Position numbers and translations under genes: made by a program
Part shown: piece after piece, positions 1 to 64,000 of the stretch
How the letters are laid out: every line of letters starts with the position of its first letter
How positions within the stretch are numbered: the stretch's first letter is position 1
The notes under the pieces: model-generated
Seen by the model: the letters and a program-made list of their open reading frames with translations, nothing else
What the model was told of the DNA's origin: nothing
Databases searched by the model: none
Source: a virus
IMG/VR virus record: IMGVR_UViG_3300028840_008160
Coordinates: 1 to 64,000 of that record
Reading direction: 5' to 3' (one strand)
Length of the DNA stretch: 64,000 nt

Positions 1-1209
1 TCAGTTTTACAAAGAAGCGTGCCACCATTTGAAGCAGTTTATATTTCAGATACACCCGTAGTTGATCCGTTAAGTACTGTAGCTTTTGGTCAGACATTTG
101 GTCCTATGCCTGCGTGGGATAGTGCTACTCTATCTGATTTTAACGTGTTAGCGGGATACGGCGTTGGTGCTCCTGGAAGCTGGGCGACAACAACGGCACC
201 AAATTGGGCTTCAACATATCCAAAAACCGGTACCATTGGTGGAACGTCTGTAGAAATCCTTGCTAAAATTGATATGGATGGTGCTGCTTACGCGGTAGTA
301 GTACCTGATGGAGCTGCAGCTCCTACATCACAACAAGTAAAAGATGGCGAAGATAGTACAGGAACGCCTGTTGCTGCTGGTTTTGCTAATTCAGTAGCTT
401 TAACTGCTGATGTTGAAAGTAATATGTTTGTGACAAATTTAACATCAGAGACTGCTTATGATGTTTATGTCGTAGCAGAATCATCAACACTACAAGATAA
501 TCCTGTTAAGTTAGACATTACAACTAGCGACATTACAGATCCTATTAATGCAGCTGGTTATCCTAAGCTTAGTACAATTGAAGAAACATTAGCTGGTATT
601 TTGGCTAAGATAAATGAAGCTGGTACAGGATATTTTGTTGTTGTTCCTAAAGATGCAGATGCTCCTTCACCTGCACAAGTAAAAGCTGGGCAAGATAGCA
701 CAGGTACAGCAGTTAATACAGGATTTTATGGAAGTGGGATACTTTCAGCTAATGTTGAAACAGAATTAATAGCGACTAATTTGTCAATTGGTACACAGTA
801 TGATATGTACTTTATTGCTGAGGATTCCTCGCTTAATCTGCAAGATGTTGTGTCAATGGTACAAGTTTCAACATTATCTAAAATTATCAACCAGATTAAC
901 ATACCATCTTCATATGTAGGATCATATGTGACGATTAAGTTGAATAGATTGATTGTTACTACTGATAGAGTTTATCCTACAGATTTTACATTGGTGTCTG
1001 TTGTTGGTAGTGGTTATGAAGTTGTAACATCTGCTGCTACTGAGTTTAAAATTAAAATTCTAGCTGCTGTTTCTAGTCAATGTAAAGTATCGATTAAAGT
1101 TAATGATGGTGTTAATACAAGTAATGTTTATGAATACATTATTAATGTTGTTCCGGGAAATGAGAGACTTAAGAGCAAGCCTGTTGGATATACTATTTTA
1201 ACTAAGTAA
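1..1209 (+). CDS. Repeat-containing surface/structural protein, 5' end outside window
   Basis: The frame is open from base 1 with no stop before the left edge, so this is the C-terminal 402 residues of a longer protein; a GTG at 19 is only an internal codon. Two similar segments of about 100 residues (roughly bases 220-540 and 560-870) each contain a VVVP.(D/G)A.AP..(Q)QVK.G.DSTGT motif and end in a Y-D-x-Y-x-(V/I)-A-E strand typical of fibronectin-like beta-sandwich repeats. A distinct beta-rich tail follows. This composition (T/S/V/A rich, no enzyme motif) fits a phage tail, fibre or decoration protein. The exact role is inference; the partial status and internal duplication are seen directly. 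Confidence 0.75.
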   Translation, partial: SVLQRSVPPFEAVYISDTPVVDPLSTVAFGQTFGPMPAWDSATLSDFNVLAGYGVGAPGSWATTTAPNWASTYPKTGTIGGTSVEILAKIDMDGAAYAVVVPDGAAAPTSQQVKDGEDSTGTPVAAGFANSVALTADVESNMFVTNLTSETAYDVYVVAESSTLQDNPVKLDITTSDITDPINAAGYPKLSTIEETLAGILAKINEAGTGYFVVVPKDADAPSPAQVKAGQDSTGTAVNTGFYGSGILSANVETELIATNLSIGTQYDMYFIAEDSSLNLQDVVSMVQVSTLSKIINQINIPSSYVGSYVTIKLNRLIVTTDRVYPTDFTLVSVVGSGYEVVTSAATEFKIKILAAVSSQCKVSIKVNDGVNTSNVYEYIINVVPGNERLKSKPVGYTILTK

Positions 1210-1561
1210 CAGCAACAAGTTGCATTTTTGGATGTCATGGTTTTTAATCGTAAGTTTCGTTTTGCGCTTTTTATGTACAAAATCAAAAATTTTTTCTCGC
1301 GTGCGCGCGTGCGCGCAAATCTACTCTATTTACTCTACTGTAATAGCCGCGCGCGCTACGCGCGCGTAAAGTAGAAAGAAAAGTAAGAGAGCAGTATCAG
1401 CGCTTTGGTATTAGTAGTACGCGCGCGAGTACGCGTGCGCGAGAGCGAAAGCATCTGACAACACTAGCTTTGAGTATGAGCGATCATCAATTTAATAACT
1501 ATGATTTTAATACTTCGACAATAGAAGTGATTATTTTCTTTTTAAGCTTATAGAGGAGATT
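1210..1561. other. 350 bp intergenic spacer with alternating CG tracts and hairpins
   Basis: No convincing gene is present. Three tracts of alternating C and G lie at 1298-1316, 1348-1366 and 1421-1440 in an otherwise AT-rich genome. The middle one forms an 8 bp stem with a 3-base CTA loop (1348-1355 with 1359-1366). The third forms a 7 bp stem with an AGTA loop (1421-1427 with 1432-1438, one G-T pair). The tracts could also pair with each other. Possible roles are a structured RNA, a Z-DNA-prone element, a terminator or a protein-binding region; the sequence alone does not decide. The end of the spacer carries the AGAGGAG ribosome binding site of the next gene. Confidence 0.6.
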
Positions 1562-1882
1562 ATGACGTTAAAAAATAGTCCAAACTTTTTTGCTGCTGAG
1601 TTTCTAACAAATATTATTATAATGTTTTACGAGCGCATAAAACCAGCTCGCTTAGCAAAGGAAAATAAAGAATTAGTATGTATTGAATTAAGCAGTTCTT
1701 TGGTCGCTTGTTATTATGCATGTCTTCGGGGTCAAGCGACTAGAGCTAATTGTCCAAATGTAACAGAAGACATAAATAAATTTGTTAGACAACTGTATGA
1801 TGTTGCTGATTTGCACACGTATAATATAGTGCCTAATTTTGTTGTGATGATTGATGAGAAAGTAGATGAGGCAGTCGAATGA
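1562..1882 (+). CDS. Hypothetical protein, 106 aa
   Basis: A good ribosome binding site (GAGGAG, 1553-1558) sits just upstream of the ATG, and the reading overlaps the next start by an ATGA, so it is likely a real gene in a two-gene unit. The protein is of mixed composition with no signal peptide or recognised motif. It contains a hydrophobic stretch near residues 15-23 that is too short for a confident membrane helix. Function is unknown. Confidence 0.7.
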   Translation: MTLKNSPNFFAAEFLTNIIIMFYERIKPARLAKENKELVCIELSSSLVACYYACLRGQATRANCPNVTEDINKFVRQLYDVADLHTYNIVPNFVVMIDEKVDEAVE

Positions 1883-2064
1883 TTTTGACAATAGCTTATG
1901 ATGTAGTACTTGGCATTGATACAAGAGTTTTTAAACTAGTTAAAAATGAGACTATTGAAGTCCTTGAAGAAGTAGATAAATATAGTAGAGTAAAAGTATT
2001 GATACAGCAACAAGAAGTTTTGATTAACAAGCAGATGTTAGACCGAATTGTTAATAGTCATTAA
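1879..2064 (+). CDS. Hypothetical protein, 61 aa
   Basis: The start overlaps the stop of the preceding gene in an ATGA, indicating translational coupling. The protein is short and beta-strand-like (alternating V/I/L), with a KYSRVKVLIQQQEVLIN segment that could be a small SH3-like barrel. Its stop overlaps the stop of the opposing radical SAM gene (TTAA, 2061-2064), so the two transcription units converge here without a spacer. Function is unknown. Confidence 0.65.
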   Translation: MILTIAYDVVLGIDTRVFKLVKNETIEVLEEVDKYSRVKVLIQQQEVLINKQMLDRIVNSH

Positions 2065-2834
2065 ATTCTTTTTGAATATTCGCAATTTCTACAAATAACT
2101 GGTTCATCCTCTGATTTTACACGCCTTAAAAAGTCATTATATTCTATTGTGTTGAATAAGTCGTTGTAATAACGATCAAATATGTTGCCGATTTTGTGCT
2201 TAAGACTAAAGTCGCAACAACATATATAGACATCTCCATTTGGTAGGCATACGTTGTTTACGTATTTGAATGGTAGTTGATGAACTTTTTGACATGTTAT
2301 TGGGCCAGACTTATAATTGACATTGAAATTTAAATTGTTTGCTCGTGAAATAATTGGTAATTTTAGGACTGATAAATCATTAAAGTCATTAGTTGGCTGA
2401 CCGAGTGACACGAAAATAATTTTGGAGTTGTGTTTGCTGATTAATTCTATGTTTTGCAATATGACAGTTGAGTCAGTTATGAAATGATTGTTGTCTGGCA
2501 AATGCACACATATTGTAGCTTTTGACCATATAGATAAATCTATATCTTCTAGTTTTATCGATAATGTAGTATAAATCATACAAGGTCTATTGTCGCGAAT
2601 AGTTTTATCTATCATTTTAAAACTGTCTGGATTTTGTAATGGTTCACAAAAGCCAGCAAAGTCAATTTGCACATGTTTAGGTAAATTGTTTAGTATTTGA
2701 CAAAAGTTAGTAAATGATAAAGTTGGTTGTCCTTTGTACACTTTGATAAGATTGTTTTGTGGACAACAGCTGCAGTGGTTTATGCATGGGATTGCAGTTG
2801 TTATTTCAAAAGTAGGATAATTTGCAAATGTCAT
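2061..2834 (-). CDS. Radical SAM/SPASM-type protein
   Basis: The 257-residue protein has the radical SAM [4Fe-4S] motif CxxxCxxC at C17, C21 and C24 (the last followed by Pro). A GFCEPL segment sits where GGEPL is usual. Its C-terminal part has GDVYICCCDF, a GNI strand and a final C..C pair, the pattern of a SPASM or twitch auxiliary cluster domain. Such proteins usually modify peptides or proteins by radical chemistry using S-adenosylmethionine. It is the last gene of a six-gene minus-strand run and overlaps the upstream gene by ATGA. The substrate is unknown; the preceding small proteins are possible partners by position only. A second SPASM protein, at 28.0 kb, is distinct. Confidence 0.8.
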   Translation of the reverse strand: MTFANYPTFEITTAIPCINHCSCCPQNNLIKVYKGQPTLSFTNFCQILNNLPKHVQIDFAGFCEPLQNPDSFKMIDKTIRDNRPCMIYTTLSIKLEDIDLSIWSKATICVHLPDNNHFITDSTVILQNIELISKHNSKIIFVSLGQPTNDFNDLSVLKLPIISRANNLNFNVNYKSGPITCQKVHQLPFKYVNNVCLPNGDVYICCCDFSLKHKIGNIFDRYYNDLFNTIEYNDFLRRVKSEDEPVICRNCEYSKRI

Positions 2835-3307
2835 AGTATGAATCCATCATACGGTTCTGTTGTTCTAATAAATTCTTCAGTAAATTCTTTTCCTCGCTCT
2901 TGTAGAACTTCTTTAATCATCGAGATATAATAAGATGGTATAATTCCATTTTGTGACGGGTTTATTGTAACAAAGGCAAAAATTCGATCACTCTTACCAA
3001 TTTCTAAGGTTGTCATGACATTTGTTGTAACATTTTTGAAAGCGTAACATTTTCCAACCATTTCTGATTTGCATAAAGGCGCTATATCATCTTTTGATAT
3101 TTTGAAGATGATGCCGTTGATATGCGTTGATATTTGAGATTCAATGCCTAAAAATAGTTTGCCTTCCCAAACTGTGTTCCATGCACGTTTAAAGTAACAT
3201 AATTTAGCTTGATGAAGGTCTTTATTTTTGTAAGTTTTTTTGAGACCTCTGCCATTAATTCCGGCAATAGATGCTAAAGTACAATACCCAAAAATGTAGT
3301 ACGACAT
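2831..3307 (-). CDS. Gamma-glutamylcyclotransferase-like (GGCT/AIG2 fold) protein
   Basis: The N-terminus (YYIFGYCTLAS) matches the nucleotide-like loop YGSL pattern of the gamma-glutamylcyclotransferase fold. A later segment (HINGIIFKISKDD.APL...E..GKCYAF..V) matches the family's core strand-helix-strand. E82 falls at the expected catalytic acid. These enzymes release 5-oxoproline from gamma-glutamyl amines or glutathione. At 158 residues it is close to family length. It lies between a Nudix gene (2 bp upstream) and a radical SAM gene (ATGA overlap), so it belongs to that operon. The family assignment is from motif memory, and the glycine of the substrate loop is replaced, so activity on gamma-glutamyl peptides is uncertain. 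Confidence 0.6.
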   Translation of the reverse strand: MSYYIFGYCTLASIAGINGRGLKKTYKNKDLHQAKLCYFKRAWNTVWEGKLFLGIESQISTHINGIIFKISKDDIAPLCKSEMVGKCYAFKNVTTNVMTTLEIGKSDRIFAFVTINPSQNGIIPSYYISMIKEVLQERGKEFTEEFIRTTEPYDGFIL

Positions 3308-3309
3308 AC

Positions 3310-3852
3310 TTATTTGTTGAGAAGTTTTTGAAGTCGTAAAAACATAACTGAAACTTGTGGATCTTTACTTTCTTCTACATTTGATGTTTCAGCCCAAACG
3401 CATGCAGCTTTCTTTTCTAATTCTGAACCGTCACCTGTAGCTTCGCCACGATCTTTGTCTGTAAGATTTATTGTGTATAGATAGTAAACTGTGTCGGCAG
3501 ATTTTGAAGCAAAACTAGTTCCAAGACTGATTAGTTCATTTTTATCAGCTTTGTAACCACCTTCTTCTTTTAGTTCCATTATAGCAGTGTCTCTAGGGTC
3601 GCCGCCTTCAAATCCACCCGTAATTGAACTAATGTATTGATTTAATCCCCAACAAGGTGTGACTTCATTTCTGAGAAGAAGTTCAATACCAGAAGATGTT
3701 AGTCTGTATGGTAGTAAAGCAATGATTTTGCCTTCGCATCTTGATTCATGCGAGAAAAAATATCCATTAACACCATTTTCGGGATCAATCATTTTTTTGA
3801 GAGCAAGAAATGATTTGTCACCTACTTTTCCTTCGCAGATAGTCTCAATCAT
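3310..3852 (-). CDS. Nudix hydrolase
   Basis: A Nudix box is visible in the middle of the 180-residue protein: TGGFEGGDPRDTAIMELKEE followed by GGY. It has the ELKEEGG core that binds metal and pyrophosphate, but lacks one residue (the first Glu position of GX5E) and has Met in place of the box Arg. Such enzymes cleave nucleoside diphosphates linked to another moiety, ADP-ribose and NADH being common substrates. A strong AGGAGG site precedes the ATG. Given NAD salvage genes and a macrodomain within 10 kb, an ADP-ribose or NAD-type substrate is plausible but not shown. An RNA-cap or mutagenic nucleotide substrate is the main alternative. Confidence 0.8.
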   Translation of the reverse strand: MIETICEGKVGDKSFLALKKMIDPENGVNGYFFSHESRCEGKIIALLPYRLTSSGIELLLRNEVTPCWGLNQYISSITGGFEGGDPRDTAIMELKEEGGYKADKNELISLGTSFASKSADTVYYLYTINLTDKDRGEATGDGSELEKKAACVWAETSNVEESKDPQVSVMFLRLQKLLNK

Positions 3853-3861
3853 TATGTCCTC

Positions 3862-4131
3862 CTAATATGCATCACTAAAGCCGTCTTTGAATAATTGTGT
3901 AAGAATTTTTGCCACTTGTTGTTCGTCTTTTCCGCTAATTGTTATGTTTATTTTTGCGCCTTTGTTAGCAACTAATGTCATGAGATTCATAATACTTCTA
4001 GCATTAACAGACACGCCGGCATTTTTCATTATAACAGTTGACTTGTAGTTACGCAATGTCTCTACTATTAGGGCCGATGGCCTTGCGTGAAGGCCCAGTT
4101 CGTTTGTGATTTTTAGGGTTATTTGTACCAC
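3862..4131 (-). CDS. ptsH: HPr-family phosphocarrier protein
   Basis: This 89-residue protein has the length and motifs of the PTS phosphocarrier HPr. The active-site histidine is H15 in LGLHARPSA, followed by the conserved R17. A Ser at position 46 sits in NARSIMNLMTL, matching the regulatory Ser46 segment of Gram-positive-type HPr. The typical GA.(I)...I.GKDE strand follows. HPr passes phosphate from enzyme I to sugar permeases and in many bacteria regulates catabolism. No PTS enzyme I or II is seen in the window, so it would have to act on host proteins. The start is GTG with GGAG about 8 bases upstream, which places its first 83 bases inside the preceding gene. NPr (nitrogen PTS) is an alternative name. 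Confidence 0.88.
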   Translation of the reverse strand: MVQITLKITNELGLHARPSALIVETLRNYKSTVIMKNAGVSVNARSIMNLMTLVANKGAKINITISGKDEQQVAKILTQLFKDGFSDAY

Positions 4132-4414
4132 TGCGTTTCTCCAGTTTTTTGTATATTTGCATTAGATCATCATCTTGTAAAAAATGATCGCATTGTTCTT
4201 TAATTTTGTGTCGACATTTTTCATGTTTGCAAATTTTACAAACTGATTTGTCCCAATTTCGTCTAAAGTCTTTTGCGAACATTTTTGTCCACGATGTCTC
4301 GTCTTTAGCAATTAAATCAGTTTTAATATGTTTGCTAATAGCGCTGCGTTCTGCTGTGACGAAATTTTTAAAAATAATATCATAAGGAGGAATTTTTCGT
4401 TGGTGTGTTTTCAT
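4049..4414 (-). CDS. Small basic zinc-finger-like protein
   Basis: A strong AAGGAGGAG site precedes the ATG. The 121-residue protein is Lys/Arg rich and has a cysteine/histidine cluster (CKICKHEKCRHK....CDHF, about residues 59-77) that could bind zinc. Its last 28 codons overlap the HPr start in another frame by 83 bases, an unusually long overlap that may couple expression. The family is not recognised, and nucleic-acid binding is only a guess from charge and the zinc-like cluster. Confidence 0.6.
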   Translation of the reverse strand: MKTHQRKIPPYDIIFKNFVTAERSAISKHIKTDLIAKDETSWTKMFAKDFRRNWDKSVCKICKHEKCRHKIKEQCDHFLQDDDLMQIYKKLEKRSGTNNPKNHKRTGPSRKAIGPNSRDIA

Positions 4415-4440
4415 AGTTGCTCCTCCTTAAAGAGAATAGT

Positions 4441-4466
4441 GGCCTCTACTTTATCAAGTAAAGGCC
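4441..4466. other. Hairpin between two minus-strand genes
   Basis: GGCCT-C-TACTT and AAGTA-A-AGGCC form an 11-position stem with one C/A mismatch around a TATC loop. It lies between the 215-residue gene and the next minus-strand gene. On neither strand is it followed by a clear T run, so it may be an attenuator, RNA processing site or mRNA-stabilising hairpin rather than a simple terminator. Confidence 0.45.
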
Positions 4467-4472
4467 AACAAA

Positions 4473-5120
4473 TCAACTGAGTTTTTTAATAACATTAAGT
4501 ATGTCATCTTTAGCGTCTTTAATTTTATCATATCTTGCAACTTCTCGTTTTTCTGGATTGAAAATTGAATAGAAAAAGTCTCGACCATGGACTTGTCTAT
4601 CAATGTACCAATTTATATTATGTGCTGCGTATCGTAAGATTCCATTAATAGTTACAGGTCTTTTCCAGAAAATCTTGTCAGGTATATTTGATGAAAAATT
4701 TATGCCCATATAGTTAAAAATGTCGTCGATTGTATCACATTTTGCTAAATCTATTGATAAGTTAGTAACATCGTCTTTTGTTACAACTTTTTGTGATTGA
4801 TCAATATGTACTAATTCTTTTGGCATAGACTTTTTAGTGACAGTTCGAAACTTTTGTTGACGTTCATGCGCTTCAATACTAGATATCACTTGTTCATACA
4901 CATCAAGAAATTGCTGTACAAAATATTTCTCTTCATCATTATCTGAGTGTTCTATAATACTACGAAGGAAATCAGTCCAGCCTTCATTATTAATAACATT
5001 AATTGTATTGGGTAAGAACACTTTAGCTGAACCGACACGCACTGTTACACCAGAGATCTTTATAAGACCTTTGTTTGCTGCGTCTTGTAACATTTCTCTT
5101 GAACTATTATAGATGGACAT
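4473..5120 (-). CDS. Hypothetical protein, 215 aa
   Basis: First gene of the minus-strand run. The reading frame extends upstream to 5177, but the ATG at 5120 has an AAAAGGA site about 6 bases before it and gives an N-terminus MSIYNSSREML, so this start is preferred. The protein is predicted mixed alpha/beta, with Lys/Asp-rich helices at the C-terminus and no recognised motif. Function is unknown. It is separated from the opposite strand genes by about 245 bp that holds a + strand terminator. Confidence 0.65.
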   Translation of the reverse strand: MSIYNSSREMLQDAANKGLIKISGVTVRVGSAKVFLPNTINVINNEGWTDFLRSIIEHSDNDEEKYFVQQFLDVYEQVISSIEAHERQQKFRTVTKKSMPKELVHIDQSQKVVTKDDVTNLSIDLAKCDTIDDIFNYMGINFSSNIPDKIFWKRPVTINGILRYAAHNINWYIDRQVHGRDFFYSIFNPEKREVARYDKIKDAKDDILNVIKKLS

Positions 5121-5222
5121 AACAATCCTTTTATAGATGTATTCTAATAAGGATATGATCAATGATTTTACATGCATGACAGTGATCCATCTTTGTAATA
5201 TGAATTGATTAATCGTATATGA

Positions 5223-5250
5223 TTGTCTTTTTATTCTCCATCAATATACA
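5223..5250 (+). promoter_or_regulatory. Candidate sigma-70-like promoter
   Basis: TTGTCT (5223-5228) and TATACA (5245-5250) are separated by 16 bases, close to a bacterial housekeeping promoter. It would drive a short transcript that ends at the strong hairpin at 5304-5340. AT-rich phage DNA produces such matches by chance, so the call is tentative. Confidence 0.3.
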
Positions 5251-5252
5251 AT

Positions 5253-5340
5253 AGATTATGAAATGTTTGTCGATACACCTCTTTGGTGTTGATGATAGTG
5301 AGTAGGAGGAGTCAATGAAAATTGGCTCCTCCTTTTTCTT
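5253..5340 (+). ncRNA. Candidate small RNA or leader ending in an intrinsic terminator
   Basis: The stretch has no open reading frame of note but contains a 5 bp hairpin (ACACC 5275-5279 with GGTGT 5285-5289) followed by a long terminator hairpin. The upstream neighbours are on the other strand, so a + strand terminator here has no coding gene to end. A short RNA, or an attenuator leader for the pncB-nadE operon, would explain it. Start point is inferred from the candidate promoter. Confidence 0.35.
5304..5340 (+). terminator. Strong intrinsic terminator with GAAA tetraloop
   Basis: AGGAGGAGTCAAT pairs with ATTGGCTCCTCCT (13 positions, one G-T pair) around a GAAA loop, followed by TTTTTCTTT. 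It lies between the divergent gene groups and just before the NAD-salvage operon. The stem itself contains an AGGAGG sequence that is sequestered when folded. Confidence 0.75.
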
Positions 5341-5365
5341 TGTTATTTGAAATGATTACAATGAT

Positions 5366-5587
5366 ATGGACACATCAGTTGGAAATCTACGAAAAATGTT
5401 AGAGAGTTTGCCAGATGAGGCAGACATTGTGACTGAAGATTGGGATGGTGCTGCTATTAGAAGAATGAATCATAGCACAAATGAGCCCTTAGCACTGGAA
5501 GAATTGCTTATGGTTCATGATGGTAGACTCTATATTGTCAATAAGCAAGCTACTGAAAACGAATGTCATCGATGGCAACGAGGTTGA
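5366..5587 (+). CDS. Hypothetical protein, 73 aa, upstream of pncB
   Basis: The 73-residue acidic protein has the pattern VGNLRKMLESLPDEADIV, a helix then strand often seen at the N-terminus of small phage proteins of unknown role. The ATG has no good ribosome binding site, which lowers confidence in the exact start. The stop lies 2 bases before the preferred start of pncB, so the two are likely co-transcribed and coupled. Confidence 0.55.
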   Translation: MDTSVGNLRKMLESLPDEADIVTEDWDGAAIRRMNHSTNEPLALEELLMVHDGRLYIVNKQATENECHRWQRG

Positions 5588-5589
5588 CT

Positions 5590-6774
5590 ATGCAAGGACC
5601 AATAAGCGCAATCGACAATGATCAGTACAAGTTCTCAATGCAAAATGGTGTTGTGAAGTTGTTTCCTCGCGAAATTGTTCGATACGAGTTTTTTAATCGA
5701 GGCAAACATGAGTTTCCGGATGGATTTGCGAAACTTCTGCGTGAACTAGTAGATATGTATGCTGCTATTACATTTGTCAAAGATGACATCGATTTTTTTA
5801 GAGAAAAAGCTTACTATTTTGATCCTGCATATCATTCGTTTTTACGAGGCTACAGATATGATCCGTCAGAAGTGAAAATCATTCAAGAAGGTTACAATCT
5901 TCAAGTAATTGTGGAGGGCTTATGGCACAAAACAATTCTATGGGAAGTGCCGCTTATGGCATTGATCTGCGAATTGTATTATGAAATGACTAAACAACAA
6001 CCAAAAGACAGAAAAGAACGAGAGCAAATCAACAAAGAGAAAGTTATTGCTCTTACAAAATTGTTAATCAAAGCAGCAGAATTTGGAACAAGACGACGGT
6101 TTTCTTTTATTAATCAAAAAGAGTTTTTAATTGATGCTATAACTTATGGCAATTTTGCTGGACATAAACTTCTTTCTGGAACAAGCAATGTATATTTTGC
6201 ACGTGAACTTGATCTTCTATCAATAGGTACACAAGCTCATGAGTGGTACATGTTTCACGCTGCGAAGTATGGTTTTAGAATGGCTAACTTGCTCGGTATG
6301 GAAAACTGGGTTAAAGTATATAATGGAGATTTGGGAATAGTTCTTCCAGATACATTCACCACTGATGCTTTTCTCAAGTCTTTTAATACAATGTTTGCAA
6401 AGCTGTTCGACGGCAGTAGACAAGATAGTGATTGTCCGTTCGCATACACAGATAAATTTGTCAAACATTATCGTGATTTGAAAATTCCGTCACAACACAA
6501 AACAATTGTTTATTCTGACGGAATAAGCAGTGTTAAAACCGTGAGTGATATCAAGGAATATGCAACAGGAAAAGTGCAAGACGGATATGGTATTGGTACA
6601 TGGTTTACAAACGATGTTGGTCTTAAGCCGATGAATATCGTTATTAAGATGACAGCTGCATTTATAAACGGAGTATGGGTACCTACAATTAAGTTGTCTG
6701 ACGCAGCAACGAAGAATACAGGAGATCAGATTCAAATTGGAATTGCTAAACATGAATTAGGGATAAATGTATGA
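5590..6774 (+). CDS. pncB: Nicotinate phosphoribosyltransferase
   Basis: The 394-residue protein matches the length of bacterial PncB (about 400) rather than the longer NAMPT/NadV. Conserved segments are DNDQYKFSMQ (9-18), ILWEVPLMALICE, FGTRRRFS, SGTSN, GTQAHEWY with the phosphorylated histidine at H217, KTIVYSD, YGIGT and NIVIK. The enzyme joins nicotinate to PRPP to make nicotinate mononucleotide, usually driven by ATP. The frame begins earlier (5563), but the ATG at 5590 follows CGAGG and comes just after the upstream stop. With nadE next and pncA 4 kb downstream it forms most of a Preiss-Handler NAD salvage route. Confidence 0.93.
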   Translation: MQGPISAIDNDQYKFSMQNGVVKLFPREIVRYEFFNRGKHEFPDGFAKLLRELVDMYAAITFVKDDIDFFREKAYYFDPAYHSFLRGYRYDPSEVKIIQEGYNLQVIVEGLWHKTILWEVPLMALICELYYEMTKQQPKDRKEREQINKEKVIALTKLLIKAAEFGTRRRFSFINQKEFLIDAITYGNFAGHKLLSGTSNVYFARELDLLSIGTQAHEWYMFHAAKYGFRMANLLGMENWVKVYNGDLGIVLPDTFTTDAFLKSFNTMFAKLFDGSRQDSDCPFAYTDKFVKHYRDLKIPSQHKTIVYSDGISSVKTVSDIKEYATGKVQDGYGIGTWFTNDVGLKPMNIVIKMTAAFINGVWVPTIKLSDAATKNTGDQIQIGIAKHELGINV

Positions 6775-6919
6775 TAGCTTTCATCAGTTTAGTTTTTTTG
6801 TTGATATTATTGACAGACTTGTCAATTACGATAAAGAACATGTAAGAATTAGAATAATAATAGTGGAACAGAATAGGAAAAAAATGTATGGACAACTTGG
6901 TGTATACGACAAAGATTAG
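6767..6919 (+). CDS. Candidate small protein, 50 aa, between pncB and nadE
   Basis: An ATG at 6767 follows AGGG and opens a 50-codon frame ending at TAG 6919. It overlaps pncB by 8 bases and nadE by 32. The predicted peptide (begins MYDSFHQFSFFVDIIDRLVN) has balanced composition with helix-forming and charged residues. A rival reading starts at 6771, overlaps the pncB stop in ATGA and gives a 24-residue hydrophobic peptide. Either or neither may be translated; no family is recognised. Confidence 0.35.
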   Translation: MYDSFHQFSFFVDIIDRLVNYDKEHVRIRIIIVEQNRKKMYGQLGVYDKD

Positions 6920-7796
6920 TGATAGTGCTTATGCTTATGCAGTAAAGAAAATGCAAAACATTTTTCGTCAGTATTTAATTGATAACAATCGAAAAGCTGT
7001 TGTTATTGGAATGTCGGGTGGTATTGATAGTGCTCTAACTGCAGCTTTGGCTGGGCAAGTATGTGCAGAATTAGAAATACCGCTTGTTGGTAGAAGTCTA
7101 CCAATAATGACGAATAAACCTGATGAAGTAGAACGTGCCGCAAGAGCTGGTAAAATATTTTGTTCTAATTTTGGTGAAAAAGATTTAACTAGTGCATATA
7201 CTGCTTTACACGAATTGATGGATGACATTGATGCTAGCAGTGATGAGCAATTAACTTTGACAGTAAAGATTCGAGAAGGTAATATTAAAGCGCGAACAAG
7301 AATGATATATCTTTATGATCTTGCTAGAAAAAATGATGGATTGGTTTTGTCAACTGATAACTATACAGAATTAATGCTCGGTTTCTGGACACTTCATGGT
7401 GATGTAGGCGATTTTGGATTACTTCAGAATATTTGGAAAACAGAAGTATATGAAATGGCAAGATTTTTATGTCGCGCAGGATTAGATGATGATGCTATTC
7501 AAATACTAAAAGACACTATTACTGCTGTTCCGACAGATGGTTTAGGAATTACAAATAGTGATTTAGATCAGCTTGGAGCAGGCAGCTATGAAGAGGTTGA
7601 CAAAATTTTGATGACATATTTATCTGGTTCAAGAAAAGAATATATGAATCATCCAGTTATCATAAGACATTTGACATCTGTTTATAAGAGAGCGAATCCT
7701 GTTAATATAGCTAGAAAAGATATTCTTCCTTCTGTTTATAAGAGAGCGAATCCTGTTAATATAGCTAGAAAAGATATTCTTCCTTTAACAGCATGA
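6888..7796 (+). CDS. nadE: NAD synthetase, ammonia-dependent type
   Basis: The 302-residue protein has the ATP pyrophosphatase P-loop GMSGGIDSAL (41-50) and the motifs EGNIKARTRM, LSTDNYTE, LGF.T..GD and a C-terminal KR..P tail, all typical of NadE. It converts nicotinate adenine dinucleotide to NAD using ATP and ammonia; no glutaminase domain is present. It is somewhat longer than the bacterial enzyme (about 275) because the C-terminal 18 residues with the KR..P signature are exactly duplicated. It follows pncB and precedes a PP2C gene by 6 bases. The missing step between them, NadD, is not in the window. Confidence 0.93.
   Translation: MDNLVYTTKISDSAYAYAVKKMQNIFRQYLIDNNRKAVVIGMSGGIDSALTAALAGQVCAELEIPLVGRSLPIMTNKPDEVERAARAGKIFCSNFGEKDLTSAYTALHELMDDIDASSDEQLTLTVKIREGNIKARTRMIYLYDLARKNDGLVLSTDNYTELMLGFWTLHGDVGDFGLLQNIWKTEVYEMARFLCRAGLDDDAIQILKDTITAVPTDGLGITNSDLDQLGAGSYEEVDKILMTYLSGSRKEYMNHPVIIRHLTSVYKRANPVNIARKDILPSVYKRANPVNIARKDILPLTA
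7677..7784 (+). repeat. Perfect 54 bp tandem duplication in nadE
   Basis: Bases 7677-7730 and 7731-7784 are identical. The repeat keeps frame and duplicates the residues SVYKRANPVNIARKDILP at the C-terminus of NadE. Lack of any difference suggests a recent duplication, or an assembly artefact. Confidence 0.95.
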
Positions 7797-7802
7797 GATT
7801 TT

Positions 7803-8552
7803 ATGTGGATAAAGAATCAAGCAATCATCGTCGGAACTGATCACATTCATACTAAGACTAATCGTCAAGATTATGTATTAACTTATAGTGATAGAGATAT
7901 TACATGCGGCGTTGTGTGTGACGGTTGCAGTTCTGGACAATTTTCTGAATTTGGTGCATGTTTTATTGCAAATTTAGTAATAAAATTATTGAAAACTAAT
8001 CGAGAAGCAACTGCTGAATTGTTGACAGTTGAAATGATGATTGAAATAAAACGTGCTATAGACAGCGTTCTTTTTTTACTTCATGATTATTCAACAACAT
8101 TGCCTATAGATATAGCACATTTTATTGAACATCATTTTTTATCGACATTTGTTTTTTGCATGATAGCTGGTGATAGAATTATCATAGGTCGTTGCGGTGA
8201 TGGCTTGACGATTGTAAATGGTATAGCTGACATTGCTGATCAGAAGAATGCGCCGCATTATATTGCGTATAACAATGTGCCGAAATTTTTGTTATCAACG
8301 TCAGATTTGAATGGCATTGAAATACAGGTATTAAATGAAGTAGAGGTGAACAGCATTGTTATTGGTACAGATGGATTGGTGCCGCTTCTAGAAGCTAATG
8401 AAGGTCATGAATTGTTTGGAACTGAGAAGAGACAGTTACAACGGAAATTTAATGTATGGCAAAATAAAAGACAGTTATTTCATGATGATGTTTCATGCGT
8501 TGTTTTTGAAAAGGTGAAGAATGAAGATAGTATTATGCGGGCAAACGATTGA
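7803..8552 (+). CDS. PP2C-type serine/threonine phosphatase
   Basis: The 249-residue protein has the ordered metal-binding motifs of PP2C enzymes: RQDY (D23), VVCDGCSSG (D40-G41), GRCGDG, IGTDGL (D190) and DDVSC (228-232). It would remove phosphate from serine or threonine residues. It overlaps the kinase gene by 32 bases, a classic pairing of a kinase and its counteracting phosphatase. With a vWA gene downstream the arrangement resembles TerY-P modules described from comparative genomics. Whether it acts on host or phage proteins is not visible. Confidence 0.85.
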   Translation: MWIKNQAIIVGTDHIHTKTNRQDYVLTYSDRDITCGVVCDGCSSGQFSEFGACFIANLVIKLLKTNREATAELLTVEMMIEIKRAIDSVLFLLHDYSTTLPIDIAHFIEHHFLSTFVFCMIAGDRIIIGRCGDGLTIVNGIADIADQKNAPHYIAYNNVPKFLLSTSDLNGIEIQVLNEVEVNSIVIGTDGLVPLLEANEGHELFGTEKRQLQRKFNVWQNKRQLFHDDVSCVVFEKVKNEDSIMRAND

Positions 8553-10383
8553 TTTAGATCAGAGCAAATTACTTGGCAGTGGTGGTGAGGCTAATGTTAT
8601 TAGACATGGCAAATATGCAATAAAAGTGTATCATAAACCGACCGTTGACAGAATTCAGAAATTGACTGATTTTTTTAAGAAGGGATTTAATTTACCAAAT
8701 AATGTTTTCAGTCCTATCGAGCCTGTGACAAGCACTAAAGGTAAGATGATAGGTTTTGCCATGCAGGCAGCAACAAAAAAGTGTCCTGAGTTTATTCATC
8801 TTTACGATACTACGTTTCGTAGCACACAACGTATTAGTTCGGTGGATATTGTTAAGTTATTTATTCACACTAAACAAACGCTGGATGCTATACATCAACT
8901 TGGATTGGTAGTAGGTGATTTTAATGATTTAAATCAACTTTTTGACGATACATTTTCTTCTATCTTTATAGATGTAGATTCTTATCAGTTTGATAATTAT
9001 CCATGTATAGTCGGGACAGATTCATATATCGATCCAAATTTGTATGGATTTGATTTGACTAAGAAGCCGTCATTTTCAAAACAAACTGATTGGTACTCGT
9101 TTGCTGTTTTACTATTTAGAAGTTTATTGTTTGTGCATCCTTATGGAGGATTTTACAAAAAATATAAGACGCTATTTGCACGAGCTCAAAATAATGTATG
9201 GGTATTTGATAGTAATGTTATTAAGCCAAAAATAGGATTACATCCGGAAACATTGAGCGACGAGTTGTTGAGTTATTTTGATGCAATATTCACGAAAGGT
9301 CAACGATTAGATTTACCATTACATCTTTTGCAGCAGCAAACATTTAACGAATGTAAAGTTTGCGGCACGCAATTTAGTCATACACGAGGTAAATGCCCAC
9401 AATGTCAGAAAGTCGCCCCGTTTAAGACTGTTGATGTTAGTAGTATTTTAACACATAAAGTTATTGGCAATGAGAAGTGTGAGACTACAACTGTATTCGA
9501 AGTTAACGGCACAATTTTGTTTGTCAAAGTTGTTGCTGGTATAATAGTAATAGTATCGTATGATGACAGTTCAACAGTGCTTGATACAATTGATACGAGT
9601 GGCTATAAGCAACGTGTAGTGTTGTGGTCTGGGCACAGAAAAGATGTAAAGTTTGATTTTATGTTTCCATCATGTTTGGTTGTTGGGTATGATAAAACAT
9701 TAATATTACTACATATTGGTGATAGTGACGCTAAAGAAATTGTTAAAACAACAACAATGACATTTTTAGATGAACCTATTTTTGGATGTAGTGAAAGTCA
9801 TTTGTATCGTTTGACACCAACGATGATAATGTCATCGCAATTACACCGTTCAGGTCAGTTAATAGAAAAAGGATTAGTATCAGCTGTAGCAAATCAAACG
9901 CAGTTTTTTGTGGGACAAAATCAATTTGGTTTGGGATTCTATAGAGTTTTCAGTGATTATAAATTCTTTACGGTGTCTGACATACAAGGTAGACATGAGG
10001 TAGAATTAGATCAATTAAATGGACAGATGATTGATATTGATGTCAAAGTATCTGTTAATAGTTTGATTTTATTGCGAAAGAGTTTGAATAAAGGTCGGAC
10101 ATATTCACATTGGCATATGATAAATGATAAAGGTCAGGTTGTTGAATCTAAGTCAGAAGAGTCAATTAATTCAGAATTGCTTAGAAACATTCATGGAAAG
10201 GAGCTCGCAGGGTCTAATATCATTCATTCTACAGATGCAGGTATTGCCGTTGAGAAGCATGGTAATGTATCGTTGAAGGTATCAACAGCAGAGATTGTTA
10301 ATACAGGTCATAGATTAATGTTATACAAACACGGACTGTTAGCAGTTTCTGAAAAGAAAATCGTGTATCTTGTTTTGAAGTAG
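8521..10383 (+). CDS. Protein kinase with zinc ribbon and C-terminal beta-rich domain
   Basis: The kinase domain spans about residues 15-265. It has a glycine loop LGSGGEANV (18-26), the ATP lysine K35, a catalytic loop GDFNDLN (D133, N138), a metal aspartate in IDVDSYQF in place of DFG, and TDWYSFAVLLF. A zinc ribbon follows (C278, C281, C292, C295), then about 320 residues of repeated beta strands that look like a propeller. Total 620 residues. The start has AAGG seven bases upstream and lies inside the PP2C gene. This domain order, with an adjoining PP2C gene, fits the TerY-P kinases. Substrates are unknown; a role in rewiring host signalling or defence is inference. Confidence 0.82.
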   Translation: MKIVLCGQTIDLDQSKLLGSGGEANVIRHGKYAIKVYHKPTVDRIQKLTDFFKKGFNLPNNVFSPIEPVTSTKGKMIGFAMQAATKKCPEFIHLYDTTFRSTQRISSVDIVKLFIHTKQTLDAIHQLGLVVGDFNDLNQLFDDTFSSIFIDVDSYQFDNYPCIVGTDSYIDPNLYGFDLTKKPSFSKQTDWYSFAVLLFRSLLFVHPYGGFYKKYKTLFARAQNNVWVFDSNVIKPKIGLHPETLSDELLSYFDAIFTKGQRLDLPLHLLQQQTFNECKVCGTQFSHTRGKCPQCQKVAPFKTVDVSSILTHKVIGNEKCETTTVFEVNGTILFVKVVAGIIVIVSYDDSSTVLDTIDTSGYKQRVVLWSGHRKDVKFDFMFPSCLVVGYDKTLILLHIGDSDAKEIVKTTTMTFLDEPIFGCSESHLYRLTPTMIMSSQLHRSGQLIEKGLVSAVANQTQFFVGQNQFGLGFYRVFSDYKFFTVSDIQGRHEVELDQLNGQMIDIDVKVSVNSLILLRKSLNKGRTYSHWHMINDKGQVVESKSEESINSELLRNIHGKELAGSNIIHSTDAGIAVEKHGNVSLKVSTAEIVNTGHRLMLYKHGLLAVSEKKIVYLVLK

Positions 10384-10393
10384 GAGGATTTTT

Positions 10394-10678
10394 GTGGCTA
10401 AGAAATTGTATGTTGGTAATCTCCCTTGGAGTGCTACTGACGAAAGTCTGCGCGATTTTTGCGCACAGTTTGGTGAAGTTGTATCGGCTCAGGTAATCAC
10501 GGATCGAGAGTCTGGTCGGTCACGTGGTTTTGGTTTCGTCGAAATGACAAATGCTGATGAAGCAATGTCTTTACTTAATGGTAAAGATTTTGACGGCAGA
10601 CAGCTCAAGGTGAATGAAGCCCGTGAGCGGCAGAAACCACAAAGAAGCGGTGGTGAATATAACAGAAACAGATATTAA
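10394..10678 (+). CDS. RNA-recognition-motif (RRM) protein
   Basis: The 94-residue protein is a single RRM with RNP2 LYVGNL (5-10) and RNP1 RGFGFVEM (44-51), plus a short basic tail. It is like the small glycine-rich RNA-binding proteins of bacteria. It binds single-stranded RNA and may help stability or translation of phage or host transcripts. The start is GTG with AGGAGG in front. Codon use is richer in G and C than in the kinase gene before it, as in the pncA and vWA genes that follow, suggesting high expression or a different origin. Confidence 0.9.
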   Translation: MAKKLYVGNLPWSATDESLRDFCAQFGEVVSAQVITDRESGRSRGFGFVEMTNADEAMSLLNGKDFDGRQLKVNEARERQKPQRSGGEYNRNRY

Positions 10679-10730
10679 GCCTAGTTAGCTATACTGAGTT
10701 ATCTTTTAACTTATCTTATGGAGGTGTAGC

Positions 10731-11693
10731 ATGAATAAACCTACGTTTTATGATCCGGCTAAAATAGGTACATTGTACCTTCCACGGCTAGCAGACATAG
10801 AGGCAGAAGCTGCGAAAGTAAGTATTCCGGCTTCTGCCTCTGATCGTCCCGGTGCTAAAGTTGCACTGATGCTTATCGATTTTCAAATTGATTTTTGCCA
10901 TAAGACAGGGTCGTTGTATGTCAATGGTGCAGAAAAAGACATAGAGAATGCTGTCAACTTCATTTTAGCAAATCTTGAGCGGCTTACGAACATTTTTGCG
11001 TCTTTGGATTCACACCTTCTTTTCCAGATTTTCTATCGTACATGGTGGCAATTACAGAACGGCGAGAAGCCTGATTTGTTTACAGAAATTTACAAAGAAG
11101 GTGGTTCTGGCCCAATGGCGAAGAATATTGACAGCGGTGATGTTCGACCGTTGCTTGACCCTGTTAACAGTATCAGCTATACTGAAAAGTTGATGCTTCA
11201 GGCAAATAAGCCTCTTTGCATTTGGCCATATCATACAATGCTTGGTACTCCGGGACAGGCGATGGATCCTGCATTGTACGAAGTTTTGGCTTATCATGCG
11301 TTTGTCAGGAAGACACAGTTGAATTTCTTACAGAAGGGACAAATACCTCAAACTGAAATGTATGGTATTCTCAGCCCTGAGGTAAAGATGCCGAATCATC
11401 CACAAGGCGGATTCAACACTGATTTTCTTAACATTCTGATGAAGCATGATAAAGTTATTATTGCCGGCGAGGCAAAGAGTCATTGTGTGTTGGCTTCTAT
11501 CATGCAGATTCATGAGTTTTTCAGCAAAACAGACCCTGATGTTTTGAAGAAAGTATTCATTTTGGAAGATTGTATGAGTTCTGTGCCTCATCCAGCGATT
11601 GATTTTGAAGCTATTGCTGTTGCTGAATTTGACAAATTCAGAAATTCTGGCATTAACATCGTCAAAAGTACCGATTTGGATCTTACAGCATAA
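10731..11693 (+). CDS. pncA: Nicotinamidase (isochorismatase-like hydrolase)
   Basis: The 320-residue protein carries the cysteine hydrolase set of nicotinamidases: catalytic D50 in LIDFQIDFC, metal ligands D93 and H95 in SLDSH, H168 in WPYHTM.GTPG, the lysine in RKTQ (K194) and nucleophile C252 in GEAKSHCV. It would convert nicotinamide to nicotinate, the substrate of PncB. It is longer than PncA of E. coli (about 213), with an N-terminal 40-residue extension and inserts. A GGAGG site precedes the ATG. Its position near pncB and nadE supports nicotinamide as substrate, but other isochorismatase-family amides cannot be excluded. Confidence 0.82.
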   Translation: MNKPTFYDPAKIGTLYLPRLADIEAEAAKVSIPASASDRPGAKVALMLIDFQIDFCHKTGSLYVNGAEKDIENAVNFILANLERLTNIFASLDSHLLFQIFYRTWWQLQNGEKPDLFTEIYKEGGSGPMAKNIDSGDVRPLLDPVNSISYTEKLMLQANKPLCIWPYHTMLGTPGQAMDPALYEVLAYHAFVRKTQLNFLQKGQIPQTEMYGILSPEVKMPNHPQGGFNTDFLNILMKHDKVIIAGEAKSHCVLASIMQIHEFFSKTDPDVLKKVFILEDCMSSVPHPAIDFEAIAVAEFDKFRNSGINIVKSTDLDLTA

Positions 11694-11722
11694 GATTCAG
11701 ACTTCATATTAAAGGAGGTAAC

Positions 11723-12505
11723 ATGTCATCAAATCCGATTGGCATTACAGATATTAAAAGTCTTGTATCTAATGCCGTAAGTGAGAATGAGGTTAGCGAT
11801 GCTGCAGGTCAGATAATGATAAGCAGCTTGAACGACACAAATATTCTTGGTTGTACCGGTGTTGATGTCGACGATCTTACTGTCGACAATGTGACATTGG
11901 TATCAATCGCGCTAGACGCGTCATATTCAATGTACGAACATGAACAGACTGTTCGTGAAGCATATGATGAATTGGTCATCAAAGCTATGAAAGAATCAAA
12001 GCAGGCGAATTCAATGCTTGTCAGCACTCGAGTCTTTGACGAAACTGATCGAATTCTTTATGGATTCAAGAAAGTCGAGGATGTTGGCAAAGTTGGTAGT
12101 CAATATACAGCACAAGGCGGAGCTACGCTACTTCATGATACAGCTATTGCAGCCATGACTGGCATTCGTGCTTATGCCAAGAACTTGAATGATAGTGGCG
12201 TACAGACAAAATGTATTGTTGTTGTCATGTCAGATGGAGGCAATAATACAGGGACTTTGAGTCCTGATCCTGTCAAGAAACTTGCTGAAGACTGTATCAA
12301 GTCAGAAATGTTCTATTTGGTGTATGTTGGATTTAAACAACACTCATCAGATAATCTTGAGGCAATCGGCAAGTCAATGGGATTTCCCAATGTATTGACT
12401 GCTGCTAAATCTCCTAGCGAAATGAGAAAAGCTATGGGTCTTGTTAGTCAATCAATTATTCGTGCTAGTCAAACACAGGTCGGGCCAAGTAATTCTTTCT
12501 TTTGA
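11723..12505 (+). CDS. vWA-domain protein with full MIDAS (TerY-like)
   Basis: The 260-residue protein has a von Willebrand A fold with a complete metal-ion-dependent adhesion site: DASYS (D65, S67, S69), T135 in GGATLLHD and D171 in VMSDGG. Such domains mediate metal-dependent protein contacts. It lies downstream of PP2C and kinase genes and is followed by an intrinsic terminator, so it probably ends the operon. TerY is the closest recognised type by context. The strong AAGGAGG site and codon use suggest high expression. Confidence 0.8.
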   Translation: MSSNPIGITDIKSLVSNAVSENEVSDAAGQIMISSLNDTNILGCTGVDVDDLTVDNVTLVSIALDASYSMYEHEQTVREAYDELVIKAMKESKQANSMLVSTRVFDETDRILYGFKKVEDVGKVGSQYTAQGGATLLHDTAIAAMTGIRAYAKNLNDSGVQTKCIVVVMSDGGNNTGTLSPDPVKKLAEDCIKSEMFYLVYVGFKQHSSDNLEAIGKSMGFPNVLTAAKSPSEMRKAMGLVSQSIIRASQTQVGPSNSFF

Positions 12506-12530
12506 GTTTACTAATACAATAACATAAAAT

Positions 12531-12556
12531 GGTCGGTTAAAACCGGCCTTTTCTTT
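12531..12556 (+). terminator. Intrinsic terminator after the vWA gene
   Basis: GGTCGGTT pairs with AACCGGCC (8 positions, one G-T pair), followed by TTTTCTTT. It closes the RRM-pncA-vWA group. Confidence 0.8.
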
Positions 12557-12602
12557 GTAGTGTCATTGATTTATTTAATGATTATATTTAAGGAGGTGAT
12601 GA

Positions 12603-13106
12603 ATGATTAAATATCTTAAAGGTGATGCCACAGCACCGGTGTTAGATAAAGCATTGATAGCACACGTTTGTAATAATTGGGGAGGTTGGGGGGCTGGATT
12701 TGTATTAGCTATCTCAAAACGATGGTCTGAACCAGAAAAAGCATATCGTGACTGGTATAAAGGTATAGTAGACAATATCGCACAAGAACGTGACAAGGAT
12801 AAATTTGCATTAGGTAATGTGCAATTTGTGCTGGTGTTTGATAAAGGTATTTGGGTAGCTAACATGATTGCGCAAGACGGTTTCAAGAAAGCTGGCGATC
12901 CAAAAGACAAAGTTTATTTAGATTATGATGCGCTTAACATGACTCTTTGTGAAGTTTGCAAATTTGCAAGAAAGAAAGGTCTGACATTACATATGCCTAG
13001 AATAGGTTGCGGTCTTGCAGGAGGGCGATGGGATTTGATTGAACCATTACTTGAGACTCATTCTGATGATAACAAAGTTGATGTATACGTGTATGATTTT
13101 GAATGA
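12603..13106 (+). CDS. Macrodomain protein (ADP-ribose binding or hydrolysing)
   Basis: The 167-residue protein is a complete macrodomain: GDAT..(V) near residue 7, IAHVCNNWGGWGAGF with the ADP-ribose loop, a SKRW segment and PRIGCGLAGGRWD near the C-terminus. Relatives remove ADP-ribose from proteins or nucleic acids, or dephosphorylate ADP-ribose 1''-phosphate. AAGGAGGTG precedes the ATG. Close to NAD-salvage genes, it may undo ADP-ribosylation by host toxins or recycle NAD breakdown products, which is inference. It overlaps the next gene by ATGA. Confidence 0.88.
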   Translation: MIKYLKGDATAPVLDKALIAHVCNNWGGWGAGFVLAISKRWSEPEKAYRDWYKGIVDNIAQERDKDKFALGNVQFVLVFDKGIWVANMIAQDGFKKAGDPKDKVYLDYDALNMTLCEVCKFARKKGLTLHMPRIGCGLAGGRWDLIEPLLETHSDDNKVDVYVYDFE

Positions 13107-13489
13107 AACAAATTATTTTATATCCATGGCATAGTACAACTAGAGCTGAGTTTATACAAGCTCTTAAATCTAATCCAGAGCAAGCAACACTTGTTAAAGG
13201 AAACGACATTGTTAAGAGTAAAATGCGGTTTAATGTTGAGCCGAATAGAAATGATTGCAGTTCTTTGCATGAATTTAAAGACTATGAAATAACTATAAAA
13301 TGCTCTGATGGTGATGCAACTATTGTTTTAGATGATGGCAAGTTTGTATTTATTGAAGATTCAAATGTTCAAGAATTAAGTAAATATGAATTTATTTTAA
13401 ATGAAATACAAGAAGAAGAAAAGACAGAGCCGACAAGACAGCAAAGACAGCAAATGGCAAAACCTAGAAAGCCTTTTAAATTTAGGTAA
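13103..13489 (+). CDS. Hypothetical protein, 128 aa, basic C-terminus
   Basis: Its start overlaps the macrodomain stop in ATGA. The first 100 residues look like a small alpha/beta domain with alternating strands (ITIKCSDGDATIVLDDGKFVFIED), then a Glu- then Arg/Gln-rich tail ends in KPRKPFKFR. No family is recognised. It is co-expressed with the macrodomain gene and the next gene 3 bases downstream. Confidence 0.65.
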   Translation: MKQIILYPWHSTTRAEFIQALKSNPEQATLVKGNDIVKSKMRFNVEPNRNDCSSLHEFKDYEITIKCSDGDATIVLDDGKFVFIEDSNVQELSKYEFILNEIQEEEKTEPTRQQRQQMAKPRKPFKFR

Positions 13490-13492
13490 GAT

Positions 13493-14176
13493 ATGAAACA
13501 GTTATTTAAAGCTGATTTTGTTCGTGATTCTTTTTTCACATATACAACCGGCATGCGTGATAAAAATGCTGTTCAACAAATTATGCTGGCGTATAGATTA
13601 GCTAAATATGCTCAAATGAATAAGTTTGGTGGTGATAATATTGATAGACCGAAAATTGCTGTGAAGATATTTTTGTTTTTGGTAAAACAATTTAGAAGGT
13701 CTTATACAAACATTAAGCTTGAAATTGATGTGACAGCTATATTGTTAAGTTATGTCATTCGCAATTCATACATGCTAACACAAGATGATGTTATAAAGAT
13801 ATTTGGACAAAACGTTGATAAAAAAGTTGCAGAATTAATTGGCTTTGATCGAATTGTAGATTCAAGAGCAAAAATTACAATTGCTAAACAATCTAAGTTT
13901 AAAGATGAGATTTCAAAGCAGACGATGATTATGCGTGCAGCTATAACAATGGCAGAATTAAGAACATTAACGTTAACTAAAGCAAGAGCATTTCCTGCAA
14001 AAGTATATGAACGCTATTTGCCGGTTTTTAACGCTTATCCAGATGTTTGTCATGTAGTAGCTAATGAGTTAAAAATATGGTTGGTTAAAAAATTGAAAGA
14101 AGCACAATCAAGCACAGATTATAATTTAACATCAGGAAATATGTTTTCATATTTTACTATTTTGCAAGATTTATAA
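13493..14176 (+). CDS. Degenerate RelA/SpoT-like HD-fold protein (tentative)
   Basis: The helical pattern AYRLAKYAQ..KFGG...RPKIAVKIFLFLV then ILLSYVIRNSYMLTQDDVIKIFG..VDKKVAELIGF, and later a TMIMRAAITMAELRTL helix, follows the order of the ppGpp hydrolase domain of SpoT-type proteins. The metal-binding H and HD residues are absent (RPK for HPx, LLSY for LLHD), so hydrolysis is unlikely. A binding or decoy role toward (p)ppGpp or a similar nucleotide is possible. The match is from pattern reading only and could be a different helical family. It meets the opposing gene tail-to-tail with a 6 base overlap. Confidence 0.4.
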   Translation: MKQLFKADFVRDSFFTYTTGMRDKNAVQQIMLAYRLAKYAQMNKFGGDNIDRPKIAVKIFLFLVKQFRRSYTNIKLEIDVTAILLSYVIRNSYMLTQDDVIKIFGQNVDKKVAELIGFDRIVDSRAKITIAKQSKFKDEISKQTMIMRAAITMAELRTLTLTKARAFPAKVYERYLPVFNAYPDVCHVVANELKIWLVKKLKEAQSSTDYNLTSGNMFSYFTILQDL

Positions 14177-14995
14177 CTTTATATTTTGCTCATTTTTGAT
14201 AGCATCAATTAGTTTATTATATTTCTTCCGGTCAACAGACCACGAATTGTCTTTTTTCTGTCGAAGAAAGTTTTCATAGTAACTACGAGCATATCTGTTT
14301 GATGTTTTTTGCTCTAAATTGTTTAATTTTTGTTCTTCTGCAGACGTGTCTTCACCGCGTTTCTTTTTAAGCAAGTATTTAAGTGTTAGTTTAGCTAATT
14401 TCAAATTTTTCTTAATCGATTTTAGATTTTTCTTACGTATTTCAAAGTAAGCCCACGCTTTTTCTCCTGCATCAACGCGTGTAGTCATTGTTTCTGAATT
14501 AAACCAAGGTTGACGTTCTGCCCACTCTCTAAATAGTTTGCTATATTTTTCATATGATGCAGGATCCCAATTAGGATAATCGTCGTCTTCTTCAAATGGT
14601 CTCGAATGCCAAGTACCAAGATCTCTTATGCCAAACTCAACACCAATCGGCTTATTTTTGTTGTCGGTCTGAATTTCGGCTTCGTCTTTTTGTTGATGAA
14701 ACGAGTAATCATGTGGATCTTTTGGAAAGCGTAATGAATTGAGAGAATTTTTGATAGCATCTGCAGGAAATTCTTGTGATTGTTTTTGTGTTTGACGCTT
14801 TTGTGATAATTCTGATTTCAGTTCTTTTTTATCTGATGGCATAATCTGTTGTGCTGGTTGCCCTGGTTGCGCTGTTATTCTTCGTTTACTTTTTGGATGA
14901 CGTTGTAAATACGCTTTTTGTTCTTCGTATGTCAAATTATCCCACTTACGAGACTCTTTAATAAATTCAACTTGTATTTGAGCTAGATGTTTCAT
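14171..14995 (-). CDS. Protein with shared N-terminal WDxL-EEQ-YL-HP motif
   Basis: The 274-residue protein is charged and helical, rich in Lys and Glu, with no catalytic motif. Residues 18-45 (WDNLTYEEQKAYLQRHPKSK then RRITAQPG) closely resemble N-terminal segments in two other proteins of this window, at 19.2 kb and in the sigma-like factor at 41.1 kb. The very start MKHLAQIQ is also shared with the 19.2 kb protein. This suggests a transferable N-terminal module, for example a packaging or targeting signal. It is the only minus-strand gene here and shares a 65 bp divergent upstream region with the patatin gene. Confidence 0.65.
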   Translation of the reverse strand: MKHLAQIQVEFIKESRKWDNLTYEEQKAYLQRHPKSKRRITAQPGQPAQQIMPSDKKELKSELSQKRQTQKQSQEFPADAIKNSLNSLRFPKDPHDYSFHQQKDEAEIQTDNKNKPIGVEFGIRDLGTWHSRPFEEDDDYPNWDPASYEKYSKLFREWAERQPWFNSETMTTRVDAGEKAWAYFEIRKKNLKSIKKNLKLAKLTLKYLLKKKRGEDTSAEEQKLNNLEQKTSNRYARSYYENFLRQKKDNSWSVDRKKYNKLIDAIKNEQNIKL

Positions 14996-15060
14996 GTATT
15001 CTCCTTATAATACTCTTATAGTATCACTATATTTATGAGAGAATTATAAAGGAGATATAT

Positions 15061-15999
15061 ATGACTAGGATTTTGCAAATTGATGGTGGCGGTGTAAGAG
15101 GAATAATTCCTGCGATTATTTGCGCAGAAATAGAACAAAATGTCGGTCGTCCAATTAATGAAATTTTTGATTTAATCACTGGCACATCTACAGGAGCTGT
15201 AATAGGAGGTTCATTGGCATTTGGCATTGCTGCTACTACAGTTAGAGATTTGTATTTAACGGCTGTGCCAGAGCTATTTAAACGAAGACCGTTGTGGAAT
15301 CCTAAGAATTGGTTTAGAGAGAAGTATGACAGAACAGAGTTTCAAGAACAACTACGAAAATATCTTGGTAATCAAAAAATGTCTCAAGCAAAAACAAAAT
15401 ATATGGCGACAGCTTTTAATTTAAGTTCACAACGTACTCATTTTATTAAATCGTGGGACGACAAAGATAATAGATGGAATATAGTTGATGTCATTTCCTG
15501 GTCTGCTTTATCTGCTGCGTTTTATTTTGGAAAGATCAACGTGCCGAATTATAATTGGACACTTACTAATGCAATGAGTGCCACAGAACAAAAGATAGGA
15601 GCTACATTTCAAGACGGTGGACAGGGCATAAGTAATTGTACATTAGGATTTGATTTAGATGAATGTTTAGCAAATGATTGGCATGACGTGTTTATTTTAT
15701 CTATAGGCACAGGCCAACGTAGTATGTATATTCCTTATAAAAAGACAGCAAAAACCGGTTATATTGCACAAGTTATAGATTATATTTTTCAAGCTAGAAA
15801 TGAAGCGACGCCGACGCAATTTTTAACAGCAAAATATGTTGCCAACAAAAGAGAAGATTATATATTGAGTCGATTAGATGCGAACATTTCAAAGAAACAG
15901 GAACCACTTGATTCTATTAAATATGTTGATGAATACGAAAAAATAGGCAATGAATTAGCAAAGAAGGTGCCATATCAATATTTAAAGTCAATAGTGTAA
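15061..15999 (+). CDS. Patatin-like phospholipase
   Basis: The 312-residue protein shows the patatin set: oxyanion loop GGGVRG (9-14), nucleophile S43 in GTSTG and the second catalytic residue D185 in FQDGGQ. It would hydrolyse acyl chains from phospholipids. AAAGGAG precedes the ATG. No signal peptide or membrane helix is seen, so the enzyme would act from the cytoplasm, or be carried in the particle. Roles in lysis, membrane remodelling or attack on the host are possible. Bacterial defence effectors of the same fold exist, but no partner cyclase is present here. Confidence 0.87.
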   Translation: MTRILQIDGGGVRGIIPAIICAEIEQNVGRPINEIFDLITGTSTGAVIGGSLAFGIAATTVRDLYLTAVPELFKRRPLWNPKNWFREKYDRTEFQEQLRKYLGNQKMSQAKTKYMATAFNLSSQRTHFIKSWDDKDNRWNIVDVISWSALSAAFYFGKINVPNYNWTLTNAMSATEQKIGATFQDGGQGISNCTLGFDLDECLANDWHDVFILSIGTGQRSMYIPYKKTAKTGYIAQVIDYIFQARNEATPTQFLTAKYVANKREDYILSRLDANISKKQEPLDSIKYVDEYEKIGNELAKKVPYQYLKSIV

Positions 16000-16182
16000 A
16001 TTATTTGATAACGACTGCAAATAATGATTCATAAACATTAATGAAAGGAGGCAAACTAGTTATATTGTGGCAAATGTAGATGAGATTTATTAACCGACCG
16101 ACAACAAGGTCAGCTTCGTTGTACTGAATAAAAAGTACAACACAACCGAACCAATGAAACGGTTCACAAAAGGAGAAAGAAA
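16000..16182 (+). promoter_or_regulatory. Structured 5' leader upstream of the zinc-ribbon/vWA group
   Basis: The spacer contains a 7 bp hairpin (GTTGTAC 16118-16124 with GTACAAC 16135-16141) and a nearby GAACC/GGTTC pairing before the AAAAGGAG site of the next gene. A further AAAGGAGG near 16045 is followed only by very short frames. A structured leader or short regulatory RNA is possible. Confidence 0.35.
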
Positions 16183-17112
16183 ATGAATTCTGCTATTTTA
16201 AAATCTCGCATTGACGAAGCGTCAACGATCCTCAAGTCATACTTCGATTTCAAAGAATCAGATAAAACTGTTGAAGTTATTATAACAGCTTTACAAAAAA
16301 TCGGCATTGATGATTCTGAATTAGGTTTCAAAATTCTTGAAGCAGAATCAACAACAGTTGCTGATTTCGCTCAAGCGTTTCGTGGTATGGGTTATGATCT
16401 TCCAGAGCCAAGAATTAAAGTTGCTTGGCTAATATTAAAAGGTCAAGATCCATTTGAACAAAAAGAAGTCAATCTTACGCCTCACAGCCCAGACTTAGTT
16501 AAAGCAGTCGTAGAACAACTAGAACGACAAAAGCCAATTGGACAATGGAGTGACACAGATTTACTAGAACAATATAGTAAGCATTGTCCGATGAAGATTG
16601 AAGAAGAACTTGCCAAAAGATCAAAAGGTCGACCTGTAATTATTTTTGAACAGGATGGTACAGTAAATTTACCTGTGTCACTTATATTGTTAAGACAGGC
16701 GCGACATCAGGATACGCCAAGCATGTATATTGTTGATGGTGAATCTAGTGGAATGCGACAAGTATATAAAGTCGGTGATTTTCCGATGAATGTTTTGTAT
16801 GAATGCCCTGTTCATGCCAATGTGCTTTTAACTGAAGGATATTGTGAAGAATGTGGCTTAAAGTGGGTAGATTTTGAGGCTAATAAAGATAAATATATTT
16901 TCTTAAGATTAGTATCAGAAACCACACGAATTGAGCCTGTTGTATTGAGAATGTATTTGACTCAGAGTTTTGAAGATTTGGTGAAACTATATCCTAAAGT
17001 TTTGATGAAGTATAACACATTGAAAGAAGAAGAGAAGTTACCGACTTTAAAGCGTCGCATTTCGAAAAGCAAAAATGGTGATCCTTTCCGAGTTGTTCAC
17101 ACTACATACTAA
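16183..17112 (+). CDS. Zinc-ribbon protein of unknown function, 309 aa
   Basis: The N-terminal half is helical. Near residues 207-225 is a zinc-binding pattern CPVH...(Y)C..CG..W, which resembles the one in the next gene (CPIH...FC..C...W). The remaining part is mixed alpha/beta with a basic C-terminus. The gene is followed by an intrinsic terminator, then by a second zinc-ribbon gene and a vWA gene. Shared ribbons suggest that both proteins belong to one complex or pathway with the vWA protein. No enzyme motif is seen. Confidence 0.65.
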   Translation: MNSAILKSRIDEASTILKSYFDFKESDKTVEVIITALQKIGIDDSELGFKILEAESTTVADFAQAFRGMGYDLPEPRIKVAWLILKGQDPFEQKEVNLTPHSPDLVKAVVEQLERQKPIGQWSDTDLLEQYSKHCPMKIEEELAKRSKGRPVIIFEQDGTVNLPVSLILLRQARHQDTPSMYIVDGESSGMRQVYKVGDFPMNVLYECPVHANVLLTEGYCEECGLKWVDFEANKDKYIFLRLVSETTRIEPVVLRMYLTQSFEDLVKLYPKVLMKYNTLKEEEKLPTLKRRISKSKNGDPFRVVHTTY

Positions 17113-17119
17113 GTGCAAG

Positions 17120-17150
17120 AAAGGGAGAGATTTATGTCTCTCCCTTTATA
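17120..17150 (+). terminator. Intrinsic terminator
   Basis: AAAGGGAGAGA pairs with TCTCTCCCTTT around TTTATG (11 bp stem), with the right arm ending in a T run. It separates two zinc-ribbon genes only 50 bases apart, so read-through would set their expression ratio. Confidence 0.75.
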
Positions 17151-17165
17151 ACGAAAGGCTGTGTG

Positions 17166-18356
17166 ATGATAACGTCTAGAAATATATTAGGATTTTCTGT
17201 TGCCCCTAACATGTGTAGAGTAATGGAGGCAAATGGATTTTATGCATCAATAATGAAGTCAGAAAAACGAAAAGATGATGATGGCGGATTGCCGTCCGGA
17301 ATGCCTATACCTGTTATGCCAGTTGATTTTTTGAAAGATAGACCAGATTTTTGGGTTGGCGGCATTGGTTCATTTTGCTGCCCTGTTGAGTCTGACTGGG
17401 GTCTGTGGTTTAATTGGACGATGAATATATCTAATATAGCTGTATTGTCGTCAGTAAAAGGAATGAATCCAATTACTGGTCAACGTGTTAATGGGTTAGA
17501 ATTGGAACAATATAAAGAACAATGCCCTATTCATAAAGTGAAATTTCAGCATGGTAAATTTTGTCCTAAATGTAATTTCAAATGGCCAGATCAAAATTAC
17601 ATTACAGAGCCAAATCTATTATATTGGGACGGGTTTAGAACAGCCGATGGTCAAGTTAGACAATTTTATTTTACAGAAGATCTTGCAAAATCTGTCCCTG
17701 AATTGGTCATTGGTAAAGATGATACAGTACCAGCATTTGGGTTTTGTTTTTATATGCCGAAGAAAGTAGAGTCTATAAATTATGAAGGTGGTAAGCGATT
17801 AAAGAATAAATTTCTAGAAATAGAAAAAATGACTGTTTCTTCTGGAAGTAGTTTGAGCATGGGTATGGTGAGAGGAATGTCAATACCTGGCGTTTATACT
17901 AAAATGGTCGATGATACTTATAAACATTCATCAAGTGTATATTATGCATCTTTAGCACCAATTTGTATGGATATGTGTAATAATTCTTATGTCGGATCAA
18001 CTGTAGCTGATGGGGCATCTACAAAGTTTTCGCTCACTTCATCTGCTGATATCAATGCGTTTAATGTAAGTGATGTTAAATTGAGTTTAGAGACGAGTGA
18101 ACTAGCAGATGAGTTAATACTTAGAGAAAGAAGTGAAAATGCTGAAGTTGGAATTGGAGCAGGTGCGAAACTTAAACAATCGCTTATGCAAGATGTAAGA
18201 ACTGTTGATTCATGGCAAAATAAACCTGCAGGAGTGATTAGAGTATATTTTGTTTTTAGAGAGCAATTTGAACGATATGTTAGTGCTGGATTGAATAATT
18301 TAGCTGGTCATAAAGAAGGTTATTTAAGTGATCTTCCTGTAGGAGGTAACAAATGA
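17166..18356 (+). CDS. Zinc-ribbon protein adjacent to vWA gene, 396 aa
   Basis: The ATG at 17166 follows GAAAGG with 7 bases spacing; a GTG at 17163 in the same frame is an alternative. Near residues 119-137 is a CPIH...FCPKC zinc ribbon like that of the previous protein. The rest has beta strands and a Ser/Met-rich middle (SSGSSLSMGM) that might be disordered. The stop overlaps the vWA gene by ATGA, indicating coupled translation and probable partnership. The family is not recognised. Confidence 0.65.
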   Translation: MITSRNILGFSVAPNMCRVMEANGFYASIMKSEKRKDDDGGLPSGMPIPVMPVDFLKDRPDFWVGGIGSFCCPVESDWGLWFNWTMNISNIAVLSSVKGMNPITGQRVNGLELEQYKEQCPIHKVKFQHGKFCPKCNFKWPDQNYITEPNLLYWDGFRTADGQVRQFYFTEDLAKSVPELVIGKDDTVPAFGFCFYMPKKVESINYEGGKRLKNKFLEIEKMTVSSGSSLSMGMVRGMSIPGVYTKMVDDTYKHSSSVYYASLAPICMDMCNNSYVGSTVADGASTKFSLTSSADINAFNVSDVKLSLETSELADELILRERSENAEVGIGAGAKLKQSLMQDVRTVDSWQNKPAGVIRVYFVFREQFERYVSAGLNNLAGHKEGYLSDLPVGGNK

Positions 18357-19084
18357 ATACAGTTGACTTGTTGTTTATAGTTGATGTTACTGGGTCAATG
18401 AGTGGATTTATAAGTGATGCAAAACAAAAAATGAAGTTTGTATTATCTTCACTAAAGAAACAATTTGAAATCGATTTGAAAGTTGGATTGAGTTTATATC
18501 GTGATCATCTATCGCAAGACACATCATTCGTTACAGCAGTTTTTGATTTAGCATCAATTGACGAGGTTAAAGATAAAATCGATAAAATAACTGTTGGTGG
18601 CGGTGGTGATCATCCTGAGGCTGTGATTGATGGAATTATTGATGGCATTACTGATATGAAATGGCGCGAAGATAGTAGAAGGATAGCATTTTTGATTGGT
18701 GATGCACCGGCTCACGGTATGATTTATGGTGAAAGTTGCTGTCAATGTGGTCAAACGTGGGGCAAAGCAGTGGCTTGCGCAGAGAAACATAAAGTGACAA
18801 TTTATTCTATACTGTTAAGCGGCGATGAGCAAGCAAGATTAAATTTCAAACTTATTTCTAATTTTACTGGAGGGTTATTAATTGAGAGTGATAATGCAAT
18901 GGATGTAATAGTTAATACACTTACTACTGAGTTTGGTAATGTTAATTTAGATTCAAAGATTTTAGAAATGATGGCAAATAAATTTAGCAATGAAGATATT
19001 TGTAAGATGTTAAATGTTGATAGAGATGAATTGGCTGACTCAAAGTCTAGAATAGCACAATATGCTAGCACTGTGTTAATATAA
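18353..19084 (+). CDS. vWA-domain protein (alpha-kinase/VWF-kinase type vWA)
   Basis: The 243-residue protein begins directly with a vWA fold. The metal site is DVTGSM (D11, T13, S15), with D117 in LIGDAPAHG. GGGGDHPEAVIDGI is typical of the vWA of eukaryotic-like VWF-kinase proteins. A short C-terminal helical part follows (about residues 195-243). It overlaps the zinc-ribbon gene by ATGA and is followed by a terminator. It differs clearly from the vWA protein at 11.7 kb, so the phage has two independent vWA genes. Confidence 0.8.
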   Translation: MNTVDLLFIVDVTGSMSGFISDAKQKMKFVLSSLKKQFEIDLKVGLSLYRDHLSQDTSFVTAVFDLASIDEVKDKIDKITVGGGGDHPEAVIDGIIDGITDMKWREDSRRIAFLIGDAPAHGMIYGESCCQCGQTWGKAVACAEKHKVTIYSILLSGDEQARLNFKLISNFTGGLLIESDNAMDVIVNTLTTEFGNVNLDSKILEMMANKFSNEDICKMLNVDRDELADSKSRIAQYASTVLI

Positions 19085-19121
19085 ATCATGGATTAGCATT
19101 AATTTCGAACTTAATAAATAG

Positions 19122-19150
19122 AAGCCGGTTTCATTCCGGCTTTTATTTTG
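19122..19150 (+). terminator. Intrinsic terminator after the vWA gene
   Basis: AAGCCGG pairs with CCGGCTT around TTTCATT, followed by TTATTTTG. Confidence 0.8.
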
Positions 19151-19204
19151 TTTTTATAGCAAAGATATTCTTGTAGATCTAGTATCAAACATTAAAAGGG
19201 AACT

Positions 19205-20431
19205 ATGATGAAACATTTGGCTATAATTCAGAAGCAATTTTCTATATTATGCATAAGCAACAGCATTGTCAAGAAGGCTATTGACGAAAATTGGTGGAAA
19301 AAGTTATCTCCTGAAGAACAACGAAAATATTTAATGCAACATAGACGAACAAAATTGCGACCGACAAGTCAACCGTTTAATCTTACGCAGACAATATTTA
19401 GAAGTGTGCCGGCTAGTTGGAAAAAAACAATATCTTATGCTGGTGGTGGGAATAATTCTGATATTGAACAGTTGCCAGATATGCTTAGATCAAAGGTGCT
19501 AAAAGATGCTTTTTCTGCAGGTGCTAAAGCTGTAGTCGGGTTTAAGTCTGGCACTAATATTACAAAGATGAAGCCGGTTTTTATTATTACGTCATCAACT
19601 TGGAGCAGATCACCTAAGTTTAATATTGAAACTGCTATTGATAGTAATGGTAACACGATTAATCCAGTACGTTTATATGATATTAAGCCTCGTTATAGTC
19701 GTCGTAATCGAGTTTCTTGGGATGAAAGAGTAACAGATTTAAGAATGACAAATATTATAGGCAAATTACCTGATGAACCGTACACTGTTTATGCTATTAA
19801 AGCTGATCCAAAAAGACAAGAAATAAAACAACAACGATCATTTATGAAGGAAAAAAATCGCCCTGGTCGTGTTGATGTTGAAAATAGAATGATAGCTGAT
19901 GTTGTAAAGCCAGTATATGATTATTATTCTGCAAAATTACAACAAGGTCTAGAACAATTAAGAGATGTGGCTGTGCCTAGTTTTAATGATTTGTTAGAAG
20001 ACACTGAATCAGAGATGGCAAATAAACGATATAAAATGTTAATTGACGATGTAAAGGACGCTAGAGATAAAATTGCTTCATTAAGCAGCGCTGTTTCTTC
20101 TCTAAAATGGCAGCATTTGCCAACTGGCGAACATTCATATTCAGATACATGGAGAGCCGGTGAAGCTAAAAGATTTATACGAGGAATAAACGAAATAAAA
20201 GAACGATTTGCAGATGACATGAAAGAAGCTAAAAAGACGAAATTAAAAGCGGCATATCAATCTTTACAAGAGTTTGATTTTTTAGATGCTTTTGATAAAT
20301 TTAATGATGTTGCTCAACCACAATTAGCAAAAGCTGTTTTAGAGTTAAAGTCTATTGATCGTGCATCTGAAGAATATAAAAATAGATTAAATGATATAAA
20401 AACAAAAGCATTAACAATAATGTATTCATAA
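19205..20431 (+). CDS. Protein with shared N-terminal motif, 408 aa
   Basis: The N-terminus MMKHLAIIQKQF and the segment WWKKLSPEEQRKYL.QHRRTK.RPTSQP (30-57) match the minus-strand gene at 14.2 kb and the sigma-like factor at 41.1 kb. The remainder has a beta-rich middle (residues 80-200) and a long charged helical C-terminal part. No catalytic motif is seen. Because the shared motif is N-terminal while the rest differs, the module is likely a tag. Two ATG codons at 19205 and 19208 are possible starts behind AAGGGA. Confidence 0.65.
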   Translation: MMKHLAIIQKQFSILCISNSIVKKAIDENWWKKLSPEEQRKYLMQHRRTKLRPTSQPFNLTQTIFRSVPASWKKTISYAGGGNNSDIEQLPDMLRSKVLKDAFSAGAKAVVGFKSGTNITKMKPVFIITSSTWSRSPKFNIETAIDSNGNTINPVRLYDIKPRYSRRNRVSWDERVTDLRMTNIIGKLPDEPYTVYAIKADPKRQEIKQQRSFMKEKNRPGRVDVENRMIADVVKPVYDYYSAKLQQGLEQLRDVAVPSFNDLLEDTESEMANKRYKMLIDDVKDARDKIASLSSAVSSLKWQHLPTGEHSYSDTWRAGEAKRFIRGINEIKERFADDMKEAKKTKLKAAYQSLQEFDFLDAFDKFNDVAQPQLAKAVLELKSIDRASEEYKNRLNDIKTKALTIMYS

Positions 20432-20475
20432 GATTAAGTTGGGTAATTAATAATAATTTTTTAAAGGAGGGCTTC

Positions 20476-20703
20476 ATGGCTGCTACTAGTCAAAAGGTTA
20501 CTGGTTCTGCTGGTGTTATGGAAAAAGTTCAAACACCTGATTATAGTGATCCACAGTTTGCTATTTATCAAGGTAATGTAAATGGCAACACAGTTGGTCA
20601 AACTGTAGACACTATTGCTGGTGTTTCTGTTCCGCTTAATAGACGCTCAAAAGAAGGCGTTACTATTTGCGGTGGTTGGGATCCTAAATTTATGGTACTC
20701 TAA
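20476..20703 (+). CDS. Small hypothetical protein, 75 aa
   Basis: AAAGGAGGG precedes the ATG. The 75-residue protein is rich in Gly, Thr and Val with no charged clusters, and looks like a small structural or virion protein. The stop is immediately next to the following frame (TAATG). No family is recognised. Confidence 0.65.
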   Translation: MAATSQKVTGSAGVMEKVQTPDYSDPQFAIYQGNVNGNTVGQTVDTIAGVSVPLNRRSKEGVTICGGWDPKFMVL

Positions 20704-20771
20704 TGATCGAACAACCATTAAGAGAATGCAGAGATTACGGAAATTTTAAGAAAAAGAAAAGGGAAAAAGCG

Positions 20772-21308
20772 ATGGACATCAATCAAAGAGTTGATAAAGT
20801 CGCTAGCATCATTATTGACGATGACGCTAACGGTAAGGTTGCCGTTTCACCTCCTGGTTGGAGTGGAACTGTGGAGCACATGAAGAAGCACAAGGACATT
20901 GACAATCCTTGGGCTCTAGCATGGTGGATGTCAAAACAGCAACCTGGTGCTAAATGGGGTCCTGGCGGAAAATTGACAAAAAAGCCGGAGCCTCATCACA
21001 AAGAAAAGAAGCGTAAGAAAAAGTCGTCATCTGAAATTATCGCGCAAGTAGTAAATGATATTATCATTGGTGATACGATTGACGAACTTACTACTCCTGC
21101 CGAAACTGTAACATCGACAAAGAGTTATTCTACAGTCGACACAGTTAGATCTAGCGATGGTAACTATGTTACTATCAAGACGAATTACAAAGAAGAGAAT
21201 GGGCAGGTTTTGTTAGAAGAATATGTTGTGGAGAAGAACGGTGTGGTTGAAAAGTTTGACAATGCTGGCGACTTTTGCAATCGCTTGATGGTCGAAGGCG
21301 TACTGTAA
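20772..21308 (+). CDS. Phage protein with WSGTV..M.KH.DIDNPWALAWWM motif
   Basis: The frame opens at 20703, overlapping the previous stop, but the ATG at 20772 follows AAAAGGG and yields MDINQRVDKVASIII, so it is preferred. Residues about 27-53 carry GWSGTV, MKKHKDIDNPWALAWWM, a motif seen in many phage structural or peptidase-associated proteins. A Lys-rich stretch and a beta-rich C-terminus follow. The function is not known. A strong terminator follows. Confidence 0.65.
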   Translation: MDINQRVDKVASIIIDDDANGKVAVSPPGWSGTVEHMKKHKDIDNPWALAWWMSKQQPGAKWGPGGKLTKKPEPHHKEKKRKKKSSSEIIAQVVNDIIIGDTIDELTTPAETVTSTKSYSTVDTVRSSDGNYVTIKTNYKEENGQVLLEEYVVEKNGVVEKFDNAGDFCNRLMVEGVL

Positions 21309-21329
21309 TTCTCCTCTTCGCGAAATCAG

Positions 21330-21367
21330 AAAAGCCTGCATTATGTAAAAATAATGTGGGCTTTTTT
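21330..21367 (+). terminator. Intrinsic terminator
   Basis: AAAAGCCTGCATTAT pairs with ATAATGTGGGCTTTT (two wobble pairs) around GTAAAA, ending in a T run. Confidence 0.78.
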
Positions 21368-21399
21368 CTATAATACGAATAAAAACGGAAGAGGTTTAC

Positions 21400-22281
21400 A
21401 TGGCGAATTATATCTATTTGACGCAAAGAACTAACCGTCATGTTGCGAAGTCGCTTAGTTCTGATGCTGCACCGGCGACATATACTGGCAATTCGTTTGG
21501 GACATTTGGCGTGCCCGGAGGCACTGATACTACACTTCATAATCCATGGGGAATTGCAACTGCTGGTACTCATATATTTGTTTGCGATTCTGTGAATAAG
21601 AGAATCGTAAGATTTGATCGAACTTCATGGTTATATACTGCTGAATATAGTACTATTGATACCATTGATACGCCTTACGTCATTATGGTTGATTCTATTA
21701 ATGGTGACTTATATGTTGCCGGTGTTTGGAATAATAGATGGGTTAGAATTGAACGATTGACAACTAGTCTAGTAAGCGTTAAGGTTAGTGGAAACCTTCA
21801 ACCTGATAGTGAATTGTTTTGGAGACCTACTGGAATAAGCAGAGGATTTGCTGCAGATAGTTTTCTTGTTGTTGGTGCAAATCTTGACATCTATCAAACA
21901 ATTGAAAGTGGATCATTTTCTGTATTTACGACACAGGCTATTACTGGCGAAACATCTACTTATCCACAGTCGTATGCTACAAATCATTATATATCAATAG
22001 TGAAGCATACAAATGGCGACTTGTATCTCAACAATAGCAAAATGATAATTAGAGCAAATTCGTCATTTATCAATATAGGCGATTCAAATATTTTAGGCAA
22101 ATCAATCATTGGATTGAAAGAAGCTATTGGTGGAACATTATTGGTTTACAATGTAGAAACGCAGACAGTCAAACGATATGACGAGAACATGAATTTTGTT
22201 GAGGATGTTTGGATTGACACTGGTGACGTTATTAGTAATGATGCATATGATGTCGCTGATTTTGTAGAAATATCAATTTGA
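21400..22281 (+). CDS. NHL-like beta-propeller protein, paralogue 1
   Basis: The 293-residue protein is built of repeated strands with LHNPWGIA..GTHIFVCDSVNKRIVRFD, the signature of NHL-type propeller blades, and starts with a TQRTNRHV motif. It shares this module, blade by blade, with the three following proteins. Such modules in phages are usually tail or fibre components that bind sugars or proteins. It follows a terminator and has GAAGAGG as ribosome binding site. No catalytic residues are evident. Confidence 0.75.
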   Translation: MANYIYLTQRTNRHVAKSLSSDAAPATYTGNSFGTFGVPGGTDTTLHNPWGIATAGTHIFVCDSVNKRIVRFDRTSWLYTAEYSTIDTIDTPYVIMVDSINGDLYVAGVWNNRWVRIERLTTSLVSVKVSGNLQPDSELFWRPTGISRGFAADSFLVVGANLDIYQTIESGSFSVFTTQAITGETSTYPQSYATNHYISIVKHTNGDLYLNNSKMIIRANSSFINIGDSNILGKSIIGLKEAIGGTLLVYNVETQTVKRYDENMNFVEDVWIDTGDVISNDAYDVADFVEISI

Positions 22282-22307
22282 TGAAAAATCAATAAAAGGA
22301 GAGATGC

Positions 22308-23192
22308 ATGGCGTACAAAACGTATTTATCACAACGAACTAACCGTCATGTCGTAAAGCGGTTGAGTTCTGATTCTGCTCCGGCGACATACGATAGTTTA
22401 TCTTTTGGTGTGTGGAGTATTCCCGGTGTAACAAATTCAGATCTCAATTTCCCTTGGGGAGTAGCAGCCGATGGTTCAGATAACATTTATATTTGCGACA
22501 CAAACAACCAACGAATAGTTAAACTTGATTCAAGTTGTGCATTTGTTGCAGTATATGATGTAACAAATACGGTTGGTACACCATATTCAATGTTGTTTGA
22601 TTCAACTTCAGGCGATTTATATGTTGCCGGTGTATATGCAAATTTGTATGTAAGGATTGAACGCATCACAACAGCGCTTGTTCAAGTAAGACTTAGTGGT
22701 AATTTGAATTCAATGAATGATCTGTGGTTTAGACCTACAGCTATTTGTCCAGATTTTACTGCAGGTAATTTCATTGTCGCAGGCGCTAATCTTGATTTGT
22801 ATATTACAACAGAAACTACATCATTTTCAACATTCGTACAACAAGCTATTGGCGGCGAAACGACAACATGGCCTGAAATTTATGAAACGACAAAGTATAA
22901 CGGTGCAATCAAGCATTCTGTAAATAGTGATTTATATCTTAACAATGGCCGAAAGATAATTAGAGTTGATTCGTCATATGATAATATTGGTGATTCTGAT
23001 AAGATTGCAAAAACTATTACTGGATTGAAAGAAGGCAAGTCAGGTACATTATTAACTTATAATGCTGATGAACAAAAAATTGTAAGGTATGATTCAGATT
23101 TGAATTTTGTTGAAGATGTATATGTTGATTCCGGTTCTGTAATAGCAACTGATGCGTATGATGTTATGGACTTTGTCGAGATTGATGTCTAA
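22308..23192 (+). CDS. NHL-like beta-propeller protein, paralogue 2
   Basis: The 294-residue protein is the closest relative of paralogue 1 along its whole length: SQRTNRHVVKRLSSDSAPATY at the start, LNFPWGVAADGSDNIYICD in the blade, and YDVMDFVEI at the end. AAAGGAGAG precedes the ATG. Its last base is the first base of the next start (TAATG), which couples translation. Probable virion surface component. Confidence 0.75.
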   Translation: MAYKTYLSQRTNRHVVKRLSSDSAPATYDSLSFGVWSIPGVTNSDLNFPWGVAADGSDNIYICDTNNQRIVKLDSSCAFVAVYDVTNTVGTPYSMLFDSTSGDLYVAGVYANLYVRIERITTALVQVRLSGNLNSMNDLWFRPTAICPDFTAGNFIVAGANLDLYITTETTSFSTFVQQAIGGETTTWPEIYETTKYNGAIKHSVNSDLYLNNGRKIIRVDSSYDNIGDSDKIAKTITGLKEGKSGTLLTYNADEQKIVRYDSDLNFVEDVYVDSGSVIATDAYDVMDFVEIDV

Positions 23193-25756
23193 TGGCTATA
23201 TACTTTGTAAATGCTTCAGGTTCCAGTACTCTCCCTTATGATACGTCTGCAAAAGGCGCCACAGACTTTGCTACGCTTTTTAGTAATGTAGCAGAACAAT
23301 CAGGTGATATTGTAGAAGTTGTTGATGATGGTGAAATTATAGCAGCTTTTACAGTAAATTGGGCAGCCACCAATATTACAATACGGTCATGGTCAGGTAA
23401 TACAAATAAGCCAACAGTAAAATGTACATTAACGGGTAATGGGTTTTTCTGTAATAGTTCAATGAATGGCGCTAAGTTTGAAAATTTGAGAATATACAAA
23501 GATGGGAATAGTGCATATAGATTGATTGATGGAATAAGTTGTGTTGATGTCGAAGTGACTAGTTGTGAATTGTTTCACATAAACAACGATACTAGCGATA
23601 CTTCATGTGGAATACGTCCATATGTTGGTTGTAGTGGTTGGAAGGTTAGAAACTGTTTGATTTATCATGTGGGTTTATATGGCATTGAAGTAAATAATTG
23701 TAGCACTTGCGAATTTGTTAATAATACAATTTTTGATTTTAAGTACGGATCATCTGCGGCTAGCGGCATCCTTGTTACAAACGCATCTGCGACAAATAAT
23801 AAAATATATAACAATATAATTCATGGCAACGGTAGTACTACTACTTACGGGATAAGATATATTACTGCTGGTTCTGGAAATATACATGATTATAATGACA
23901 TTTATGATTGTACTACGCCGTTTTCTGGAACGACACAAAACACGCACGAAATTACTGTAGACCCATTATTTTTAAGTGAAGGTTTATTTAACCTCAGATT
24001 ACAACCATCTAGCCCTTGTTTAGATCAAGGAGCAGGATCTGGTGTCATAGCTTCAAGACCAACAACAGATTTTGATGGCATAACAAGACCTATTGACATT
24101 CCGACAATAATTGACGCTGACGACGGAACGGACATGGGGGCTTTTGAATATGACCCACCGCCGCCGTTAGATGGCCCATTATTGGTAATGACACAAAGAA
24201 CAGCAAGACATGTCGCAAAAATCTATAATTTGGACCCCGTAGAATATAATAGAGCATTTGGCACGTTTGGTTCACCGGGATCAGGGACGGCAGGTCTAAA
24301 TTTTCCATGGGGACTTACAATCGATGCTTATGGTTATTACTATATTTGCGATTATGAAAATGAACGAATAGTAAAACTCAACAGAGATTTTACTTATGTT
24401 AACGCATACGATACATCTAGTACAATTGGTCGACCTTGTTCTATATTTTATGCTGAAAATGATGATTTGTATGTGGCCGGTGTCACATATCATATAATTG
24501 AAGGTAATTTAGTTCATAATTTTATCGGTGTAGAACGTATAACAAGATCATTATCAAGTGTCAAATATAATGATAAAGTTATGGGCGATGAGATGTATGA
24601 TTTACAACCAGAGGATAAACCGACAAATATATGTCGAGGATTTTTTGTTGACGAAATATTATTATCTGGTTTACGAAATTCAATTTATAGTTTGACTGAA
24701 TTGTCTGATACTTTCTCATTTACAACCAAAAGAGACATAGGTGGCGAATCAAATACGTTCAGATTTCTTGGTATGGTACATCATTCTAATGATCTTTTAT
24801 ACGTAAATACAGGTCAAAAAATATTGAAGATTGATTCATCTTTTACTAATGTTGGTGATTCAGATACAATTGCGAAGTCAATGTATGGACTAACTGAGGC
24901 TGCTGATGGATCGTTACTGATGTATAATAGTGATACAAAATCAATTGATAGATTATCAGAAAAATCAATGCATATTATTGAAAGCCTTGTTCAAGACACT
25001 GGTAGTACAGTTTCAACTGATATTGAATGCGTATGGGATGTTTTGGAAATACCTGGTGGATTTACTCCACTTGTAGATATTTCTAATGTTTTGGGTTATT
25101 GGCGGTTTGAAGAATTATCATATGATGGATCGCCAAATGAAGTTGTTGATGATTCTGGACTTAATAATCATGGTCAAACATTCGGTGGGGCAACGCCAAT
25201 ATTTCCTGGGAAGATTGGTGGTTGTATAAACTATAATGGCTCATCAGTTTATGCAAATATGGGTAACGATGGAGGAGTATTCGATTTTGACCAGAATACA
25301 GATTTTAGTTTTGGTGCATGGTTTAAAACAACATCAACAGATTTAAGGGTAATCATATCAAAAGAAGATGGTAATAAGCCAACATGGAATTTACAAATTA
25401 ATAGCGGGTTGATCTCATTAGTATTAGAAAGCTCTAGTGGAGATGTTACATTAACTACTGATGGTTCGTATAATGACGGTAATTGGCATTTAGTTATTGC
25501 AACAATAAATAGAACGACTGATAATGCGATTTTATATATAGATGGTTCTAATCTAAAAAACGGATCAATACCATCTGCTGCATCATATGTTGAACTAGCC
25601 ACAAACGTGCTAGTTGGTGCTAGAATTCCTGTATTACCAGAAAGATTTTGGAATGGTTTAATTGATGAGACATTTATTGCACAAACTGTTTTATTACCGA
25701 CAGATGTAACTGCGCTATGGAATAATGGCGTAGGTGCACTGATAAACCCTGTATGA
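23192..25756 (+). CDS. Beta-helix / NHL propeller / LamG-like three-domain fibre-type protein
   Basis: The 854-residue protein has three parts. Residues about 1-320 form a right-handed parallel beta-helix with repeated N-N-x-I strands (NNKIYNNIIHGN). Residues about 330-620 are the same propeller module as its neighbours, starting at TQRTARHVAK. Residues about 625-854 match a LamG/concanavalin fold (VLGYWRFEE...FDFDQNTDFSFGAWFKT, DGNWHLVIATI). These are carbohydrate-binding or adhesion folds, so a receptor-binding or depolymerase-like fibre is likely. No polysaccharide-lyase active site could be confirmed. Confidence 0.75.
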   Translation: MAIYFVNASGSSTLPYDTSAKGATDFATLFSNVAEQSGDIVEVVDDGEIIAAFTVNWAATNITIRSWSGNTNKPTVKCTLTGNGFFCNSSMNGAKFENLRIYKDGNSAYRLIDGISCVDVEVTSCELFHINNDTSDTSCGIRPYVGCSGWKVRNCLIYHVGLYGIEVNNCSTCEFVNNTIFDFKYGSSAASGILVTNASATNNKIYNNIIHGNGSTTTYGIRYITAGSGNIHDYNDIYDCTTPFSGTTQNTHEITVDPLFLSEGLFNLRLQPSSPCLDQGAGSGVIASRPTTDFDGITRPIDIPTIIDADDGTDMGAFEYDPPPPLDGPLLVMTQRTARHVAKIYNLDPVEYNRAFGTFGSPGSGTAGLNFPWGLTIDAYGYYYICDYENERIVKLNRDFTYVNAYDTSSTIGRPCSIFYAENDDLYVAGVTYHIIEGNLVHNFIGVERITRSLSSVKYNDKVMGDEMYDLQPEDKPTNICRGFFVDEILLSGLRNSIYSLTELSDTFSFTTKRDIGGESNTFRFLGMVHHSNDLLYVNTGQKILKIDSSFTNVGDSDTIAKSMYGLTEAADGSLLMYNSDTKSIDRLSEKSMHIIESLVQDTGSTVSTDIECVWDVLEIPGGFTPLVDISNVLGYWRFEELSYDGSPNEVVDDSGLNNHGQTFGGATPIFPGKIGGCINYNGSSVYANMGNDGGVFDFDQNTDFSFGAWFKTTSTDLRVIISKEDGNKPTWNLQINSGLISLVLESSSGDVTLTTDGSYNDGNWHLVIATINRTTDNAILYIDGSNLKNGSIPSAASYVELATNVLVGARIPVLPERFWNGLIDETFIAQTVLLPTDVTALWNNGVGALINPV

Positions 25757-25763
25757 GTGAAGC

Positions 25764-27407
25764 ATGGCATATTACGTTGATTTTAGTTTAGCGTCAAATC
25801 CTGGATATTTGCTAGATGATCCAAATAATCCAATGGGATGGGCAGAGTTTGTTGCTGCAGGTGCAAATGTTTATTATTGTAAAGGCGAGCATGATGAAAA
25901 CACATTGACATTATATGTTGCTGATAAAGAAATTAGACCATGGAATTTAGAAACGTTTGGCCCATGGAGAGTTAATGTTGATGTTATTTCTGGAATTGTT
26001 GGGCCGTTTTCAAATTCATGGTTAACTAGTGGTGGCATTGTTTCAGCTAACAATATGATTATTCAAGGCGCTGCTGCTCAAAGAGATTATACATTTTACA
26101 ATACGAATTTTATAATAGCAAATCAATTATTAGTTGATAGTTCATTAGGATCAGCTGTCATTGTTCATTTTAAAGGATGTACTGTTAGAGCAGACGATCT
26201 TGATGTAGCTGTTGGTACGCCAGAATCAATACTTGACAATTTGAATTTTACAGATTGTGTTGTTGAAGTTAATACTAATGCTAATAGAGGTGATGAATTT
26301 AGAAATTCAGTGTTTAATAAACCAGATACAGCGTGGAGCACTGCAACTCATATCGGTTGTCAATTTAATTGGATCCCTCCAGTATGGCCTGCTTGGGATG
26401 CAATAAAAGATTTGTGGAAATATTCAGTACTTGGTATTAACATTACAGCAAATGCTAGTGGAAATTTTACTGATTATGAAACTGGTTTATTTGGAGTTGT
26501 TAGATCAATTACAGCTGGTATTGGATCGTTCTATTTTGATGTCAGTAATTACCGTATTTATGTAACGCAATCTGTTAACAGACATGTAATTAAACGGCTA
26601 GATTCAAATATTATTCCTGCTGTTTATGACGGTCAACGGTACGGTATATATGGAGAGATTGGTCGATTACGATTTCCTTCAGGCGTTTGTTCAAACGGCG
26701 AAAATATATTTTTATGTGATTATAAAAACGAGCGAGTTGTTAGACTTGATTTGGCGTTGAATTTTTTAGAAGAATATAGCACATCGTTAACAGTGGACAA
26801 GCCTTATTTAATATATTATGATAGTACGACGACCGATTTGTATGTTTTAGGTATTACTCAGAATTTTTGGAATTGCAAAATGGAACGGCTTACAATAAAT
26901 CTTGATGACGAAATAGAAAGTGTGAAAGTTAGCGATTTTCTGGGCAAATTTACTGACGGACAGATGCCGACTGCAATGTGTCGCGGATTTGACGTTAATG
27001 ACTTTATTGTTTGTGGTTTAGGTAATGATATATTTAGAACGACAGAAGAAGCTGAGACATTTACATCGTTTACAAATCAAAGTATTTTTGGTGAAGATCC
27101 TATAAGATATATGGGAATGATAAAACATTCTGATAGCAATCTTTATATGAACAATGGTGAGAAATTATTGCGTGTAAATTCTAGTTTTGAAAATACTGGT
27201 GACTCAAATCGATTATCTAGTGCTATGTATGGATTAATAGAATCTATAGATAATGCATTAGTATATTATGATGCAGAAGCATTGAAATTTGTAAAATATG
27301 ATACTGATTTGAATTACGTAGAAGACGTATTTATTGATAGTGGCGATACGATTGAATTGGATGCAAAATTTGTTGTAGATTTTCTTGAGCTTGATTTAAG
27401 AGCTTAG
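25764..27407 (+). CDS. Beta-rich domain fused to NHL-like propeller, paralogue 4
   Basis: In this 547-residue protein the first 260 residues are beta-rich, probably a small beta-helix, and unlike those of the previous protein. From about residue 266 the shared module begins (TQSVNRHVIKRLDS) and runs to the end. The ribosome binding site is weak (GTGAAG), which suggests coupling to the upstream gene 7 bases away. The shared C-terminal module with a variable N-terminal part is the mirror image of an exchangeable adhesin set. A terminator follows. Confidence 0.72.
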   Translation: MAYYVDFSLASNPGYLLDDPNNPMGWAEFVAAGANVYYCKGEHDENTLTLYVADKEIRPWNLETFGPWRVNVDVISGIVGPFSNSWLTSGGIVSANNMIIQGAAAQRDYTFYNTNFIIANQLLVDSSLGSAVIVHFKGCTVRADDLDVAVGTPESILDNLNFTDCVVEVNTNANRGDEFRNSVFNKPDTAWSTATHIGCQFNWIPPVWPAWDAIKDLWKYSVLGINITANASGNFTDYETGLFGVVRSITAGIGSFYFDVSNYRIYVTQSVNRHVIKRLDSNIIPAVYDGQRYGIYGEIGRLRFPSGVCSNGENIFLCDYKNERVVRLDLALNFLEEYSTSLTVDKPYLIYYDSTTTDLYVLGITQNFWNCKMERLTINLDDEIESVKVSDFLGKFTDGQMPTAMCRGFDVNDFIVCGLGNDIFRTTEEAETFTSFTNQSIFGEDPIRYMGMIKHSDSNLYMNNGEKLLRVNSSFENTGDSNRLSSAMYGLIESIDNALVYYDAEALKFVKYDTDLNYVEDVFIDSGDTIELDAKFVVDFLELDLRA

Positions 27408-27418
27408 TACTATGCTAA

Positions 27419-27450
27419 AGACTGTGACTATTTAGTCATGGTCTATTTTT
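27419..27450 (+). terminator. Intrinsic terminator after the propeller array
   Basis: AGACTGTGACT pairs with AGTCATGGTCT (11 positions, two wobble pairs) around ATTT, followed by ATTTTTAT. Confidence 0.7.
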
Positions 27451-27498
27451 ATGTGAAAACAACGAGCAAATATGTAAAATATAATGTAGGAGGATAGG

Positions 27499-28050
27499 AT
27501 GTTCCTGATTATAGAAGGAATTCATGATACAGGAAAGTCTACATTGATTGACAGGTTGTGCTCTAGTAAATTTGCCTTTGCGTTGTTTAAGGCTAAGCGA
27601 TTGATACCACAGTTTGAAGATGCAAAAAATGTTCAAGTATCTGATTTTGCTTTTGGTGTAAATTGTTCAGTTGTATGGTTTGCTAGTCAATTGTCAGAAA
27701 GACATCAAATAGTATTTGATAGATTGCATTTATCTGAATACGCTTATGGTCGAGCAATTCGCAATACTGATAAATTTGATGCAATACGTCGATTTGAAAT
27801 AATTGATCAAACATTGTCGACATTTAATGTTAAGTTAGTTTATTTAGAATGCGATTATGAAATAATACAACAACGACAGAAGAAGAAAAATGTTGTTTAT
27901 AGCAAAATTAGTTACGAAAAACTGACAGAAGCTTTTAATAATGCATTAAAAGTAACTAGATTACCTATATTGAGATTAAACACTGGTGAAAAAAATGAAA
28001 CATTAATATATCAAGAAGTATGCCGATTTTTGGAGGACAAATGCGATTGA
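27499..28050 (+). CDS. P-loop nucleotide kinase (thymidylate-kinase-like)
   Basis: The 183-residue protein has a Walker A loop GIHDTGKST (7-15) and DRLHLSEYAYGR, where DR(x)HLSE matches the substrate and LID side of dNMP or deoxynucleoside kinases. The length is slightly below the thymidylate kinase norm. It probably phosphorylates a nucleotide or nucleoside for phage DNA synthesis. AGGAGGATAGG precedes the ATG. It overlaps the radical SAM gene by 10 bases. Polynucleotide-kinase-like activity is an alternative. Confidence 0.7.
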   Translation: MFLIIEGIHDTGKSTLIDRLCSSKFAFALFKAKRLIPQFEDAKNVQVSDFAFGVNCSVVWFASQLSERHQIVFDRLHLSEYAYGRAIRNTDKFDAIRRFEIIDQTLSTFNVKLVYLECDYEIIQQRQKKKNVVYSKISYEKLTEAFNNALKVTRLPILRLNTGEKNETLIYQEVCRFLEDKCD

Positions 28051-29147
28051 CTGCTGAAGAAAAATTAAGACGATATGCTAGAGATATTATTGGTACTACA
28101 GATCCATGTTTAATAACTCTTCAAATAGATTTGACAGATTTTTGCGTTTGTAAATGTAAAGGCTGTGAACATTGGAAATGGCCAGTTAAAACAAAATTTG
28201 ATACTGATGTTGTAATGAAAAACGTATTTCCTTTCCCATATAAAACAGAATCAACATTATTTAACAATCTGCAATCTGTTGTATTATCTGGTGGCGAACC
28301 ATTACTTCATCAAGATGTCGAATCAATTGTAAGTCATATCAACCATAGATATGCTAATGTTGGAATTATAACATCTGGTTTAGGAAAGAACAAGCTAGAT
28401 TGGTTGACTTTATCAAAAAATTGTCGATGGATACGATTTTCAACTGATGGGTTTACACCAGAAAATTATGCAGCAACTCGAGGCGTTAATTTATTTTCAA
28501 CGTGGTTAGACAATTTGCTAACGCTACTTGACGCTAATAAGAAAACAAAATGTCAAACGAGGCTTAATGTAACAATTCATGATTATAATATCAATAATTT
28601 CTCAGATAATTTGATAGATTTTCTTTTAGAGAATAAGCTAAATTTAGATGTTTATTTTTGGCTATCGAGGGAATTTATCGATGTATTGAGACAAGAAGGA
28701 GAAGCATCAATAAATTTGTCATTAAAGCTGCGAAATAAAATAGATGAATTACGAGACGAAGCAAAAACTAAAGGCTATCCAATGAAATTAATTGATGTAG
28801 GCAATGTTTTAAGGCATATGACTGGTCGTGAAGCTAAAAGTTATAAGTCATGTTATGCTGCACAAATGTTTGCTTTAATAGCAGCTGATGGAAATGTATT
28901 TCCGTGCTGCTATATGTACGAACCTGTGTTTGCTGTGGATAAACAGCAAACACAGTTTATTATAGGAAATGTTAATGAACAATCAATATTTGATATTTAT
29001 AATGGTCAACGCTATAAAGATGTTGTAGATAAATTCAGACGATGTAATAAGAAATTTTCTCAATGCGTTTTTTGTGATAGATATGATCATTTAAATGTGT
29101 ATTTAAATCAGTACAGAATTACAGATGATGAGCCAATATTCTTATGA
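28041..29147 (+). CDS. Radical SAM/SPASM protein
   Basis: The 368-residue protein has CxxxCxxC at C35, C39 and C42, SGGEPLL (81-87) and a C-terminal SPASM region (ADGNVFPCC, IGNV, then CVFCDRY). These enzymes install radical-based changes on peptides, proteins or other molecules using S-adenosylmethionine. The frame extends to 28020, but the ATG at 28041 follows GGAGG at good spacing and is preferred. Neighbours are a P-loop kinase and a uracil-DNA glycosylase, so a role in nucleotide or DNA modification is possible. The substrate is not visible in the sequence. Confidence 0.8.
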   Translation: MRLTAEEKLRRYARDIIGTTDPCLITLQIDLTDFCVCKCKGCEHWKWPVKTKFDTDVVMKNVFPFPYKTESTLFNNLQSVVLSGGEPLLHQDVESIVSHINHRYANVGIITSGLGKNKLDWLTLSKNCRWIRFSTDGFTPENYAATRGVNLFSTWLDNLLTLLDANKKTKCQTRLNVTIHDYNINNFSDNLIDFLLENKLNLDVYFWLSREFIDVLRQEGEASINLSLKLRNKIDELRDEAKTKGYPMKLIDVGNVLRHMTGREAKSYKSCYAAQMFALIAADGNVFPCCYMYEPVFAVDKQQTQFIIGNVNEQSIFDIYNGQRYKDVVDKFRRCNKKFSQCVFCDRYDHLNVYLNQYRITDDEPIFL

Positions 29148-29758
29148 AGCATTCTTTGCTGCGAAAAAAAGTAGATCAAATAGAACAACAAATATTCAAC
29201 TGCAAAAAGTGTGATGAATTATTTTCTTTACGTCAAAAGAAAGAGCACAATTGTCCTGTATTAGGTTTTGATTTTGATCATTATTTGTCAGCTAGAGTAT
29301 GTTCAATTTGTGAAGCGCCGGGTATTTATAAACCACATAAAGGTGAAATTTTAATTGAAAAGTTCGAAGACTTTCATAAAATTTATGATGACAGAATTCA
29401 GAATGTTGCGTTAATTGGCAAGCGGCTGATGTCAGTTTATGAGCAAGCAGGATTGACATGGCAAGACATACAGCATTTTAATGTTGTTTGCTGTAGTCCA
29501 CCTAATTATAGAAAACCACAAATTGAAGAGATAATGAATTGTCTGCAATTTTTGAAAGCGAGAATTAATTTAATACAGCAAATGAAAGTGATTGTAGCAT
29601 TTGGTCGAGTTGCTAAAAGCGCTGTTAGTAAATTTAAATTTGATGTGCCAATTATTCGATCACATCATCCGTCATATATTTATTCGTATATGCTAGAAAA
29701 TGAAAGAGTTGATTATGTCTCTGATATTGCTAATCAAATTAAAAAGGTATTACAGTGA
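29144..29758 (+). CDS. Uracil-DNA glycosylase, family 4 (iron-sulfur type)
   Basis: The 204-residue protein has the cluster cysteines C20, C23, C117 and C133 (16-residue spacing in the last pair), EAPG (57-60) in the active-site loop, NVVCCSPPN..KP..EEI..C..FL and the C-terminal SHHPSYI. It removes uracil from DNA, leaving an abasic site. It overlaps the radical SAM gene by ATGA. The region between C23 and EAPG contains extra cysteines (C37, C53, C56). A phage DNA without uracil and with low GC would benefit from such repair. The alternative is a specialised glycosylase for another base. Confidence 0.8.
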   Translation: MKHSLLRKKVDQIEQQIFNCKKCDELFSLRQKKEHNCPVLGFDFDHYLSARVCSICEAPGIYKPHKGEILIEKFEDFHKIYDDRIQNVALIGKRLMSVYEQAGLTWQDIQHFNVVCCSPPNYRKPQIEEIMNCLQFLKARINLIQQMKVIVAFGRVAKSAVSKFKFDVPIIRSHHPSYIYSYMLENERVDYVSDIANQIKKVLQ

Positions 29759-29976
29759 ATCAGCATGTAATACAATTATCTGTTGATATAGCGATTATTG
29801 TTAATGATGTAGAGTTTAGACGCGCTAGAAGACAATTTAAAAGCATATTTCATTGGTCTCGTTTTTTAACAATTGAAGATATTCGCGGTCACAAAATGAC
29901 TACAAGAAAAAAGAATATTTTGTTGTTTGAGGAATCTGTAAATGAAAAAGAAAAAAAATATCAAGAAGCGGGTTAA
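29755..29976 (+). CDS. Small hypothetical protein, 73 aa
   Basis: Starts with GTG overlapping the previous stop (GTGA). The 73 residues include Arg-rich and Lys-rich segments (FRRARRQFK, KMTTRKKN) that could bind nucleic acid. Its end overlaps the next gene by 35 bases. No family is recognised. Confidence 0.5.
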   Translation: MNQHVIQLSVDIAIIVNDVEFRRARRQFKSIFHWSRFLTIEDIRGHKMTTRKKNILLFEESVNEKEKKYQEAG

Positions 29977-30352
29977 AACTAAGCAAAGTAATATTGTGCC
30001 TGTCATAATGGATGCACTTGACAGAACAAATCAAATGCTTAAAACTAGATTTAAAGTAAAGCATATAAATTATGTTCTTGATAATGGTGTAATTCAGAAA
30101 GGTTGGCTTATATCGAAAGAGCAAGATATTGATGAGGCAGTTAAATTGTTAGAAGTTCAAAACGCACCAGTATACATTTTAGGTCAATTTTATAGTGTCA
30201 TGTTTGGTTGGGATATTACAAAATCAACAATTATTGGCAGTTTATGGCGATATGGAAAAAAGGTAGATGAAATTAGAAGTGTCGATTTTGGCGAATTAAA
30301 ATTAATGATGCAAGATTGGTTCGAAAAGACAATGCAAGGAGAAAAAACATGA
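29942..30352 (+). CDS. Hypothetical protein, 136 aa
   Basis: The start ATG follows GGAATCTGTA and is inside the previous gene, and the stop overlaps the next start in ATGA. The protein is basic at the N-terminus (MKKKKNIKKRVKTK) and has a compact alpha/beta region. No family is recognised. It is translated as part of the 28-30.6 kb gene chain. Confidence 0.55.
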   Translation: MKKKKNIKKRVKTKQSNIVPVIMDALDRTNQMLKTRFKVKHINYVLDNGVIQKGWLISKEQDIDEAVKLLEVQNAPVYILGQFYSVMFGWDITKSTIIGSLWRYGKKVDEIRSVDFGELKLMMQDWFEKTMQGEKT

Positions 30353-30621
30353 TTTATGAGTATCAATGTGCTCATTGTGAACATGTGCAAGAAGAAATTC
30401 ATGGCATGAATGACAATCCTGACATCAAATGTGAAAAATGTGGTAAAGAATCAAAACGTATTATTACAGGCGGCTCGGGTGTTATTTTTAAAGGTGGTGG
30501 TTGGACAACTAGCGATTCAAAATTTAAACAGTCAATGGGAAAGAAAAGTGAAAAAATGGGAAGAAAAGCTAAAGATCACGTACAATCTGTGACGAATCTC
30601 AAAGATTTGCCGCATCGATAG
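30349..30621 (+). CDS. FmdB-family zinc-ribbon protein
   Basis: The 90-residue protein starts at an ATG overlapping the previous stop, preceded by AAGGAG. It has a zinc ribbon (C7, C10, C28, C31) followed by KRIITGGSGVIFKGGGW, the typical pattern of FmdB-like regulatory proteins. A charged C-terminal tail follows. Function in phages is unknown. A relative lies at 40.7 kb. Confidence 0.75.
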   Translation: MIYEYQCAHCEHVQEEIHGMNDNPDIKCEKCGKESKRIITGGSGVIFKGGGWTTSDSKFKQSMGKKSEKMGRKAKDHVQSVTNLKDLPHR

Positions 30622-30815
30622 ACCTTGCCAATATCTCTCTTGAAGTTGTAATCTATTTGATAACTTTAGTTGATTATTGGAGAAGTGGAATCTCCTACAA
30701 ATTATAGAAATGTTGATTCTAGAGTGAGTTGTGATGTCTCTAAGAATTTTCTGCGATAATCAATGTGACTACTGCTAGATAAAGATGAGATTTAAGACAA
30801 CTGAAAGGTTATAAA

Positions 30816-32759
30816 ATGGCAAATCAAAGTTCTATATATGACGAACAATCAATTAAAACATTAGATGAACGATCACATGTTCGTCTACGACCAGCAATGT
30901 ATATTGGCGACACTGGAATCTTCGGGTTACATCATTTGGTGTATGAAGTTGTAGATAATAGTATCGATGAAATAACTAATGGTTATGGTAACCTCATTAC
31001 TTGTAGAATTTATAATGATGGTTCAGTGTCTGTCGAAGATAATGGTCGAGGTATTCCTGTAGGTGTTCTTAAAGACAGCAAGAAATCAGCTGCTGAAGTT
31101 ATTATGACATCATTACATTCTGGTGGTAAGTTTGGTAATGACAGTTATAAAACGTCATCAGGTCTTCACGGTATTGGCGTATCAGCTGTAAATTTCTTAT
31201 CCGAAGAATTAGATCTTGTAGTTTGGCGCAATGGATTTGAATGGAAACAATCTTACGCTAAAGGTATACCGACAACTGCAGTTGAAAAAGGTTCAAGCAC
31301 TGATAAGACCGGAACATATGTTAAATTCAAACCCGATCACAAAATTTTTCAGACTGTCGACTTTCAATATAAAATATTGCATGATAGGCTGAAAGAACTA
31401 GCTTATTTGAATAAAGGTGTAAAAATCGTTGTCGTCGATGACAATACAAACGAAAAAGCTGAATTTTATTCAGATGGTGGTATTTCTGCATTTGTAGTCG
31501 ACTTAAATAGCAACAAAGAAACTGTGAGTCCTATCATTTATTTACAAGATGAAGTTCAAGTTAAAAACGAGAATGTTGAAAGCGGACCATATAATGTAAG
31601 TTTTGAAATTGCTATACAATATACAAAAACATATTCTGACATTGTTTATTCATTTGCAAATAATGTCAATACACGTGATGGTGGTACGCATTTAACTGGA
31701 TTTAAAAGTGCGTTGCTTGAAGCTATTGTTAAATATGCAGAACGAAAAAAATTATTTAAAGGCCTGCCGGTTAGACCGACTTCCAGAGATGTGCTAGAAG
31801 GATTGACGGCTGTTATATCTGTGAAACTGCCGAATCCTGAATTTGAAGGGCAAACAAAATCCACATTAGGCAATCCAGAAATCAAACCTATTATTAGAGA
31901 TCAAGCACTCGAAGCAATAACGGATTATTTTGGTAAACATGAATCTATTGCAATGGCAATTGCAGAAAAAGTATCGCAAGCATGCATTGCTAGAGAAGAA
32001 GCTAGAAAAGCAAAAGAAACAGTAAGACGGAAAAACATATTATCTACATTAGGTTCGTTGCCTGGAAAACTAGCTGATTGTTCAGATAAAAACCCAGAAA
32101 CATGCGAACTATTTATTGTTGAAGGTGATAGTGCTGGTGGTAGCAGTAAGCAAGGTCGTAATAGGAATTTTCAAGCAGTGTTACCAGTTAAAGGAAAAGT
32201 ATTGAACGTTGAAAAATGCGAATTGGCAAAAGTACTTGACAATGAAGAAATCAAATCATTGATAGCAGCAATAGGCATCGACATTAAAACTGGTGACATA
32301 TCAAAACTTAGATATGACAAAATCATTATTAGCTGTGATGCTGACGTTGACGGAGCTCACATTTCATCATTGTTATTGACACTGTTTTATCGATTTATGA
32401 AACAATTGGTTGTTGATGGTCATGTTTATTTGGCTCAACCACCATTGTATCGTGCTAAATATGGTAAAGAAGATTACTATATCATGGACGATGAAGAACT
32501 AGCTAAATGGAAAAAGACAGTTAAAAATCCAGAGAAAGCGATTATAACACGGTTTAAAGGTTTAGGAGAAATGAATCCTGAACAATTGTCAATAACAACA
32601 ATGAATCCGCAAACTAGAAAATTGGCAAGAGTTGTTGTAGCTGATGAAGACGAAACTGATCGTATTTATTCTATTCTGATGGGTCGAGATATTAATGCTA
32701 GACGAGAATATATAGTTCAAAATGCATTTATTGTTCATGAAGATGAAATAGATGCATAA
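30816..32759 (+). CDS. gyrB: DNA gyrase / type II topoisomerase subunit B
   Basis: The 647-residue protein has the full B-subunit order: GHKL ATPase with YEVVDNSIDE (E44, N48), DNGRGIPVG, SSGLHGIGVS, the QTK loop, and the TOPRIM domain with EGDSAGG (about 436-442) and DADVDG (508, 510, 512). It binds ATP and helps the A subunit cut and pass DNA. Length fits Gram-positive-type GyrB (about 640). GyrB or ParE cannot be told from this subunit alone, but the next gene has a gyrase-specific box. It is first of a gyrB-gyrA-topA run, 11 bases from gyrA. Confidence 0.93.
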   Translation: MANQSSIYDEQSIKTLDERSHVRLRPAMYIGDTGIFGLHHLVYEVVDNSIDEITNGYGNLITCRIYNDGSVSVEDNGRGIPVGVLKDSKKSAAEVIMTSLHSGGKFGNDSYKTSSGLHGIGVSAVNFLSEELDLVVWRNGFEWKQSYAKGIPTTAVEKGSSTDKTGTYVKFKPDHKIFQTVDFQYKILHDRLKELAYLNKGVKIVVVDDNTNEKAEFYSDGGISAFVVDLNSNKETVSPIIYLQDEVQVKNENVESGPYNVSFEIAIQYTKTYSDIVYSFANNVNTRDGGTHLTGFKSALLEAIVKYAERKKLFKGLPVRPTSRDVLEGLTAVISVKLPNPEFEGQTKSTLGNPEIKPIIRDQALEAITDYFGKHESIAMAIAEKVSQACIAREEARKAKETVRRKNILSTLGSLPGKLADCSDKNPETCELFIVEGDSAGGSSKQGRNRNFQAVLPVKGKVLNVEKCELAKVLDNEEIKSLIAAIGIDIKTGDISKLRYDKIIISCDADVDGAHISSLLLTLFYRFMKQLVVDGHVYLAQPPLYRAKYGKEDYYIMDDEELAKWKKTVKNPEKAIITRFKGLGEMNPEQLSITTMNPQTRKLARVVVADEDETDRIYSILMGRDINARREYIVQNAFIVHEDEIDA

Positions 32760-32770
32760 AAGGAGTAAGC

Positions 32771-35700
32771 ATGGCTGATGATGACAATGACATTGTAAAT
32801 GAAGATGAAGACGAAGATATTGTATGTGAAAACGAAGTTGTAAGTGAAGAAGGACAATTTGATGTCAAATCGCACGAAGTGTTGCCGAAGATGTATTTGG
32901 CTTATGCGCTAAGTGCAATTAAAGACAGATCATTACCTGATATACGTGACGGACTAAAACCTGTCGCGAGACGTATTTTGTTCGGAATGCATGAAATGAG
33001 TTTGACTCATTCTAAGCCAACTAGAAAAAGCGCAAGAGTCGTTGGTGAAGTCATGGGCAAATATCATCCTCACGGAGATGGGTGTTGGAGAGGCTCTGCC
33101 AACGTTCTTGAACTCAATGGTAAAATTCATCGTTTAAAAGACCTTGTAGGCAAGCAGATTTGGGTATTGGCTCATGATACAGAGAACAACAAGCCGGTCC
33201 CAGCAATTGCTCATTCATTTAGAATTACAAAGTTTGTCGATGAATTGTATCGTGTGACATTTTGGAATGGTGAAAAGATCGAATTGACAGACAATCATGA
33301 ATTGGAAAAATTATCAGGTGAATGGTCCAGGACTGATGCTTTGAATGTTGGTGATATAATCACTAATGGAATTATCACTAACAACGAATATCCTAAATTT
33401 AGAAGTTCAAATGAACGTATGTCAATAGGAAAGAAACTTCATCATATTGTTGGTGAACATATTCATGGTGAAGCTGAAATTTATCATCATAAAGACGAGA
33501 ATACGAAGAATAATTTGCCTGACAATATTGAACCGGTGACAAAGATCGCTCATGAAAAGCTTCATAAGAATTATGAAAAAGGTCTACGAAAAGGTAATGA
33601 AACTATGTTTCATGGTATCGATGAATTTCGTGAAGCTACAAGAAAGAAAAACTCTGAGATTATTAAAGCAGTGAATCAAAAACATTATCTTTTTAAAGCA
33701 ATTAAGATTCTTAAGATGATGATTGAAGATGATGTAGAACTTACAGAAGAAGTTTATAATAACTATCGAGTAAAAGTATATAATGGTACAACTCTAGAAC
33801 GACTTAAGATAAATGGCCATACTTTTGATGAGGTTGCTGGATATGCCAAGTCAAAAGAGAAACTTAGACTAATTGATACTTCATTAGCAAAAGGTCACAT
33901 TGAAAGTCTTAAAGTTGAAGAAAATAATGCTGATGAACATGTTTCAAGACAAAGTAATGATTCAAGAAAAAAAGGTCATTTACTCTATACGTCTTCAATA
34001 GTAGTTAGTGCATGCCTTGAAAATTATGGTTTAAATTTTAATATCAAAGACTATGATGATATTAGATGCGATTTGTGTGAAACAGATGACAATAATTTTT
34101 ATCCAAAATTTGAAACATTGACAAAATGGTTTGGGATAACTACAATCAATCAATTATTGGATTTAATGTCTCAACGAAATTTAATGATAATTAAGAAGAT
34201 TGAGACATTCAATGTTGATCATGAGCCTGTATATGATTTTACTGTAGATAAATATGAAAATATGTATATGCCTGTTGGCACGAATGAAAGAAACGAAACG
34301 AAACTAATTGTTGCTCATAATTCAATCTATGGTGCAGCGGTGAGGTTGGCACAACCTTTTACTACACGTTATCCGCTTATCATTGGTCAAGGAAATTTTG
34401 GGTCAGTTGAAGATAAACCGGCTGCAATGAGATACACAGAAATGAAAATGTCAGCAATATCAGATATGGTTGTTGCTGATATTGATAAAGCGACAGTTGA
34501 TTTTATGCCCAATTTTGATGGCACACTTAATGAACCCAAAGTTTTGCCGACAAGACTACCGTTGTTTTTATTGAATGGTTCTGTTGGTATTGCTGTTGGT
34601 ATGGCAACTTCTGCGCCGCCTCATAATTTGACGGAAATTATCGATGCTATGTTGACTTTCATTGATAATGAAGACGTCTCAATCTCTGAATTGATGCAAT
34701 ATTTAAAAGGACCTGATTTTCCATCTGGTGCATATATGTTTGACAACGGAATTCGTCAAATATATGAAACAGGTCGAGGGTCTGTAACTATAAGAGCGAA
34801 AGCTGAAATTGTTGATAACGGTAAAAGACAGAACATCATCATTACTGAATTGCCGTATCAATTAGACAAGTCTAAGTTAATCACTAGAATTGCTGATCTT
34901 TATAAGAAGAAAGAGAAGATTGAAGGTATTGATGGCATATCAGATATCAGAGATGAAAGTGATAAGCATGGTACGAGACTAGTAGTTGAATTACGACGCG
35001 GTGTTAGAGCCAAGGCTGTTTTAAACACATTGTTTCGGCGTACTGAATTACAAACAAAACAATCTTTTTTGATGCGAGCGTTGATCGACAATGTTCCAAA
35101 ACTTGTAACGCTTAAAGAAATTTTTGGTCATTTTGTCAATCATAGAAAAGATGTTATCACGAGACGAACTGAGTTTGAATTGAATCAAGCAGAAAAGAAA
35201 GCTCATATATTGCGCGGATATTTAGTAGTTTTTGATAATTTGGATGCAATTCTTGAAGATGTCAAAACTTCTAAGTCAACTGAGATGACATATAAACGTT
35301 TGCAGAAATATAAATTATCTGATGAACAAATCAAGGCAATTTTGGATTTACGCGTGCAACGTCTCGCTCAATTTGAGCGCGAAGCTATTGTGACTGAACA
35401 TAGTGAACTAATGACTAAGATTCACGGATTGAAGCAGTTACTAGATTCGGAAGTTTTAGTATTAGAAAAAATCAAAGAGGAATTGGCAGAAATTAGACAA
35501 CAATTTGGTGATGCTCGTAAAACTAAAATTATCAAAACCAGATCTAGATCAAACTCTGATGATGACGATGATAATAAAGAAGAAAGTTTAGATACAAGTG
35601 ATGAAACAATTGATGAGATTGAGGAGATTCAGGAGGAAGACGTTGTTGTTACTGTAACTCATAATGGATTGGTTAAACGGACGCCGGTGTCAGAATATCG

Positions 35701-36613
35701 TGTGCAGAACGTACGTGGTAAGGGTTTGATTGGAGTTGATGTTAAAGAAGAAGATTATGTTGAAAAAGTATTTCAATTATCAACGCATGATTATACATTA
35801 GTTTTTACTAATAAGGGTCATTGTTATAAAATGAATGTATTTGAGATACCGTCATTAGGCAGAACAGCTGCAGGAAGTTCAATACTCAATGTTCTTAACC
35901 TTAATGAAGATGAAATTGTTGCTAGTGTAGTACCAATTACTAATTTGCAGGACAAAATGTTTTTGATGGTTACAAGAAAAGGTCAAGTCAAAAAATTGAA
36001 AGCTGAAAAGTTGCAACGCCCACGAGCTAAAGGTACAAAAGTTGTTGGACTTGATGACAACGACGTTCTTATTGATGTTAAACTTATAGATCAGCCACAT
36101 TTGGATGCTTTGTTAGTGACGAGAAAAGGTATTTCAATACGATTTCCTGAAAGTGCTGTAAGAGCATCCGGTAAAAGTGGTTCAGGCGTTAGGGCAATCA
36201 AATTAGCTGATGATGATTGTATTGTTTCGGTAAATATGATATCTGAAGCTGACAATGAATGTTTTGTGATGCTAGTTACTGAACGAGGTTATTCTAAAAA
36301 GACTATATTACGCAAGTTTAGAACTCAACGTCGAGGTGGTCGCGGGATCATTTGTATGGATGCTAACACAACTGTTGGCAAAATTGTTTCGGCTGGTATT
36401 GTGTTAGACGAGAAAGAACAATTCATTGTTATGACAAGTCAAGGCATGCTTATACGATTGAAATCGGCTCAAATAAGAACATTAGGACGAAATACTCAAG
36501 GTAGTCGAATACAAAAACTAAAAATGACTGATTCAGTAGCTGCAGTTGCATATTTAGGAATTGTTGAAGAAAACGAATCTGACTCTGAACAATCTGAAGT
36601 CGAGGATGAATAA
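32771..36613 (+). CDS. gyrA: DNA gyrase subunit A with in-frame intein
   Basis: The 1280-residue precursor has an acidic N-terminus, a winged-helix segment (ALSAIKDRSLPDIRDGLKP...KYHPHGD), then an intein of 413 residues (105-517). The A-subunit extein resumes at SIYGAAVRLAQPF. The catalytic tyrosine is Y555 (Y142 after splicing) in AAMRYTE. The C-terminal domain has the gyrase box QRRGGRG (1186-1192), a marker of negative-supercoiling GyrA rather than ParC. The spliced product would be 867 residues, the usual GyrA length. Together with GyrB it could set phage DNA supercoiling and decatenate products. Its stop overlaps topA (TAATG). Confidence 0.93.
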   Translation: MADDDNDIVNEDEDEDIVCENEVVSEEGQFDVKSHEVLPKMYLAYALSAIKDRSLPDIRDGLKPVARRILFGMHEMSLTHSKPTRKSARVVGEVMGKYHPHGDGCWRGSANVLELNGKIHRLKDLVGKQIWVLAHDTENNKPVPAIAHSFRITKFVDELYRVTFWNGEKIELTDNHELEKLSGEWSRTDALNVGDIITNGIITNNEYPKFRSSNERMSIGKKLHHIVGEHIHGEAEIYHHKDENTKNNLPDNIEPVTKIAHEKLHKNYEKGLRKGNETMFHGIDEFREATRKKNSEIIKAVNQKHYLFKAIKILKMMIEDDVELTEEVYNNYRVKVYNGTTLERLKINGHTFDEVAGYAKSKEKLRLIDTSLAKGHIESLKVEENNADEHVSRQSNDSRKKGHLLYTSSIVVSACLENYGLNFNIKDYDDIRCDLCETDDNNFYPKFETLTKWFGITTINQLLDLMSQRNLMIIKKIETFNVDHEPVYDFTVDKYENMYMPVGTNERNETKLIVAHNSIYGAAVRLAQPFTTRYPLIIGQGNFGSVEDKPAAMRYTEMKMSAISDMVVADIDKATVDFMPNFDGTLNEPKVLPTRLPLFLLNGSVGIAVGMATSAPPHNLTEIIDAMLTFIDNEDVSISELMQYLKGPDFPSGAYMFDNGIRQIYETGRGSVTIRAKAEIVDNGKRQNIIITELPYQLDKSKLITRIADLYKKKEKIEGIDGISDIRDESDKHGTRLVVELRRGVRAKAVLNTLFRRTELQTKQSFLMRALIDNVPKLVTLKEIFGHFVNHRKDVITRRTEFELNQAEKKAHILRGYLVVFDNLDAILEDVKTSKSTEMTYKRLQKYKLSDEQIKAILDLRVQRLAQFEREAIVTEHSELMTKIHGLKQLLDSEVLVLEKIKEELAEIRQQFGDARKTKIIKTRSRSNSDDDDDNKEESLDTSDETIDEIEEIQEEDVVVTVTHNGLVKRTPVSEYRVQNVRGKGLIGVDVKEEDYVEKVFQLSTHDYTLVFTNKGHCYKMNVFEIPSLGRTAAGSSILNVLNLNEDEIVASVVPITNLQDKMFLMVTRKGQVKKLKAEKLQRPRAKGTKVVGLDDNDVLIDVKLIDQPHLDALLVTRKGISIRFPESAVRASGKSGSGVRAIKLADDDCIVSVNMISEADNECFVMLVTERGYSKKTILRKFRTQRRGGRGIICMDANTTVGKIVSAGIVLDEKEQFIVMTSQGMLIRLKSAQIRTLGRNTQGSRIQKLKMTDSVAAVAYLGIVEENESDSEQSEVEDE
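33083..34321 (+). mobile_element. Intein with HNH endonuclease domain in gyrA
   Basis: The element starts with Cys105 (block A: CWRGSANVLEL) directly after HPHGDG and ends with AHN517, followed by Ser518 of the extein. These are the residues needed for standard splicing. Within it, EIYHHKDENTKNNLPDN...EKLH (about 234-265) forms an HNH homing endonuclease motif, so it is not a LAGLIDADG intein. The target lies in the conserved GyrA segment around HPHGDS, just upstream of the active site. Removal rebuilds an uninterrupted GyrA. Homing activity is inference. Confidence 0.88.
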
Positions 36614-38634
36614 TGTCAACACTTGTAATTGTAGAAAGTCCCGGCAAAGTTAAGACTATTCAAAAATATCTTGGCCGTGATTATATAGTTAAAGCATCGG
36701 TAGGTCATTGTTACCAGATTGAACCAAAGGATAATGCGATTGATATAGATAATCATTTTGCACCGAAGTATGTGATCATACCGAAAAAGAAAAAGGTTGT
36801 TGCTGAAATAAAAACATTAGCTAAGACAGCAGACAAATGTTTAATCGCATCAGATCCTGATAGAGAAGGCGAAGCAATTGGTTGGCATATTGCAAAAAAT
36901 GCTATACGAAATGCTTGTCTTGTCCAACGAATATCGTTTCAAGAAATAACAAAACAAGCTGTACTGGCAGCTCTTAGACAACCTCGTGAACTTGATACAA
37001 ATTTGTTTAATGCGCAACAAGCAAGAGCTGTATTAGACAGATTAGTCGGTTATAAAGTGTCGCCAGTACTTTGGCGAAAAGTTTGTCGCGGAACATCGGC
37101 TGGACGGGTTCAATCAATTGGACTACGTTTGATTGTGGAGCGGCAACAAGAAATTGATAGTTTCAAACCTGAAGAATATTGGGATATCATTGCAAAATTT
37201 TCAACAATAATTGATAAGGCTGAAGTATTTTCTGCTACTTACAAGAGTGACGAGAAGTTAATTTCAGAGGATCAAGTTAATAAGATATTGGATTCTATTG
37301 GCCAGTCAAAGAAATGGCACATGAAGTCTCTATCCAAGGCTAGAAAGAAACGATCGCCATATCCTATATTTAACACTTCGTCATTGCAGCAATTTTGTTC
37401 TTCGTCTTTTAATTGGGATGGAAAAAAGACGATGAAAATAGCACAATCTTTATACGAAGGGTTTGCTGTAGGTGATAATGAAACAACAGGATTGATAACT
37501 TATCATAGAACAGACTCATTGAATATAAGTTCTGAAGCAATTTCAGCTGTTCGTGATTTGATTAAGCAGGCAGGGAAAAAGTATTTGCCGGATGAACCTA
37601 GAATTTTTAAGTCAAAGAAAACAGCTCAAGAAGCTCATGAAGGTATTAGACCAACACATTTGGAATTTACATTAGATGATATTAGACGAAGTTTGCCAAA
37701 TGATGAATATAAGCTTTATGAAGCAATTTATTACAGATTTATTGCTTGCCAGACGACAGATGCCGAGTTAGACGTTACAAAAATGACTATTGACTCAGAT
37801 AACAATCATACATTTATAGCTAATGGACAAGTTTTGGTATTTGATGGTTATTTAAAATATTGGCCATATTCATCGGCTAAAGAAGAGATATTACCGTTAG
37901 TTAATGAAGGTGATGCAGTCAAATTGAAAGAAGTAAATGGTAATCAACACTTCACAAAGCCGCCGGCAGCTTTTAATACTGCATCATTGGTTAAGACGTT
38001 GGAAGAAAAGGGTATAGGTAGACCGTCTACATATGCAACAATAGTAGACACACTGCTAAAGCGAGGCTATGTTGAAAAGAAAGGGAAAGCATTCGCACCT
38101 ACAGAACTAGGATGTCGTGTGTCAGCATTTCTAGTGAAGGCTTTTCCGGAAGTTATGGATACTAATTATACAGCTAGAATTGAAACACAACTTGATGAAA
38201 TTGCAGAACATGGAAAAATTTGGTATGCAGTAGTTGATGAATTCTTTACTGAATTGTCAAAAAGATTAAGTACTGCTAAAGACATTATTAGCAAAAAAGG
38301 TGAAGTGACAGACATTATGTGTCCTACTTGCAAACAATATAAACTAGTGAAACGATTCGGCAAATTTGGAATGTTTTACGGTTGTGAAGGTTTTAAAGAA
38401 AAAGGTAGCAATCAGTGTAAGGCAACATTTAATATAGGCGCTGATGGTGAGCCATTGGCAAAAGAAAAGAAAATAGTTAAATATTTAGAGGGAGTTGTTT
38501 GTGATAGGTGCGGAGCACCAATTGTTATTAGAAAAGCCAAACGATCCGGAAAAGAATTCGGTGGTTGTTCGTCATGGCCAAAATGTCATAGAATTTTTAC
38601 ACTTGATGGTAAACCTGTCGATCACAATCGTTAA
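36613..38634 (+). CDS. topA: DNA topoisomerase I (type IA)
   Basis: The 673-residue protein has TOPRIM (VIVESPGKVKTI, SDPDREGEA), RGTSAGRVQS, the active tyrosine Y297 in GLITYHRTDS, and two C-terminal zinc-binding units (CPTC...C, CDRCG...C). It relaxes negative supercoils, opposite to gyrase. It is shorter than the E. coli enzyme (865) but has all catalytic parts. The start overlaps the gyrA stop. The last 38 bases overlap an opposing HNH gene in the reverse direction. Phages with both gyrase and topoisomerase I are rare. Confidence 0.93.
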   Translation: MSTLVIVESPGKVKTIQKYLGRDYIVKASVGHCYQIEPKDNAIDIDNHFAPKYVIIPKKKKVVAEIKTLAKTADKCLIASDPDREGEAIGWHIAKNAIRNACLVQRISFQEITKQAVLAALRQPRELDTNLFNAQQARAVLDRLVGYKVSPVLWRKVCRGTSAGRVQSIGLRLIVERQQEIDSFKPEEYWDIIAKFSTIIDKAEVFSATYKSDEKLISEDQVNKILDSIGQSKKWHMKSLSKARKKRSPYPIFNTSSLQQFCSSSFNWDGKKTMKIAQSLYEGFAVGDNETTGLITYHRTDSLNISSEAISAVRDLIKQAGKKYLPDEPRIFKSKKTAQEAHEGIRPTHLEFTLDDIRRSLPNDEYKLYEAIYYRFIACQTTDAELDVTKMTIDSDNNHTFIANGQVLVFDGYLKYWPYSSAKEEILPLVNEGDAVKLKEVNGNQHFTKPPAAFNTASLVKTLEEKGIGRPSTYATIVDTLLKRGYVEKKGKAFAPTELGCRVSAFLVKAFPEVMDTNYTARIETQLDEIAEHGKIWYAVVDEFFTELSKRLSTAKDIISKKGEVTDIMCPTCKQYKLVKRFGKFGMFYGCEGFKEKGSNQCKATFNIGADGEPLAKEKKIVKYLEGVVCDRCGAPIVIRKAKRSGKEFGGCSSWPKCHRIFTLDGKPVDHNR

Positions 38635-39391
38635 TCTTGTACTCTCCGTTGTCAAAATAAATAATTTTTTGATGATATAATTGCACAGCACAATTTATTA
38701 ATGAATTGTGCGCTTTTACATGCTCTTTGCGCGTTAACAAACATAAATTATTTATTGAGTTGTCAAACTTGTTACCATTAATATGATGAACATATTCATC
38801 GTTTTCATTACTTTTTAATGTTCTTCCTAAAAAACACTCCATAACTAATTTGTGATACCCTTTAAATTTGTGACGTTTGATTTGTATTTTTGGACGGCCA
38901 TGTTTTATAGAAATTTTATTTGAGTATTCAGGAAATATTATTGTCGGTTCATTGAGCATTATACTTGGCGTTTGATGCAGCACATATACGCTCTGTGATC
39001 TGTCAAACCAAACAAGTTTGTTTAACATTTTTAGACTCAAATATTCTAAACTGATTGTTAATTTTCTGTGTTGTGATGGATTCGCACACACATATAAATT
39101 GTCTATATGATTGTTTAATTTATTAAAATCAATATGATGTATTGATTCTGTAGCTGTCAGCTTTCTGTCTAAATGTTGTTCAACAACAAACCTGTGTTCT
39201 TGTTTTCGTTTGCCGTTTATTTTAACTCGCCGATATCCTGCTGTGCTGAGTCCGTGTTTATAATTGCCATGATTTTTACCTGACGGTATAGTACGTTGTT
39301 GCTGTGAGCATTTCCAACAACGATTTTGTTTGCGTTTATACTTACATTTCACTTCTCGCGGTCGTCCGCAGATGTCGCAAATTTTAATCAT
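38597..39391 (-). CDS. HNH homing endonuclease with two HNH motifs
   Basis: The 264-residue protein has N-terminal zinc pairs (C5, C8 and C25, C28), then a first HNH unit (83-109, HHIDFNKLNN..DNL) and a second one (200-228, HHINGNKFDNSINNL...EH). Free-standing HNH genes of this type cut DNA and spread as homing endonucleases. It is opposed to the surrounding genes and overlaps the end of topA by 38 bases, typical of an inserted selfish gene. The overlap means that the topA C-terminus tolerates the insertion. Two motifs may come from internal duplication. Confidence 0.85.
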   Translation of the reverse strand: MIKICDICGRPREVKCKYKRKQNRCWKCSQQQRTIPSGKNHGNYKHGLSTAGYRRVKINGKRKQEHRFVVEQHLDRKLTATESIHHIDFNKLNNHIDNLYVCANPSQHRKLTISLEYLSLKMLNKLVWFDRSQSVYVLHQTPSIMLNEPTIIFPEYSNKISIKHGRPKIQIKRHKFKGYHKLVMECFLGRTLKSNENDEYVHHINGNKFDNSINNLCLLTRKEHVKAHNSLINCAVQLYHQKIIYFDNGEYKINDCDRQVYHQV

Positions 39392-39563
39392 TTGTTTTCC
39401 TTTGGAAATGTAATTATTTCCGATTTATAAACGTAAAAGAAATAGTTACATTCTTATCCTTCTTTGCATTACAGGCTTTTTCCTGTAGTTCTTTTTATAT
39501 TTCCATATAATTTTGATGGTGTGATGTCTACTGTTTCTATTTATATGAAGGAGATGAGTAGTC

Positions 39564-39758
39564 ATGAACTCAAGGTACAGAACTGGGCCACGTTGTCCGG
39601 ATTGTCATGAGATTAAAGACGTTATGCGACGTATACCAATTGAAATTGTAGATAAAAAATCAAGAGAAATTATTGAAGTTGCATATGGTGAAGTTATATG
39701 CACTGATTGTTTTCCAAAACGATATAAAGATAGAACGAAGCTTAGATTATACATATAA
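39564..39758 (+). CDS. Small zinc-binding protein, 64 aa
   Basis: AAGGAGATGAG precedes the ATG. The 64-residue protein has C11, C14, C46 and C49 (CPDC...CTDC), a probable zinc site, and a basic end. It is first in a chain of short genes before the sigma-like factor. No family is recognised. Confidence 0.65.
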   Translation: MNSRYRTGPRCPDCHEIKDVMRRIPIEIVDKKSREIIEVAYGEVICTDCFPKRYKDRTKLRLYI

Positions 39759-39775
39759 GGATGGGTAAACATGTC

Positions 39776-40081
39776 ATGGCAAAACAAAATTTTTGTCGCT
39801 TAAAGTTTGATGATGAATCAATGAATAATGGAATATTATCGCAAAAGTCAATTGATTTAGACATCATAAAAGATAAGATTAAGAGATCAAAAACAAAAGT
39901 AGTAGCACTCAACATGTCAAATGTTCAATTTATGGATTCTGGAGCTGTTGTCATGATTGTGGCAATTCATAAATATTGTAAAAGATTGACAAAACAATTT
40001 GTGATTGAAAAACCTCAGAAGACAGTAAAAGATTTATTACATATTATTAATTTAGATCGTGCAATTCCAATTGTAGATTGA
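39776..40081 (+). CDS. STAS-domain protein (anti-sigma antagonist-like)
   Basis: The 101-residue protein has the STAS core: VVALNMSNVQFMDSGAVVMIVAI with S55 in MDSGA, where SpoIIAA-type proteins are phosphorylated, then IEKPQKTVKDLLHIINLD. An ATG at 39761 is also in frame, but the one at 39776 is better spaced behind GATGGG. Anti-anti-sigma factors bind anti-sigma kinases when unphosphorylated. A sigma-like gene lies 1.3 kb downstream, so a role in transcription control is possible. No anti-sigma partner is seen here; other STAS roles remain open. Confidence 0.75.
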   Translation: MAKQNFCRLKFDDESMNNGILSQKSIDLDIIKDKIKRSKTKVVALNMSNVQFMDSGAVVMIVAIHKYCKRLTKQFVIEKPQKTVKDLLHIINLDRAIPIVD

Positions 40082-40095
40082 TAATAGAGGGCGGT

Positions 40096-40512
40096 ATGGC
40101 TGAACGTGAACGGGAAAAACGTGAATTTGGAAGACGTCAAAGTGATCTTGTACTGGTCGAGTTAACTGAAAAGATCGTTGACAATAATAATTCAGTGTCT
40201 GCTGCTGTTAGTTTAATGGGTGAAAATATTGTTGAATTATCTGAAAGTCAAGAACGCATTGAAAATAAGATTGATGATGTTTGTGAGTTTTGTGAAAATT
40301 TAACAGAAAATGTTAGCAAAAATACAACAGATTTATTTGATTTAAAAGAATCTGCAAAGATATTAAAACAAATAGACGAATTGAAGGTATTGGATTTAAT
40401 CAAAACTGTAAAAAGATTGATTGTAGCATTTATAATTACTGCTATAACTAGCGTTGTGTGGTTCGTCATTAAAGATTTGATTTTGATGTATATCAAAACA
40501 AAATTTAATTAA
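40096..40512 (+). CDS. Small membrane protein with coiled-coil and C-terminal TM helix
   Basis: The 138-residue protein starts at the ATG following GAGGGCGG (an earlier ATG at 40078 overlaps the upstream stop). The first 100 residues are charged and coiled-coil-like. A single hydrophobic helix (LIVAFIITAITSVVWFVI) lies near the C-terminus, followed by a short basic end. This is like tail-anchored or holin/spanin-type proteins. A holin role is possible but unsupported. Confidence 0.6.
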   Translation: MAEREREKREFGRRQSDLVLVELTEKIVDNNNSVSAAVSLMGENIVELSESQERIENKIDDVCEFCENLTENVSKNTTDLFDLKESAKILKQIDELKVLDLIKTVKRLIVAFIITAITSVVWFVIKDLILMYIKTKFN

Positions 40513-40521
40513 GGTATGTTC

Positions 40522-40707
40522 ATGAATTCTTTAACAGCATGTTTTGATCGTATGGACGCAATTACAGAAGCTAATAGGAAAGTGGTTGACAAGCATGTTG
40601 AATTAAAAGAAAGATTGGTTAGAAGAAACGGTCAAAAAAGCGTTTTATATACACAGAAGAAGAATGGTAAATGTAAAACGGCATCGCATTCTTCTATACA
40701 ACAATAA
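40522..40707 (+). CDS. Small basic protein, 61 aa
   Basis: The preferred ATG at 40522 follows TTAAGG with 7 bases spacing; 40516 is an alternative. The protein is helical, then Lys/Arg-rich (ERLVRRNGQK, KKNGKCK). No family is recognised. It is one of several short genes between the topoisomerase block and the sigma-like gene. Confidence 0.5.
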   Translation: MNSLTACFDRMDAITEANRKVVDKHVELKERLVRRNGQKSVLYTQKKNGKCKTASHSSIQQ

Positions 40708-40733
40708 GATTCATTTAATGAAAGGATATTCAT

Positions 40734-41138
40734 ATGCCTACGTATGATTTTATTTGTAATGAATGCGAACAAGAATATGAAGAAAATCGACCTGTTGGTG
40801 ATTATGATTCAAAATGTCCAGTTTGCAACAGCACAAATGTTAAAAAATTAATTTCTGCACCAAATGTTATACTTAGTGGTTCGACGCCGGATTCGATTAT
40901 TGGGCGAGATGCTGAGCAACGATGGGCACAATACACTGAAAGAAAAAAACAACGAGATAAAAACAATTTTGGTAATGCATCAAGTAAGGAAGTAGAAATT
41001 AAAAATCAACAACGAATTGGTCGACTTGTAGATAGACAACATAAAGCTTATGATGTTTTAGACAAAGCAAAGAAAAAAGCAGGTGTGACTAAACGAGAGG
41101 AAATAAGTTATTTGTTGAAAGGGCAAAACAATGTATAA
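40734..41138 (+). CDS. FmdB-like zinc-ribbon protein
   Basis: The 134-residue protein has a zinc ribbon (C8, C11, C28, C31) and KKLISAPNVILSG, as in FmdB-type proteins. The remaining 90 residues are a charged helix. AAAGG precedes the ATG. It overlaps the sigma-like gene by 8 bases. It is a distant relative of the 30.3 kb protein, sharing only the ribbon. Confidence 0.7.
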   Translation: MPTYDFICNECEQEYEENRPVGDYDSKCPVCNSTNVKKLISAPNVILSGSTPDSIIGRDAEQRWAQYTERKKQRDKNNFGNASSKEVEIKNQQRIGRLVDRQHKAYDVLDKAKKKAGVTKREEISYLLKGQNNV

Positions 41139-42402
41139 GATAATGATTTCTTGTAAATTAGCAAGTATGCTGCGAGGAGGTTTTCAAAAGCAAGCGGCAG
41201 CTTGGGATGATCTTTCATATGATGCACAAGCCGAATACTTGAAAAATCATCCAGGGTCAAAAAAACGTATAACAAAACGACCAGGTGAAGGTGGCAAAAG
41301 TTTAAAAGATTATGATAGAATGTCTGTGCCTGAAATTCAGGCTGCAATTAAAGAATATCAAATGACAAAATCACCTAGATCGTTTAAAGCATTATATAAG
41401 AATTTTCTTCCTATGGTGTTGAACACTGTAAAGCGTGTTATTGGGCCTAGACAAGTATCAAAGGATGACGTCGAAGATTTGAAACAAGATGCAAACATAA
41501 TTTTTGTTAGAGCATTATCGAATGCTGATCCGGCAAATCAAGGCGTTATTAAATACTTTCAAGACACTTTGCAAAAACAATTAGAAGGAAAATCGCGCGA
41601 TATATTTAGACCGACAGTTACAATTGGGCCGAAAGACAAGCGACTTTTACGTGCTGTAAGACGATATTTACATGAGCAAAAAGGTAATAAGCCAATTGAT
41701 TATGCAGATATGGCTAGAGCTATTAATAGTGATCCAACGAATAGAATTACTCATGCTACGCCTGAACTTATTACTAGTTTATTGCAAACTCCAGGTGTAT
41801 CATTAGAAGAAGAAGTTGGCGGTGAGGGCGAAAGTAAACGAAAAATTCATGATGTTTTGGGGCCGTCAGGAGTGTTAGATACTGATGACAGATCGTATAT
41901 AGAGACACCAGAAGAAGAAACAATACAACAAGATATAAAGAACGTCGTGTCAAAGAGCATAGAAGCATTAGACAATCCTTTGAGACGAAAGTTATTGAAA
42001 CTTAAATTTGGTTTAGAGCCAATTAAAGTAAGATTGAAGCCGACAAAAGAGTACCCTGAAGGTCAGATAGTTCTTGCTCAAGGTAAACAATTGGATGTAA
42101 AAGATATTGCTAAAATCGTCAATCTGTCGAGATCAACTGTTAGACGTGAACTTGAAAAAGCAATGGTTCAGATGAGAAGAATGCAAGACATTCAAAGATT
42201 GGATAAGTCATCTAAGTCTGCTATGCGAATAATTAAAGCATTTGATGGTCATATTAGATTTGAATATCAGCCTCAATCTATTAGCAAAGTAGGGCACACT
42301 TATATTATTGATGGTATTGTTGTAAAGAAATTTGGTAGTCAATTGGTTTGTAATTGTGGTAAGACAAATTGTTTTCATAAGGACGCTGTTAAAAACATTT
42401 GA
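41131..42402 (+). CDS. Sigma-70-like factor with N-terminal tag and SWIM-type zinc finger
   Basis: The 423-residue protein has an N-terminal segment (WDDLSYDAQAEYLKNHP then GSKKRITKRPG, 25-52) shared with the proteins at 14.2 and 19.2 kb. A sigma region 2-like part follows (about 85-155; KDDVEDLKQDANIIFVRAL). Region 4 is near 277-350, with the helix-turn-helix VKDIAKIVNLSRSTVRREL after a roughly 28-residue insert. The C-terminus has VCNCGKTNCFH, a SWIM-like zinc finger. It would direct host RNA polymerase to phage promoters. Adjacency to the terminase suggests late expression. Confidence 0.78.
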   Translation: MYKIMISCKLASMLRGGFQKQAAAWDDLSYDAQAEYLKNHPGSKKRITKRPGEGGKSLKDYDRMSVPEIQAAIKEYQMTKSPRSFKALYKNFLPMVLNTVKRVIGPRQVSKDDVEDLKQDANIIFVRALSNADPANQGVIKYFQDTLQKQLEGKSRDIFRPTVTIGPKDKRLLRAVRRYLHEQKGNKPIDYADMARAINSDPTNRITHATPELITSLLQTPGVSLEEEVGGEGESKRKIHDVLGPSGVLDTDDRSYIETPEEETIQQDIKNVVSKSIEALDNPLRRKLLKLKFGLEPIKVRLKPTKEYPEGQIVLAQGKQLDVKDIAKIVNLSRSTVRRELEKAMVQMRRMQDIQRLDKSSKSAMRIIKAFDGHIRFEYQPQSISKVGHTYIIDGIVVKKFGSQLVCNCGKTNCFHKDAVKNI

Positions 42403-42414
42403 ACGAGAATTGAT

Positions 42415-44343
42415 ATGCCGACTGTTTCATCAAAGAAGCTAACACAAGTAGAAGACAAGTCAAGTGTTAGCAATTCGTTTGAAGATGTTTTTAATGAATT
42501 CATTAATGACATCATTGATGAAGATGTCGAGGTCGATATTTTAACATTTATTGAGTCGCCATATTATTTAAATATTAAGACATTGCAACATCCGCAGCGT
42601 TTTATCTTTAAGATATTTTATCACTTGCCGTTAGATAACACCGTTAAATGTATTCGTATTCGTAATTTTCCACATGATTGTAAAGGACAGCTGCTTACTG
42701 AACGCGAATATGCTAATTTTTTGATTAATCAGAAGAGAACTAATCTAATAGGGACAGATGATATTGAATTTGCGACAGAATTGTTATTAGCTTGTGGTCG
42801 ACGCGGTGGAAAAACATTTATAGCATCTATTATTTCTGCATATGAATCATACAAGTTAATTATTAAAGATAATCCTCAAGCGCATTATGATATGGCTGAG
42901 GATGAAATGATTAGAATAGTTAATGTGGCATCTAGTGGAGACCAAGCGCAAGAATTAGCAACTCAGATTCAAAATAGAATTTTTAATTGTGAATGGTTTT
43001 TGCCGTATATTGCTAGTTATAATGGACAAGAAATTAATTTGAAGACTAAGCATGATATTTCAAAGATGAAAGCAGAGCAAGAACGATATGGAAAGCCATT
43101 AAAGAAACGAGCTTCGGTATGTATTGAATCATTGTTGTGTTCTGCTAGACGTGCTAGAGGCGGATCAATTATTGTAGCTTTGTTGGACGAGTTAGCGCAT
43201 TTTATTGATAATGAAGGAAATAGAGGTGGTAAGACAATTTATAACAGTTTAACACCATCAGGTGCCACATTTGGTAATGATAGTAAGATTATCTGCATTT
43301 CTAGTCCATATTCAAAGAGTGGTGTATTTTTCGATCTCTATACACAATCATTTGAAGATCAGTCGATAAGAATGTTACAAATGCCAACTTGGGAGATGAA
43401 TCCTAGAATTGAATTTAGTTGGTTGCAAAATCGATATAAGAAAGATCCTGATGCATTTTGGACTGAATATGGTGCTCAATTTTCAACTAAAGTATCTGGA
43501 TTTTTCAAATTTCCTGAGAAGATTTACGAATGTGTTGATGTTGTACGATATGATGATGGATATGATGAGGACGGTAATGCTAAGAAAATTCCTATTTATA
43601 GAGAACCAACGGACAGAATGACGACTCGCAATCGTTATTATATTGCATTAGATCCAGCAACTGTTGATAATGGTTATGCGTTAGCTATGGTGCATCTTGA
43701 ACGAGATGCTACAGGACGGTCAACAGTGGTGGTTGATCGGTGGATGAAATGGTCAGTTAATGATCCAGAATTTGCAGAATTTGACTTTATTGATATTGAA
43801 TATGTTGATAATTATGTAATGGATTTGACAAAGAAATTTAAAGTAGTCAAAATTGTGTATGACCAATTTGAATCAGCTGCATCTATTCAAAAATTTATTA
43901 AAGCTAGAATTGATGCAGTTAAGACTCATTTTTCTAGACAATATAATATGAAAATTTACCGCAGATTGCGGTCTATAATATATGACAGGAAGATCTCTTT
44001 ACTTTATCATGAAGAAGGTTTACGCGAATTGGTGTATCTGCAAGAAAAGAAAGTTGGTAAAAGACAATTTAAAGTTGAAGCACCAAAATCTGGAGATGTT
44101 ACAACTGATGATATGGCAGACGTATTAGCGAATGCTGTAAATATTTGTTGCGAAAATGAATTAATGATGCCAACACCGAATATGACAAGAGCTATGGCTG
44201 CTAGTTCTGGACCAACGGTAGGTAGTAAAGCAGTAACATTGGCATTAAGAACTAGACGAAGTAATACTGTTAGGTCTTTACAATATGGTGCATCAAATAT
44301 TGACAGGATGATTGTAGCAAGAAGATTGGGAATTCATAGATGA
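42415..44343 (+). CDS. terL: Large terminase subunit
   Basis: The 642-residue protein has the ATPase Walker A GRRGGKT (128-134), Walker B with LLDE (D258, E259), a coupling motif ISSPYSKSG, and a nuclease domain with ALDPA (D413), VYDQF and DDMADVLAN acidic residues. It powers DNA packaging into the prohead and cuts concatemers. It opens the head gene cluster and overlaps the next gene by ATGA. No small terminase was recognised among the neighbours; the 129-residue protein that follows is a candidate by position only. Confidence 0.93.
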   Translation: MPTVSSKKLTQVEDKSSVSNSFEDVFNEFINDIIDEDVEVDILTFIESPYYLNIKTLQHPQRFIFKIFYHLPLDNTVKCIRIRNFPHDCKGQLLTEREYANFLINQKRTNLIGTDDIEFATELLLACGRRGGKTFIASIISAYESYKLIIKDNPQAHYDMAEDEMIRIVNVASSGDQAQELATQIQNRIFNCEWFLPYIASYNGQEINLKTKHDISKMKAEQERYGKPLKKRASVCIESLLCSARRARGGSIIVALLDELAHFIDNEGNRGGKTIYNSLTPSGATFGNDSKIICISSPYSKSGVFFDLYTQSFEDQSIRMLQMPTWEMNPRIEFSWLQNRYKKDPDAFWTEYGAQFSTKVSGFFKFPEKIYECVDVVRYDDGYDEDGNAKKIPIYREPTDRMTTRNRYYIALDPATVDNGYALAMVHLERDATGRSTVVVDRWMKWSVNDPEFAEFDFIDIEYVDNYVMDLTKKFKVVKIVYDQFESAASIQKFIKARIDAVKTHFSRQYNMKIYRRLRSIIYDRKISLLYHEEGLRELVYLQEKKVGKRQFKVEAPKSGDVTTDDMADVLANAVNICCENELMMPTPNMTRAMAASSGPTVGSKAVTLALRTRRSNTVRSLQYGASNIDRMIVARRLGIHR

Positions 44344-44729
44344 ACATAGAAGAAGAAGTAAAAGTTTATCAATTGTATAGACAAGATGCTGCCAAATATG
44401 AACAGCAATTAAAGACTGAAGCTATTGCGTTTTTTAGACACTTGTTAAATGTAAGTACGTTTGCTAATTCATTACCTAATGATGTTGCTTATCGCAAGAA
44501 AAGATTACAAGCGATTATTAATAGTACACTACAATCTATTGAGTTAATAGCAAATGAATTACAAAGATTAGGAATTGATTGCAGTTTACAAATTCAAACA
44601 TTGATTTCAAGACATAATTTGCAGAAGTTAAGAGAGGAGCATCAAAATGCGAGAACAGCAAACTCCGAATTGGTTAGACAAGTTGATAGCGGACGAGAGT
44701 CGTTCGATAGTGAAGAAAGCTCAGACTGA
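44340..44729 (+). CDS. Helical protein, 129 aa, next to terL
   Basis: The start overlaps the terL stop in ATGA. It is almost entirely helical with coiled-coil character and a Ser/Asp/Glu-rich end. It could be a small terminase, chaperone or portal-associated protein, but no family is recognised. Its final 83 bases overlap the next gene in another frame. Confidence 0.6.
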   Translation: MNIEEEVKVYQLYRQDAAKYEQQLKTEAIAFFRHLLNVSTFANSLPNDVAYRKKRLQAIINSTLQSIELIANELQRLGIDCSLQIQTLISRHNLQKLREEHQNARTANSELVRQVDSGRESFDSEESSD

Positions 44730-45087
44730 TGAATTAGCTGAAATTGAAAAGAAAATTGAAGAAGCTGAAACACCAGAAGAATTAGATGAATTAGAAAAGC
44801 AACTAGATGCTTTAGAGAAACAATCAGGTGATGAAGCAGAAACAGCTGATGCAGTTGAAGCTGATACTGTACCAGCAGCATCAGACAAAGAGACAGATGA
44901 AGAAGAAGCTGTGCCTGAAAATGTCTCGTTAAAAGATGTCATGCAAGATATTAAAGATATCAAAAAGGAAGTGTCGTCTAATAAAGATCAAGTGCAACAA
45001 AAATTACTTCATGAAATTGAAGATTTGAATGATCAAATGGGATTGAACAAAATTGTTGATCTGAATACGACTGTTGATGATGGATAA
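44647..45087 (+). CDS. Acidic coiled-coil protein, 146 aa
   Basis: AGAGGAG precedes an ATG located inside the previous gene. The protein is very acidic (EEAETPEELDELEKQLDALEK) and helical, with an N-terminal basic-amphipathic segment. It lies between terminase and portal, 11 bases before the portal gene. A head assembly or internal core role is plausible but unproven. Confidence 0.6.
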   Translation: MREQQTPNWLDKLIADESRSIVKKAQTDELAEIEKKIEEAETPEELDELEKQLDALEKQSGDEAETADAVEADTVPAASDKETDEEEAVPENVSLKDVMQDIKDIKKEVSSNKDQVQQKLLHEIEDLNDQMGLNKIVDLNTTVDDG

Positions 45088-45098
45088 GGAATATTAAT

Positions 45099-47720
45099 AT
45101 GAATCGAATCAGTAGTAAAATTCCAATTGTACGATTTTCTAGACCTTCTAGAGGCGGGACGGATAGAGTAGTTGCTCGAACTGTAAAAAATGGTGCTATA
45201 AAATCACCGCAGCAGTCTATTCAGTCTGAGTCTTACAGAGGACCAGTACGTAAACATAATAGGAAAGCAATGAAGATTGTAAATCATTTTGCTAAGCAAG
45301 CTGCTGCTGATATTAAACAGTCAATTCCACTATTTTATCATCCTGATTTTGAACCATCTTCGCTGATCTTACCAAAAGATAGAATTGAAATAAATAGTTG
45401 GTGTAATTATTTTTACAAATATGATGCATTAGTTGCTACTGCAATAGATATGCATGCTGAATTACCACTATCAAAAATAAGATTAGATTTGCCGCAAACT
45501 ATTAATAAGAAAAAGGCAAATAGAATATTAGAGCATTATGTTGACATGATTGGTAACACAGGCATTGACTTATTTAATAAGTTGTTGATGATGGGTGTAG
45601 AGTATTATAAGATTGGTAACGTATTTCCATGGGCACAAATGAATGCTTCAAGCACAGCATGGGAAAAGTTGACGTGTTTAAATCCTGATTATATTCGATT
45701 AGAAAAATTGTCATTAACAAATTCTATTAGTGCTAATTTAGTACCAGATGATAGGTTAAGACATATTGTTCATGCAGGACCGTATGACGAAAAGACTGGT
45801 TTGTTATATCAAACATTATCTGAAGATGTAATACAAAGAGTACAAGTCGGAAAAGATATTCCATTGCCGACAGATCCAAATGAAGGATCACATGTTGCTC
45901 ATTTAGCTAGAAAATTAGCTGACTATGTTGATTGGGGTACATCATTAATTGAACGCAACTTCAAAACATTAGTTTATAAAGATAGATTACGGCAATCGCA
46001 AGACGCTATCGCAGCAAGACATTTAACACCGAAACATTTAGTTTGGGCTGAATTGGCAAGCAAAGCTGATGTTAATGAAATTAGAGCACAGGTTGAAGAT
46101 GCAATGCTTAATCCAGATTCAGCAATTATTACTAACTATCAGCTACATTGGGAATTGATTGGAACTGGCAGTGGTTTAATGCAATTGGGTACAGAGCGAG
46201 AATGGATCACTGATGATTTATTAATTGGTTTGATGATTAATAAGAATGTGCTGCTCGGTGAAGGCACATTTGCATCTGGACAGACTGTATTAGAAGTATT
46301 AAATCAACGGTATGCAATTTTTAGAGAAGTTCTTGAAAGTTATATTGAAAAGAATTTGTTCGTACCTGTTGCTAGAAATAATGATTTTGTTGAAATTAAA
46401 GAAACAGCTACTGGGCCGATGGAATCATATATTTATCCCAAAGTTAGATGGAATAGATTAAATTTAACAGACGATACGCAGCACAAGCAAATGCTTGCGC
46501 AAGCAGTTGATAGTGGTAAAATTGATGTTGGAACATGGTTGGAATATTTTGGATTGAATTCAGACACTATCGCTGAACGATTGAAAGCTAATGAAGACAC
46601 TGTTTTAGATCCACAATATAATGAATTAAGACGGTCAATTATGATGGAAGTTGGAAGAGCACTTGGACCGTCTGTTGCAAAAGTATATGCTGACGCTTAT
46701 GGTATAGAACTTGAAGATCCGATGGGTGGTATGGGTGGTGGCGGCGGTTTTGGAATGTTTGGATCTGGTAAAGTACCACTTGTGAAGTTTGGTAAAGATT
46801 TTGATGTCGATTATGATAAAGATGGTAATTTGACAATTAAACCAAAAATGATTATTGAAGAACATGATGTTTCTAATACTGTCAAGTCAAATATGCCACC
46901 ATCTGTTAAAACGTCAGAGACTAGAGAACAACGAGAATATGAACGCGAAAAAAATCAATTAGATAGACGGCAAGAAAAGTCAAAGAAAAAATTTGAAGTT
47001 GTTAAAACAAGAACAAAACAATTAAAGCCGCCAAGAAAAGATTTGAAAGGCGTGCCGAAGATTTTTGATGTTTCATCATCTGTTAAACGTCAATTCGAAG
47101 TAGCTGCATCTGAGAAGAATGAAGAAACAGCTGATCATCAAAGGCCTATAGAAATAGAAATGAAAGCAACTGGTGGAATAGGTGCTGCTGGTTATGATAG
47201 TTTTTTACCGCAGGATTCAGAAAGAGTTGCTGAAATAAAAAACAGTGTGATTAAAACAAATACAGATCAAACTGATCAATCTAAACAATTGAGAAAACTT
47301 GGTATTGATCAAAATACTAGAAGACTTGCACAAATGTCGGAGAATGAGATTGTTTCAAGCTATTATAGACTTATTAAGAGCGTTCAAAATGGTTCATTAA
47401 AGAAGTCGGCTTCTGAACGAGTAAGACAATTATATGCTGGCGTATATCATTCGTTAGTAAATCCGAATGAGCCAATATTTAAATCTTCACAAATTGTGAA
47501 AGAAGTATTTAGTGAAGATATAGCAAGAAAAACTGCAAAATTAGTACAAAAAATTGAATTGATTTCTGTTGCAAATAGAAAAGTAGCACAAAGTGTAAAA
47601 GCTGAAGATGTGTCTAATAAATCGCACGAAATATTTAAGAAAAATGAAGTAAGTATAAGAAAAGCTGTTAGAGACATCATTGATGATATCGTTAGTGATG
47701 TAAGAGGTCTTATGTCATGA
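45099..47720 (+). CDS. Portal protein
   Basis: The 873-residue protein has the portal order: an N-terminal basic arm, an alpha/beta wing (FYKYDALVATAIDMHAELPLSK), a stem/clip region (LIERNFKTLVYKDRLRQSQDAIAARHLTPKHL split by strands) and a C-terminal part with Gly-rich linker (PMGGMGGGGGFGMFG, near bases 46720-46765). A long charged C-terminal extension of about 300 residues follows. Twelve copies would form the DNA channel at the capsid vertex. Its location after terminase and its length (longer than most) fit a large myophage-type head. It overlaps the next gene by ATGA. Confidence 0.85.
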   Translation: MNRISSKIPIVRFSRPSRGGTDRVVARTVKNGAIKSPQQSIQSESYRGPVRKHNRKAMKIVNHFAKQAAADIKQSIPLFYHPDFEPSSLILPKDRIEINSWCNYFYKYDALVATAIDMHAELPLSKIRLDLPQTINKKKANRILEHYVDMIGNTGIDLFNKLLMMGVEYYKIGNVFPWAQMNASSTAWEKLTCLNPDYIRLEKLSLTNSISANLVPDDRLRHIVHAGPYDEKTGLLYQTLSEDVIQRVQVGKDIPLPTDPNEGSHVAHLARKLADYVDWGTSLIERNFKTLVYKDRLRQSQDAIAARHLTPKHLVWAELASKADVNEIRAQVEDAMLNPDSAIITNYQLHWELIGTGSGLMQLGTEREWITDDLLIGLMINKNVLLGEGTFASGQTVLEVLNQRYAIFREVLESYIEKNLFVPVARNNDFVEIKETATGPMESYIYPKVRWNRLNLTDDTQHKQMLAQAVDSGKIDVGTWLEYFGLNSDTIAERLKANEDTVLDPQYNELRRSIMMEVGRALGPSVAKVYADAYGIELEDPMGGMGGGGGFGMFGSGKVPLVKFGKDFDVDYDKDGNLTIKPKMIIEEHDVSNTVKSNMPPSVKTSETREQREYEREKNQLDRRQEKSKKKFEVVKTRTKQLKPPRKDLKGVPKIFDVSSSVKRQFEVAASEKNEETADHQRPIEIEMKATGGIGAAGYDSFLPQDSERVAEIKNSVIKTNTDQTDQSKQLRKLGIDQNTRRLAQMSENEIVSSYYRLIKSVQNGSLKKSASERVRQLYAGVYHSLVNPNEPIFKSSQIVKEVFSEDIARKTAKLVQKIELISVANRKVAQSVKAEDVSNKSHEIFKKNEVSIRKAVRDIIDDIVSDVRGLMS

Positions 47721-48145
47721 ATAAAATAGCATTAACTGTTAATGATTTGTTAGGCATGGTGCCTATACAAATAATACGCGGCGCAAAAAATTATTCGCCG
47801 CAATTTTTACGTTATAGAGCAAATAGATGGGTCTACAAAGTAGGTGATTATTTAGTCAGAATTAAAGTTCCAAGAATTTCTACTAGAATAAAAAGTCAAT
47901 TGACTCAAAATGAATTGGACAAATTAAAAAGAATTAAAGACAGAGATATTAAAGTAAGTTGTACTTGCAGATTCTGGAAATGGAATGGCCCAGACTATAA
48001 TGCATACGCTGGCAATTATAGTGAAAGAATATTTTCTGATTTGAGTGAGCCAGTAGAACGCGATCCTACAAATCAATATCTTATTTGCAAACACGTGTAT
48101 GCTGCTTTAAGACAGTTTAAGCGCGAGTTTTCAATGGCAGAATAA
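47717..48145 (+). CDS. SWIM zinc-finger protein, 142 aa
   Basis: The protein has CxC...CxH with C82, C84, C124 and H126 (SCTCRFWKW ... LICKHVYAAL), the SWIM pattern that may bind DNA or proteins. The N-terminal half has beta strands (VYKVGDYLVRIKVPRIS). It overlaps the portal stop by ATGA, so it is made with head proteins. SWIM modules are also present at the C-terminus of the sigma-like factor. Role unknown. Confidence 0.7.
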   Translation: MNKIALTVNDLLGMVPIQIIRGAKNYSPQFLRYRANRWVYKVGDYLVRIKVPRISTRIKSQLTQNELDKLKRIKDRDIKVSCTCRFWKWNGPDYNAYAGNYSERIFSDLSEPVERDPTNQYLICKHVYAALRQFKREFSMAE

Positions 48146-48211
48146 TTTCTTTTGCTTTTATTTTTAAAGTATTTCAAAGACAATAGTGAATGATTTCAAA
48201 TAGGAGTAAAA

Positions 48212-49945
48212 ATGTTTCGTAAGTACGGAAATATTTTCACGATAGTTGGCTCTAATAGAGTTAAAACAACTGATCAATGGTCTAATTTTGTTGGTAGTGA
48301 TACAAACAAGAGATCTACAGCTGAAGGCATAATCATTCATAAAAGTCAAAGTCCTATTAACGGACAGCCTGTTGTTTGCGATATTGATTTGGACAATTAT
48401 ATTTACATACATACAACTATCATGGCTTCTGTTGATATTGAACCAAATTCAGATCATTATATTACTAGATCTACTGAAAAATATATAAACACAAATGCAG
48501 ATGCTTGGCCGCGCGATCAATTACTTAAAGATTATCATACATTTGTCGAGTCTGGTGTTGTTTATGTCGAACATGATCAAAATCCAGAAAGAGCAAAAGG
48601 TAAAATACTTGATGCTGTTGCTCGTGATATGGGTGACACTATATTAATTGATTTATTATTCTGCGTTGACAAACGGCATAAAGATTTAGTACACAATATT
48701 GAGACTGGAATAGCAAATGCTGTTTCAATGGGTTGTACGACTAAATATACTATATGTTCAATTTGCGGCAACATAGCACATGATGAAAATGAATATTGTA
48801 CGCATGTCAAACGCATGCAAAATCAAATGGTTAGATGTGATGATGGTGTATATAGAAAAGCATGCGAATTATGTTATGGAAATAATTTTTATGATTGTTC
48901 AATTGTAGCAAATCCAGCATTTGCTGGTGCAGTCTTTCGCAGACTTGTTGTTGCAGATCAGATATCGTCACAATTATTATCAAATTTGTTGTGTCGAAAG
49001 GTAAGTTCTATGGACTATCAAAATGAAGTAATGAAGATAGCATCTATTAATAAGGAAGCTGTACATCCTATTGAACGATCAGAAGTAAAAGATTATGAAA
49101 TTGAAGATGAATATGCTGACATTCCTTATCGAGATCCTCATAATGTTAAACAGATTTTTGATGATCAGCAACCAGATGGTCATAAAGTACTTAACGCTGG
49201 CAAAAAGAAAACTGCAAGAGATGAAGGATGTGGTTCACTTGTCATACTAACTGAAAAATATAATGTTCCCAGTGGTGATAGACGAATTGGATCTGTGTTT
49301 AATTTTGTTGGGAAAAATACAGTGGGTCGTTTAGTTGGCAAAAATGCTGACGGTTGTGCAGTATTCTTTTCTAAAATTGGCATGATCACAGGTATACCAT
49401 TAGATATAATAAAGCCGTTTTCAATAGACAAGTTTAGTCAAGACCCAGGTATTGAATTTACTAAGAAGGCTAAGAAACTTACATATGAAGATTTGCCGGT
49501 ACAGCGTAGAGGTACATTTGATCCGACAAATGAACGGTTTGTGATATTGAGTAATAATGAAGATGATGATTATATTGAAGTTAGATGGTTAGATGGTGAT
49601 AAAGTTGGGAAAAAAGAAAATCTATTAAAGAAAACATTGACTGATAAAAATATTAGATGGGCTAGTTCACATAATTTAGCATCATTTCATTCTATTTGGA
49701 ATGGACAACATTATCAACTTAAACATGCAAAATGGAATGAAAAAGTTGCAGATGTTTTGGACGAGGTAGAAAATCATGTTGATAATGTTCAGCATGATAT
49801 TGCATGCGTGACTCCTAAAACTAGTGGCAGGAAATATAGTAAACCGTTTACAATAAAGACAAAAATAGGGCGAAATCAAATACAGTTTGATTCTAAAGTT
49901 AATAATGATGACCTTCAAGTAGAGGTAAATGCTATTTGTTGGTAG
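48212..49945 (+). CDS. Candidate prohead/head-maturation protease
   Basis: The 577-residue protein has H121 in VYVEHDQNPERAKGKI and S172 in GIANAVSMG, spaced as in the herpesvirus/HK97-type (S78/U35-like) prohead protease fold. A CxxC...CxH zinc-like cluster (C182, C185, C197, H199) follows. About 370 C-terminal residues are beta-rich and not recognised. Location between portal and scaffold genes agrees with a protease that trims scaffold and capsid proteins. AGGAG precedes the ATG. It is unusually long for the family. Function is inferred from motif and context. Confidence 0.6.
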   Translation: MFRKYGNIFTIVGSNRVKTTDQWSNFVGSDTNKRSTAEGIIIHKSQSPINGQPVVCDIDLDNYIYIHTTIMASVDIEPNSDHYITRSTEKYINTNADAWPRDQLLKDYHTFVESGVVYVEHDQNPERAKGKILDAVARDMGDTILIDLLFCVDKRHKDLVHNIETGIANAVSMGCTTKYTICSICGNIAHDENEYCTHVKRMQNQMVRCDDGVYRKACELCYGNNFYDCSIVANPAFAGAVFRRLVVADQISSQLLSNLLCRKVSSMDYQNEVMKIASINKEAVHPIERSEVKDYEIEDEYADIPYRDPHNVKQIFDDQQPDGHKVLNAGKKKTARDEGCGSLVILTEKYNVPSGDRRIGSVFNFVGKNTVGRLVGKNADGCAVFFSKIGMITGIPLDIIKPFSIDKFSQDPGIEFTKKAKKLTYEDLPVQRRGTFDPTNERFVILSNNEDDDYIEVRWLDGDKVGKKENLLKKTLTDKNIRWASSHNLASFHSIWNGQHYQLKHAKWNEKVADVLDEVENHVDNVQHDIACVTPKTSGRKYSKPFTIKTKIGRNQIQFDSKVNNDDLQVEVNAICW

Positions 49946-50172
49946 TTTGGCGATCTAGTGCTTGTCTGCCTTGTTTTTATAATCTAGATTAATTCAAATT
50001 ACTGATTTTTTCATTGCGCGTAGAGCATCTATATTTGCTCGTTTACGAGCAGTTTCAATTATCTTAATTTAAGGACAGATCATTGAAATTAAAAGTTACG
50101 AATGCTAAACAGCAAAGATGAGTAGTTAATTTAGCGACTAATTTCATAACTCTCAATTTTAAGGAGGATTAG
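49946..50172. other. Intergenic region before scaffold-like gene
   Basis: Contains one small perfect hairpin (GCTCG 50037-50041 with CGAGC 50046-50050, TTTA loop) and the AAGGAGG site of the next gene. No gene was supported on either strand. Confidence 0.4.
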
Positions 50173-51963
<1,791 letters not shown>

Positions 51964-52008
51964 GATCGAAAGCACACTGTACAAAAACGATAACAGGAGG
52001 AATTTTCA

Positions 52009-52527
52009 ATGCTTATCATTAAATACCCTGGCAACAGAAACACGCTGTTCAGCTTGAATGCAGCTGCATTCAATCGTCCAAATACAGCGGCTGAAGCTGG
52101 TCGTACGCTGGGTCGTATTGGTGCAAATGCACCTGCTGGCGCGCTTGGCGGTATGATGGCTATGATGAGTGGCGATTATGAAGTTAATATCGCTACTGAT
52201 GACGTGACTACTGGTTCACCGGATCCTATTGGTTTCTTCCTTCTTGATGCTGTGGGTTCTCCTTATGAGAATACTCCGACTGTTGCATCAGGAAAGTTGA
52301 CAGTCATGACTGCTCCTGGTTCATATGAGACTGATATCTATGAAACAGTGAACGAGAATGATACAGCTCTCGGTACTGCTTGGGCAGATTCAATTGGTCT
52401 TCCATTGTACTGCTCAGACTTTGGTCTGCTGACAACTGAAGATACCGGTTCGATCATTGTCGGTTATGTTACAAAAGCTCCGAGTGCTGATAATCCTTTC
52501 TTGGGCTTCAATGCTGTCAACATCTAA
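52009..52527 (+). CDS. Capsid-associated (decoration-like) protein, 172 aa
   Basis: A strong AGGAGG precedes the ATG, and codon use is richer in C and G than in most neighbours, as in the following capsid gene, pointing to very high expression. The protein is Gly/Ala/Thr rich with beta strands (EVNIATDDVTTGSPDPIGFFLLD) and no charged clusters. Its place between scaffold and major capsid protein is typical of head decoration or capsid-stabilising proteins. Assignment is from context and expression signs. Confidence 0.6.
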   Translation: MLIIKYPGNRNTLFSLNAAAFNRPNTAAEAGRTLGRIGANAPAGALGGMMAMMSGDYEVNIATDDVTTGSPDPIGFFLLDAVGSPYENTPTVASGKLTVMTAPGSYETDIYETVNENDTALGTAWADSIGLPLYCSDFGLLTTEDTGSIIVGYVTKAPSADNPFLGFNAVNI

Positions 52528-52600
52528 TTTGAGTTAGCGTGAAGCAACATGAAGCTTTAAGAGCACAAGGAACGAAAACTTCAAACAGGAGAAACACAGA

Positions 52601-53473
52601 ATGAAGCTCAATCCAACTCAAAAAGAAGCTGTCATTAATAAGCTCCTTCAGTCACCTGAAGGCAAGATGAAATTGGCAGCATCAATGCAGAATCCTCTGC
52701 GCGAAAGATTGGACTACGAGGGTGTATTTCGCCGTGCTATCGTAGTTGATCCTCTTCCTCAAGGCGCGCTTCCTTATTACGACAAGGACATCAATGTTCC
52801 GGCTGTCGTGATTGGTGAAGAAGGCCAGACACCAGAAACTATCGTTCGTGGTAAGAGAATTCTTATTCCGTTGTTCGAACTCGGTGCTAATCCCAAGGTT
52901 CCATTTACTCAGGTGAAAGAACGCCGTTACAATTTGATTGATCGTGCACAGGACAAGGCAAAGCAGGAAATTCAGGCTGCTGAAGATGAACTCGGTTTTG
53001 CTGCTCTTGATGTTGCGCTCGCTCAGGTTGATCCTATTACTGGTGTTGCTTTTAATGAGACTATTGCTGCTGCTGGTTCACTGGATAGAGATGCTTTGGC
53101 TGATGCTTTTGCTGAAGTCGAAAAGCATGACCTTCGCGTTGCTCGTCTGTTCATGAATGCTCGTGATTATTCTGATATCAGAAAATGGGGTCGCGATCAA
53201 TTGGATCCTGTTTCACAGAAGAGCTTGCTTGCGACTGGTCTTATGGCAATGATTTGGGGCGCTGAAATCATCGTCTCACGTATTGTTCCAATTGGTACTG
53301 TTTATGTTTGCACCGAAGAGAAGTTCCTTGGTATCATGCCTCAGCGTATTGATATTACGGTTCTTCCCGCCGATGATCCTGACAGCCGTTTGATTGGTTG
53401 GTCAATATTCGAGCAAATCGGTATTGGCATTTGGAATCCTCGCGGTGTTGCGAGCATTCAGGTTACTCGCTAA
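52601..53473 (+). CDS. Major capsid protein (HK97 fold)
   Basis: The 290-residue protein has the HK97-type order: helical N-arm, E-loop strands (VPAVVIGEEGQTPETIV), the long spine helix (DRAQDKAKQEIQAAEDELGFAALD), and the P-domain and A-loop region (GAEIIVSRIVPIGTVYV, ADDPDSRLIGWSIFEQIGIGI). It is small for a jumbo phage, which might reflect a compact capsid or extra decoration proteins. High expression is shown by codon use, a strong leader and the immediate strong terminator. It would assemble with portal and scaffold, then mature by proteolysis. Confidence 0.83.
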   Translation: MKLNPTQKEAVINKLLQSPEGKMKLAASMQNPLRERLDYEGVFRRAIVVDPLPQGALPYYDKDINVPAVVIGEEGQTPETIVRGKRILIPLFELGANPKVPFTQVKERRYNLIDRAQDKAKQEIQAAEDELGFAALDVALAQVDPITGVAFNETIAAAGSLDRDALADAFAEVEKHDLRVARLFMNARDYSDIRKWGRDQLDPVSQKSLLATGLMAMIWGAEIIVSRIVPIGTVYVCTEEKFLGIMPQRIDITVLPADDPDSRLIGWSIFEQIGIGIWNPRGVASIQVTR

Positions 53474-53495
53474 CTTGAATGTTAGATTTTGAATG

Positions 53496-53529
53496 AAAAG
53501 AGGGTAGCTTTTGCTACCCTCTTTTTTTT
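53496..53529 (+). terminator. Strong intrinsic terminator after the capsid gene
   Basis: AAAAGAGGGTAGC pairs with GCTACCCTCTTTT around a TTTT loop, leading into a run of T. A perfect 13 bp stem fits its place right behind the major capsid gene. Confidence 0.92.
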
Positions 53530-53581
53530 GAATAATTAATTTGTTTTTTGATATTTCTTTTATATCTGGCATAAATTACGT

Positions 53582-54268
53582 ATGAAAGAACATGCACATA
53601 CATTAACAAATATTGAAATTGATGACAGCGGCATTGTAGATGAATATAAGGAATTTAGTAATATCGATTTTAGCAATTCATTTAAAAAGTTAGAAAAACC
53701 TGATTACGAAATAAAGGCTTCTCAAAAGGCATTAACGAATACAACAACTGTCGGTAAGGAGGACAATATGAAGGGTTCACGAGCTGCAAGCTATGTGAGT
53801 GAATTAACATCTGGTTATGATGCAACTGTTCAGGATGATTATGAAGCTGGACAGGGACAAAAAGGTCAAGCTGGTAAAGGTCATGAAGAAGCTGTTGCAC
53901 TTAGTAATAATTGGGAAAATGACAAAAGAGATGCAATTGGTCGTGCAGCTGCAGCTAAGCTTAGACGAACAGCTGCTTCTTTGAATAAGCTTGCAGATAT
54001 GTATGAAAAAGGTGCTGTTGACGATGAAGATTTAGAAGCAGTTGATGCTGCCAATGAAGATGAAGAAATGTTCGAAGAACTTGATGACGAAGAACTTGAA
54101 GAAGAAGCTGGTTGTAAGAGAGAAGCTTCTCATCCATTAGAACATGATGATAAAAAAGACGATCCAGATGCCAATATGTCATCGCAAACTGGTGATGATG
54201 AATGGATTGATATTGGTCCTGGAGAGTTTGATGACAAGCGAGATGAAGTAGGCAGAGCAGCTGCCTAA
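53582..54268 (+). CDS. Acidic structural-type protein with DKRDxxGRAAA repeats
   Basis: The 228-residue frame begins at ATG 53582 without a clear ribosome binding site. An in-frame ATG at 53768 has AAGGAGG in front and gives a 166-residue product, so either two products are made or only the short one. The N-terminal part (HAHTLTNIEIDDSG) reads like real coding sequence. DKRDAIGRAAA and DKRDEVGRAAA occur near the middle and at the very end. The rest is very acidic. It follows the capsid terminator; a head or core role is likely but unproven. Confidence 0.6.
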   Translation: MKEHAHTLTNIEIDDSGIVDEYKEFSNIDFSNSFKKLEKPDYEIKASQKALTNTTTVGKEDNMKGSRAASYVSELTSGYDATVQDDYEAGQGQKGQAGKGHEEAVALSNNWENDKRDAIGRAAAAKLRRTAASLNKLADMYEKGAVDDEDLEAVDAANEDEEMFEELDDEELEEEAGCKREASHPLEHDDKKDDPDANMSSQTGDDEWIDIGPGEFDDKRDEVGRAAA

Positions 54269-54306
54269 ACAGATTTATATTAACGTATTATGAATGGAGG
54301 CCTTTC

Positions 54307-54750
54307 ATGAAGTACTTGGTACAGCAGAAGTTTCGACTTACTGATCAAGGTGTTTATCTTGAAGCAGACACTGTTTTTGAACCAGATGACAATTACGCTA
54401 GGACTTCAAGATCAATGGCTGCTGCTTTGCGAGCAGGTTGGCTTAGAAAAATAACTGACGCTGAAGCAGAACAAGTTGAAGCCAAAGCCGTAGTTGTTGA
54501 GCCGGTAAAAAAGAAGTCTGCTGCAGCAAAAGCTGCAAAAAAACTTGATGCACCAGTTGGTGTAGCCGAAATGGAACCAGAAGATTTAGCTGATGAGACT
54601 ATTTCTGGCGACGAGATTTTAGCTGCAAGAAAGAAACGTCGTGAAGCCAGAGAAGCTAGAAGATCTGAAAAAACTACTGCTGAAAGTATCAAGAGTGAAG
54701 TGAAGAAAAAAGCTAGAAAGAAAAGAATTAGAAAAATCAAAGAATCTTAA
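54307..54750 (+). CDS. Ala/Lys-rich structural-type protein, 147 aa
   Basis: GGAGG precedes the ATG. The first 50 residues form a beta/alpha unit (KYLVQQKFRLTDQGVYLEADTVF), followed by Ala/Glu/Lys-rich low-complexity helix ending in a basic tail (KKKARKKRIRKIK). The charge pattern suggests contact with DNA or with the acidic neighbour. No family is recognised. Confidence 0.6.
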   Translation: MKYLVQQKFRLTDQGVYLEADTVFEPDDNYARTSRSMAAALRAGWLRKITDAEAEQVEAKAVVVEPVKKKSAAAKAAKKLDAPVGVAEMEPEDLADETISGDEILAARKKRREAREARRSEKTTAESIKSEVKKKARKKRIRKIKES

Positions 54751-54764
54751 ACAAGGTGCTATAA

Positions 54765-55232
54765 GTGATAAGTAATAAAATCCAAGTCGTTTACAGATTG
54801 TCTAACAGAGTTACATTGATGTGGCCTGTAAGACCAAATGGTAGTAATGCTACAAAGCCAACATCATATAATTTATATTGGGATACGTCTGCAGGTGGAT
54901 TATTTACTACACTATTAGCATCTGTCGAGAACGCTTCTTGTGAAGATCATGGTGGAATTAGATCTTATCATAAAAAAGTTGTTTACAATATTGTTCCAAG
55001 TCAAGTTTCTGGTTGGGATAACGACGCGACAAATTATGTTAAGATGAAACCAGTAATTCTAACTGTTGAACAAGCTTTTGAAGATCTAATTATAATTCCA
55101 CCATATACAGTTAATGGTATGAGATTACATTATCCAAATTTGCAGCCAACTGCAATTGTTGGTTATAATGATGAAGAAAATCGCTTTATCCCTGTATCTG
55201 TTGATACAGATGGTAAAGTGGAGACAGTTTAA
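54765..55232 (+). CDS. Beta-rich structural-type protein, 155 aa
   Basis: Starts with GTG behind AAGG with 9 bases spacing. The 155 residues are beta-rich (KIQVVYRLSNRVTLMWPV, YNLYWDTSAGG), reminiscent of fibronectin-like or neck proteins. No catalytic motif. It belongs to the run of virion genes downstream of the capsid. Confidence 0.6.
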   Translation: MISNKIQVVYRLSNRVTLMWPVRPNGSNATKPTSYNLYWDTSAGGLFTTLLASVENASCEDHGGIRSYHKKVVYNIVPSQVSGWDNDATNYVKMKPVILTVEQAFEDLIIIPPYTVNGMRLHYPNLQPTAIVGYNDEENRFIPVSVDTDGKVETV

Positions 55233-55262
55233 CTTACAATACAATTATCATAGGAGGATTTC

Positions 55263-55682
55263 ATGAAGATTACCAGTCTAGTTTCTAGTGGTGTTCTGAC
55301 ATTCAACGATTTTGGTCAGTACATCAAAGGCGTATCGCCGATTTCGAGAAGTATTCGTCTTAATCCAGGCGAATCAATGTATCTTGTCGAAACTGGCGAA
55401 GTTCTTTTGAGTGCGCAAGCCGGCGATATTAAGAGGTTTGTTGATGCTGGCAAACTTAGTGCTAATGATAGAGCGCTTGCTGTTGCAGATACTGCAACCG
55501 TTACTGTCGCTCATGGTTTTGGTTTTGTTCCGAATGTTACAGTCGTACTTGATCCAACAGGAACACCGACTGTTGCTGTTCCAGGCACTGACGTTGTTAT
55601 TACTCATAATACTGATTATACTGAAACATATGTTGAGAATACAACGGGTGGCCCAGCTGACATTGACATTCGCGTTGGTTAA
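55263..55682 (+). CDS. Beta-rich structural-type protein, 139 aa
   Basis: AGGAGG precedes the ATG. The 139-residue protein is rich in Val, Thr and Gly with a C-terminal strand set (TVAHGFGFVPNVTVVLD) often found in phage tail or collar proteins. GC-richer codons suggest good expression. A perfect terminator follows. Confidence 0.62.
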   Translation: MKITSLVSSGVLTFNDFGQYIKGVSPISRSIRLNPGESMYLVETGEVLLSAQAGDIKRFVDAGKLSANDRALAVADTATVTVAHGFGFVPNVTVVLDPTGTPTVAVPGTDVVITHNTDYTETYVENTTGGPADIDIRVG

Positions 55683-55702
55683 GCGAGGCATTGGTTAATA
55701 TA

Positions 55703-55738
55703 AAGAGCTTCTCGCTTCTGGAGAAGCTCTTTTTCTTT
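55703..55738 (+). terminator. Intrinsic terminator
   Basis: AAGAGCTTCTC pairs with GAGAAGCTCTT around GCTTCTG, followed by TTTCTTT. Confidence 0.88.
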
Positions 55739-55776
55739 GCGCCAAATAATAGATTCATACGATTAAGGGAGAATAT

Positions 55777-56328
55777 ATGAGAAGGACAAGTCGTTTTTTT
55801 CAAAAGTTTATTGTGCCTTTAGTAAAAGATGTAGTTGAACAACTTGGTATTGAAAAAAATGTTCAACTTAGAGTAAAACGCAATGTTGCTAGTCAATTAG
55901 ACTCTTTGAAATCTGATTTGCAAAAATCAATTAAACAATCACTTAATGATACAAATAAAAGTGTTCAAGACACTTTGATTGAACTTAGAGAGTTAATTGA
56001 AAATAATCAACTAGATTTGACTGACGAACAATTTGAAAGATTGTCATTGGCAGTTGAAACTCAAACTGACAAAATTACTGATATTTCTCAACATTATGTT
56101 CAACAATCAGAAGCAGTTGAGCGATTAATTGAAAAGACTGAAACAGTTGCTGCTGCATTTGAATCAATAGTTGCTACAACAAAGCAGCAGATAGACAAAG
56201 ATATTAAGAAGTCAAGAAGTGATACAGCAACAGCAATTAAAAATACTAGAGAAAAGATTGCTGATGTTGAAGCTACACTTGACGCTTTTATAGATACAAT
56301 TAGTGAAAAAATAGCTGAATTAAATTAA
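55777..56328 (+). CDS. Coiled-coil protein, 183 aa
   Basis: The 183-residue protein is almost wholly helical with heptad-like spacing of Leu, Ile and Val and many Gln, Lys and Asp. A basic amphipathic N-terminus (MRRTSRFFQKFI) could bind membrane or DNA. No family is recognised. AAGGGAG precedes the ATG. Confidence 0.6.
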   Translation: MRRTSRFFQKFIVPLVKDVVEQLGIEKNVQLRVKRNVASQLDSLKSDLQKSIKQSLNDTNKSVQDTLIELRELIENNQLDLTDEQFERLSLAVETQTDKITDISQHYVQQSEAVERLIEKTETVAAAFESIVATTKQQIDKDIKKSRSDTATAIKNTREKIADVEATLDAFIDTISEKIAELN

Positions 56329-56342
56329 GATGGAGATGAATC

Positions 56343-56867
56343 ATGAATGCTTCTAGGACGCCAAAAATTACAACGCCTGATTTGTATTTTGCAGCTTATC
56401 TTCGAGCTAAAAAATGTCAGATTGTCGGTGTTCAGAAAGAAGGAACAAAGACAATCTTTACATTTGATCTTGAAGACTCTGGTCTGTCTTCAACAGAATT
56501 GAAGCATGGGTATTTTAATAATGATGATGATGAAAAATATGCTGTTTGTTCTATTGACTTTGCAGATTCTATTAGATCATTGAAAACTTTATGTCATGTA
56601 AATGATGATGGTGAGAAAATAATTACTCCTGATTTGTATTTTGCTGCGTATTTGAAAACTAAACATTGTGTTGTAGAAACTATTAAACAACGTGATAATA
56701 AAACAGTATTTGTTTTTGATGTGTCGTCTTCAGGAATGTCAATTCTAGAATTGAAACTTGGCTATTTTAACAGCATTAATGATAAAAAGTGTGTTGTAAA
56801 CGCTTCAGATTATACCGATGCTGTTAGATCATTAAAAACAATGTGTCACATAACAACTGACAGTTAA
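56343..56867 (+). CDS. Duplicated DUF5659-like domain protein
   Basis: Two copies of one domain of about 75 residues lie head to tail: TPDLYFAAYLRAKKCQIVGV...RSLKTLCHV and TPDLYFAAYLKTKHCVVETI...RSLKTMCHI. This matches the DUF5659 pattern (T.DLY.AAYL..KG). Function is unknown. The two copies have diverged in sequence, so the duplication is old. A short spacer and hairpin follow before dnaJ. Confidence 0.7.
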   Translation: MNASRTPKITTPDLYFAAYLRAKKCQIVGVQKEGTKTIFTFDLEDSGLSSTELKHGYFNNDDDEKYAVCSIDFADSIRSLKTLCHVNDDGEKIITPDLYFAAYLKTKHCVVETIKQRDNKTVFVFDVSSSGMSILELKLGYFNSINDKKCVVNASDYTDAVRSLKTMCHITTDS

Positions 56868-56877
56868 TTGTAATTCT

Positions 56878-56916
56878 CTAGAAAAATCCACATATAATAT
56901 ATTGTGGGTTTTCTAG
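56878..56916. terminator. Palindromic hairpin/terminator before dnaJ
   Basis: CTAGAAAA-TCCACA pairs with TGTGG-TTTTCTAG around an AT-rich loop. The right arm holds a T run for + strand termination, and the A run in the left arm would serve as T run on the other strand. Confidence 0.6.
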
Positions 56917-56925
56917 GAGTGAATT

Positions 56926-57024
56926 ATGTTAACTGTTAATCTGACATTAGTTAATCTGCTATTGCAAAACCCGCCTAAGCGATCAAGTTTACATTACGAA
57001 CATTTGGATTGGCTTTATGGCTAG
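56926..57024 (+). CDS. Small peptide upstream of dnaJ, 32 aa
   Basis: An ATG behind TAGGAG opens a 32-codon frame (begins MLTVNLTLVNLLLQNPPKRS) ending at TAG 57024. It overlaps the dnaJ start by 8 bases, so it may be a coupling leader peptide. The first half is hydrophobic. Confidence 0.5.
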   Translation: MLTVNLTLVNLLLQNPPKRSSLHYEHLDWLYG

Positions 57025-58075
57025 AAGTCGCGATTATTATGCCGTACTAGGTGTGTCTAGAGATGCTACGGAAGATCAAATAAAAAAGGCTTATCGAAAA
57101 TTAGCGATTAGATATCATCCAGATAAATGTAAAGATGATAAATCAGCTGAAGAAAAGTTTCGAGAAGTCAGTGAGGCTTATACTGTTTTAGTTGACACAA
57201 AGAAAAGAGCTATGTATGACGGGCATGGTCAAAGGATTAATATAGATTTGAGTGATTTATTTAGACAAGGCTCATTTAGTAATGTGTTTACGTCTACTGA
57301 TGGAAATGCATTTTTTAGAAACACAGTAAAAACTAATTCAAGAGGAGATCGCGGTCAAGATATTCGAATAACAATGGAAATAACATTGGAAGATGTTTTA
57401 AGAGGTACAAAGAAAACTATAAAATATAAACGATATGAAAAGTGCGCAGATTGTAATGGAAGAGGCACTTCTAGTGGTGAAAGAATAACTTGTGAAAAAT
57501 GTAAAGGGACTGGTAAAACGACTACTAGCGGTAATTTTGGAGGGTTTAGGTTTGATAGTACAAGTGTATGCGACGATTGTCATGGTCAAGGTAAATCTAT
57601 AAAATTTGATTGTCAAACATGTAATGGAACAGGTCGTGTACTTAAAGATTCTATTATTCCTGTAACAATTAATCGGGGAGTTCAAGAGCACACATCAATT
57701 ACAATGAAATACTACGGTCATCAAGGTGAAAGAAATGGTGTTGCTGGTAATTTGCAAATTAAATTTAGATTAATACCTCATAAATTATTTAAACGTTATA
57801 TTAACGATGTCGTTTATGACGCACATATATCATTAACAACAGCAGTTTTTGGCGGGACAATTTCTGTTCAAACACTGCACGGAAATGATGTCGACATTGA
57901 CATACCAAAAGGATCAAACACAGGTGACAAAAAAGTTTTGGTGGGTCATGGACTACCAGATTTTACATCTGGCAAACCAGGAAATCAGATTGTGAATTTT
58001 ATAATTGATCTGCCAAAGACATTAACTGATGAACAAACTAAATTGTTGAATTTATTGAAAGCAGAGGGATTATGA
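57017..58075 (+). CDS. dnaJ: Chaperone DnaJ (type I)
   Basis: The 352-residue protein has a J domain with the HPD motif (H34-P35-D36) in YHPDKC, a short G/F-like linker, four CxxCxGxG zinc modules (from residue 143) and the C-terminal substrate-binding domain. It stimulates host DnaK and may aid capsid or tail folding. No DnaK is in the window. The start overlaps the 32-residue peptide, and the stop overlaps the next gene by ATGA. Its linker is short of Gly/Phe repeats compared with bacterial DnaJ. Confidence 0.93.
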   Translation: MARSRDYYAVLGVSRDATEDQIKKAYRKLAIRYHPDKCKDDKSAEEKFREVSEAYTVLVDTKKRAMYDGHGQRINIDLSDLFRQGSFSNVFTSTDGNAFFRNTVKTNSRGDRGQDIRITMEITLEDVLRGTKKTIKYKRYEKCADCNGRGTSSGERITCEKCKGTGKTTTSGNFGGFRFDSTSVCDDCHGQGKSIKFDCQTCNGTGRVLKDSIIPVTINRGVQEHTSITMKYYGHQGERNGVAGNLQIKFRLIPHKLFKRYINDVVYDAHISLTTAVFGGTISVQTLHGNDVDIDIPKGSNTGDKKVLVGHGLPDFTSGKPGNQIVNFIIDLPKTLTDEQTKLLNLLKAEGL

Positions 58076-58251
58076 ACACAAATGCTAATAGGGATGAAGT
58101 AGCATATCAATTGACAATGTTACAGCGAAAAAAAGATGCTAAAACTAGGATGAAACAAACAGCTAAACTAATGAATGGTGAATTTAGAACAGCTGTAGCT
58201 GATGAAATAGTTGGTGTCTCTAAAAAATTGAAAAAAAATGCTAAATCATAA
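58072..58251 (+). CDS. Small basic protein, 59 aa
   Basis: The ATG overlaps the dnaJ stop (ATGA). The 59 residues are Lys-rich, with a helix (YQLTMLQRKKDAKTRMKQ) and a C-terminal KKLKKNAK. It ends 14 bases inside the next gene. Composition is protein-like. No family is recognised. Confidence 0.55.
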   Translation: MNTNANRDEVAYQLTMLQRKKDAKTRMKQTAKLMNGEFRTAVADEIVGVSKKLKKNAKS

Positions 58252-58978
58252 TCGAACGTTTTGTATCATTGGTTCATTTATAGGCGCATGTTTGGCAAAT
58301 TGGTTTGCTGATCATTATACGGGCGATCGCATTGTGTTTATTTCTGAAAAAAATGCAGATGAATATGATTTGAATGATGCTATTGTAATTGAAACAATTG
58401 GATACAATGTTGAAACGACCGTGTATAGATTATTCGAGAAATACAAGTTTGATATTGTTGTTAACTTTGTAGTATCTAAAGACATTGCTGATTTTTGTTG
58501 TTGTCACAATGTCTGTTTTGTTCAAGTATTAAGTTTGCTTGATGAATGCGAATATGAATGTCAAAAGATGATTAGACATTCTATTTGTTATGGCATTAAT
58601 CAAGATTCGACAAATTTCATATATACAGCGATCAATAATGCCATAAAAGAAGATTATATACATACGCCGTGCAACGATGAAAGTGTTGATTGGATACATG
58701 TTAATGATTGTTGTAATGCTATTGATAAAGTAATGACTTTTGGGCGTGGATATTATGAAGCTTGTAGTGGTTTTGAAATAAATAAAAGAGAGATTGCTAG
58801 ATTAGTTTTGAAAGAATTTGAATTGCCGTTATCATTTGTCGAGTACATTGACGATAATTCTGAATCAATAATTCGCCAATTGAATAATAATAGGTTAGTT
58901 TCGTTAGGTTGGTCACCTAATGTTGAATTTGAACAAACTTTAAAGTCAATGATTAGATGGCATAGAATGCGAGGTTGA
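58238..58978 (+). CDS. Degenerate extended SDR (RmlB/epimerase-like) protein
   Basis: The 246-residue protein has the N-terminal Rossmann strand CIIGSFIGACLANWF in place of a GxxGxxG loop. C-terminal YEACSGFEINKREIARLVL and LGWSPNVEFEQTLKSMIRWH match the end of dTDP-sugar dehydratases/epimerases. The catalytic YxxxK is not seen, and the central part is shortened, so an enzyme role is doubtful. Next comes an RmlC-like cupin gene, an arrangement recalling dTDP-rhamnose synthesis. Either an inactive binding pair or a divergent enzyme pair is possible. Confidence 0.6.
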   Translation: MLNHNRTFCIIGSFIGACLANWFADHYTGDRIVFISEKNADEYDLNDAIVIETIGYNVETTVYRLFEKYKFDIVVNFVVSKDIADFCCCHNVCFVQVLSLLDECEYECQKMIRHSICYGINQDSTNFIYTAINNAIKEDYIHTPCNDESVDWIHVNDCCNAIDKVMTFGRGYYEACSGFEINKREIARLVLKEFELPLSFVEYIDDNSESIIRQLNNNRLVSLGWSPNVEFEQTLKSMIRWHRMRG

Positions 58979-59412
58979 TGGTGAAATTCATCAATGATGT
59001 TAGTATACATGAATATGAAGTGACAATAGATGAACTGGGCACGCTAGCTAATGTCTGTAATGATTCATTTAAGCCAGTAAATGTACTAACTAATAGAACA
59101 AATACGATTAGAGGCTATTATTGTTGTGATGATAAAGTAATGATAGCATGTGTTAATGGCACAATTAAGTTGGTATTGTTTGATTTAAATCAGAAATCGT
59201 CAACTGAGCATGATATAAATGAATTTTTTATGGGTGAGGCTAAACCATTATTAATAACTATACCAAAGAATGTAGCATTTTCTTGGCAATGCATAAGCAG
59301 TATTGATTCAATTGTGGTCACGACGATGAAAAATTATAATTGCGTGATTAATCCGTATAGTGAAGATAAGCAGATCGAACAATTAGGTTTTGCAATTCCA
59401 TATACATTCTAA
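58978..59412 (+). CDS. RmlC-like cupin protein
   Basis: The 144-residue protein has TIRGYYCCDDKVMIACVNGT, LVLFDLNQKSST and LLITIPKNVAFSWQ, matching the jelly-roll strands of dTDP-4-dehydrorhamnose 3,5-epimerase (RG.H..., G.I.DV..D.R..S.T, L.IP...AHGF). The catalytic histidines are replaced (YY, AFSW), so it is likely inactive or altered. ATG 58978 directly overlaps the stop of the SDR gene; a TTG three bases earlier is possible. Structural reuse in a virion protein is an alternative. Confidence 0.6.
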   Translation: MVKFINDVSIHEYEVTIDELGTLANVCNDSFKPVNVLTNRTNTIRGYYCCDDKVMIACVNGTIKLVLFDLNQKSSTEHDINEFFMGEAKPLLITIPKNVAFSWQCISSIDSIVVTTMKNYNCVINPYSEDKQIEQLGFAIPYTF

Positions 59413-59460
59413 TATTTTGATTTTGCAGTAATTCTGAATCAGACTTGATAGGAGATTGCA

Positions 59461-59814
59461 ATGGATATAATTACGCGAGGAATGATAAGAGAATTAAAAG
59501 TCGTATTTAAAACTATTGACACTGGAGTTGTATTTGATCCGACAGATCCAACGGTTCAGATTGTTCATTATAGTGGTACGACTGAAGAAGAAGATTTAGC
59601 AGAAACGACAATGACAAAAATTCACGACGGTCATTATTTGTATAATTGGACTGTGCCTGACACATTTCCAGAAAATACAGTTGTTTTTGTGTATTATCGC
59701 GGAACAGACGGAAGCAGCAATAGAGTGCTGCTGGAAGAAAAATTAAGAGTTGCGCCTGTTGGTTTTTATACTGCACCTTCTTCTGGTATGGTGATCAAAT
59801 TCACAAAAGACTAA
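59461..59814 (+). CDS. Beta-rich virion-type protein, 117 aa
   Basis: GGAGA precedes the ATG. The protein is a beta-sandwich-like unit (LKVVFKTIDTGVVFDPTDPTVQIVHYSG cut by turns) common in neck, collar or base-plate wedge proteins. A terminator follows. No specific family is recognised. Confidence 0.6.
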   Translation: MDIITRGMIRELKVVFKTIDTGVVFDPTDPTVQIVHYSGTTEEEDLAETTMTKIHDGHYLYNWTVPDTFPENTVVFVYYRGTDGSSNRVLLEEKLRVAPVGFYTAPSSGMVIKFTKD

Positions 59815-59840
59815 CGTATCATACTGTTGACAACATTGTA

Positions 59841-59871
59841 AAAGGGGATACGTCGTATCTCCTTTTTTTTT
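59841..59871 (+). terminator. Intrinsic terminator
   Basis: AAAGGGGATAC pairs with GTATCTCCTTT (one G-T pair) around GTC, leading into a run of T. Confidence 0.82.
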
Positions 59872-59930
59872 GAAATATCTTTTTATTTTTAGAGTATTTA
59901 TAGGTTGTCTCTGTATAAGGACATGTAACT

Positions 59931-60332
59931 ATGATTTACTTGGGAAAGTTATTGAAAAAAGATGACATAACAATTGCTTTTTATGCAGATGATATTGACT
60001 CTGCAGGTATAGCAATTGATCCTTTTCTTGTGACTTACACAATTTTTGATTGTACTCATGGTAAGTCAGAAGTTATAAGACAAACAATTAATAGTGTGCC
60101 AATGCGATATGATACTGGTAAATATTTTGTGCCATTAAAGATTGATCCTCAAGTATTTCGTGTCGGCAGACATAAGATAGAATGGGTTTACAAACGATTT
60201 GAAGACTATCCATTGCAGACTTCATTAGGTGAATTTGATATTGTTAGAGATGCATCATACTCTGGAGAATTTTGTAGATCTGTATATGCTCAATTGTCAG
60301 TTAATATTTGTCCAGATAAGGTAATGAGATAA
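59931..60332 (+). CDS. Beta-rich virion-type protein, 133 aa
   Basis: The protein begins LGKLLKKDDITIAFYADD and repeats the layout of the previous beta-rich protein (strand, D-P turn, VTYTIFD; YDTGKYFVPLKI), so the two may be distant paralogues. The start has AAGGACATG upstream. No family is recognised. Confidence 0.58.
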   Translation: MIYLGKLLKKDDITIAFYADDIDSAGIAIDPFLVTYTIFDCTHGKSEVIRQTINSVPMRYDTGKYFVPLKIDPQVFRVGRHKIEWVYKRFEDYPLQTSLGEFDIVRDASYSGEFCRSVYAQLSVNICPDKVMR

Positions 60333-60363
60333 ACTAATTGCGTAACTTTAAAGGAGGGCTATC

Positions 60364-60738
60364 ATGGCCGTAACTCATGACACAGCGACAAAAAACTTAA
60401 TCGCGGACGCTGTTTGCGGGGCTAATCTTGATGGTGGTGCAACGTTAGTGTTACTTACTGCTGCAGATCTTGATGTCGCAACAATTACACTTAATTCTGA
60501 TGCATTTGCTGCTGCTGTAGGTGGTGACGCTGATGCTAATGGTTTCCCAAAAGAAGACACTGTTGACAATGCTGGTACTATTTCAAAATTTGAGATACGA
60601 GATTCAGGGTCAACAGCTAGAGTATTTGGCACAGTCACTGCTTCTGGTGGCGGTGGTGACATTGAATTATCTAGTTTGACATATGTTGTTGGCGAAATCA
60701 TTCGTATTAATTCTTTGACTTATAGAGTACCTAACTAA
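60364..60738 (+). CDS. Ala/Gly-rich virion-type protein, 124 aa
   Basis: AAAGGAGGG precedes the ATG. The 124 residues are rich in Ala, Thr and Gly with short strands (GATLVLLTAADLDVATITL, RVFGTVTASGGGGDIELSS) and an acidic middle. This resembles phage tail or fibre-associated proteins with repeated short strands. No catalytic motif. It lies 15 bases before a large fibre gene. Confidence 0.6.
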   Translation: MAVTHDTATKNLIADAVCGANLDGGATLVLLTAADLDVATITLNSDAFAAAVGGDADANGFPKEDTVDNAGTISKFEIRDSGSTARVFGTVTASGGGGDIELSSLTYVVGEIIRINSLTYRVPN

Positions 60739-60753
60739 TGTAGGAGTATGTAG

Positions 60754-62985
60754 ATGGCTGATACAAAACGTTCGTTGTCTGCGTTGCAGACGCTGTTTGC
60801 AGATAATTTGGTAGGAAATATAAGTGCGCAAGATTTACGGGATTTTCTTGTGTCTATATATGGTAGCGCTTATTCTGTAACTGTTGGGTCGTCTACATAC
60901 TCTGTTCTAGATGATGATGTAATGATTGAGTTGAATGCAGCATCAAATAATATTGATGTAACGTTGCCGACTGGAGTCGGTTATAATGATAGAATGTTGT
61001 TGTTTAAGAGAACTGATGCAACAGCAAACACTGTAACTATTACTAGAGGTGGAACTGACACTATTGAAGGCAATACATCAATAACTTTAAATTATCAATA
61101 TGCTGGTTTAATTCTCTTTAAAAAAGGAACTGTCTGGTTAAAAACTGCTATAGATGGTGCTGTTTTTGACAAAGTAGTTGATACATTAGATAACATTAAT
61201 AATGGTTCTAGCTATGGAAAAGTTTTATTGACAGAATTGTCTAGTGGACAAGTGCAGCGTGTTAGAGCTGTCACTAATGCACAAAACGTTACTGGTGATC
61301 AAATATATGAACAATTCACAAAACAAGATGCTATATATACTGATTTAGAAGAGCCGACAGGGTTTGTTAGTAGAGCTGAAACAACAATTAGTTTTGTCGA
61401 TGGTAGTAGAACATTTACGATAGCGCCAACTGGAGCAAATTTTTCATATTACATTAAAGGTACGAAATATACTAAGACTTTATCGGAACAGATTGTTATA
61501 GGCACTGCTACTGGTTTGCATTATCTTTATTATAATGCAGCAGCATTATCGGAAGCTACAGTGTGGACTGACGATTTCTTTTCAGATTATGCTCTAGTTG
61601 CAATTATATATTGGACAGGCACTCAAGCTATTGTTGTTGGTGACGAGCGTCATGGCGCAGTGATGCCATGGTCTACACATAAATATTTGCATACGACTGT
61701 AGGAACAGTATGGCAAACTGGCTTGGATATTGGTGGTTATGTATTAAGTACTGACAGTGATGCTGCTATAACATTTGGTTTTACAAATGGCATTGTAAGT
61801 GATGAAGACATTAATATTTCTATAGTAAATGGTACACCAGGTAATAATTTTGAAATGGATCTAGTTGATCCAGCTCAATTACCGGTAATGTATAAAACAG
61901 GTAATGTAGTTTGGACTGAAGATACACCGACAGATTATGCGTATAAAGCAGCAGGCACGGGTAGATTAGCATTGAATGTTTTTACTGGTGGTGCATGGCA
62001 ACAGCTAGAAATAACAAACAACAACTACATGGCATATTGGGTTGTAGCTACAAACGATATACAATATCCATTAAAATCAATTCAGGGCTCTGTGCAGTAT
62101 GCAAATCAAAATGATGCAATCAGTGGCGCAGGGACAGAATTAATTAATTTTGGTGATTTGCCGGCTAAAGAAATTAAAATATTATATAGGATAGTGTTAC
62201 GTAGCAGTAATTCGTATACTGATGCTAGAAAATGCATTATAGTTGCAGTACAAGATTTTAGAAAATCATCATTTTCAACTAGTGCTTCACCATCTATAGT
62301 GTCGCACGCTTTATTGCAAAATTTGGATTATGCAACAGCTGGTCATACAGGATTTGGAAGATTAGCATATACTACTACAACTAATCCAACAGTGAATAAT
62401 GATGGAGTTGATACAGCTGGAATTGGTAGGCAATTTAGAGTCGGTGATTATTGGATTAACACAACAGCAGGTACATGGTGGGTTTGCGTCAATAATACGA
62501 CCGGTGCTGCTGTATGGGTATTTGGAAAAGCTAGTCAAGTAACTACTGATGTGACAAATTTTAATCAAGTTCTTACTAGTGCAGACGACACAACGCAAAA
62601 AGCATTAGATAAATTAGATGATTATTCGTATGATGAATATTATGAAGACGAAACATTGTTTTCTACTACTAGTGGCACATATGTAGAAGCAGCCACTTTC
62701 ACTACTTCATCATTGCAGGCTGGAAATTATTTAATTACTTGTTTGATGGAGGGTGGGCCTGCACAAAAGGATAAAATTGGATTTTTTAGGTTTCAAGTAG
62801 ACAATACAACAAATATTATTGAGACAACAACAGGTAGAACAGCAGATGCACCTTTATATATGGTGTGGACTGCTTTTAGAAGATTGGCGCTAGGCGCAGG
62901 CACTCACACAATAGATTTGGATGTGTATACTGACAACACTTTCAACGTCAGAAGCATGAGAGTTCATATTAAACGCGTGAAATAA
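60754..62985 (+). CDS. Large fibre/tail-type structural protein, 743 aa
   Basis: The 743-residue protein is beta-rich throughout, with N-terminal segment LQTLFADNLVGNISAQDLRDF as often found before fibre repeats. It then has a strand-rich region (IDVTLPTGVGYNDRMLLFKR) and a C-terminal jelly-roll-like domain (GNYLITCLMEGG...FRFQVDN...HTIDLDVYTDN). It has few charged clusters and no enzyme motif. Such proteins form fibres or base-plate appendages. The C-terminal domain resembles receptor-binding tips. GTAGGAG precedes the ATG. Confidence 0.65.
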   Translation: MADTKRSLSALQTLFADNLVGNISAQDLRDFLVSIYGSAYSVTVGSSTYSVLDDDVMIELNAASNNIDVTLPTGVGYNDRMLLFKRTDATANTVTITRGGTDTIEGNTSITLNYQYAGLILFKKGTVWLKTAIDGAVFDKVVDTLDNINNGSSYGKVLLTELSSGQVQRVRAVTNAQNVTGDQIYEQFTKQDAIYTDLEEPTGFVSRAETTISFVDGSRTFTIAPTGANFSYYIKGTKYTKTLSEQIVIGTATGLHYLYYNAAALSEATVWTDDFFSDYALVAIIYWTGTQAIVVGDERHGAVMPWSTHKYLHTTVGTVWQTGLDIGGYVLSTDSDAAITFGFTNGIVSDEDINISIVNGTPGNNFEMDLVDPAQLPVMYKTGNVVWTEDTPTDYAYKAAGTGRLALNVFTGGAWQQLEITNNNYMAYWVVATNDIQYPLKSIQGSVQYANQNDAISGAGTELINFGDLPAKEIKILYRIVLRSSNSYTDARKCIIVAVQDFRKSSFSTSASPSIVSHALLQNLDYATAGHTGFGRLAYTTTTNPTVNNDGVDTAGIGRQFRVGDYWINTTAGTWWVCVNNTTGAAVWVFGKASQVTTDVTNFNQVLTSADDTTQKALDKLDDYSYDEYYEDETLFSTTSGTYVEAATFTTSSLQAGNYLITCLMEGGPAQKDKIGFFRFQVDNTTNIIETTTGRTADAPLYMVWTAFRRLALGAGTHTIDLDVYTDNTFNVRSMRVHIKRVK

Positions 62986-63001
62986 GAGAAAAGAGTTTAA
63001 G

Positions 63002-63469
63002 ATGGCAGAATATCAGTTTACTAAAAGTGCTGTTAATTTGGAAAAGTTAGAGGCTGAAATAAAAACTAGCCCTAATATAAGCCAGGCTGCCAGTTATAGT
63101 CTTTATAAGGCACCTGACGTGCTGAAAATTACATTTACGATTGATTTAACTGCAGAAGAACAGACAGCACTGCAAGCTTTAGTTTCTGATCATTCTGTTT
63201 CAGATGTTGGAGAAGCAAAATTTTTGGTTAAAGAATATGATGCGTCTGGCAGACGTATTATTCGTGAAACTTGGTATAACACAGATAATGGTGATGGCAC
63301 TTATTCAGGAAAAGTGACTGAAAACGCATATATTTATAATAACGGTAAACTTGAAAAACGAAAAGAAAAGCGATTTTGGTTGGATGGAACAGAAGATATT
63401 GATAAAGAATGGGATTATTTTGTCGATGGTAATGAAAAAGTTATAGAGAAATTAGTTGAAGGAGTATAA
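63002..63469 (+). CDS. Structural-type protein, 155 aa
   Basis: The 155-residue protein starts with a helical unit (FTKSAVNLEKLEAEIKTS), then a strand-turn series (YSLYKAPDVLKITFTIDLTAEEQTALQ), and a C-terminal beta-hairpin region with charged residues. This is a layout seen in fibre-associated or collar proteins. It is 16 bases behind the fibre gene and 2 bases before the next. No family is recognised. Confidence 0.6.
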   Translation: MAEYQFTKSAVNLEKLEAEIKTSPNISQAASYSLYKAPDVLKITFTIDLTAEEQTALQALVSDHSVSDVGEAKFLVKEYDASGRRIIRETWYNTDNGDGTYSGKVTENAYIYNNGKLEKRKEKRFWLDGTEDIDKEWDYFVDGNEKVIEKLVEGV

Positions 63470-63471
63470 CA

Positions 63472-64000
63472 ATGGAGCAAAAGGGCTTGATTTTACCACA
63501 AATAAATGCAAATGGACAATACGTTGTTCAGGTTAGAGAAGAAAATGTCGAAACTGGTGGGCATTATCAAGCGCAAAGTTTCGAATTGGCTATTCCTGCA
63601 GAAACAGGTTGGCAATCATTAGAATTTTCCTATCCGATACCAATTGGATTGTTAGCTGCAAGAGCTCATGTAACTGACGAAATGCATGGAGATGTCATTG
63701 AATGTGTTGTAGCACCAGATACAGTTATAGGTGCGATTACAGCAGACGTAAGTGTCGACGACACCGTAATTAGTGTGCAACAGTCAGTAATAGATAATAC
63801 TGAAATTGGATTTTTTGTAACACTAGATGATACTACGAATAAAAATGAATTAAAACGTATTGTTTCAATTGATTCAGAAAATTTGCAAATTACTGTAGAA
63901 GATGCTGCGACGCAAGCATTTGCAGCTGCCACGCCGACATATGTAAAGCAAGGTGTTTATTATGTACCTGTATTGACTTTGGTTAAAGGTCACAATCTAG
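63472..64000 (+). CDS. Structural-type protein, 3' end outside window
   Basis: An ATG behind GGAG opens a frame that runs off the right edge (176 complete codons seen). The N-terminus MEQKGLILPQINANGQYVVQVR and the following strand-rich sequence with repeated V-D-D-T pairs fit a virion protein. No stop is reached and the family is not recognised. Confidence 0.65.
   Translation, partial: MEQKGLILPQINANGQYVVQVREENVETGGHYQAQSFELAIPAETGWQSLEFSYPIPIGLLAARAHVTDEMHGDVIECVVAPDTVIGAITADVSVDDTVISVQQSVIDNTEIGFFVTLDDTTNKNELKRIVSIDSENLQITVEDAATQAFAAATPTYVKQGVYYVPVLTLVKGHNL

Follow-up and report, generated by a model that had tools for sequence, protein, structure and literature searches.

An HPr gene in a large phage genome

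The window, the whole 64,000-nucleotide stretch of DNA that was analysed, belongs to a 329.8-kb virus contig and carries on its minus strand a gene for a phosphocarrier of the HPr family (Table 1). Terminase, capsid and NAD-salvage genes were detected inside the window by profiles, and other frames look, on reading, like those of a gyrase, a topoisomerase I and DnaJ-like proteins. Its major capsid protein relates the phage to Bacillus phage G, with 47% identity; the capsid protein of an uncultured 485-kb phage is 51% identical. With terminase and major capsid genes on the same virus record as HPr, the first-pass annotation was right to place the gene in a phage.

Coding in the record lies almost wholly on one strand (~291 kb plus and 13 kb minus), and HPr belongs to one of the few minus-strand runs, at 2061-5177. 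Genes of this run either overlap or are separated by a few bases, save for a 58-nt gap between 4473-5177 and 4049-4414, which contains a terminator-like hairpin. Because the genes overlap or nearly adjoin, HPr is likely co-transcribed with its downstream genes. Near the weak Nudix match of this run, the window also contains an NAD salvage set at 5563-7796 and 10731-11693, comprising nicotinate phosphoribosyltransferase, NAD synthase and, by reading, a nicotinamidase-like gene. A PP2C-type phosphatase gene followed by a gene for a kinase-like protein (weak match) occupies 7803-10383.

Table 1. Features of the HPr locus in the window and HPr genes on other viral contigs
Feature	Positions	Strand	Remarks
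SPASM/radical-SAM-like gene	2061-2834	minus	PF13186, 6e-8; 4-nt overlap with the next gene
Gene in the same run	2831-3307	minus	weak match to phrog_38298 (unknown function)
Weak Nudix-hydrolase match	3310-3852	minus	9 nt downstream of HPr; PF00293 below cut-off; phrog_1185, 3.6e-5
HPr-family phosphocarrier gene	3862-4131	minus	89 aa, GTG start, stop included; PF00381, TIGR01003, AlphaFold, Foldseek
Ser46 codon	3994-3996	minus	codon count from GTG at 4131
Arg17 codon	4081-4083	minus	codon count from GTG at 4131
His15 codon	4087-4089	minus	codon count from GTG at 4131
Shine-Dalgarno-like GGAG	4139-4142	minus	7 nt before GTG; plus strand ctcc, read directly
Upstream gene, function not assigned	4049-4414	minus	overlaps HPr start by 83 nt; Cys-rich (CKxCKxxxCR...C); kept beside HPr in G014
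Gene, function not assigned	4473-5177	minus	kept beside HPr in G014; 36% in tblastn, 43% of aligned columns
HPr group on L064, L066, L068, L153			near PhoH-like ATPase, phrog_170 (tested in L064, L066)
HPr on L065			near PhoH and terminase
HPr on L070			near DNA polymerase and ThyX
HPr on L156 (72-kb contig)	5782-6063		beside sigma-factor gene; viral nature less sure

Several other features of the record were observed. More than 50 tRNA genes are located at ~144.9-175 kb (stretches L006 and L007), and their predicted anticodons include TTA and CTA, possible ochre and amber suppressors; TAA and TAG serve as stops in 145 and 45 of the 309 frames, respectively. At least 11 otherwise different phage proteins share a mostly N-terminal stretch, W-x-x-L-(S/T)-x-x-E-Q-x-x-Y-L-x-x-H-P-x-S-K-R-x-(I/L)-T, encoded at 14171-14995 and 41131-42402 of the window and at 223477, 246217, 266533, 271965, 272381, 300450, 304910, 315507 and 317560 of the record. 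It was found in a 416-kb relative too, and has the look of a shared tag for targeting or virion packaging.

The phage protein is a complete HPr with the conserved phosphorylation sites

Profile searches detected the window protein with PF00381 at E=1e-24 (86.8 bits; cut-off 23) and with TIGR01003 at 92.2 bits (cut-off 47.9) over model positions 1-82 of 82, and all 33 PDB sequences that matched it were of HPr, NPr or Crh type. The cut-offs of the narrower equivalogs were missed, both for NPr (NF008146, 61.1 against 119 bits) and for specific HPr types such as that of E. coli (NF010352, 64.7 against 110; NF008104, 45 against 153). Since the family cut-offs were exceeded and the equivalogs missed, the protein counts as an HPr but does not closely copy any familiar one. 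Its frame stands alone, not as part of an HPr-containing fusion such as FruB or DhaM, and no family of the PHROGs library matched it.

In HPr, enzyme I phosphorylates His15, and Ser46 is the HPr-kinase site. Residue counting returned exactly the His15, Arg17 and Ser46 that had been claimed from the sequence. His15 and Arg17 lie within the GLHARP loop, as in members of the family, and both are invariant in the HPr alignment, His15 in all 31 sequences. Ser46, kept in the window HPr, is Ser in 100% of the cellular comparison set. Across all viral and cellular HPrs compared, positions 13-18 are identical, and so is Ser46 except in one viral contig (L156). The window HPr has Arg45 (Lys in 97% of cellular sequences), Asn49 (mostly Gly) and Val54 (mostly Ala), and because this makes the surface around Ser46 slightly unusual, recognition by HprK or EII may be altered.

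An AlphaFold model built with the 31-sequence alignment (mean pLDDT 94.5) showed the canonical beta-alpha-beta-beta-alpha-beta-alpha order of an open-faced sandwich. The best PDB matches in Foldseek were Thermoanaerobacter tengcongensis HPr (TM 0.91-0.93, rmsd 1.0-1.2). The full-length 89-aa frame, scores well over the PF00381 and TIGR01003 cut-offs and superposition on HPr structures at ~1 Å all bear out the earlier description of the protein as complete.

We compared the phage protein with known HPr-type proteins. It shares length, fold (TM about 0.92, rmsd about 1.1), His15, Arg17 and Ser46 with HPr (PtsH) such as that of T. tengcongensis (3le1), to which it is 36% identical, but unlike cellular PtsH it comes from a phage, one in whose record enzyme I was not detected. 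NPr (PtsO) of the nitrogen-type PTS has the same fold and His site and also works in a regulatory relay without sugar permeases; the phage HPr scored under the NCBIfam NPr cut-off, with 61 against 119 bits. Crh shares the HPr-like fold and a sequence match but lacks a phosphorylatable His15, whereas the phage protein has His15.

Searches for PTS partners in the phage record were negative for the families tested

No match to enzyme I (PF02896), HPr kinase (PF07475), the fructose/PtsN-type EIIA (PF00359) or the mannose-type EIIA (PF03610) was detected in the whole 329.8-kb record. The PF07475 result is weak by itself because the model gave no match in B. subtilis in a control; a custom profile, made from 38 sequences gathered using an HPr-kinase seed, likewise found no match in the record. 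Neither did profiles made from cellular neighbours of HPr (EI, HprK, EIIA-Ntr, EIIA-Man, mannose-type EIIC and EIID). The first-pass annotation had noted no PTS partner and advised a search elsewhere in the phage; for the families tested, with neither glucose-type EIIA nor further EIIB/EIIC families among them, the absence holds record-wide. Since no partner of these families was detected in the record, any phosphate donor for the phage HPr must be the host's. No EI, EIIA-Ntr/Fru or EIIA-Man was found on the other HPr-bearing viral contigs.

The HPr neighbourhoods of the nearest cellular relatives (n=10) contained enzyme I beside HPr in most cases, HPr kinase in one, and a PtsN-like or mannose-type EIIA in some; a host of this kind would therefore supply the partners. 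Most of these HPrs belong to lineages other than those of the classical sugar-PTS models.

The HPr cassette is conserved in a related phage

Capsid similarity identified a 73-kb relative, IMGVR_UViG_3300035659_001663 (G014), whose capsid is 89% identical and which has an HPr gene in the equivalent position. Overall identity between the two HPrs is 45%, but residues 13-24, including His15, Arg17 and the GLHARPS loop, are identical and Arg45-Ser46 is shared; dS between the two genes is saturated. The two genes upstream of HPr have homologs in G014 (36% and 33%, tblastn), and past this pair both phages have the PP2C and kinase-like genes on the other strand and then a structural block, in order. 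The Nudix-like gene has no homolog on the G014 contig, whose end is nearby. Since G014 shares HPr, its three residues and the two upstream neighbours, the cassette is, as judged from this comparison, an old, retained part of the phage lineage that predates the split between the two phages. No HPr was found in larger relatives of 416, 437 and 504 kb, and HPr is therefore not essential to phages of this kind.

Other differences were seen in G014. Nicotinate phosphoribosyltransferase and NAD synthase are missing there, with an OGG-like DNA glycosylase in their place, and the nicotinamidase-like gene is kept (69%). The gyrase A frame of the window (32771-36613, 1280 aa), which has an apparent intein-like insert, aligns in separate pieces in G014.

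HPr genes on other viral contigs

A close-relative scan of IMG/VR with the window HPr as single query returned nothing; other viral HPrs were found with an alignment of the window and G014 pair and with short DNA patterns. The pattern scans located HPr on about seven more viral contigs, in about four further groups. Because they relied on short conserved patterns, both this contig count and an apparent preference for Ser19 are biased. As in the window, these HPrs lie among phage genes, but their neighbours differ (PhoH, terminase, DNA polymerase or sigma factor; Table 1). All those tested match PF00381, and the GLHARP loop is present in all. In L156, Val replaces Ser46, and this HPr is, on its sequence, a natural variant that cannot be phosphorylated at position 46. 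Pairs from L064, L068 and L153 had dN of 0.26-0.29 and dS of 1.4-2.3, giving dN/dS of about 0.13-0.18 at high dS, a ratio that points to purifying selection in this group. Most matches in the phage collection fell in records that lack annotation or in large ones of bacterial origin, and these were left out of the phage HPr count. Also excluded were L067, a FruB-like host frame beside prophage genes, and L155, a pattern match without an HPr.

Phylogeny of the phage HPr

The HPr tree, from an alignment of 89 columns, was weakly resolved. The window and G014 HPrs were sisters (support 100/74 and 97/82). Parsimony required five changes between cellular and viral states; a single viral clade was not rejected (p-AU 0.14). 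No cellular HPr retrieved was closer than about 44% identity to the window HPr, the best coming from Omnitrophota, Mcinerneyibacteriota, Fibrobacterota, Elusimicrobiota and similar groups. By tree path, the nearest HPrs include Chlamydiota, but this grouping, at 78/22, is not really supported. Environmental Chlamydiota HPrs (L089 and L094), about 41% identical, share Arg45 (NARSIM) and the ALIV stretch with the phage HPr, and Arg45 led us to consider a chlamydial origin or host, for which the tree gave too little support. The phylogenetic comparison suggested in the first-pass annotation, run against cellular HPrs, thus united the two phage proteins but, with a weakly resolved tree and no cellular HPr above ~44%, yielded no close cellular relative.

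Proposed role of the phage HPr in infection

HPr receives phosphate on His15 from enzyme I and on Ser46 from HPr kinase; it donates phosphate to EIIA proteins and also binds regulators. We consider it somewhat probable that the phage HPr is a working phosphocarrier, one that would tap host enzyme I and, where present, host HPr kinase. Upon infection, the phage would make its own, otherwise orthodox HPr, whose His15 would accept phosphate from host enzyme I and whose Ser46 would be phosphorylated by host HPr kinase/phosphorylase, if the host has one. The added protein would shift the ratio of free, His-phosphorylated and Ser-phosphorylated HPr in a small signalling pool to the phage's favour, and the shifted ratio would be sensed by host EIIA proteins, regulators and metabolic enzymes, these being the presumed partners, with an equally presumed direction of effect, as the protein could feed, drain or jam the relay.

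The interception of host phosphate flow claimed in the earlier annotation is consistent with the completeness of the protein, the retained residues, the lack of a phage partner of the tested families and the conservation of the gene in G014. Its link to sugar uptake fared less well: given the nearest cellular lineages and their HPr neighbourhoods, a regulatory function independent of sugar uptake appears as plausible. A PTS relay can be incomplete, lacking sugar permeases, and still function in regulation, as Brucella illustrates (PMC2937029).

The phage HPr might instead be mainly a decoy that does not carry phosphate but binds host targets of HPr stoichiometrically, for instance an anti-sigma factor such as Rsd, glycogen phosphorylase, HPr kinase or regulators of the CcpA type. 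The HPr fold is a known regulatory ligand, since solved HPr-target complexes were among the structural matches, namely cellular HPr with Rsd (4xwj), glycogen phosphorylase (9s8k, 9s8b), HprK/P (1kkl), CcpA (2fep) and a fructose regulator (7x7h), and the departure of the surface around Ser46 from the cellular consensus would also suit a binder. A pure binder, however, need not keep His15 and Arg17 amid drift to 45% identity, although that loop also lies in binding surfaces. The retention of both residues favours phosphate transfer over pure binding, and we regard binding as the main activity as rather unlikely.

A phage-encoded phosphosignalling unit, in which HPr would work either with the products of 4049-4414 and 4473-5177 or with the nearby PP2C phosphatase and kinase-like protein, strikes us as quite unlikely. 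Both phages retain all three genes of the cassette, with the PP2C and kinase-like genes following on the other strand, but neither sequence nor domains link the neighbours to PTS proteins, the neighbours of HPr differ in other phage groups, and the terminator-like hairpin separates 4473-5177 from the HPr genes. A host ptsH captured recently without a role, or a mis-assembled contig, is highly improbable. HPr is common in bacteria, and some matches in the viral collection are host genes at prophage edges (L067); this HPr, however, lies inside phage sequence, has a syntenic homolog in another phage record, groups with that homolog at 97-100% bootstrap and is no more than about 44% identical to any cellular HPr retrieved.

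Significance of a phage-encoded HPr

Full-text searches of open-access articles returned no description of a phage-encoded HPr; a report elsewhere is possible. A large survey of jumbo phages mentions neither HPr nor PTS (PMC13037316), and the fructose HPr gene of the host is reported to be expressed less when a Yersinia phage infects (PMC7354516). Phage HPr appears to have been overlooked so far, since no PHROGs family matched it and no open-access report was found. We tentatively propose, as a possibility short of an expectation, that phages have repeatedly used a lone HPr to take over the host PEP-dependent phosphorelay, having gained it several times (at least five changes on the tree, though a single viral origin was not rejected), and that some versions, such as L156 with Val for Ser46, have escaped control by HPr kinase.

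HPr ties cellular energy status (PEP) to the uptake of sugars, to carbon and nitrogen control and to several enzymes. With its own HPr, a single small gene, a phage could reset the link between PEP and metabolism during infection. Metabolic genes of phages usually encode enzymes; the phage HPr, unlike these, would be a hub regulator.

Follow-up and report, generated by a model that had tools for sequence, protein, structure and literature searches.

The DNA analysed here (the window) comprises bases 1-64000 of a virus record of 329,800 bases (about 330 kb), and its genes for portal, terminase, major head protein and head protease show that it derives from a tailed jumbo phage. The best explanation of its NAD genes, which we regard as probable, is a complete four-enzyme deamidating salvage pathway that refills NAD, with the nicotinamidase PncA coupled to a switch made of a protein kinase, a PP2C phosphatase and a vWA protein. 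This reading is supported by the scores of PncB, NadE and NadD above curated cut-offs, by the active site, fold and operons of PncA, by the linkage of the kinase-PP2C-vWA triad to PncA, by a viral locus (L203) that carries the set together, and by phages sharing the capsid of the window phage. The gene set suggests a regulated viral way to replenish NAD during infection, and the module with PncA is found in dozens of other large phages.

NAD genes of the window and of the whole record

The plus-strand genes between 5366 and 14176 form one co-directional block and follow each other almost without a break (intergenic distances -32 to +113 nt). The nicotinate phosphoribosyltransferase PncB (403 aa, 5563-6774, plus strand) scored 342.8 bits against an NAPRTase equivalog cut-off of 269.6 (TIGR01514) and matched PDB 2im5 (2e-80). 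NadE, an ammonia-type NAD synthase (302 aa, 6888-7796, plus strand), scored 125.1 bits against a cut-off of 63.7 (TIGR00552) and matched NAD synthetases in the PDB. At the end of the set, a macrodomain protein (167 aa, 12603-13106, plus strand) matched PDB 2fg1, 2afc and 5e3b at 1e-38 to 1e-40, with full-length matches to BT1257 and to 5e3b. An earlier, sequence-only reading had reported intact PncB, NadE and PncA genes with a macrodomain, and curated scores, conserved residues, structure and context bear this out, all of them lying in the single plus-strand block. The Nudix hydrolase that it had also placed upstream exists as a gene (180 aa, 3310-3852, minus strand) but does not carry the full Nudix motif: its PF00293 score of 18.4 bits lies below the cut-off of 21.1, and in its Nudix box, GGFEGGDPRDTAIMELKEEGGY, the consensus R is replaced by M. 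We consider it a degenerate Nudix-like protein and a possible accessory. The block also contains a small RRM-type RNA-binding protein (94 aa, 10394-10678, plus strand), identified by inspection of its sequence, which was not found in the module of relatives.

The same reading had described the pathway as missing only NadD and had suggested a search of the rest of the genome. At genome scale this proved wrong. The 329.8-kb record was queried family by family, with only stretches of it retrieved, and two genes of the adenylyltransferase superfamily (PF01467) were found, one of the NadD and one of the CoaD type. The first, near 178 kb of the record, encodes a MazG-NadD fusion (PF03819 plus PF01467) that scored 117.5 bits with TIGR00482 (cut-off 112.45), and the second encodes a CoaD-CoaE fusion. 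Two features of this NadD were counted against our reading, namely that it is encoded some 170 kb away from the block and that it has TIGH in place of HxGH, TIGH being a form seen in CoaD. The huge phage LR756501 (735 kb) also carries the MazG-NadD fusion, at 49% identity, and G019 encodes a similar protein. When a single protein was used as query no viral match to MazG-NadD was obtained, and with an alignment of two sequences as query four IMG/VR loci were recovered, one of which (L179) encodes MazG-NadD followed by a nicotinamidase above its equivalog cut-off and then PncB. A PF01467 match alone was rejected as proof of NadD, several such matches being CoaD or NMNAT types; in LR756500, where the matches were CoaD and a 653-aa protein, NadD was not established.

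Genes for each of the Preiss-Handler steps, nicotinamidase, nicotinate phosphoribosyltransferase, nicotinate-nucleotide adenylyltransferase and NAD synthase, were found in the record, which, judged by sequence, encodes the complete deamidating route from nicotinamide to NAD. PncA would convert nicotinamide to nicotinate, PncB would join nicotinate to PRPP to give NaMN, the MazG-NadD fusion encoded elsewhere in the genome would turn NaMN into NaAD, and NadE would complete NAD with ATP and ammonia. The PRPP, ATP and ammonia would be drawn from the host; that the record yielded no PRPP synthetase of its own was counted against our reading as well.

Identity of the amidase

The step with the lowest family scores is the first. 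The PncA-like protein (320 aa, 10731-11693, plus strand) scored 23.3 with PF00857 (cut-off 27) and 26.2 with NF008623 (cut-off 174), and thus lies below both cut-offs. Its residues are nonetheless those of the family: the catalytic triad positions D50, K202 and C252 and the metal-site positions D93, H95 and H168 are invariant in 52 of 52 relatives, and five of the six active-site residues align with Mycobacterium tuberculosis PncA in a weak PDB alignment. K202 is presumed to be the catalytic lysine from the known D-K-C pattern of the family. In searches with the structure model (pLDDT 95.4), the best 24 PDB matches were all nicotinamidases, originating from bacteria, an archaeon, yeast, Leishmania and Drosophila, with biuret hydrolases and isochorismatases ranking behind them. 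The model and the scores indicate that this PncA belongs to a separate subfamily of longer proteins that have the nicotinamidase fold but lie outside the score range of classical PncA (NF008623 and PF00857).

Genomic context points the same way. The same PncA subfamily heads Bacillaceae operons of the order PncA-PncB-NadE and PncA-PncB-NadD-NadE, and in one of these (L061) PncB, NadD and NadE each score above their curated cut-off. A quick tree placed the window PncA and the Bacillaceae copies together in one clade with support (SH-aLRT 95). Hence, although it first appeared as a weak member of its family, the assignment of the predicted protein as a nicotinamidase is now well supported by residues, fold and operon context.

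The kinase, PP2C and vWA genes beside PncA

Between NadE and PncA lie the genes for a PP2C protein phosphatase (249 aa, 7803-8552, plus strand; PF13672, 3e-19) and for a Ser/Thr protein kinase with a zinc ribbon and a C-terminal beta-rich domain (620 aa, 8521-10383, plus strand), and directly 3' of PncA lies the gene for a vWA domain protein with an intact MIDAS (260 aa, 11723-12505, plus strand; PF00092 at its cut-off). The sequence-only reading had overlooked these three partners, whose genes are conserved beside the nicotinamidase more than any others. Kinase residues K35, D133 and D151 are invariant in 42 relatives, the PP2C metal-site residues D40, D133, D190 and D228/229 in 21, and the vWA MIDAS residues D65, S67, S69, T135 and D171 are conserved in 25. 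The kinase model shows a kinase fold and CxxC pairs can be read in its sequence; the beta-rich domain, modelled with low confidence, could be given no assignment, the Foldseek matches listed being kinases.

To describe the neighbourhood we used 56 IMG/VR loci found through PncA alone, with a flank of 8 kb and with overlapping ORFs kept, as dropping these would hide about 10 PncA copies. Within 8 kb of PncA, vWA was present in 45 loci, PP2C in 44, the kinase in 44, and all three in 42. In most loci the vWA gene directly followed PncA, and in 33 of the 56 it started no more than 150 nt from it (median gap 38 nt). After clustering at 90% identity, the triad was found in 37 of 48 clusters, the window included. 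In a comparison group of 12 loci that had been collected otherwise than through the long PncA, there were no PP2C or kinase matches and two loci with vWA. This linkage indicates that the PP2C, kinase and vWA genes belong to the NAD system. Gene content, conserved active sites and conserved linkage are established at the level of sequence. Encoded in an operon with PncA, the triad would most likely switch or scaffold the nicotinamidase through reversible phosphorylation.

The link from the triad to the later steps is looser. PncB or NadE was found in the 8-kb flank of 15 of the 56 loci, so that most PncA-triad loci have neither, which we counted against the pathway-plus-switch reading, as we did the fact that many of the viral records compared are fragments. 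In 25 module-carrying virus records, mostly brought in by PncA, an NAPRTase-family gene (PF04095) was present in 17 and NadE in 16. The sparse local linkage would suit an alternative in which PncA, kinase, PP2C and vWA form a separate signalling or superinfection-exclusion device whose amidase acts on another small amide, with PncB and NadE adjacent by chance, and kinase-PP2C-vWA triads without NAD genes are indeed known from conflict systems (PMC7159879). We consider this unlikely, because the same amidase subfamily is found inside Bacillaceae NAD operons, the amidase has the fold and metal site of a nicotinamidase, and the module is contiguous with PncB and NadE in four cases (L138, L165, G049 and L203). 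In L203 the genes for macrodomain, PncA, vWA, PP2C, kinase, PncB, NadE, NadD and a Nudix-like protein occupy a single strand over about 12 kb, its NadD matching NadD models below their cut-offs.

The module appears to be mainly a phage one. A triad, defined here as vWA plus PP2C or kinase, accompanied the long PncA in none of 28 bacterial isolate loci (isolates being sorted by record title), in 15 of 52 loci from metagenome-assembled genomes and in 43 of 56 viral loci, and the metagenome-assembled contigs with the triad may be misbinned phage. Within the window's own lineage, which was chosen by its major head protein, PP2C, kinase, PncA and vWA are retained in G055 and G048 (identities of 36-69%), where a macrodomain lies close by, and in G048 PncB and NadE lie about 9-13 kb from the module. 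G049 carries the row PncB-NadE-PncA-vWA-PP2C-kinase with a distant version of PncA (32% identity). The other records on the major-head-protein list, many of them fragments, gave no full-length PncA match. The repeated assembly of one gene set from differing versions points to selection acting on that set. It also speaks, together with active sites conserved in all other members, against the idea that these are relic genes, domain matches in a large genome with no working pathway; the remote NadD and the degenerate Nudix box would fit that idea, which we nevertheless hold to be very improbable.

Relation to known systems and likely use

In the literature examined, phage NAD reconstitution proceeds by short routes that keep the amide, and a complete deamidating route would add to these. 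NARP1, which consists of Adps and Namat, reconstitutes NAD+ in phages (PMC12774641; PMC13232231). Like the route proposed here it rebuilds NAD from breakdown products, but it is a two-step route starting from ADP-ribose and nicotinamide, whereas the window phage would use the four steps of a deamidating route. Surveys of 21,191 viral proteomes (PMC9503650) and of 224 jumbo phages (PMC7824862) listed, for NAD synthesis in phages, the NadV, NadM and NadR routes alone, none of them with more than three genes. The NadV/NadM/NadR type (KVP40 type, NARP2) also makes phage-encoded NAD from nicotinamide, but in two amidated steps. The record has neither type: no PRPP synthetase (Adps-like; PF13793) was found in it, its sole PF04095 gene is the nicotinate-type PncB, and its PF01467 genes are NadD and CoaD. 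The earlier view that PncA, PncB and NadE define a path distinct from the NAMPT-based phage routes is therefore supported.

As for the switch, a kinase (zinc ribbon, beta domain)-PP2C-vWA triad has been described beside GAP1-N2 GTPases in actinobacteria (PMC7159879). Its three proteins, extra domains included, are those of the window triad; however, it is tied to GTPases, whereas the window type is tied to nicotinamidase and NAD genes, mostly in phages. As in TerY-P-like triads, the zinc-ribbon/beta-domain kinase, the PP2C and the vWA are encoded together in the window. The vWA protein gave no match to the PADLOC TerY model, and PADLOC made no convincing defence-system assignment for the triad. 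Our literature search found no paper linking such a triad to a nicotinamidase. A 2024 study by Li et al., reportedly on NAD systems of gastrointestinal jumbo phages to go by its title, may already contain the four-step route, which would limit the novelty.

From the genes we infer catalysis, control by phosphorylation and a physiological role that may include anti-defence. The most likely use would be to refill NAD from nicotinamide freed by NAD consumption, whether the consumers are host NADase defences or enzymes of the phage, while the macrodomain would clear ADP-ribose derivatives; recycling of ADP-ribose by the macrodomain and the Nudix-like protein, the latter with its degenerate box, is conceivable. 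A simpler account, whose probability we put somewhat short of even, is plain auxiliary metabolism, in which the phage makes its own NAD and CoA (CoaD-CoaE) because the host supply is insufficient and the triad acts as a general regulator. CoaD-CoaE fusions occur in the record and in two huge phages, and no defence explains them, but the macrodomain beside PncA, present near it in a few relatives too, suits ADP-ribose handling better than bulk supply. Between countering NADases and simply supplying NAD, the odds are roughly even. More tentatively still, and less likely than not, the module could be a widespread NAD-control device of large phages that has not been described in such a form, a nicotinamidase gated by its own kinase-phosphatase-vWA switch that recycles NADase-released nicotinamide through a complete viral route. 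If true, a recurring deamidating route whose entry enzyme is tied to a phosphorylation switch would bring a further, regulated level into the contest over NAD between phage and host.

Similar deamidating sets recur across different jumbo-phage lineages. Clustered pathway sets are present in LR756501 and in the human fecal phage contig MT835470, and Sinorhizobium phage Phosso encodes an amidase, an NMNAT-type adenylyltransferase, PncB and NadE. In Bacillus phage G (NC_023719), gp275, 277, 281 and 283 are a clustered isochorismatase-family amidase, PncB, NadD and NadE, resembling the window set, with a Nudix gene nearby as in the window. Phage G differs in having a stand-alone NadD and a short amidase, where the window phage has a MazG-NadD fusion and a long PncA, and no kinase-PP2C-vWA triad was found in its 16-kb stretch. 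Its PncB belongs to another equivalog family (TIGR01513, against TIGR01514 in the window), so that sets of this kind have probably come together repeatedly. Phage G is annotated gene by gene, and no discussion of the pathway was found in the literature examined; as it is in culture and carries a full set of pathway genes, it makes the pathway part of our reading directly testable.

NAD and coenzyme A genes in huge phages

In addition to PncA (nicotinamidase), NadE (NAD synthase) and PncB (nicotinate phosphoribosyltransferase), the 735-kb huge phage LR756501 encodes, by inspection, an adenylyltransferase resembling NadR and a transporter of the PnuC type (L011:3002-11475), and would thus have two routes of entry to NAD. 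In the human fecal gut phage contig MT835470, which is unannotated, PncA, PncB, NadE, NadD (nicotinate-nucleotide adenylyltransferase) and Nudix genes form a compact cluster (L013:7127-12645). The NadE protein of the window (6888-7796) carries at its C-terminal end a tandem repeat of approximately 18 residues (SVYKRANPVNIARKDILP, 2 copies).

CoaD and CoaE catalyze the final two steps of coenzyme A synthesis. CoaD-CoaE fusion genes were found at approximately 308 kb in the window's own virus record (L002:1474-2637; CoaE part clear, CoaD above the cut-off), in the huge phage LR756500 (L018:757-1917; CoaD above the cut-off), and at approximately 604 kb in LR756501.

Bacterial loci with the nicotinamidase-linked module

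Every bacterial locus found to carry the Ser/Thr kinase, PP2C phosphatase and vWA genes linked to a PncA-type nicotinamidase was metagenome-assembled (L071, L083, L090, L105, L117 and other such contigs), and the module was present in 0 of 28 loci from bacterial isolates. These metagenome-assembled contigs may be misbinned phage.

Other genes in the window

A stand-alone PTS HPr protein is encoded on the minus strand (3862-4131; PF00381, 1e-24), and its counterpart lies close to the module in the relative locus L234 (46% identity). A second vWA protein (18353-19084) gave a weak match to the PADLOC TerY model. Inspection also pointed to a patatin-like phospholipase gene (15061-15999) and to consecutive GyrB-like, GyrA/ParC-like and topoisomerase I-like genes (30816-38634).

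Follow-up and report, generated by a model that had tools for sequence, protein, structure and literature searches.

The locus lies in IMG/VR record IMGVR_UViG_3300028840_008160, of which positions 1 to 64,000 were analysed (the window; coordinates below are those of the window). Genes for nicotinate phosphoribosyltransferase (NAPRT) and NadE are followed, on the same strand, by genes for a PP2C-type phosphatase, a kinase, an RRM protein, a nicotinamidase-like hydrolase and a vWA protein (Table 1), with six bases between the end of the NadE gene and the start of the PP2C gene. The PP2C, kinase, nicotinamidase-like and vWA genes are referred to below as the quartet.

Table 1. Features of the phage locus.
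Feature	Position	Strand	Basis or remark
Terminator-like hairpin, 13 pairs, ahead of the gene run	5304..5343	+	Hairpin scan
NAPRT/PncB, nicotinate phosphoribosyltransferase	5563..6774	+	TIGR01514 342.8 bits, cut-off 269.55; upstream of PP2C, co-directional
NAD synthetase NadE	6888..7796	+	TIGR00552 125 bits, cut-off 63.65
PP2C-type Ser/Thr phosphatase, quartet member	7803..8552	+	PF13672 3.2e-19
Ser/Thr protein kinase with zinc ribbon and predicted β-propeller-like tail	8521..10383	+	AF2, Foldseek, profiles
Zinc ribbon CKVC-x10-CPQC, within the kinase gene	9352..9405	+	C278-x2-C281, C292-x2-C295
Kinase tail, ~28 β-strands, putatively like a seven-bladed propeller	9448..10380	+	Model secondary structure; blade count inferred
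RRM RNA-binding protein, between kinase and nicotinamidase-like genes	10394..10678	+	PF00076 1.8e-20
Nicotinamidase-like hydrolase, fourth core member	10731..11693	+	Profile, fold, residues
vWA protein, complete MIDAS site	11723..12505	+	PF00092 at cut-off
Terminator-like hairpin immediately 3′ of vWA	12531..12558	+	Hairpin scan

The two hairpins share the T-rich tail TTTTCTTTGT, and the downstream one is a possible transcript end; the hairpin evidence is weak, because the region holds five such sites where chance alone would give 3.7. The RRM gene is near-unique to this phage, as an RRM gene was found at 2 of approximately 120 viral loci. Given this lack of conservation, the RRM protein, earlier suggested as a kinase substrate, was rejected as a partner or substrate of the module. 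No Ter, McrBC/CoCoNuT or restriction genes were found among the ten annotated proteins of positions 5563–14176.

Phosphatase, kinase and vWA proteins

The first-pass annotation described a phosphatase and kinase overlapping by 32 bases, a kinase with a zinc ribbon and a β-rich tail, and a vWA protein with a full metal site, and each of these features was recovered. The catalytic PP2C residues Asp23, Asp40-Gly41, Asp133, Asp190 and Asp229 are all present in the window protein, and the Asp/Gly core is kept in 82–83 of 83 relatives. A tblastn scan of phages for PP2C returned no matches, and profiles were therefore needed.

Against Pfam, the kinase matched PF00069 with an E-value of 0.003, which falls short of significance at the default threshold. 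Despite this sub-threshold score, profile and model evidence identifies the product of 8521–10383 as a protein kinase. A profile built from its relatives matched solved kinases, and the AlphaFold (AF2) model, with a mean pLDDT of 91.2, matched kinase domains in Foldseek. Residues Lys35, Asp133, Asn138 and Asp151 are present in the window protein and nearly invariant among relatives. The zinc ribbon consists of two CxxC pairs (Cys278–Cys281 and Cys292–Cys295); it is retained in only 12 of 88 quartet kinases and was on that count rejected as a defining trait of the module. From the model, it appears that the tail (residues 310–620, approximately 28 strands) may form seven blades of four strands in a propeller, a reading based on the strand count because whole-chain Foldseek searches ranked only kinase domains.

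The vWA protein scored 23.8 bits against PF00092, exactly equal to the cut-off. Its MIDAS residues Asp65-Ser67-Ser69, Thr135 and Asp171 are all in place and are kept in 81–85 of 85 relatives, with Ser67 replaced by threonine in four. A search with the single vWA protein as query found nothing; the vWA profile matched TerY-like vWA proteins of bacterial triads (1e-6 to 4e-11).

The first-pass annotation had also likened the three genes to the bacterial TerY-P triad, and profile searches against TerY-P-like members support this in part. All three phage profiles matched one E. coli locus (YegI 7e-26, PphC 1e-6 and YegL 5e-4), as well as vWA–PP2C–kinase triads on bacterial plasmids that lack a nicotinamidase. 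These matches identify the phage PP2C, kinase and vWA proteins as homologues of the bacterial YegI–PphC–YegL (TerY-P-like) triad, and the architecture agrees. Against a closer correspondence stand the scarcity of the zinc ribbon, a kinase tree in which a branch with support 93 parts the quartet kinases from the triad-only ones (sampling being limited to seven triad kinases and a single outgroup), and the outcome of PADLOC 2.0.0, which made no TerY-P call on the PP2C, kinase or vWA protein and may hold no TerY-P models.

The nicotinamidase-like protein and conservation of the quartet

The profile of the nicotinamidase-like protein found yeast Pnc1 as its best PDB sequence match (1.7e-15), and hhalign aligned the protein to E. 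coli PncA at 2.1e-15; its Pfam Isochorismatase score was 23.3 against a cut-off of 27. The model has a pLDDT of 94.6, and at least the top dozen Foldseek matches are all nicotinamidases, with biuret hydrolases and maleamate amidases lower in the list. The catalytic triad Asp50, Lys202 and Cys252 is kept in 88, 89 and 89 of 89 relatives, respectively, and the metal-site residues Asp93, His95 and His168 in 89, 88 and 88. A fourth possible metal ligand is histidine in 77 of the 89 and Tyr102 in the window protein. Together, profiles and model suggest that the product of 10731–11693 has nicotinamidase activity, converting nicotinamide into nicotinate.

In huge phages the nicotinamidase-like, kinase, PP2C and vWA genes are conserved together as one four-gene module. 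Among the 89 non-redundant virus contigs, all four occur on a single strand in 81, a recurrence beyond chance. With the nicotinamidase-like gene labelled ISO and the kinase KIN, the order is ISO-VWA-PP2C-KIN in 64 of these 81 contigs and PP2C-KIN-ISO-VWA in 14; ISO and VWA are separated by a median of 38 bp, and in 19 quartet contigs PP2C overlaps KIN. Searches from different anchors recovered the same set. With ISO as anchor, the kinase was present at 74 of 80 loci; with the kinase as anchor, ISO was missing from two loci only, one of them at a contig end. A vWA-anchored search, which used two narrower alignments after the mixed alignment A3 was dropped as too diverse, found ISO with 71 of 72 close vWA genes and all four genes with 65. 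The proteins nevertheless diverge deeply, at about 20–64% identity. In the virus at locus L021 the nicotinamidase carries an additional N-terminal part, and no fusion of two quartet proteins, which would prove interaction directly, was found among the quartet viruses.

The quartet also occurs in a few bacteria, among them Variovorax sp. SRS16, where all four genes lie on an 801-kb replicon. In many bacteria the nicotinamidase-like gene occurs with no kinase, PP2C or vWA gene nearby (57 of 80 loci). In the phages, the nicotinamidase-like gene belongs to the core of the module and is not just one interleaved NAD gene.

NAD salvage genes and candidate functions

The interleaving with NAD-salvage genes described in the first-pass annotation was, if anything, understated, as a nicotinamidase lies inside the module and NAPRT, NadE and NadD cluster around it. 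Within 10 kb of ISO, NAPRT was observed 8 times against 2.0 expected (P 3e-4), NadE 15 times against 2.4 and NadD 8 times against 1.3. The commonest neighbours outside the quartet, several of them identified by eye from sequence, include NAPRT (26) and NadE (25), followed by NadD, NADAR-like, Nudix, KptA-like and macro genes. NAD genes also lie between quartet genes: NAPRT at L047 and L052, NAPRT with NadE at L061, and NadD at L116.

The phage studied here (G000) also encodes NadD, beyond the window at 178279–178782, and by sequence would possess all four enzymes from nicotinamide to NAD (nicotinamidase-like, NAPRT, NadD and NadE). Its phosphoribosyltransferase is of nicotinate type, above the curated cut-off, and not one of the direct nicotinamide users of NARP1/NARP2 (Adps with Namat, or NAMPT/NadV). 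Weak PF04095 matches in other records would have weakened the nicotinamidase reading had they been NadV/NAMPT; those fetched score best as nicotinate phosphoribosyltransferases, and the NadV/NAMPT identity was discarded. NAPRT was detected in 32 and NadE in 31 of 48 quartet records, some of which may be fragments, and none of NAPRT, NadE and NadD was detected in 10 of the 48. NAPRT or NadE went undetected in about a third of the records, so the quartet does not necessarily feed this pathway in every case.

It is proposed, with slightly better than even confidence, that the phages carry a deamidating NAD salvage route with its own Ser/Thr phospho-switch, likely countering NAD loss to host defence. 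The nicotinamidase-like enzyme would convert nicotinamide into nicotinate and so supply the phage NAPRT, NadD and NadE, restoring NAD by the deamidating, or Preiss–Handler, route. The kinase, PP2C and vWA proteins would act as a reversible switch on salvage or on proteins near it, with the propeller tail probably serving for sensing or docking and the vWA protein probably a metal-dependent adaptor that binds peptides. The phage would probably gain by recovering NAD after defence NADases cleave it into nicotinamide and ADP-ribose. Phosphorylation may regulate the NAD pathway, and the quartet may serve counter-defence; the broader suggestion of the first-pass annotation, that host signalling is reprogrammed or defence countered, is not borne out by any sequence evidence. 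More tentatively, and somewhat likelier to fail than to hold, nicotinamidase, NAPRT, NadD and NadE could constitute a third, regulated type of NAD reconstitution in which the entry enzyme is tied to the kinase–PP2C–vWA switch, with NAD- or nicotinamide-linked phospho-signalling shared by phages and a few bacteria.

An unlikely but substantial alternative is that the triad, like TerY-P/YegIKL, serves mainly for signalling or defence directed at the host and phosphorylates host or superinfecting-phage proteins; the nicotinamidase would then be a partner effector and not a salvage step, and the nearby NAD genes general cargo. Homology to YegI–PphC–YegL and to plasmid triads without nicotinamidase favours it, as do the bacterial quartets, the 10 phages without detected NAPRT, NadE or NadD and the report of TerY-P-like modules as stand-alone antiphage systems (PMC11090510). 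Cargo genes, however, would hardly cluster with the quartet so far above expectation or sit between its genes at four loci, and PADLOC does not recognise the proteins. Much less probable is that the enzyme clears nicotinamide, a product inhibitor of NAD consumers such as KptA-like and ADP-ribosyl enzymes, rather than making NAD. Yeast Pnc1, the best PDB sequence match, removes nicotinamide and so relieves inhibition of Sir2, and quartets repeatedly have KptA-like, NADAR-like and macro genes nearby; neighbours that consume NAD are nonetheless rarer than NAPRT and NadE, the commonest of all, whose enzymes take up the nicotinate produced.

Marginally less probable again is that the fourth protein has a different amide as its substrate, or has turned into a regulatory binder, and that the module is unrelated to nicotinamide. 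The isochorismatase-like fold does include the biuret hydrolases and maleamate amidases seen in the fold search, and Tyr102 departs from the usual histidine, but the D-x-H and WPxH metal residues, the D-K-C triad, the uniformly nicotinamidase top matches and the clustering with nicotinate-using enzymes all argue against this. Chance or shared timing often brings phage auxiliary genes together, yet a set of independent huge-phage genes without functional unity is very improbable, given the recurrence across contigs in two gene orders, at such divergence and from three independent anchors. This last explanation is refuted as far as conservation of the quartet as a unit is concerned, and could apply only to the RRM and macro genes.

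In the phage countermeasures to NAD-depleting immunity known so far, nicotinamide or ADP-ribose serves as the starting material for NAD, and no regulation of phage NAD rebuilding is described in the literature examined. The quartet suggests that the many giant bacterial viruses carrying it rebuild the host NAD supply, recycling vitamin B3, under an on/off switch of their own. If true, dozens of huge phages would couple nicotinamide salvage to reversible phosphorylation, which would make this a new route and also the first under regulation. Furthermore, the long-puzzling TerY-P/YegIKL triads would gain a quickly assayable biochemical partner, making what the kinase–phosphatase–vWA triad controls directly testable.

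Comparison with known systems

The phage nicotinamidase-like protein shares with PncA and Pnc1 the D-K-C triad, the D-x-H and WPxH metal residues and the fold, but at approximately 300 residues, with long inserts, it exceeds their approximately 210. Host NADases release nicotinamide and ADPR, and phages restore NAD via other routes (PMC12774641, PMC13232231). As in NARP1, NARP2 and NadV–NadM/NadR, phage-borne genes would rebuild NAD from nicotinamide; unlike these, the quartet route would pass through nicotinate (nicotinamidase, NAPRT, NadD and NadE) and would come linked to a switch made of kinase and phosphatase (PMC12774641, PMC9503650, PMC11984713).

TerY-P is defined by a TerY-like vWA protein, a PP2C and a Ser/Thr kinase with a C-terminal zinc ribbon (PMC11090510). 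The phage module has these three kinds of protein, encoded side by side in one direction, including a vWA protein with MIDAS and, in the window, a kinase with a C-terminal zinc ribbon. It differs in nearly always having a nicotinamidase-like gene, in the predicted propeller-like kinase tail, in the absence of the ribbon from most quartet relatives and in an immediate neighbourhood without recognised Ter, McrBC or CoCoNuT genes. Similarly, E. coli yegI–pphC–yegL is a single locus matched by all three phage profiles, but it has no nicotinamidase, yegJ sits between yegI and pphC, and its sequences are distant from the phage proteins. The phage quartet is a new variant within the TerY-P/YegIKL-type systems.

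A fourth protein beside the PP2C, kinase and vWA triad

The first-pass annotation described a TerY-P-like module of PP2C, kinase and vWA proteins among NAD-salvage genes; the triad stands, and the annotation had missed that the nicotinamidase-like protein encoded directly before the vWA protein belongs to the module. This fourth protein is weakly annotated on its own, because its 23.3 bits fall below the Pfam cut-off of 27. A profile of six relatives ranked nicotinamidases first among solved structures (yeast Pnc1, 1.7e-15), and in the hhalign alignment to E. coli PncA (2.1e-15) the D, D-x-H, WPxH, KG and C blocks line up. Nicotinamidases are also the top fold matches of its AlphaFold model (pLDDT 94.6), with isochorismatase-like and biuret hydrolases ranking only lower. 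On these profiles and this model, the protein is a predicted nicotinamidase. Its relative in viral locus L021 (9236–11014) carries approximately 290 additional N-terminal residues.

The kinase retains the glycine loop, K35, D133, N138 and D151, and in its AlphaFold model (pLDDT 91.2) a kinase fold is followed by a ribbon-like stretch and a disordered linker (residues 299–315). The zinc ribbon and β-rich tail previously ascribed to it were borne out, as C278/C281/C292/C295 (window 9352–9405) and as approximately 28 modelled strands across residues 310–620; the metal site claimed for the vWA protein likewise has complete MIDAS residues. From its strand count, the tail is read as a putative seven-bladed propeller. 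A Foldseek search with the whole kinase chain ranked kinase domains alone.

Active-site conservation was counted across 83–89 aligned relatives per protein. Catalytic residues are near-invariant in the nicotinamidase-like protein (D50, H95 and H168, each 88/89; D93, K202 and C252, each 89/89), kinase (K35, 82/84; D133 and D151, each 84/84), PP2C (D40, 82/83; D133, D190 and D229, each 83/83) and vWA protein (D65, S69, T135 and D171, each 85/85). Because of this near-invariance, the four proteins fit functional enzymes under selection rather than remnants. One more family histidine of the nicotinamidase-like proteins, kept in 77 of 89 relatives, is Tyr102 in the window protein.

Gene order in the window and across viral contigs

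The record is 329,800 bases long, the window being its first 64 kb, and terminase, portal and prohead protease genes at 42–50 kb identify a phage. The module lies in a plus-strand gene run (5366–12505) with tight spacing: NadE and PP2C are 6 bases apart, PP2C and kinase overlap by 32 bases at the coordinates first reported, and the kinase, RRM, nicotinamidase-like and vWA starts each have a good ribosome-binding sequence upstream. We infer that the run forms one transcript. The flanking hairpins only hint at terminators, because the five terminator-like hairpins in the region hardly exceed the 3.7 expected by chance.

Features of the gene run and its flanks (window positions)
Feature	Position	Strand	Remark
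Terminator-like hairpin	5304–5333		before run; TTTTCTTTGT tail next
Small ORF	from 5366	+	first of run
NAPRT	5563–6774	+	
NadE	6888–7796	+	
PP2C	7803–8552	+	
Kinase	8521–10383	+	
RRM protein	10394–10678	+	
Nicotinamidase-like protein	10731–11693	+	
vWA protein	11723–12505	+	
Terminator-like hairpin	12531–12548		after run; TTTTCTTTGT tail next
TTTTCTTTGT copies	5334, 12549, 20998, 57197, 57407		

The 10-mer TTTTCTTTGT occurs five times in the window against 0.8 expected, forms the hairpin T-tail in at least two of these copies, and may serve this phage as a common terminator tail. Immediately past the putative terminator lies a macro-domain-like phosphatase (12603–13106; phrog_335, 1.5e-33), and a few other phages have comparable genes close to their quartets. 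Near the end of NadE is a perfect 54-base tandem duplication (7677–7784) adding 18 residues (SVYKRANPVNIARKDILP twice), which is either recent or an assembly artefact.

The first relatives were found in four phage records, all of which carry the triad together with the nicotinamidase-like gene, as does IMG/VR contig L006. Profile searches of viral contigs gave 80 loci from the nicotinamidase-like alignment and 42 from the kinase alignment; once overlapping loci were merged, 89 groups remained, with the window and those four phage records among them. The complete quartet, its genes sharing one strand, is present in 81 of the 89, ordered nicotinamidase–vWA–PP2C–kinase in 64, PP2C–kinase–nicotinamidase–vWA, as in the window, in 14, and otherwise in three. 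Of the eight groups that are incomplete, at least four (L025, L033, L050 and L116) can be put down to a contig end or short flank; neither explains L029, L076 and L112, and L079 holds only a kinase fragment. As anchor genes bias such counts, a further search was anchored on two narrower vWA alignments, giving complete quartets at 65 of 79 loci. Close vWA proteins are accompanied by a nicotinamidase-like gene in 71 of 72 cases, and the seven loci lacking any other member encode distant vWA proteins. In L005, a human-gut phage fragment, a DUF2828/DUF7788 vWA protein (2255–3706) lies directly upstream of the quartet.

NAD genes around the quartet

Neighbours were ranked by protein clustering, several families being named by eye from sequence. 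After the four members themselves, NAPRT (26 groups) and NadE (25) lead, followed by metallophosphoesterase (15), NadD (10) and NADAR-like proteins (9), then Nudix, KptA-like and macro proteins. Among 48 non-redundant records of 109–619 kb, NAPRT is found in 32, NadE in 31, and one or more of NAPRT, NadE and NadD in 38. Within 10 kb of the nicotinamidase-like gene, all three exceed the counts given by random placement: NAPRT, 8 observed against 2.0 expected (P 3e-4); NadE, 15 against 2.4; NadD, 8 against 1.3. Between quartet genes lie NAPRT in loci L047 and L052, NAPRT and NadE in L061, and NadD in L116. Phosphoribosyltransferases with weak Pfam scores, once fetched, scored best as nicotinate-type, so the deamidating route is the common theme.

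The window phage has NadD at 178279–178782 of the whole record, above its curated cut-off. Together with NAPRT, NadE and the nicotinamidase-like protein, this would by gene content complete the route from nicotinamide through nicotinate, NaMN and NaAD to NAD. The NadD ORF (C1, ~178.0–179.0 kb; L211 and L222) also has a MazG-like N-terminal stretch, recognised by eye, and is a possible pyrophosphohydrolase–NadD fusion. KptA-like RNA 2′-phosphotransferases and NADAR-like proteins, both tied to NAD and ADP-ribose chemistry, recur near quartets (e.g. L023 2097–2657 and L017 19715–20152).

The demonstrated facts are gene content, conservation and clustering; regulated NAD salvage is the most likely mechanism. 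The phage would most likely make NAD from nicotinamide via nicotinate; the kinase/PP2C pair would control that route's state, the vWA protein would serve as an adaptor, and the kinase tail would sense or dock. Nicotinamide and ADP-ribose are the products of defence NADases, and some phages restore NAD (PMC12774641, PMC13232231, PMC11984713), so NAD salvage would clearly benefit a phage.

Bacterial relatives and known systems

More than 575 bacterial nicotinamidase-like relatives were found. Among the best 80 of these, 57 have no kinase, PP2C or vWA gene nearby, 14 have all four genes and the others have part. Many are metagenome bins, which may contain phage DNA. Lachnospiraceae bacterium A4 carries the quartet on a 416-kb scaffold, and in Variovorax sp. 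SRS16 an 801-kb linear replicon carries it together with pncB and NadE. On this replicon (NZ_LR594667.1, 608–641 kb; L231 and L232), which is listed as a plasmid and has counterparts in two other strains, the quartet is scattered across ~24 kb, and NADAR and NAD kinase are also present; a single terminase profile found no match there. Triads lacking nicotinamidase are plasmid-borne in Granulicella, Sinorhizobium, Rhizobium and Trichormus, and another is E. coli yegI-pphC-yegL.

In a kinase-domain tree, built by a quick method with one long outgroup, viral and bacterial quartet kinases stand opposite seven triad-only kinases (branch support 93), the bacterial quartet kinases nesting among viral ones. 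In the nicotinamidase tree, stand-alone and quartet forms are intermixed, with nine changes, which implies repeated gain or loss of the link to the quartet.

Word searches of the open-licence literature found no description of the quartet, and an earlier account elsewhere is possible. A survey of viral NAD systems describes NadV with NadM/NadR and lacks the words nicotinamidase, isochorismatase and PP2C (PMC9503650); PP2C and TerY are absent from a jumbo-phage overview (PMC7824862). TerY-P is defined by a TerY-like vWA protein, a PP2C and a zinc-ribbon Ser/Thr kinase, and is linked to Ter, CoCoNuT and defence loci; antiphage activity is reported for variants with an OB-fold kinase (PMC11090510). 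We place the quartet with the TerY-P/YegIKL triads, as a variant joined to a proposed new phage NAD-salvage route.
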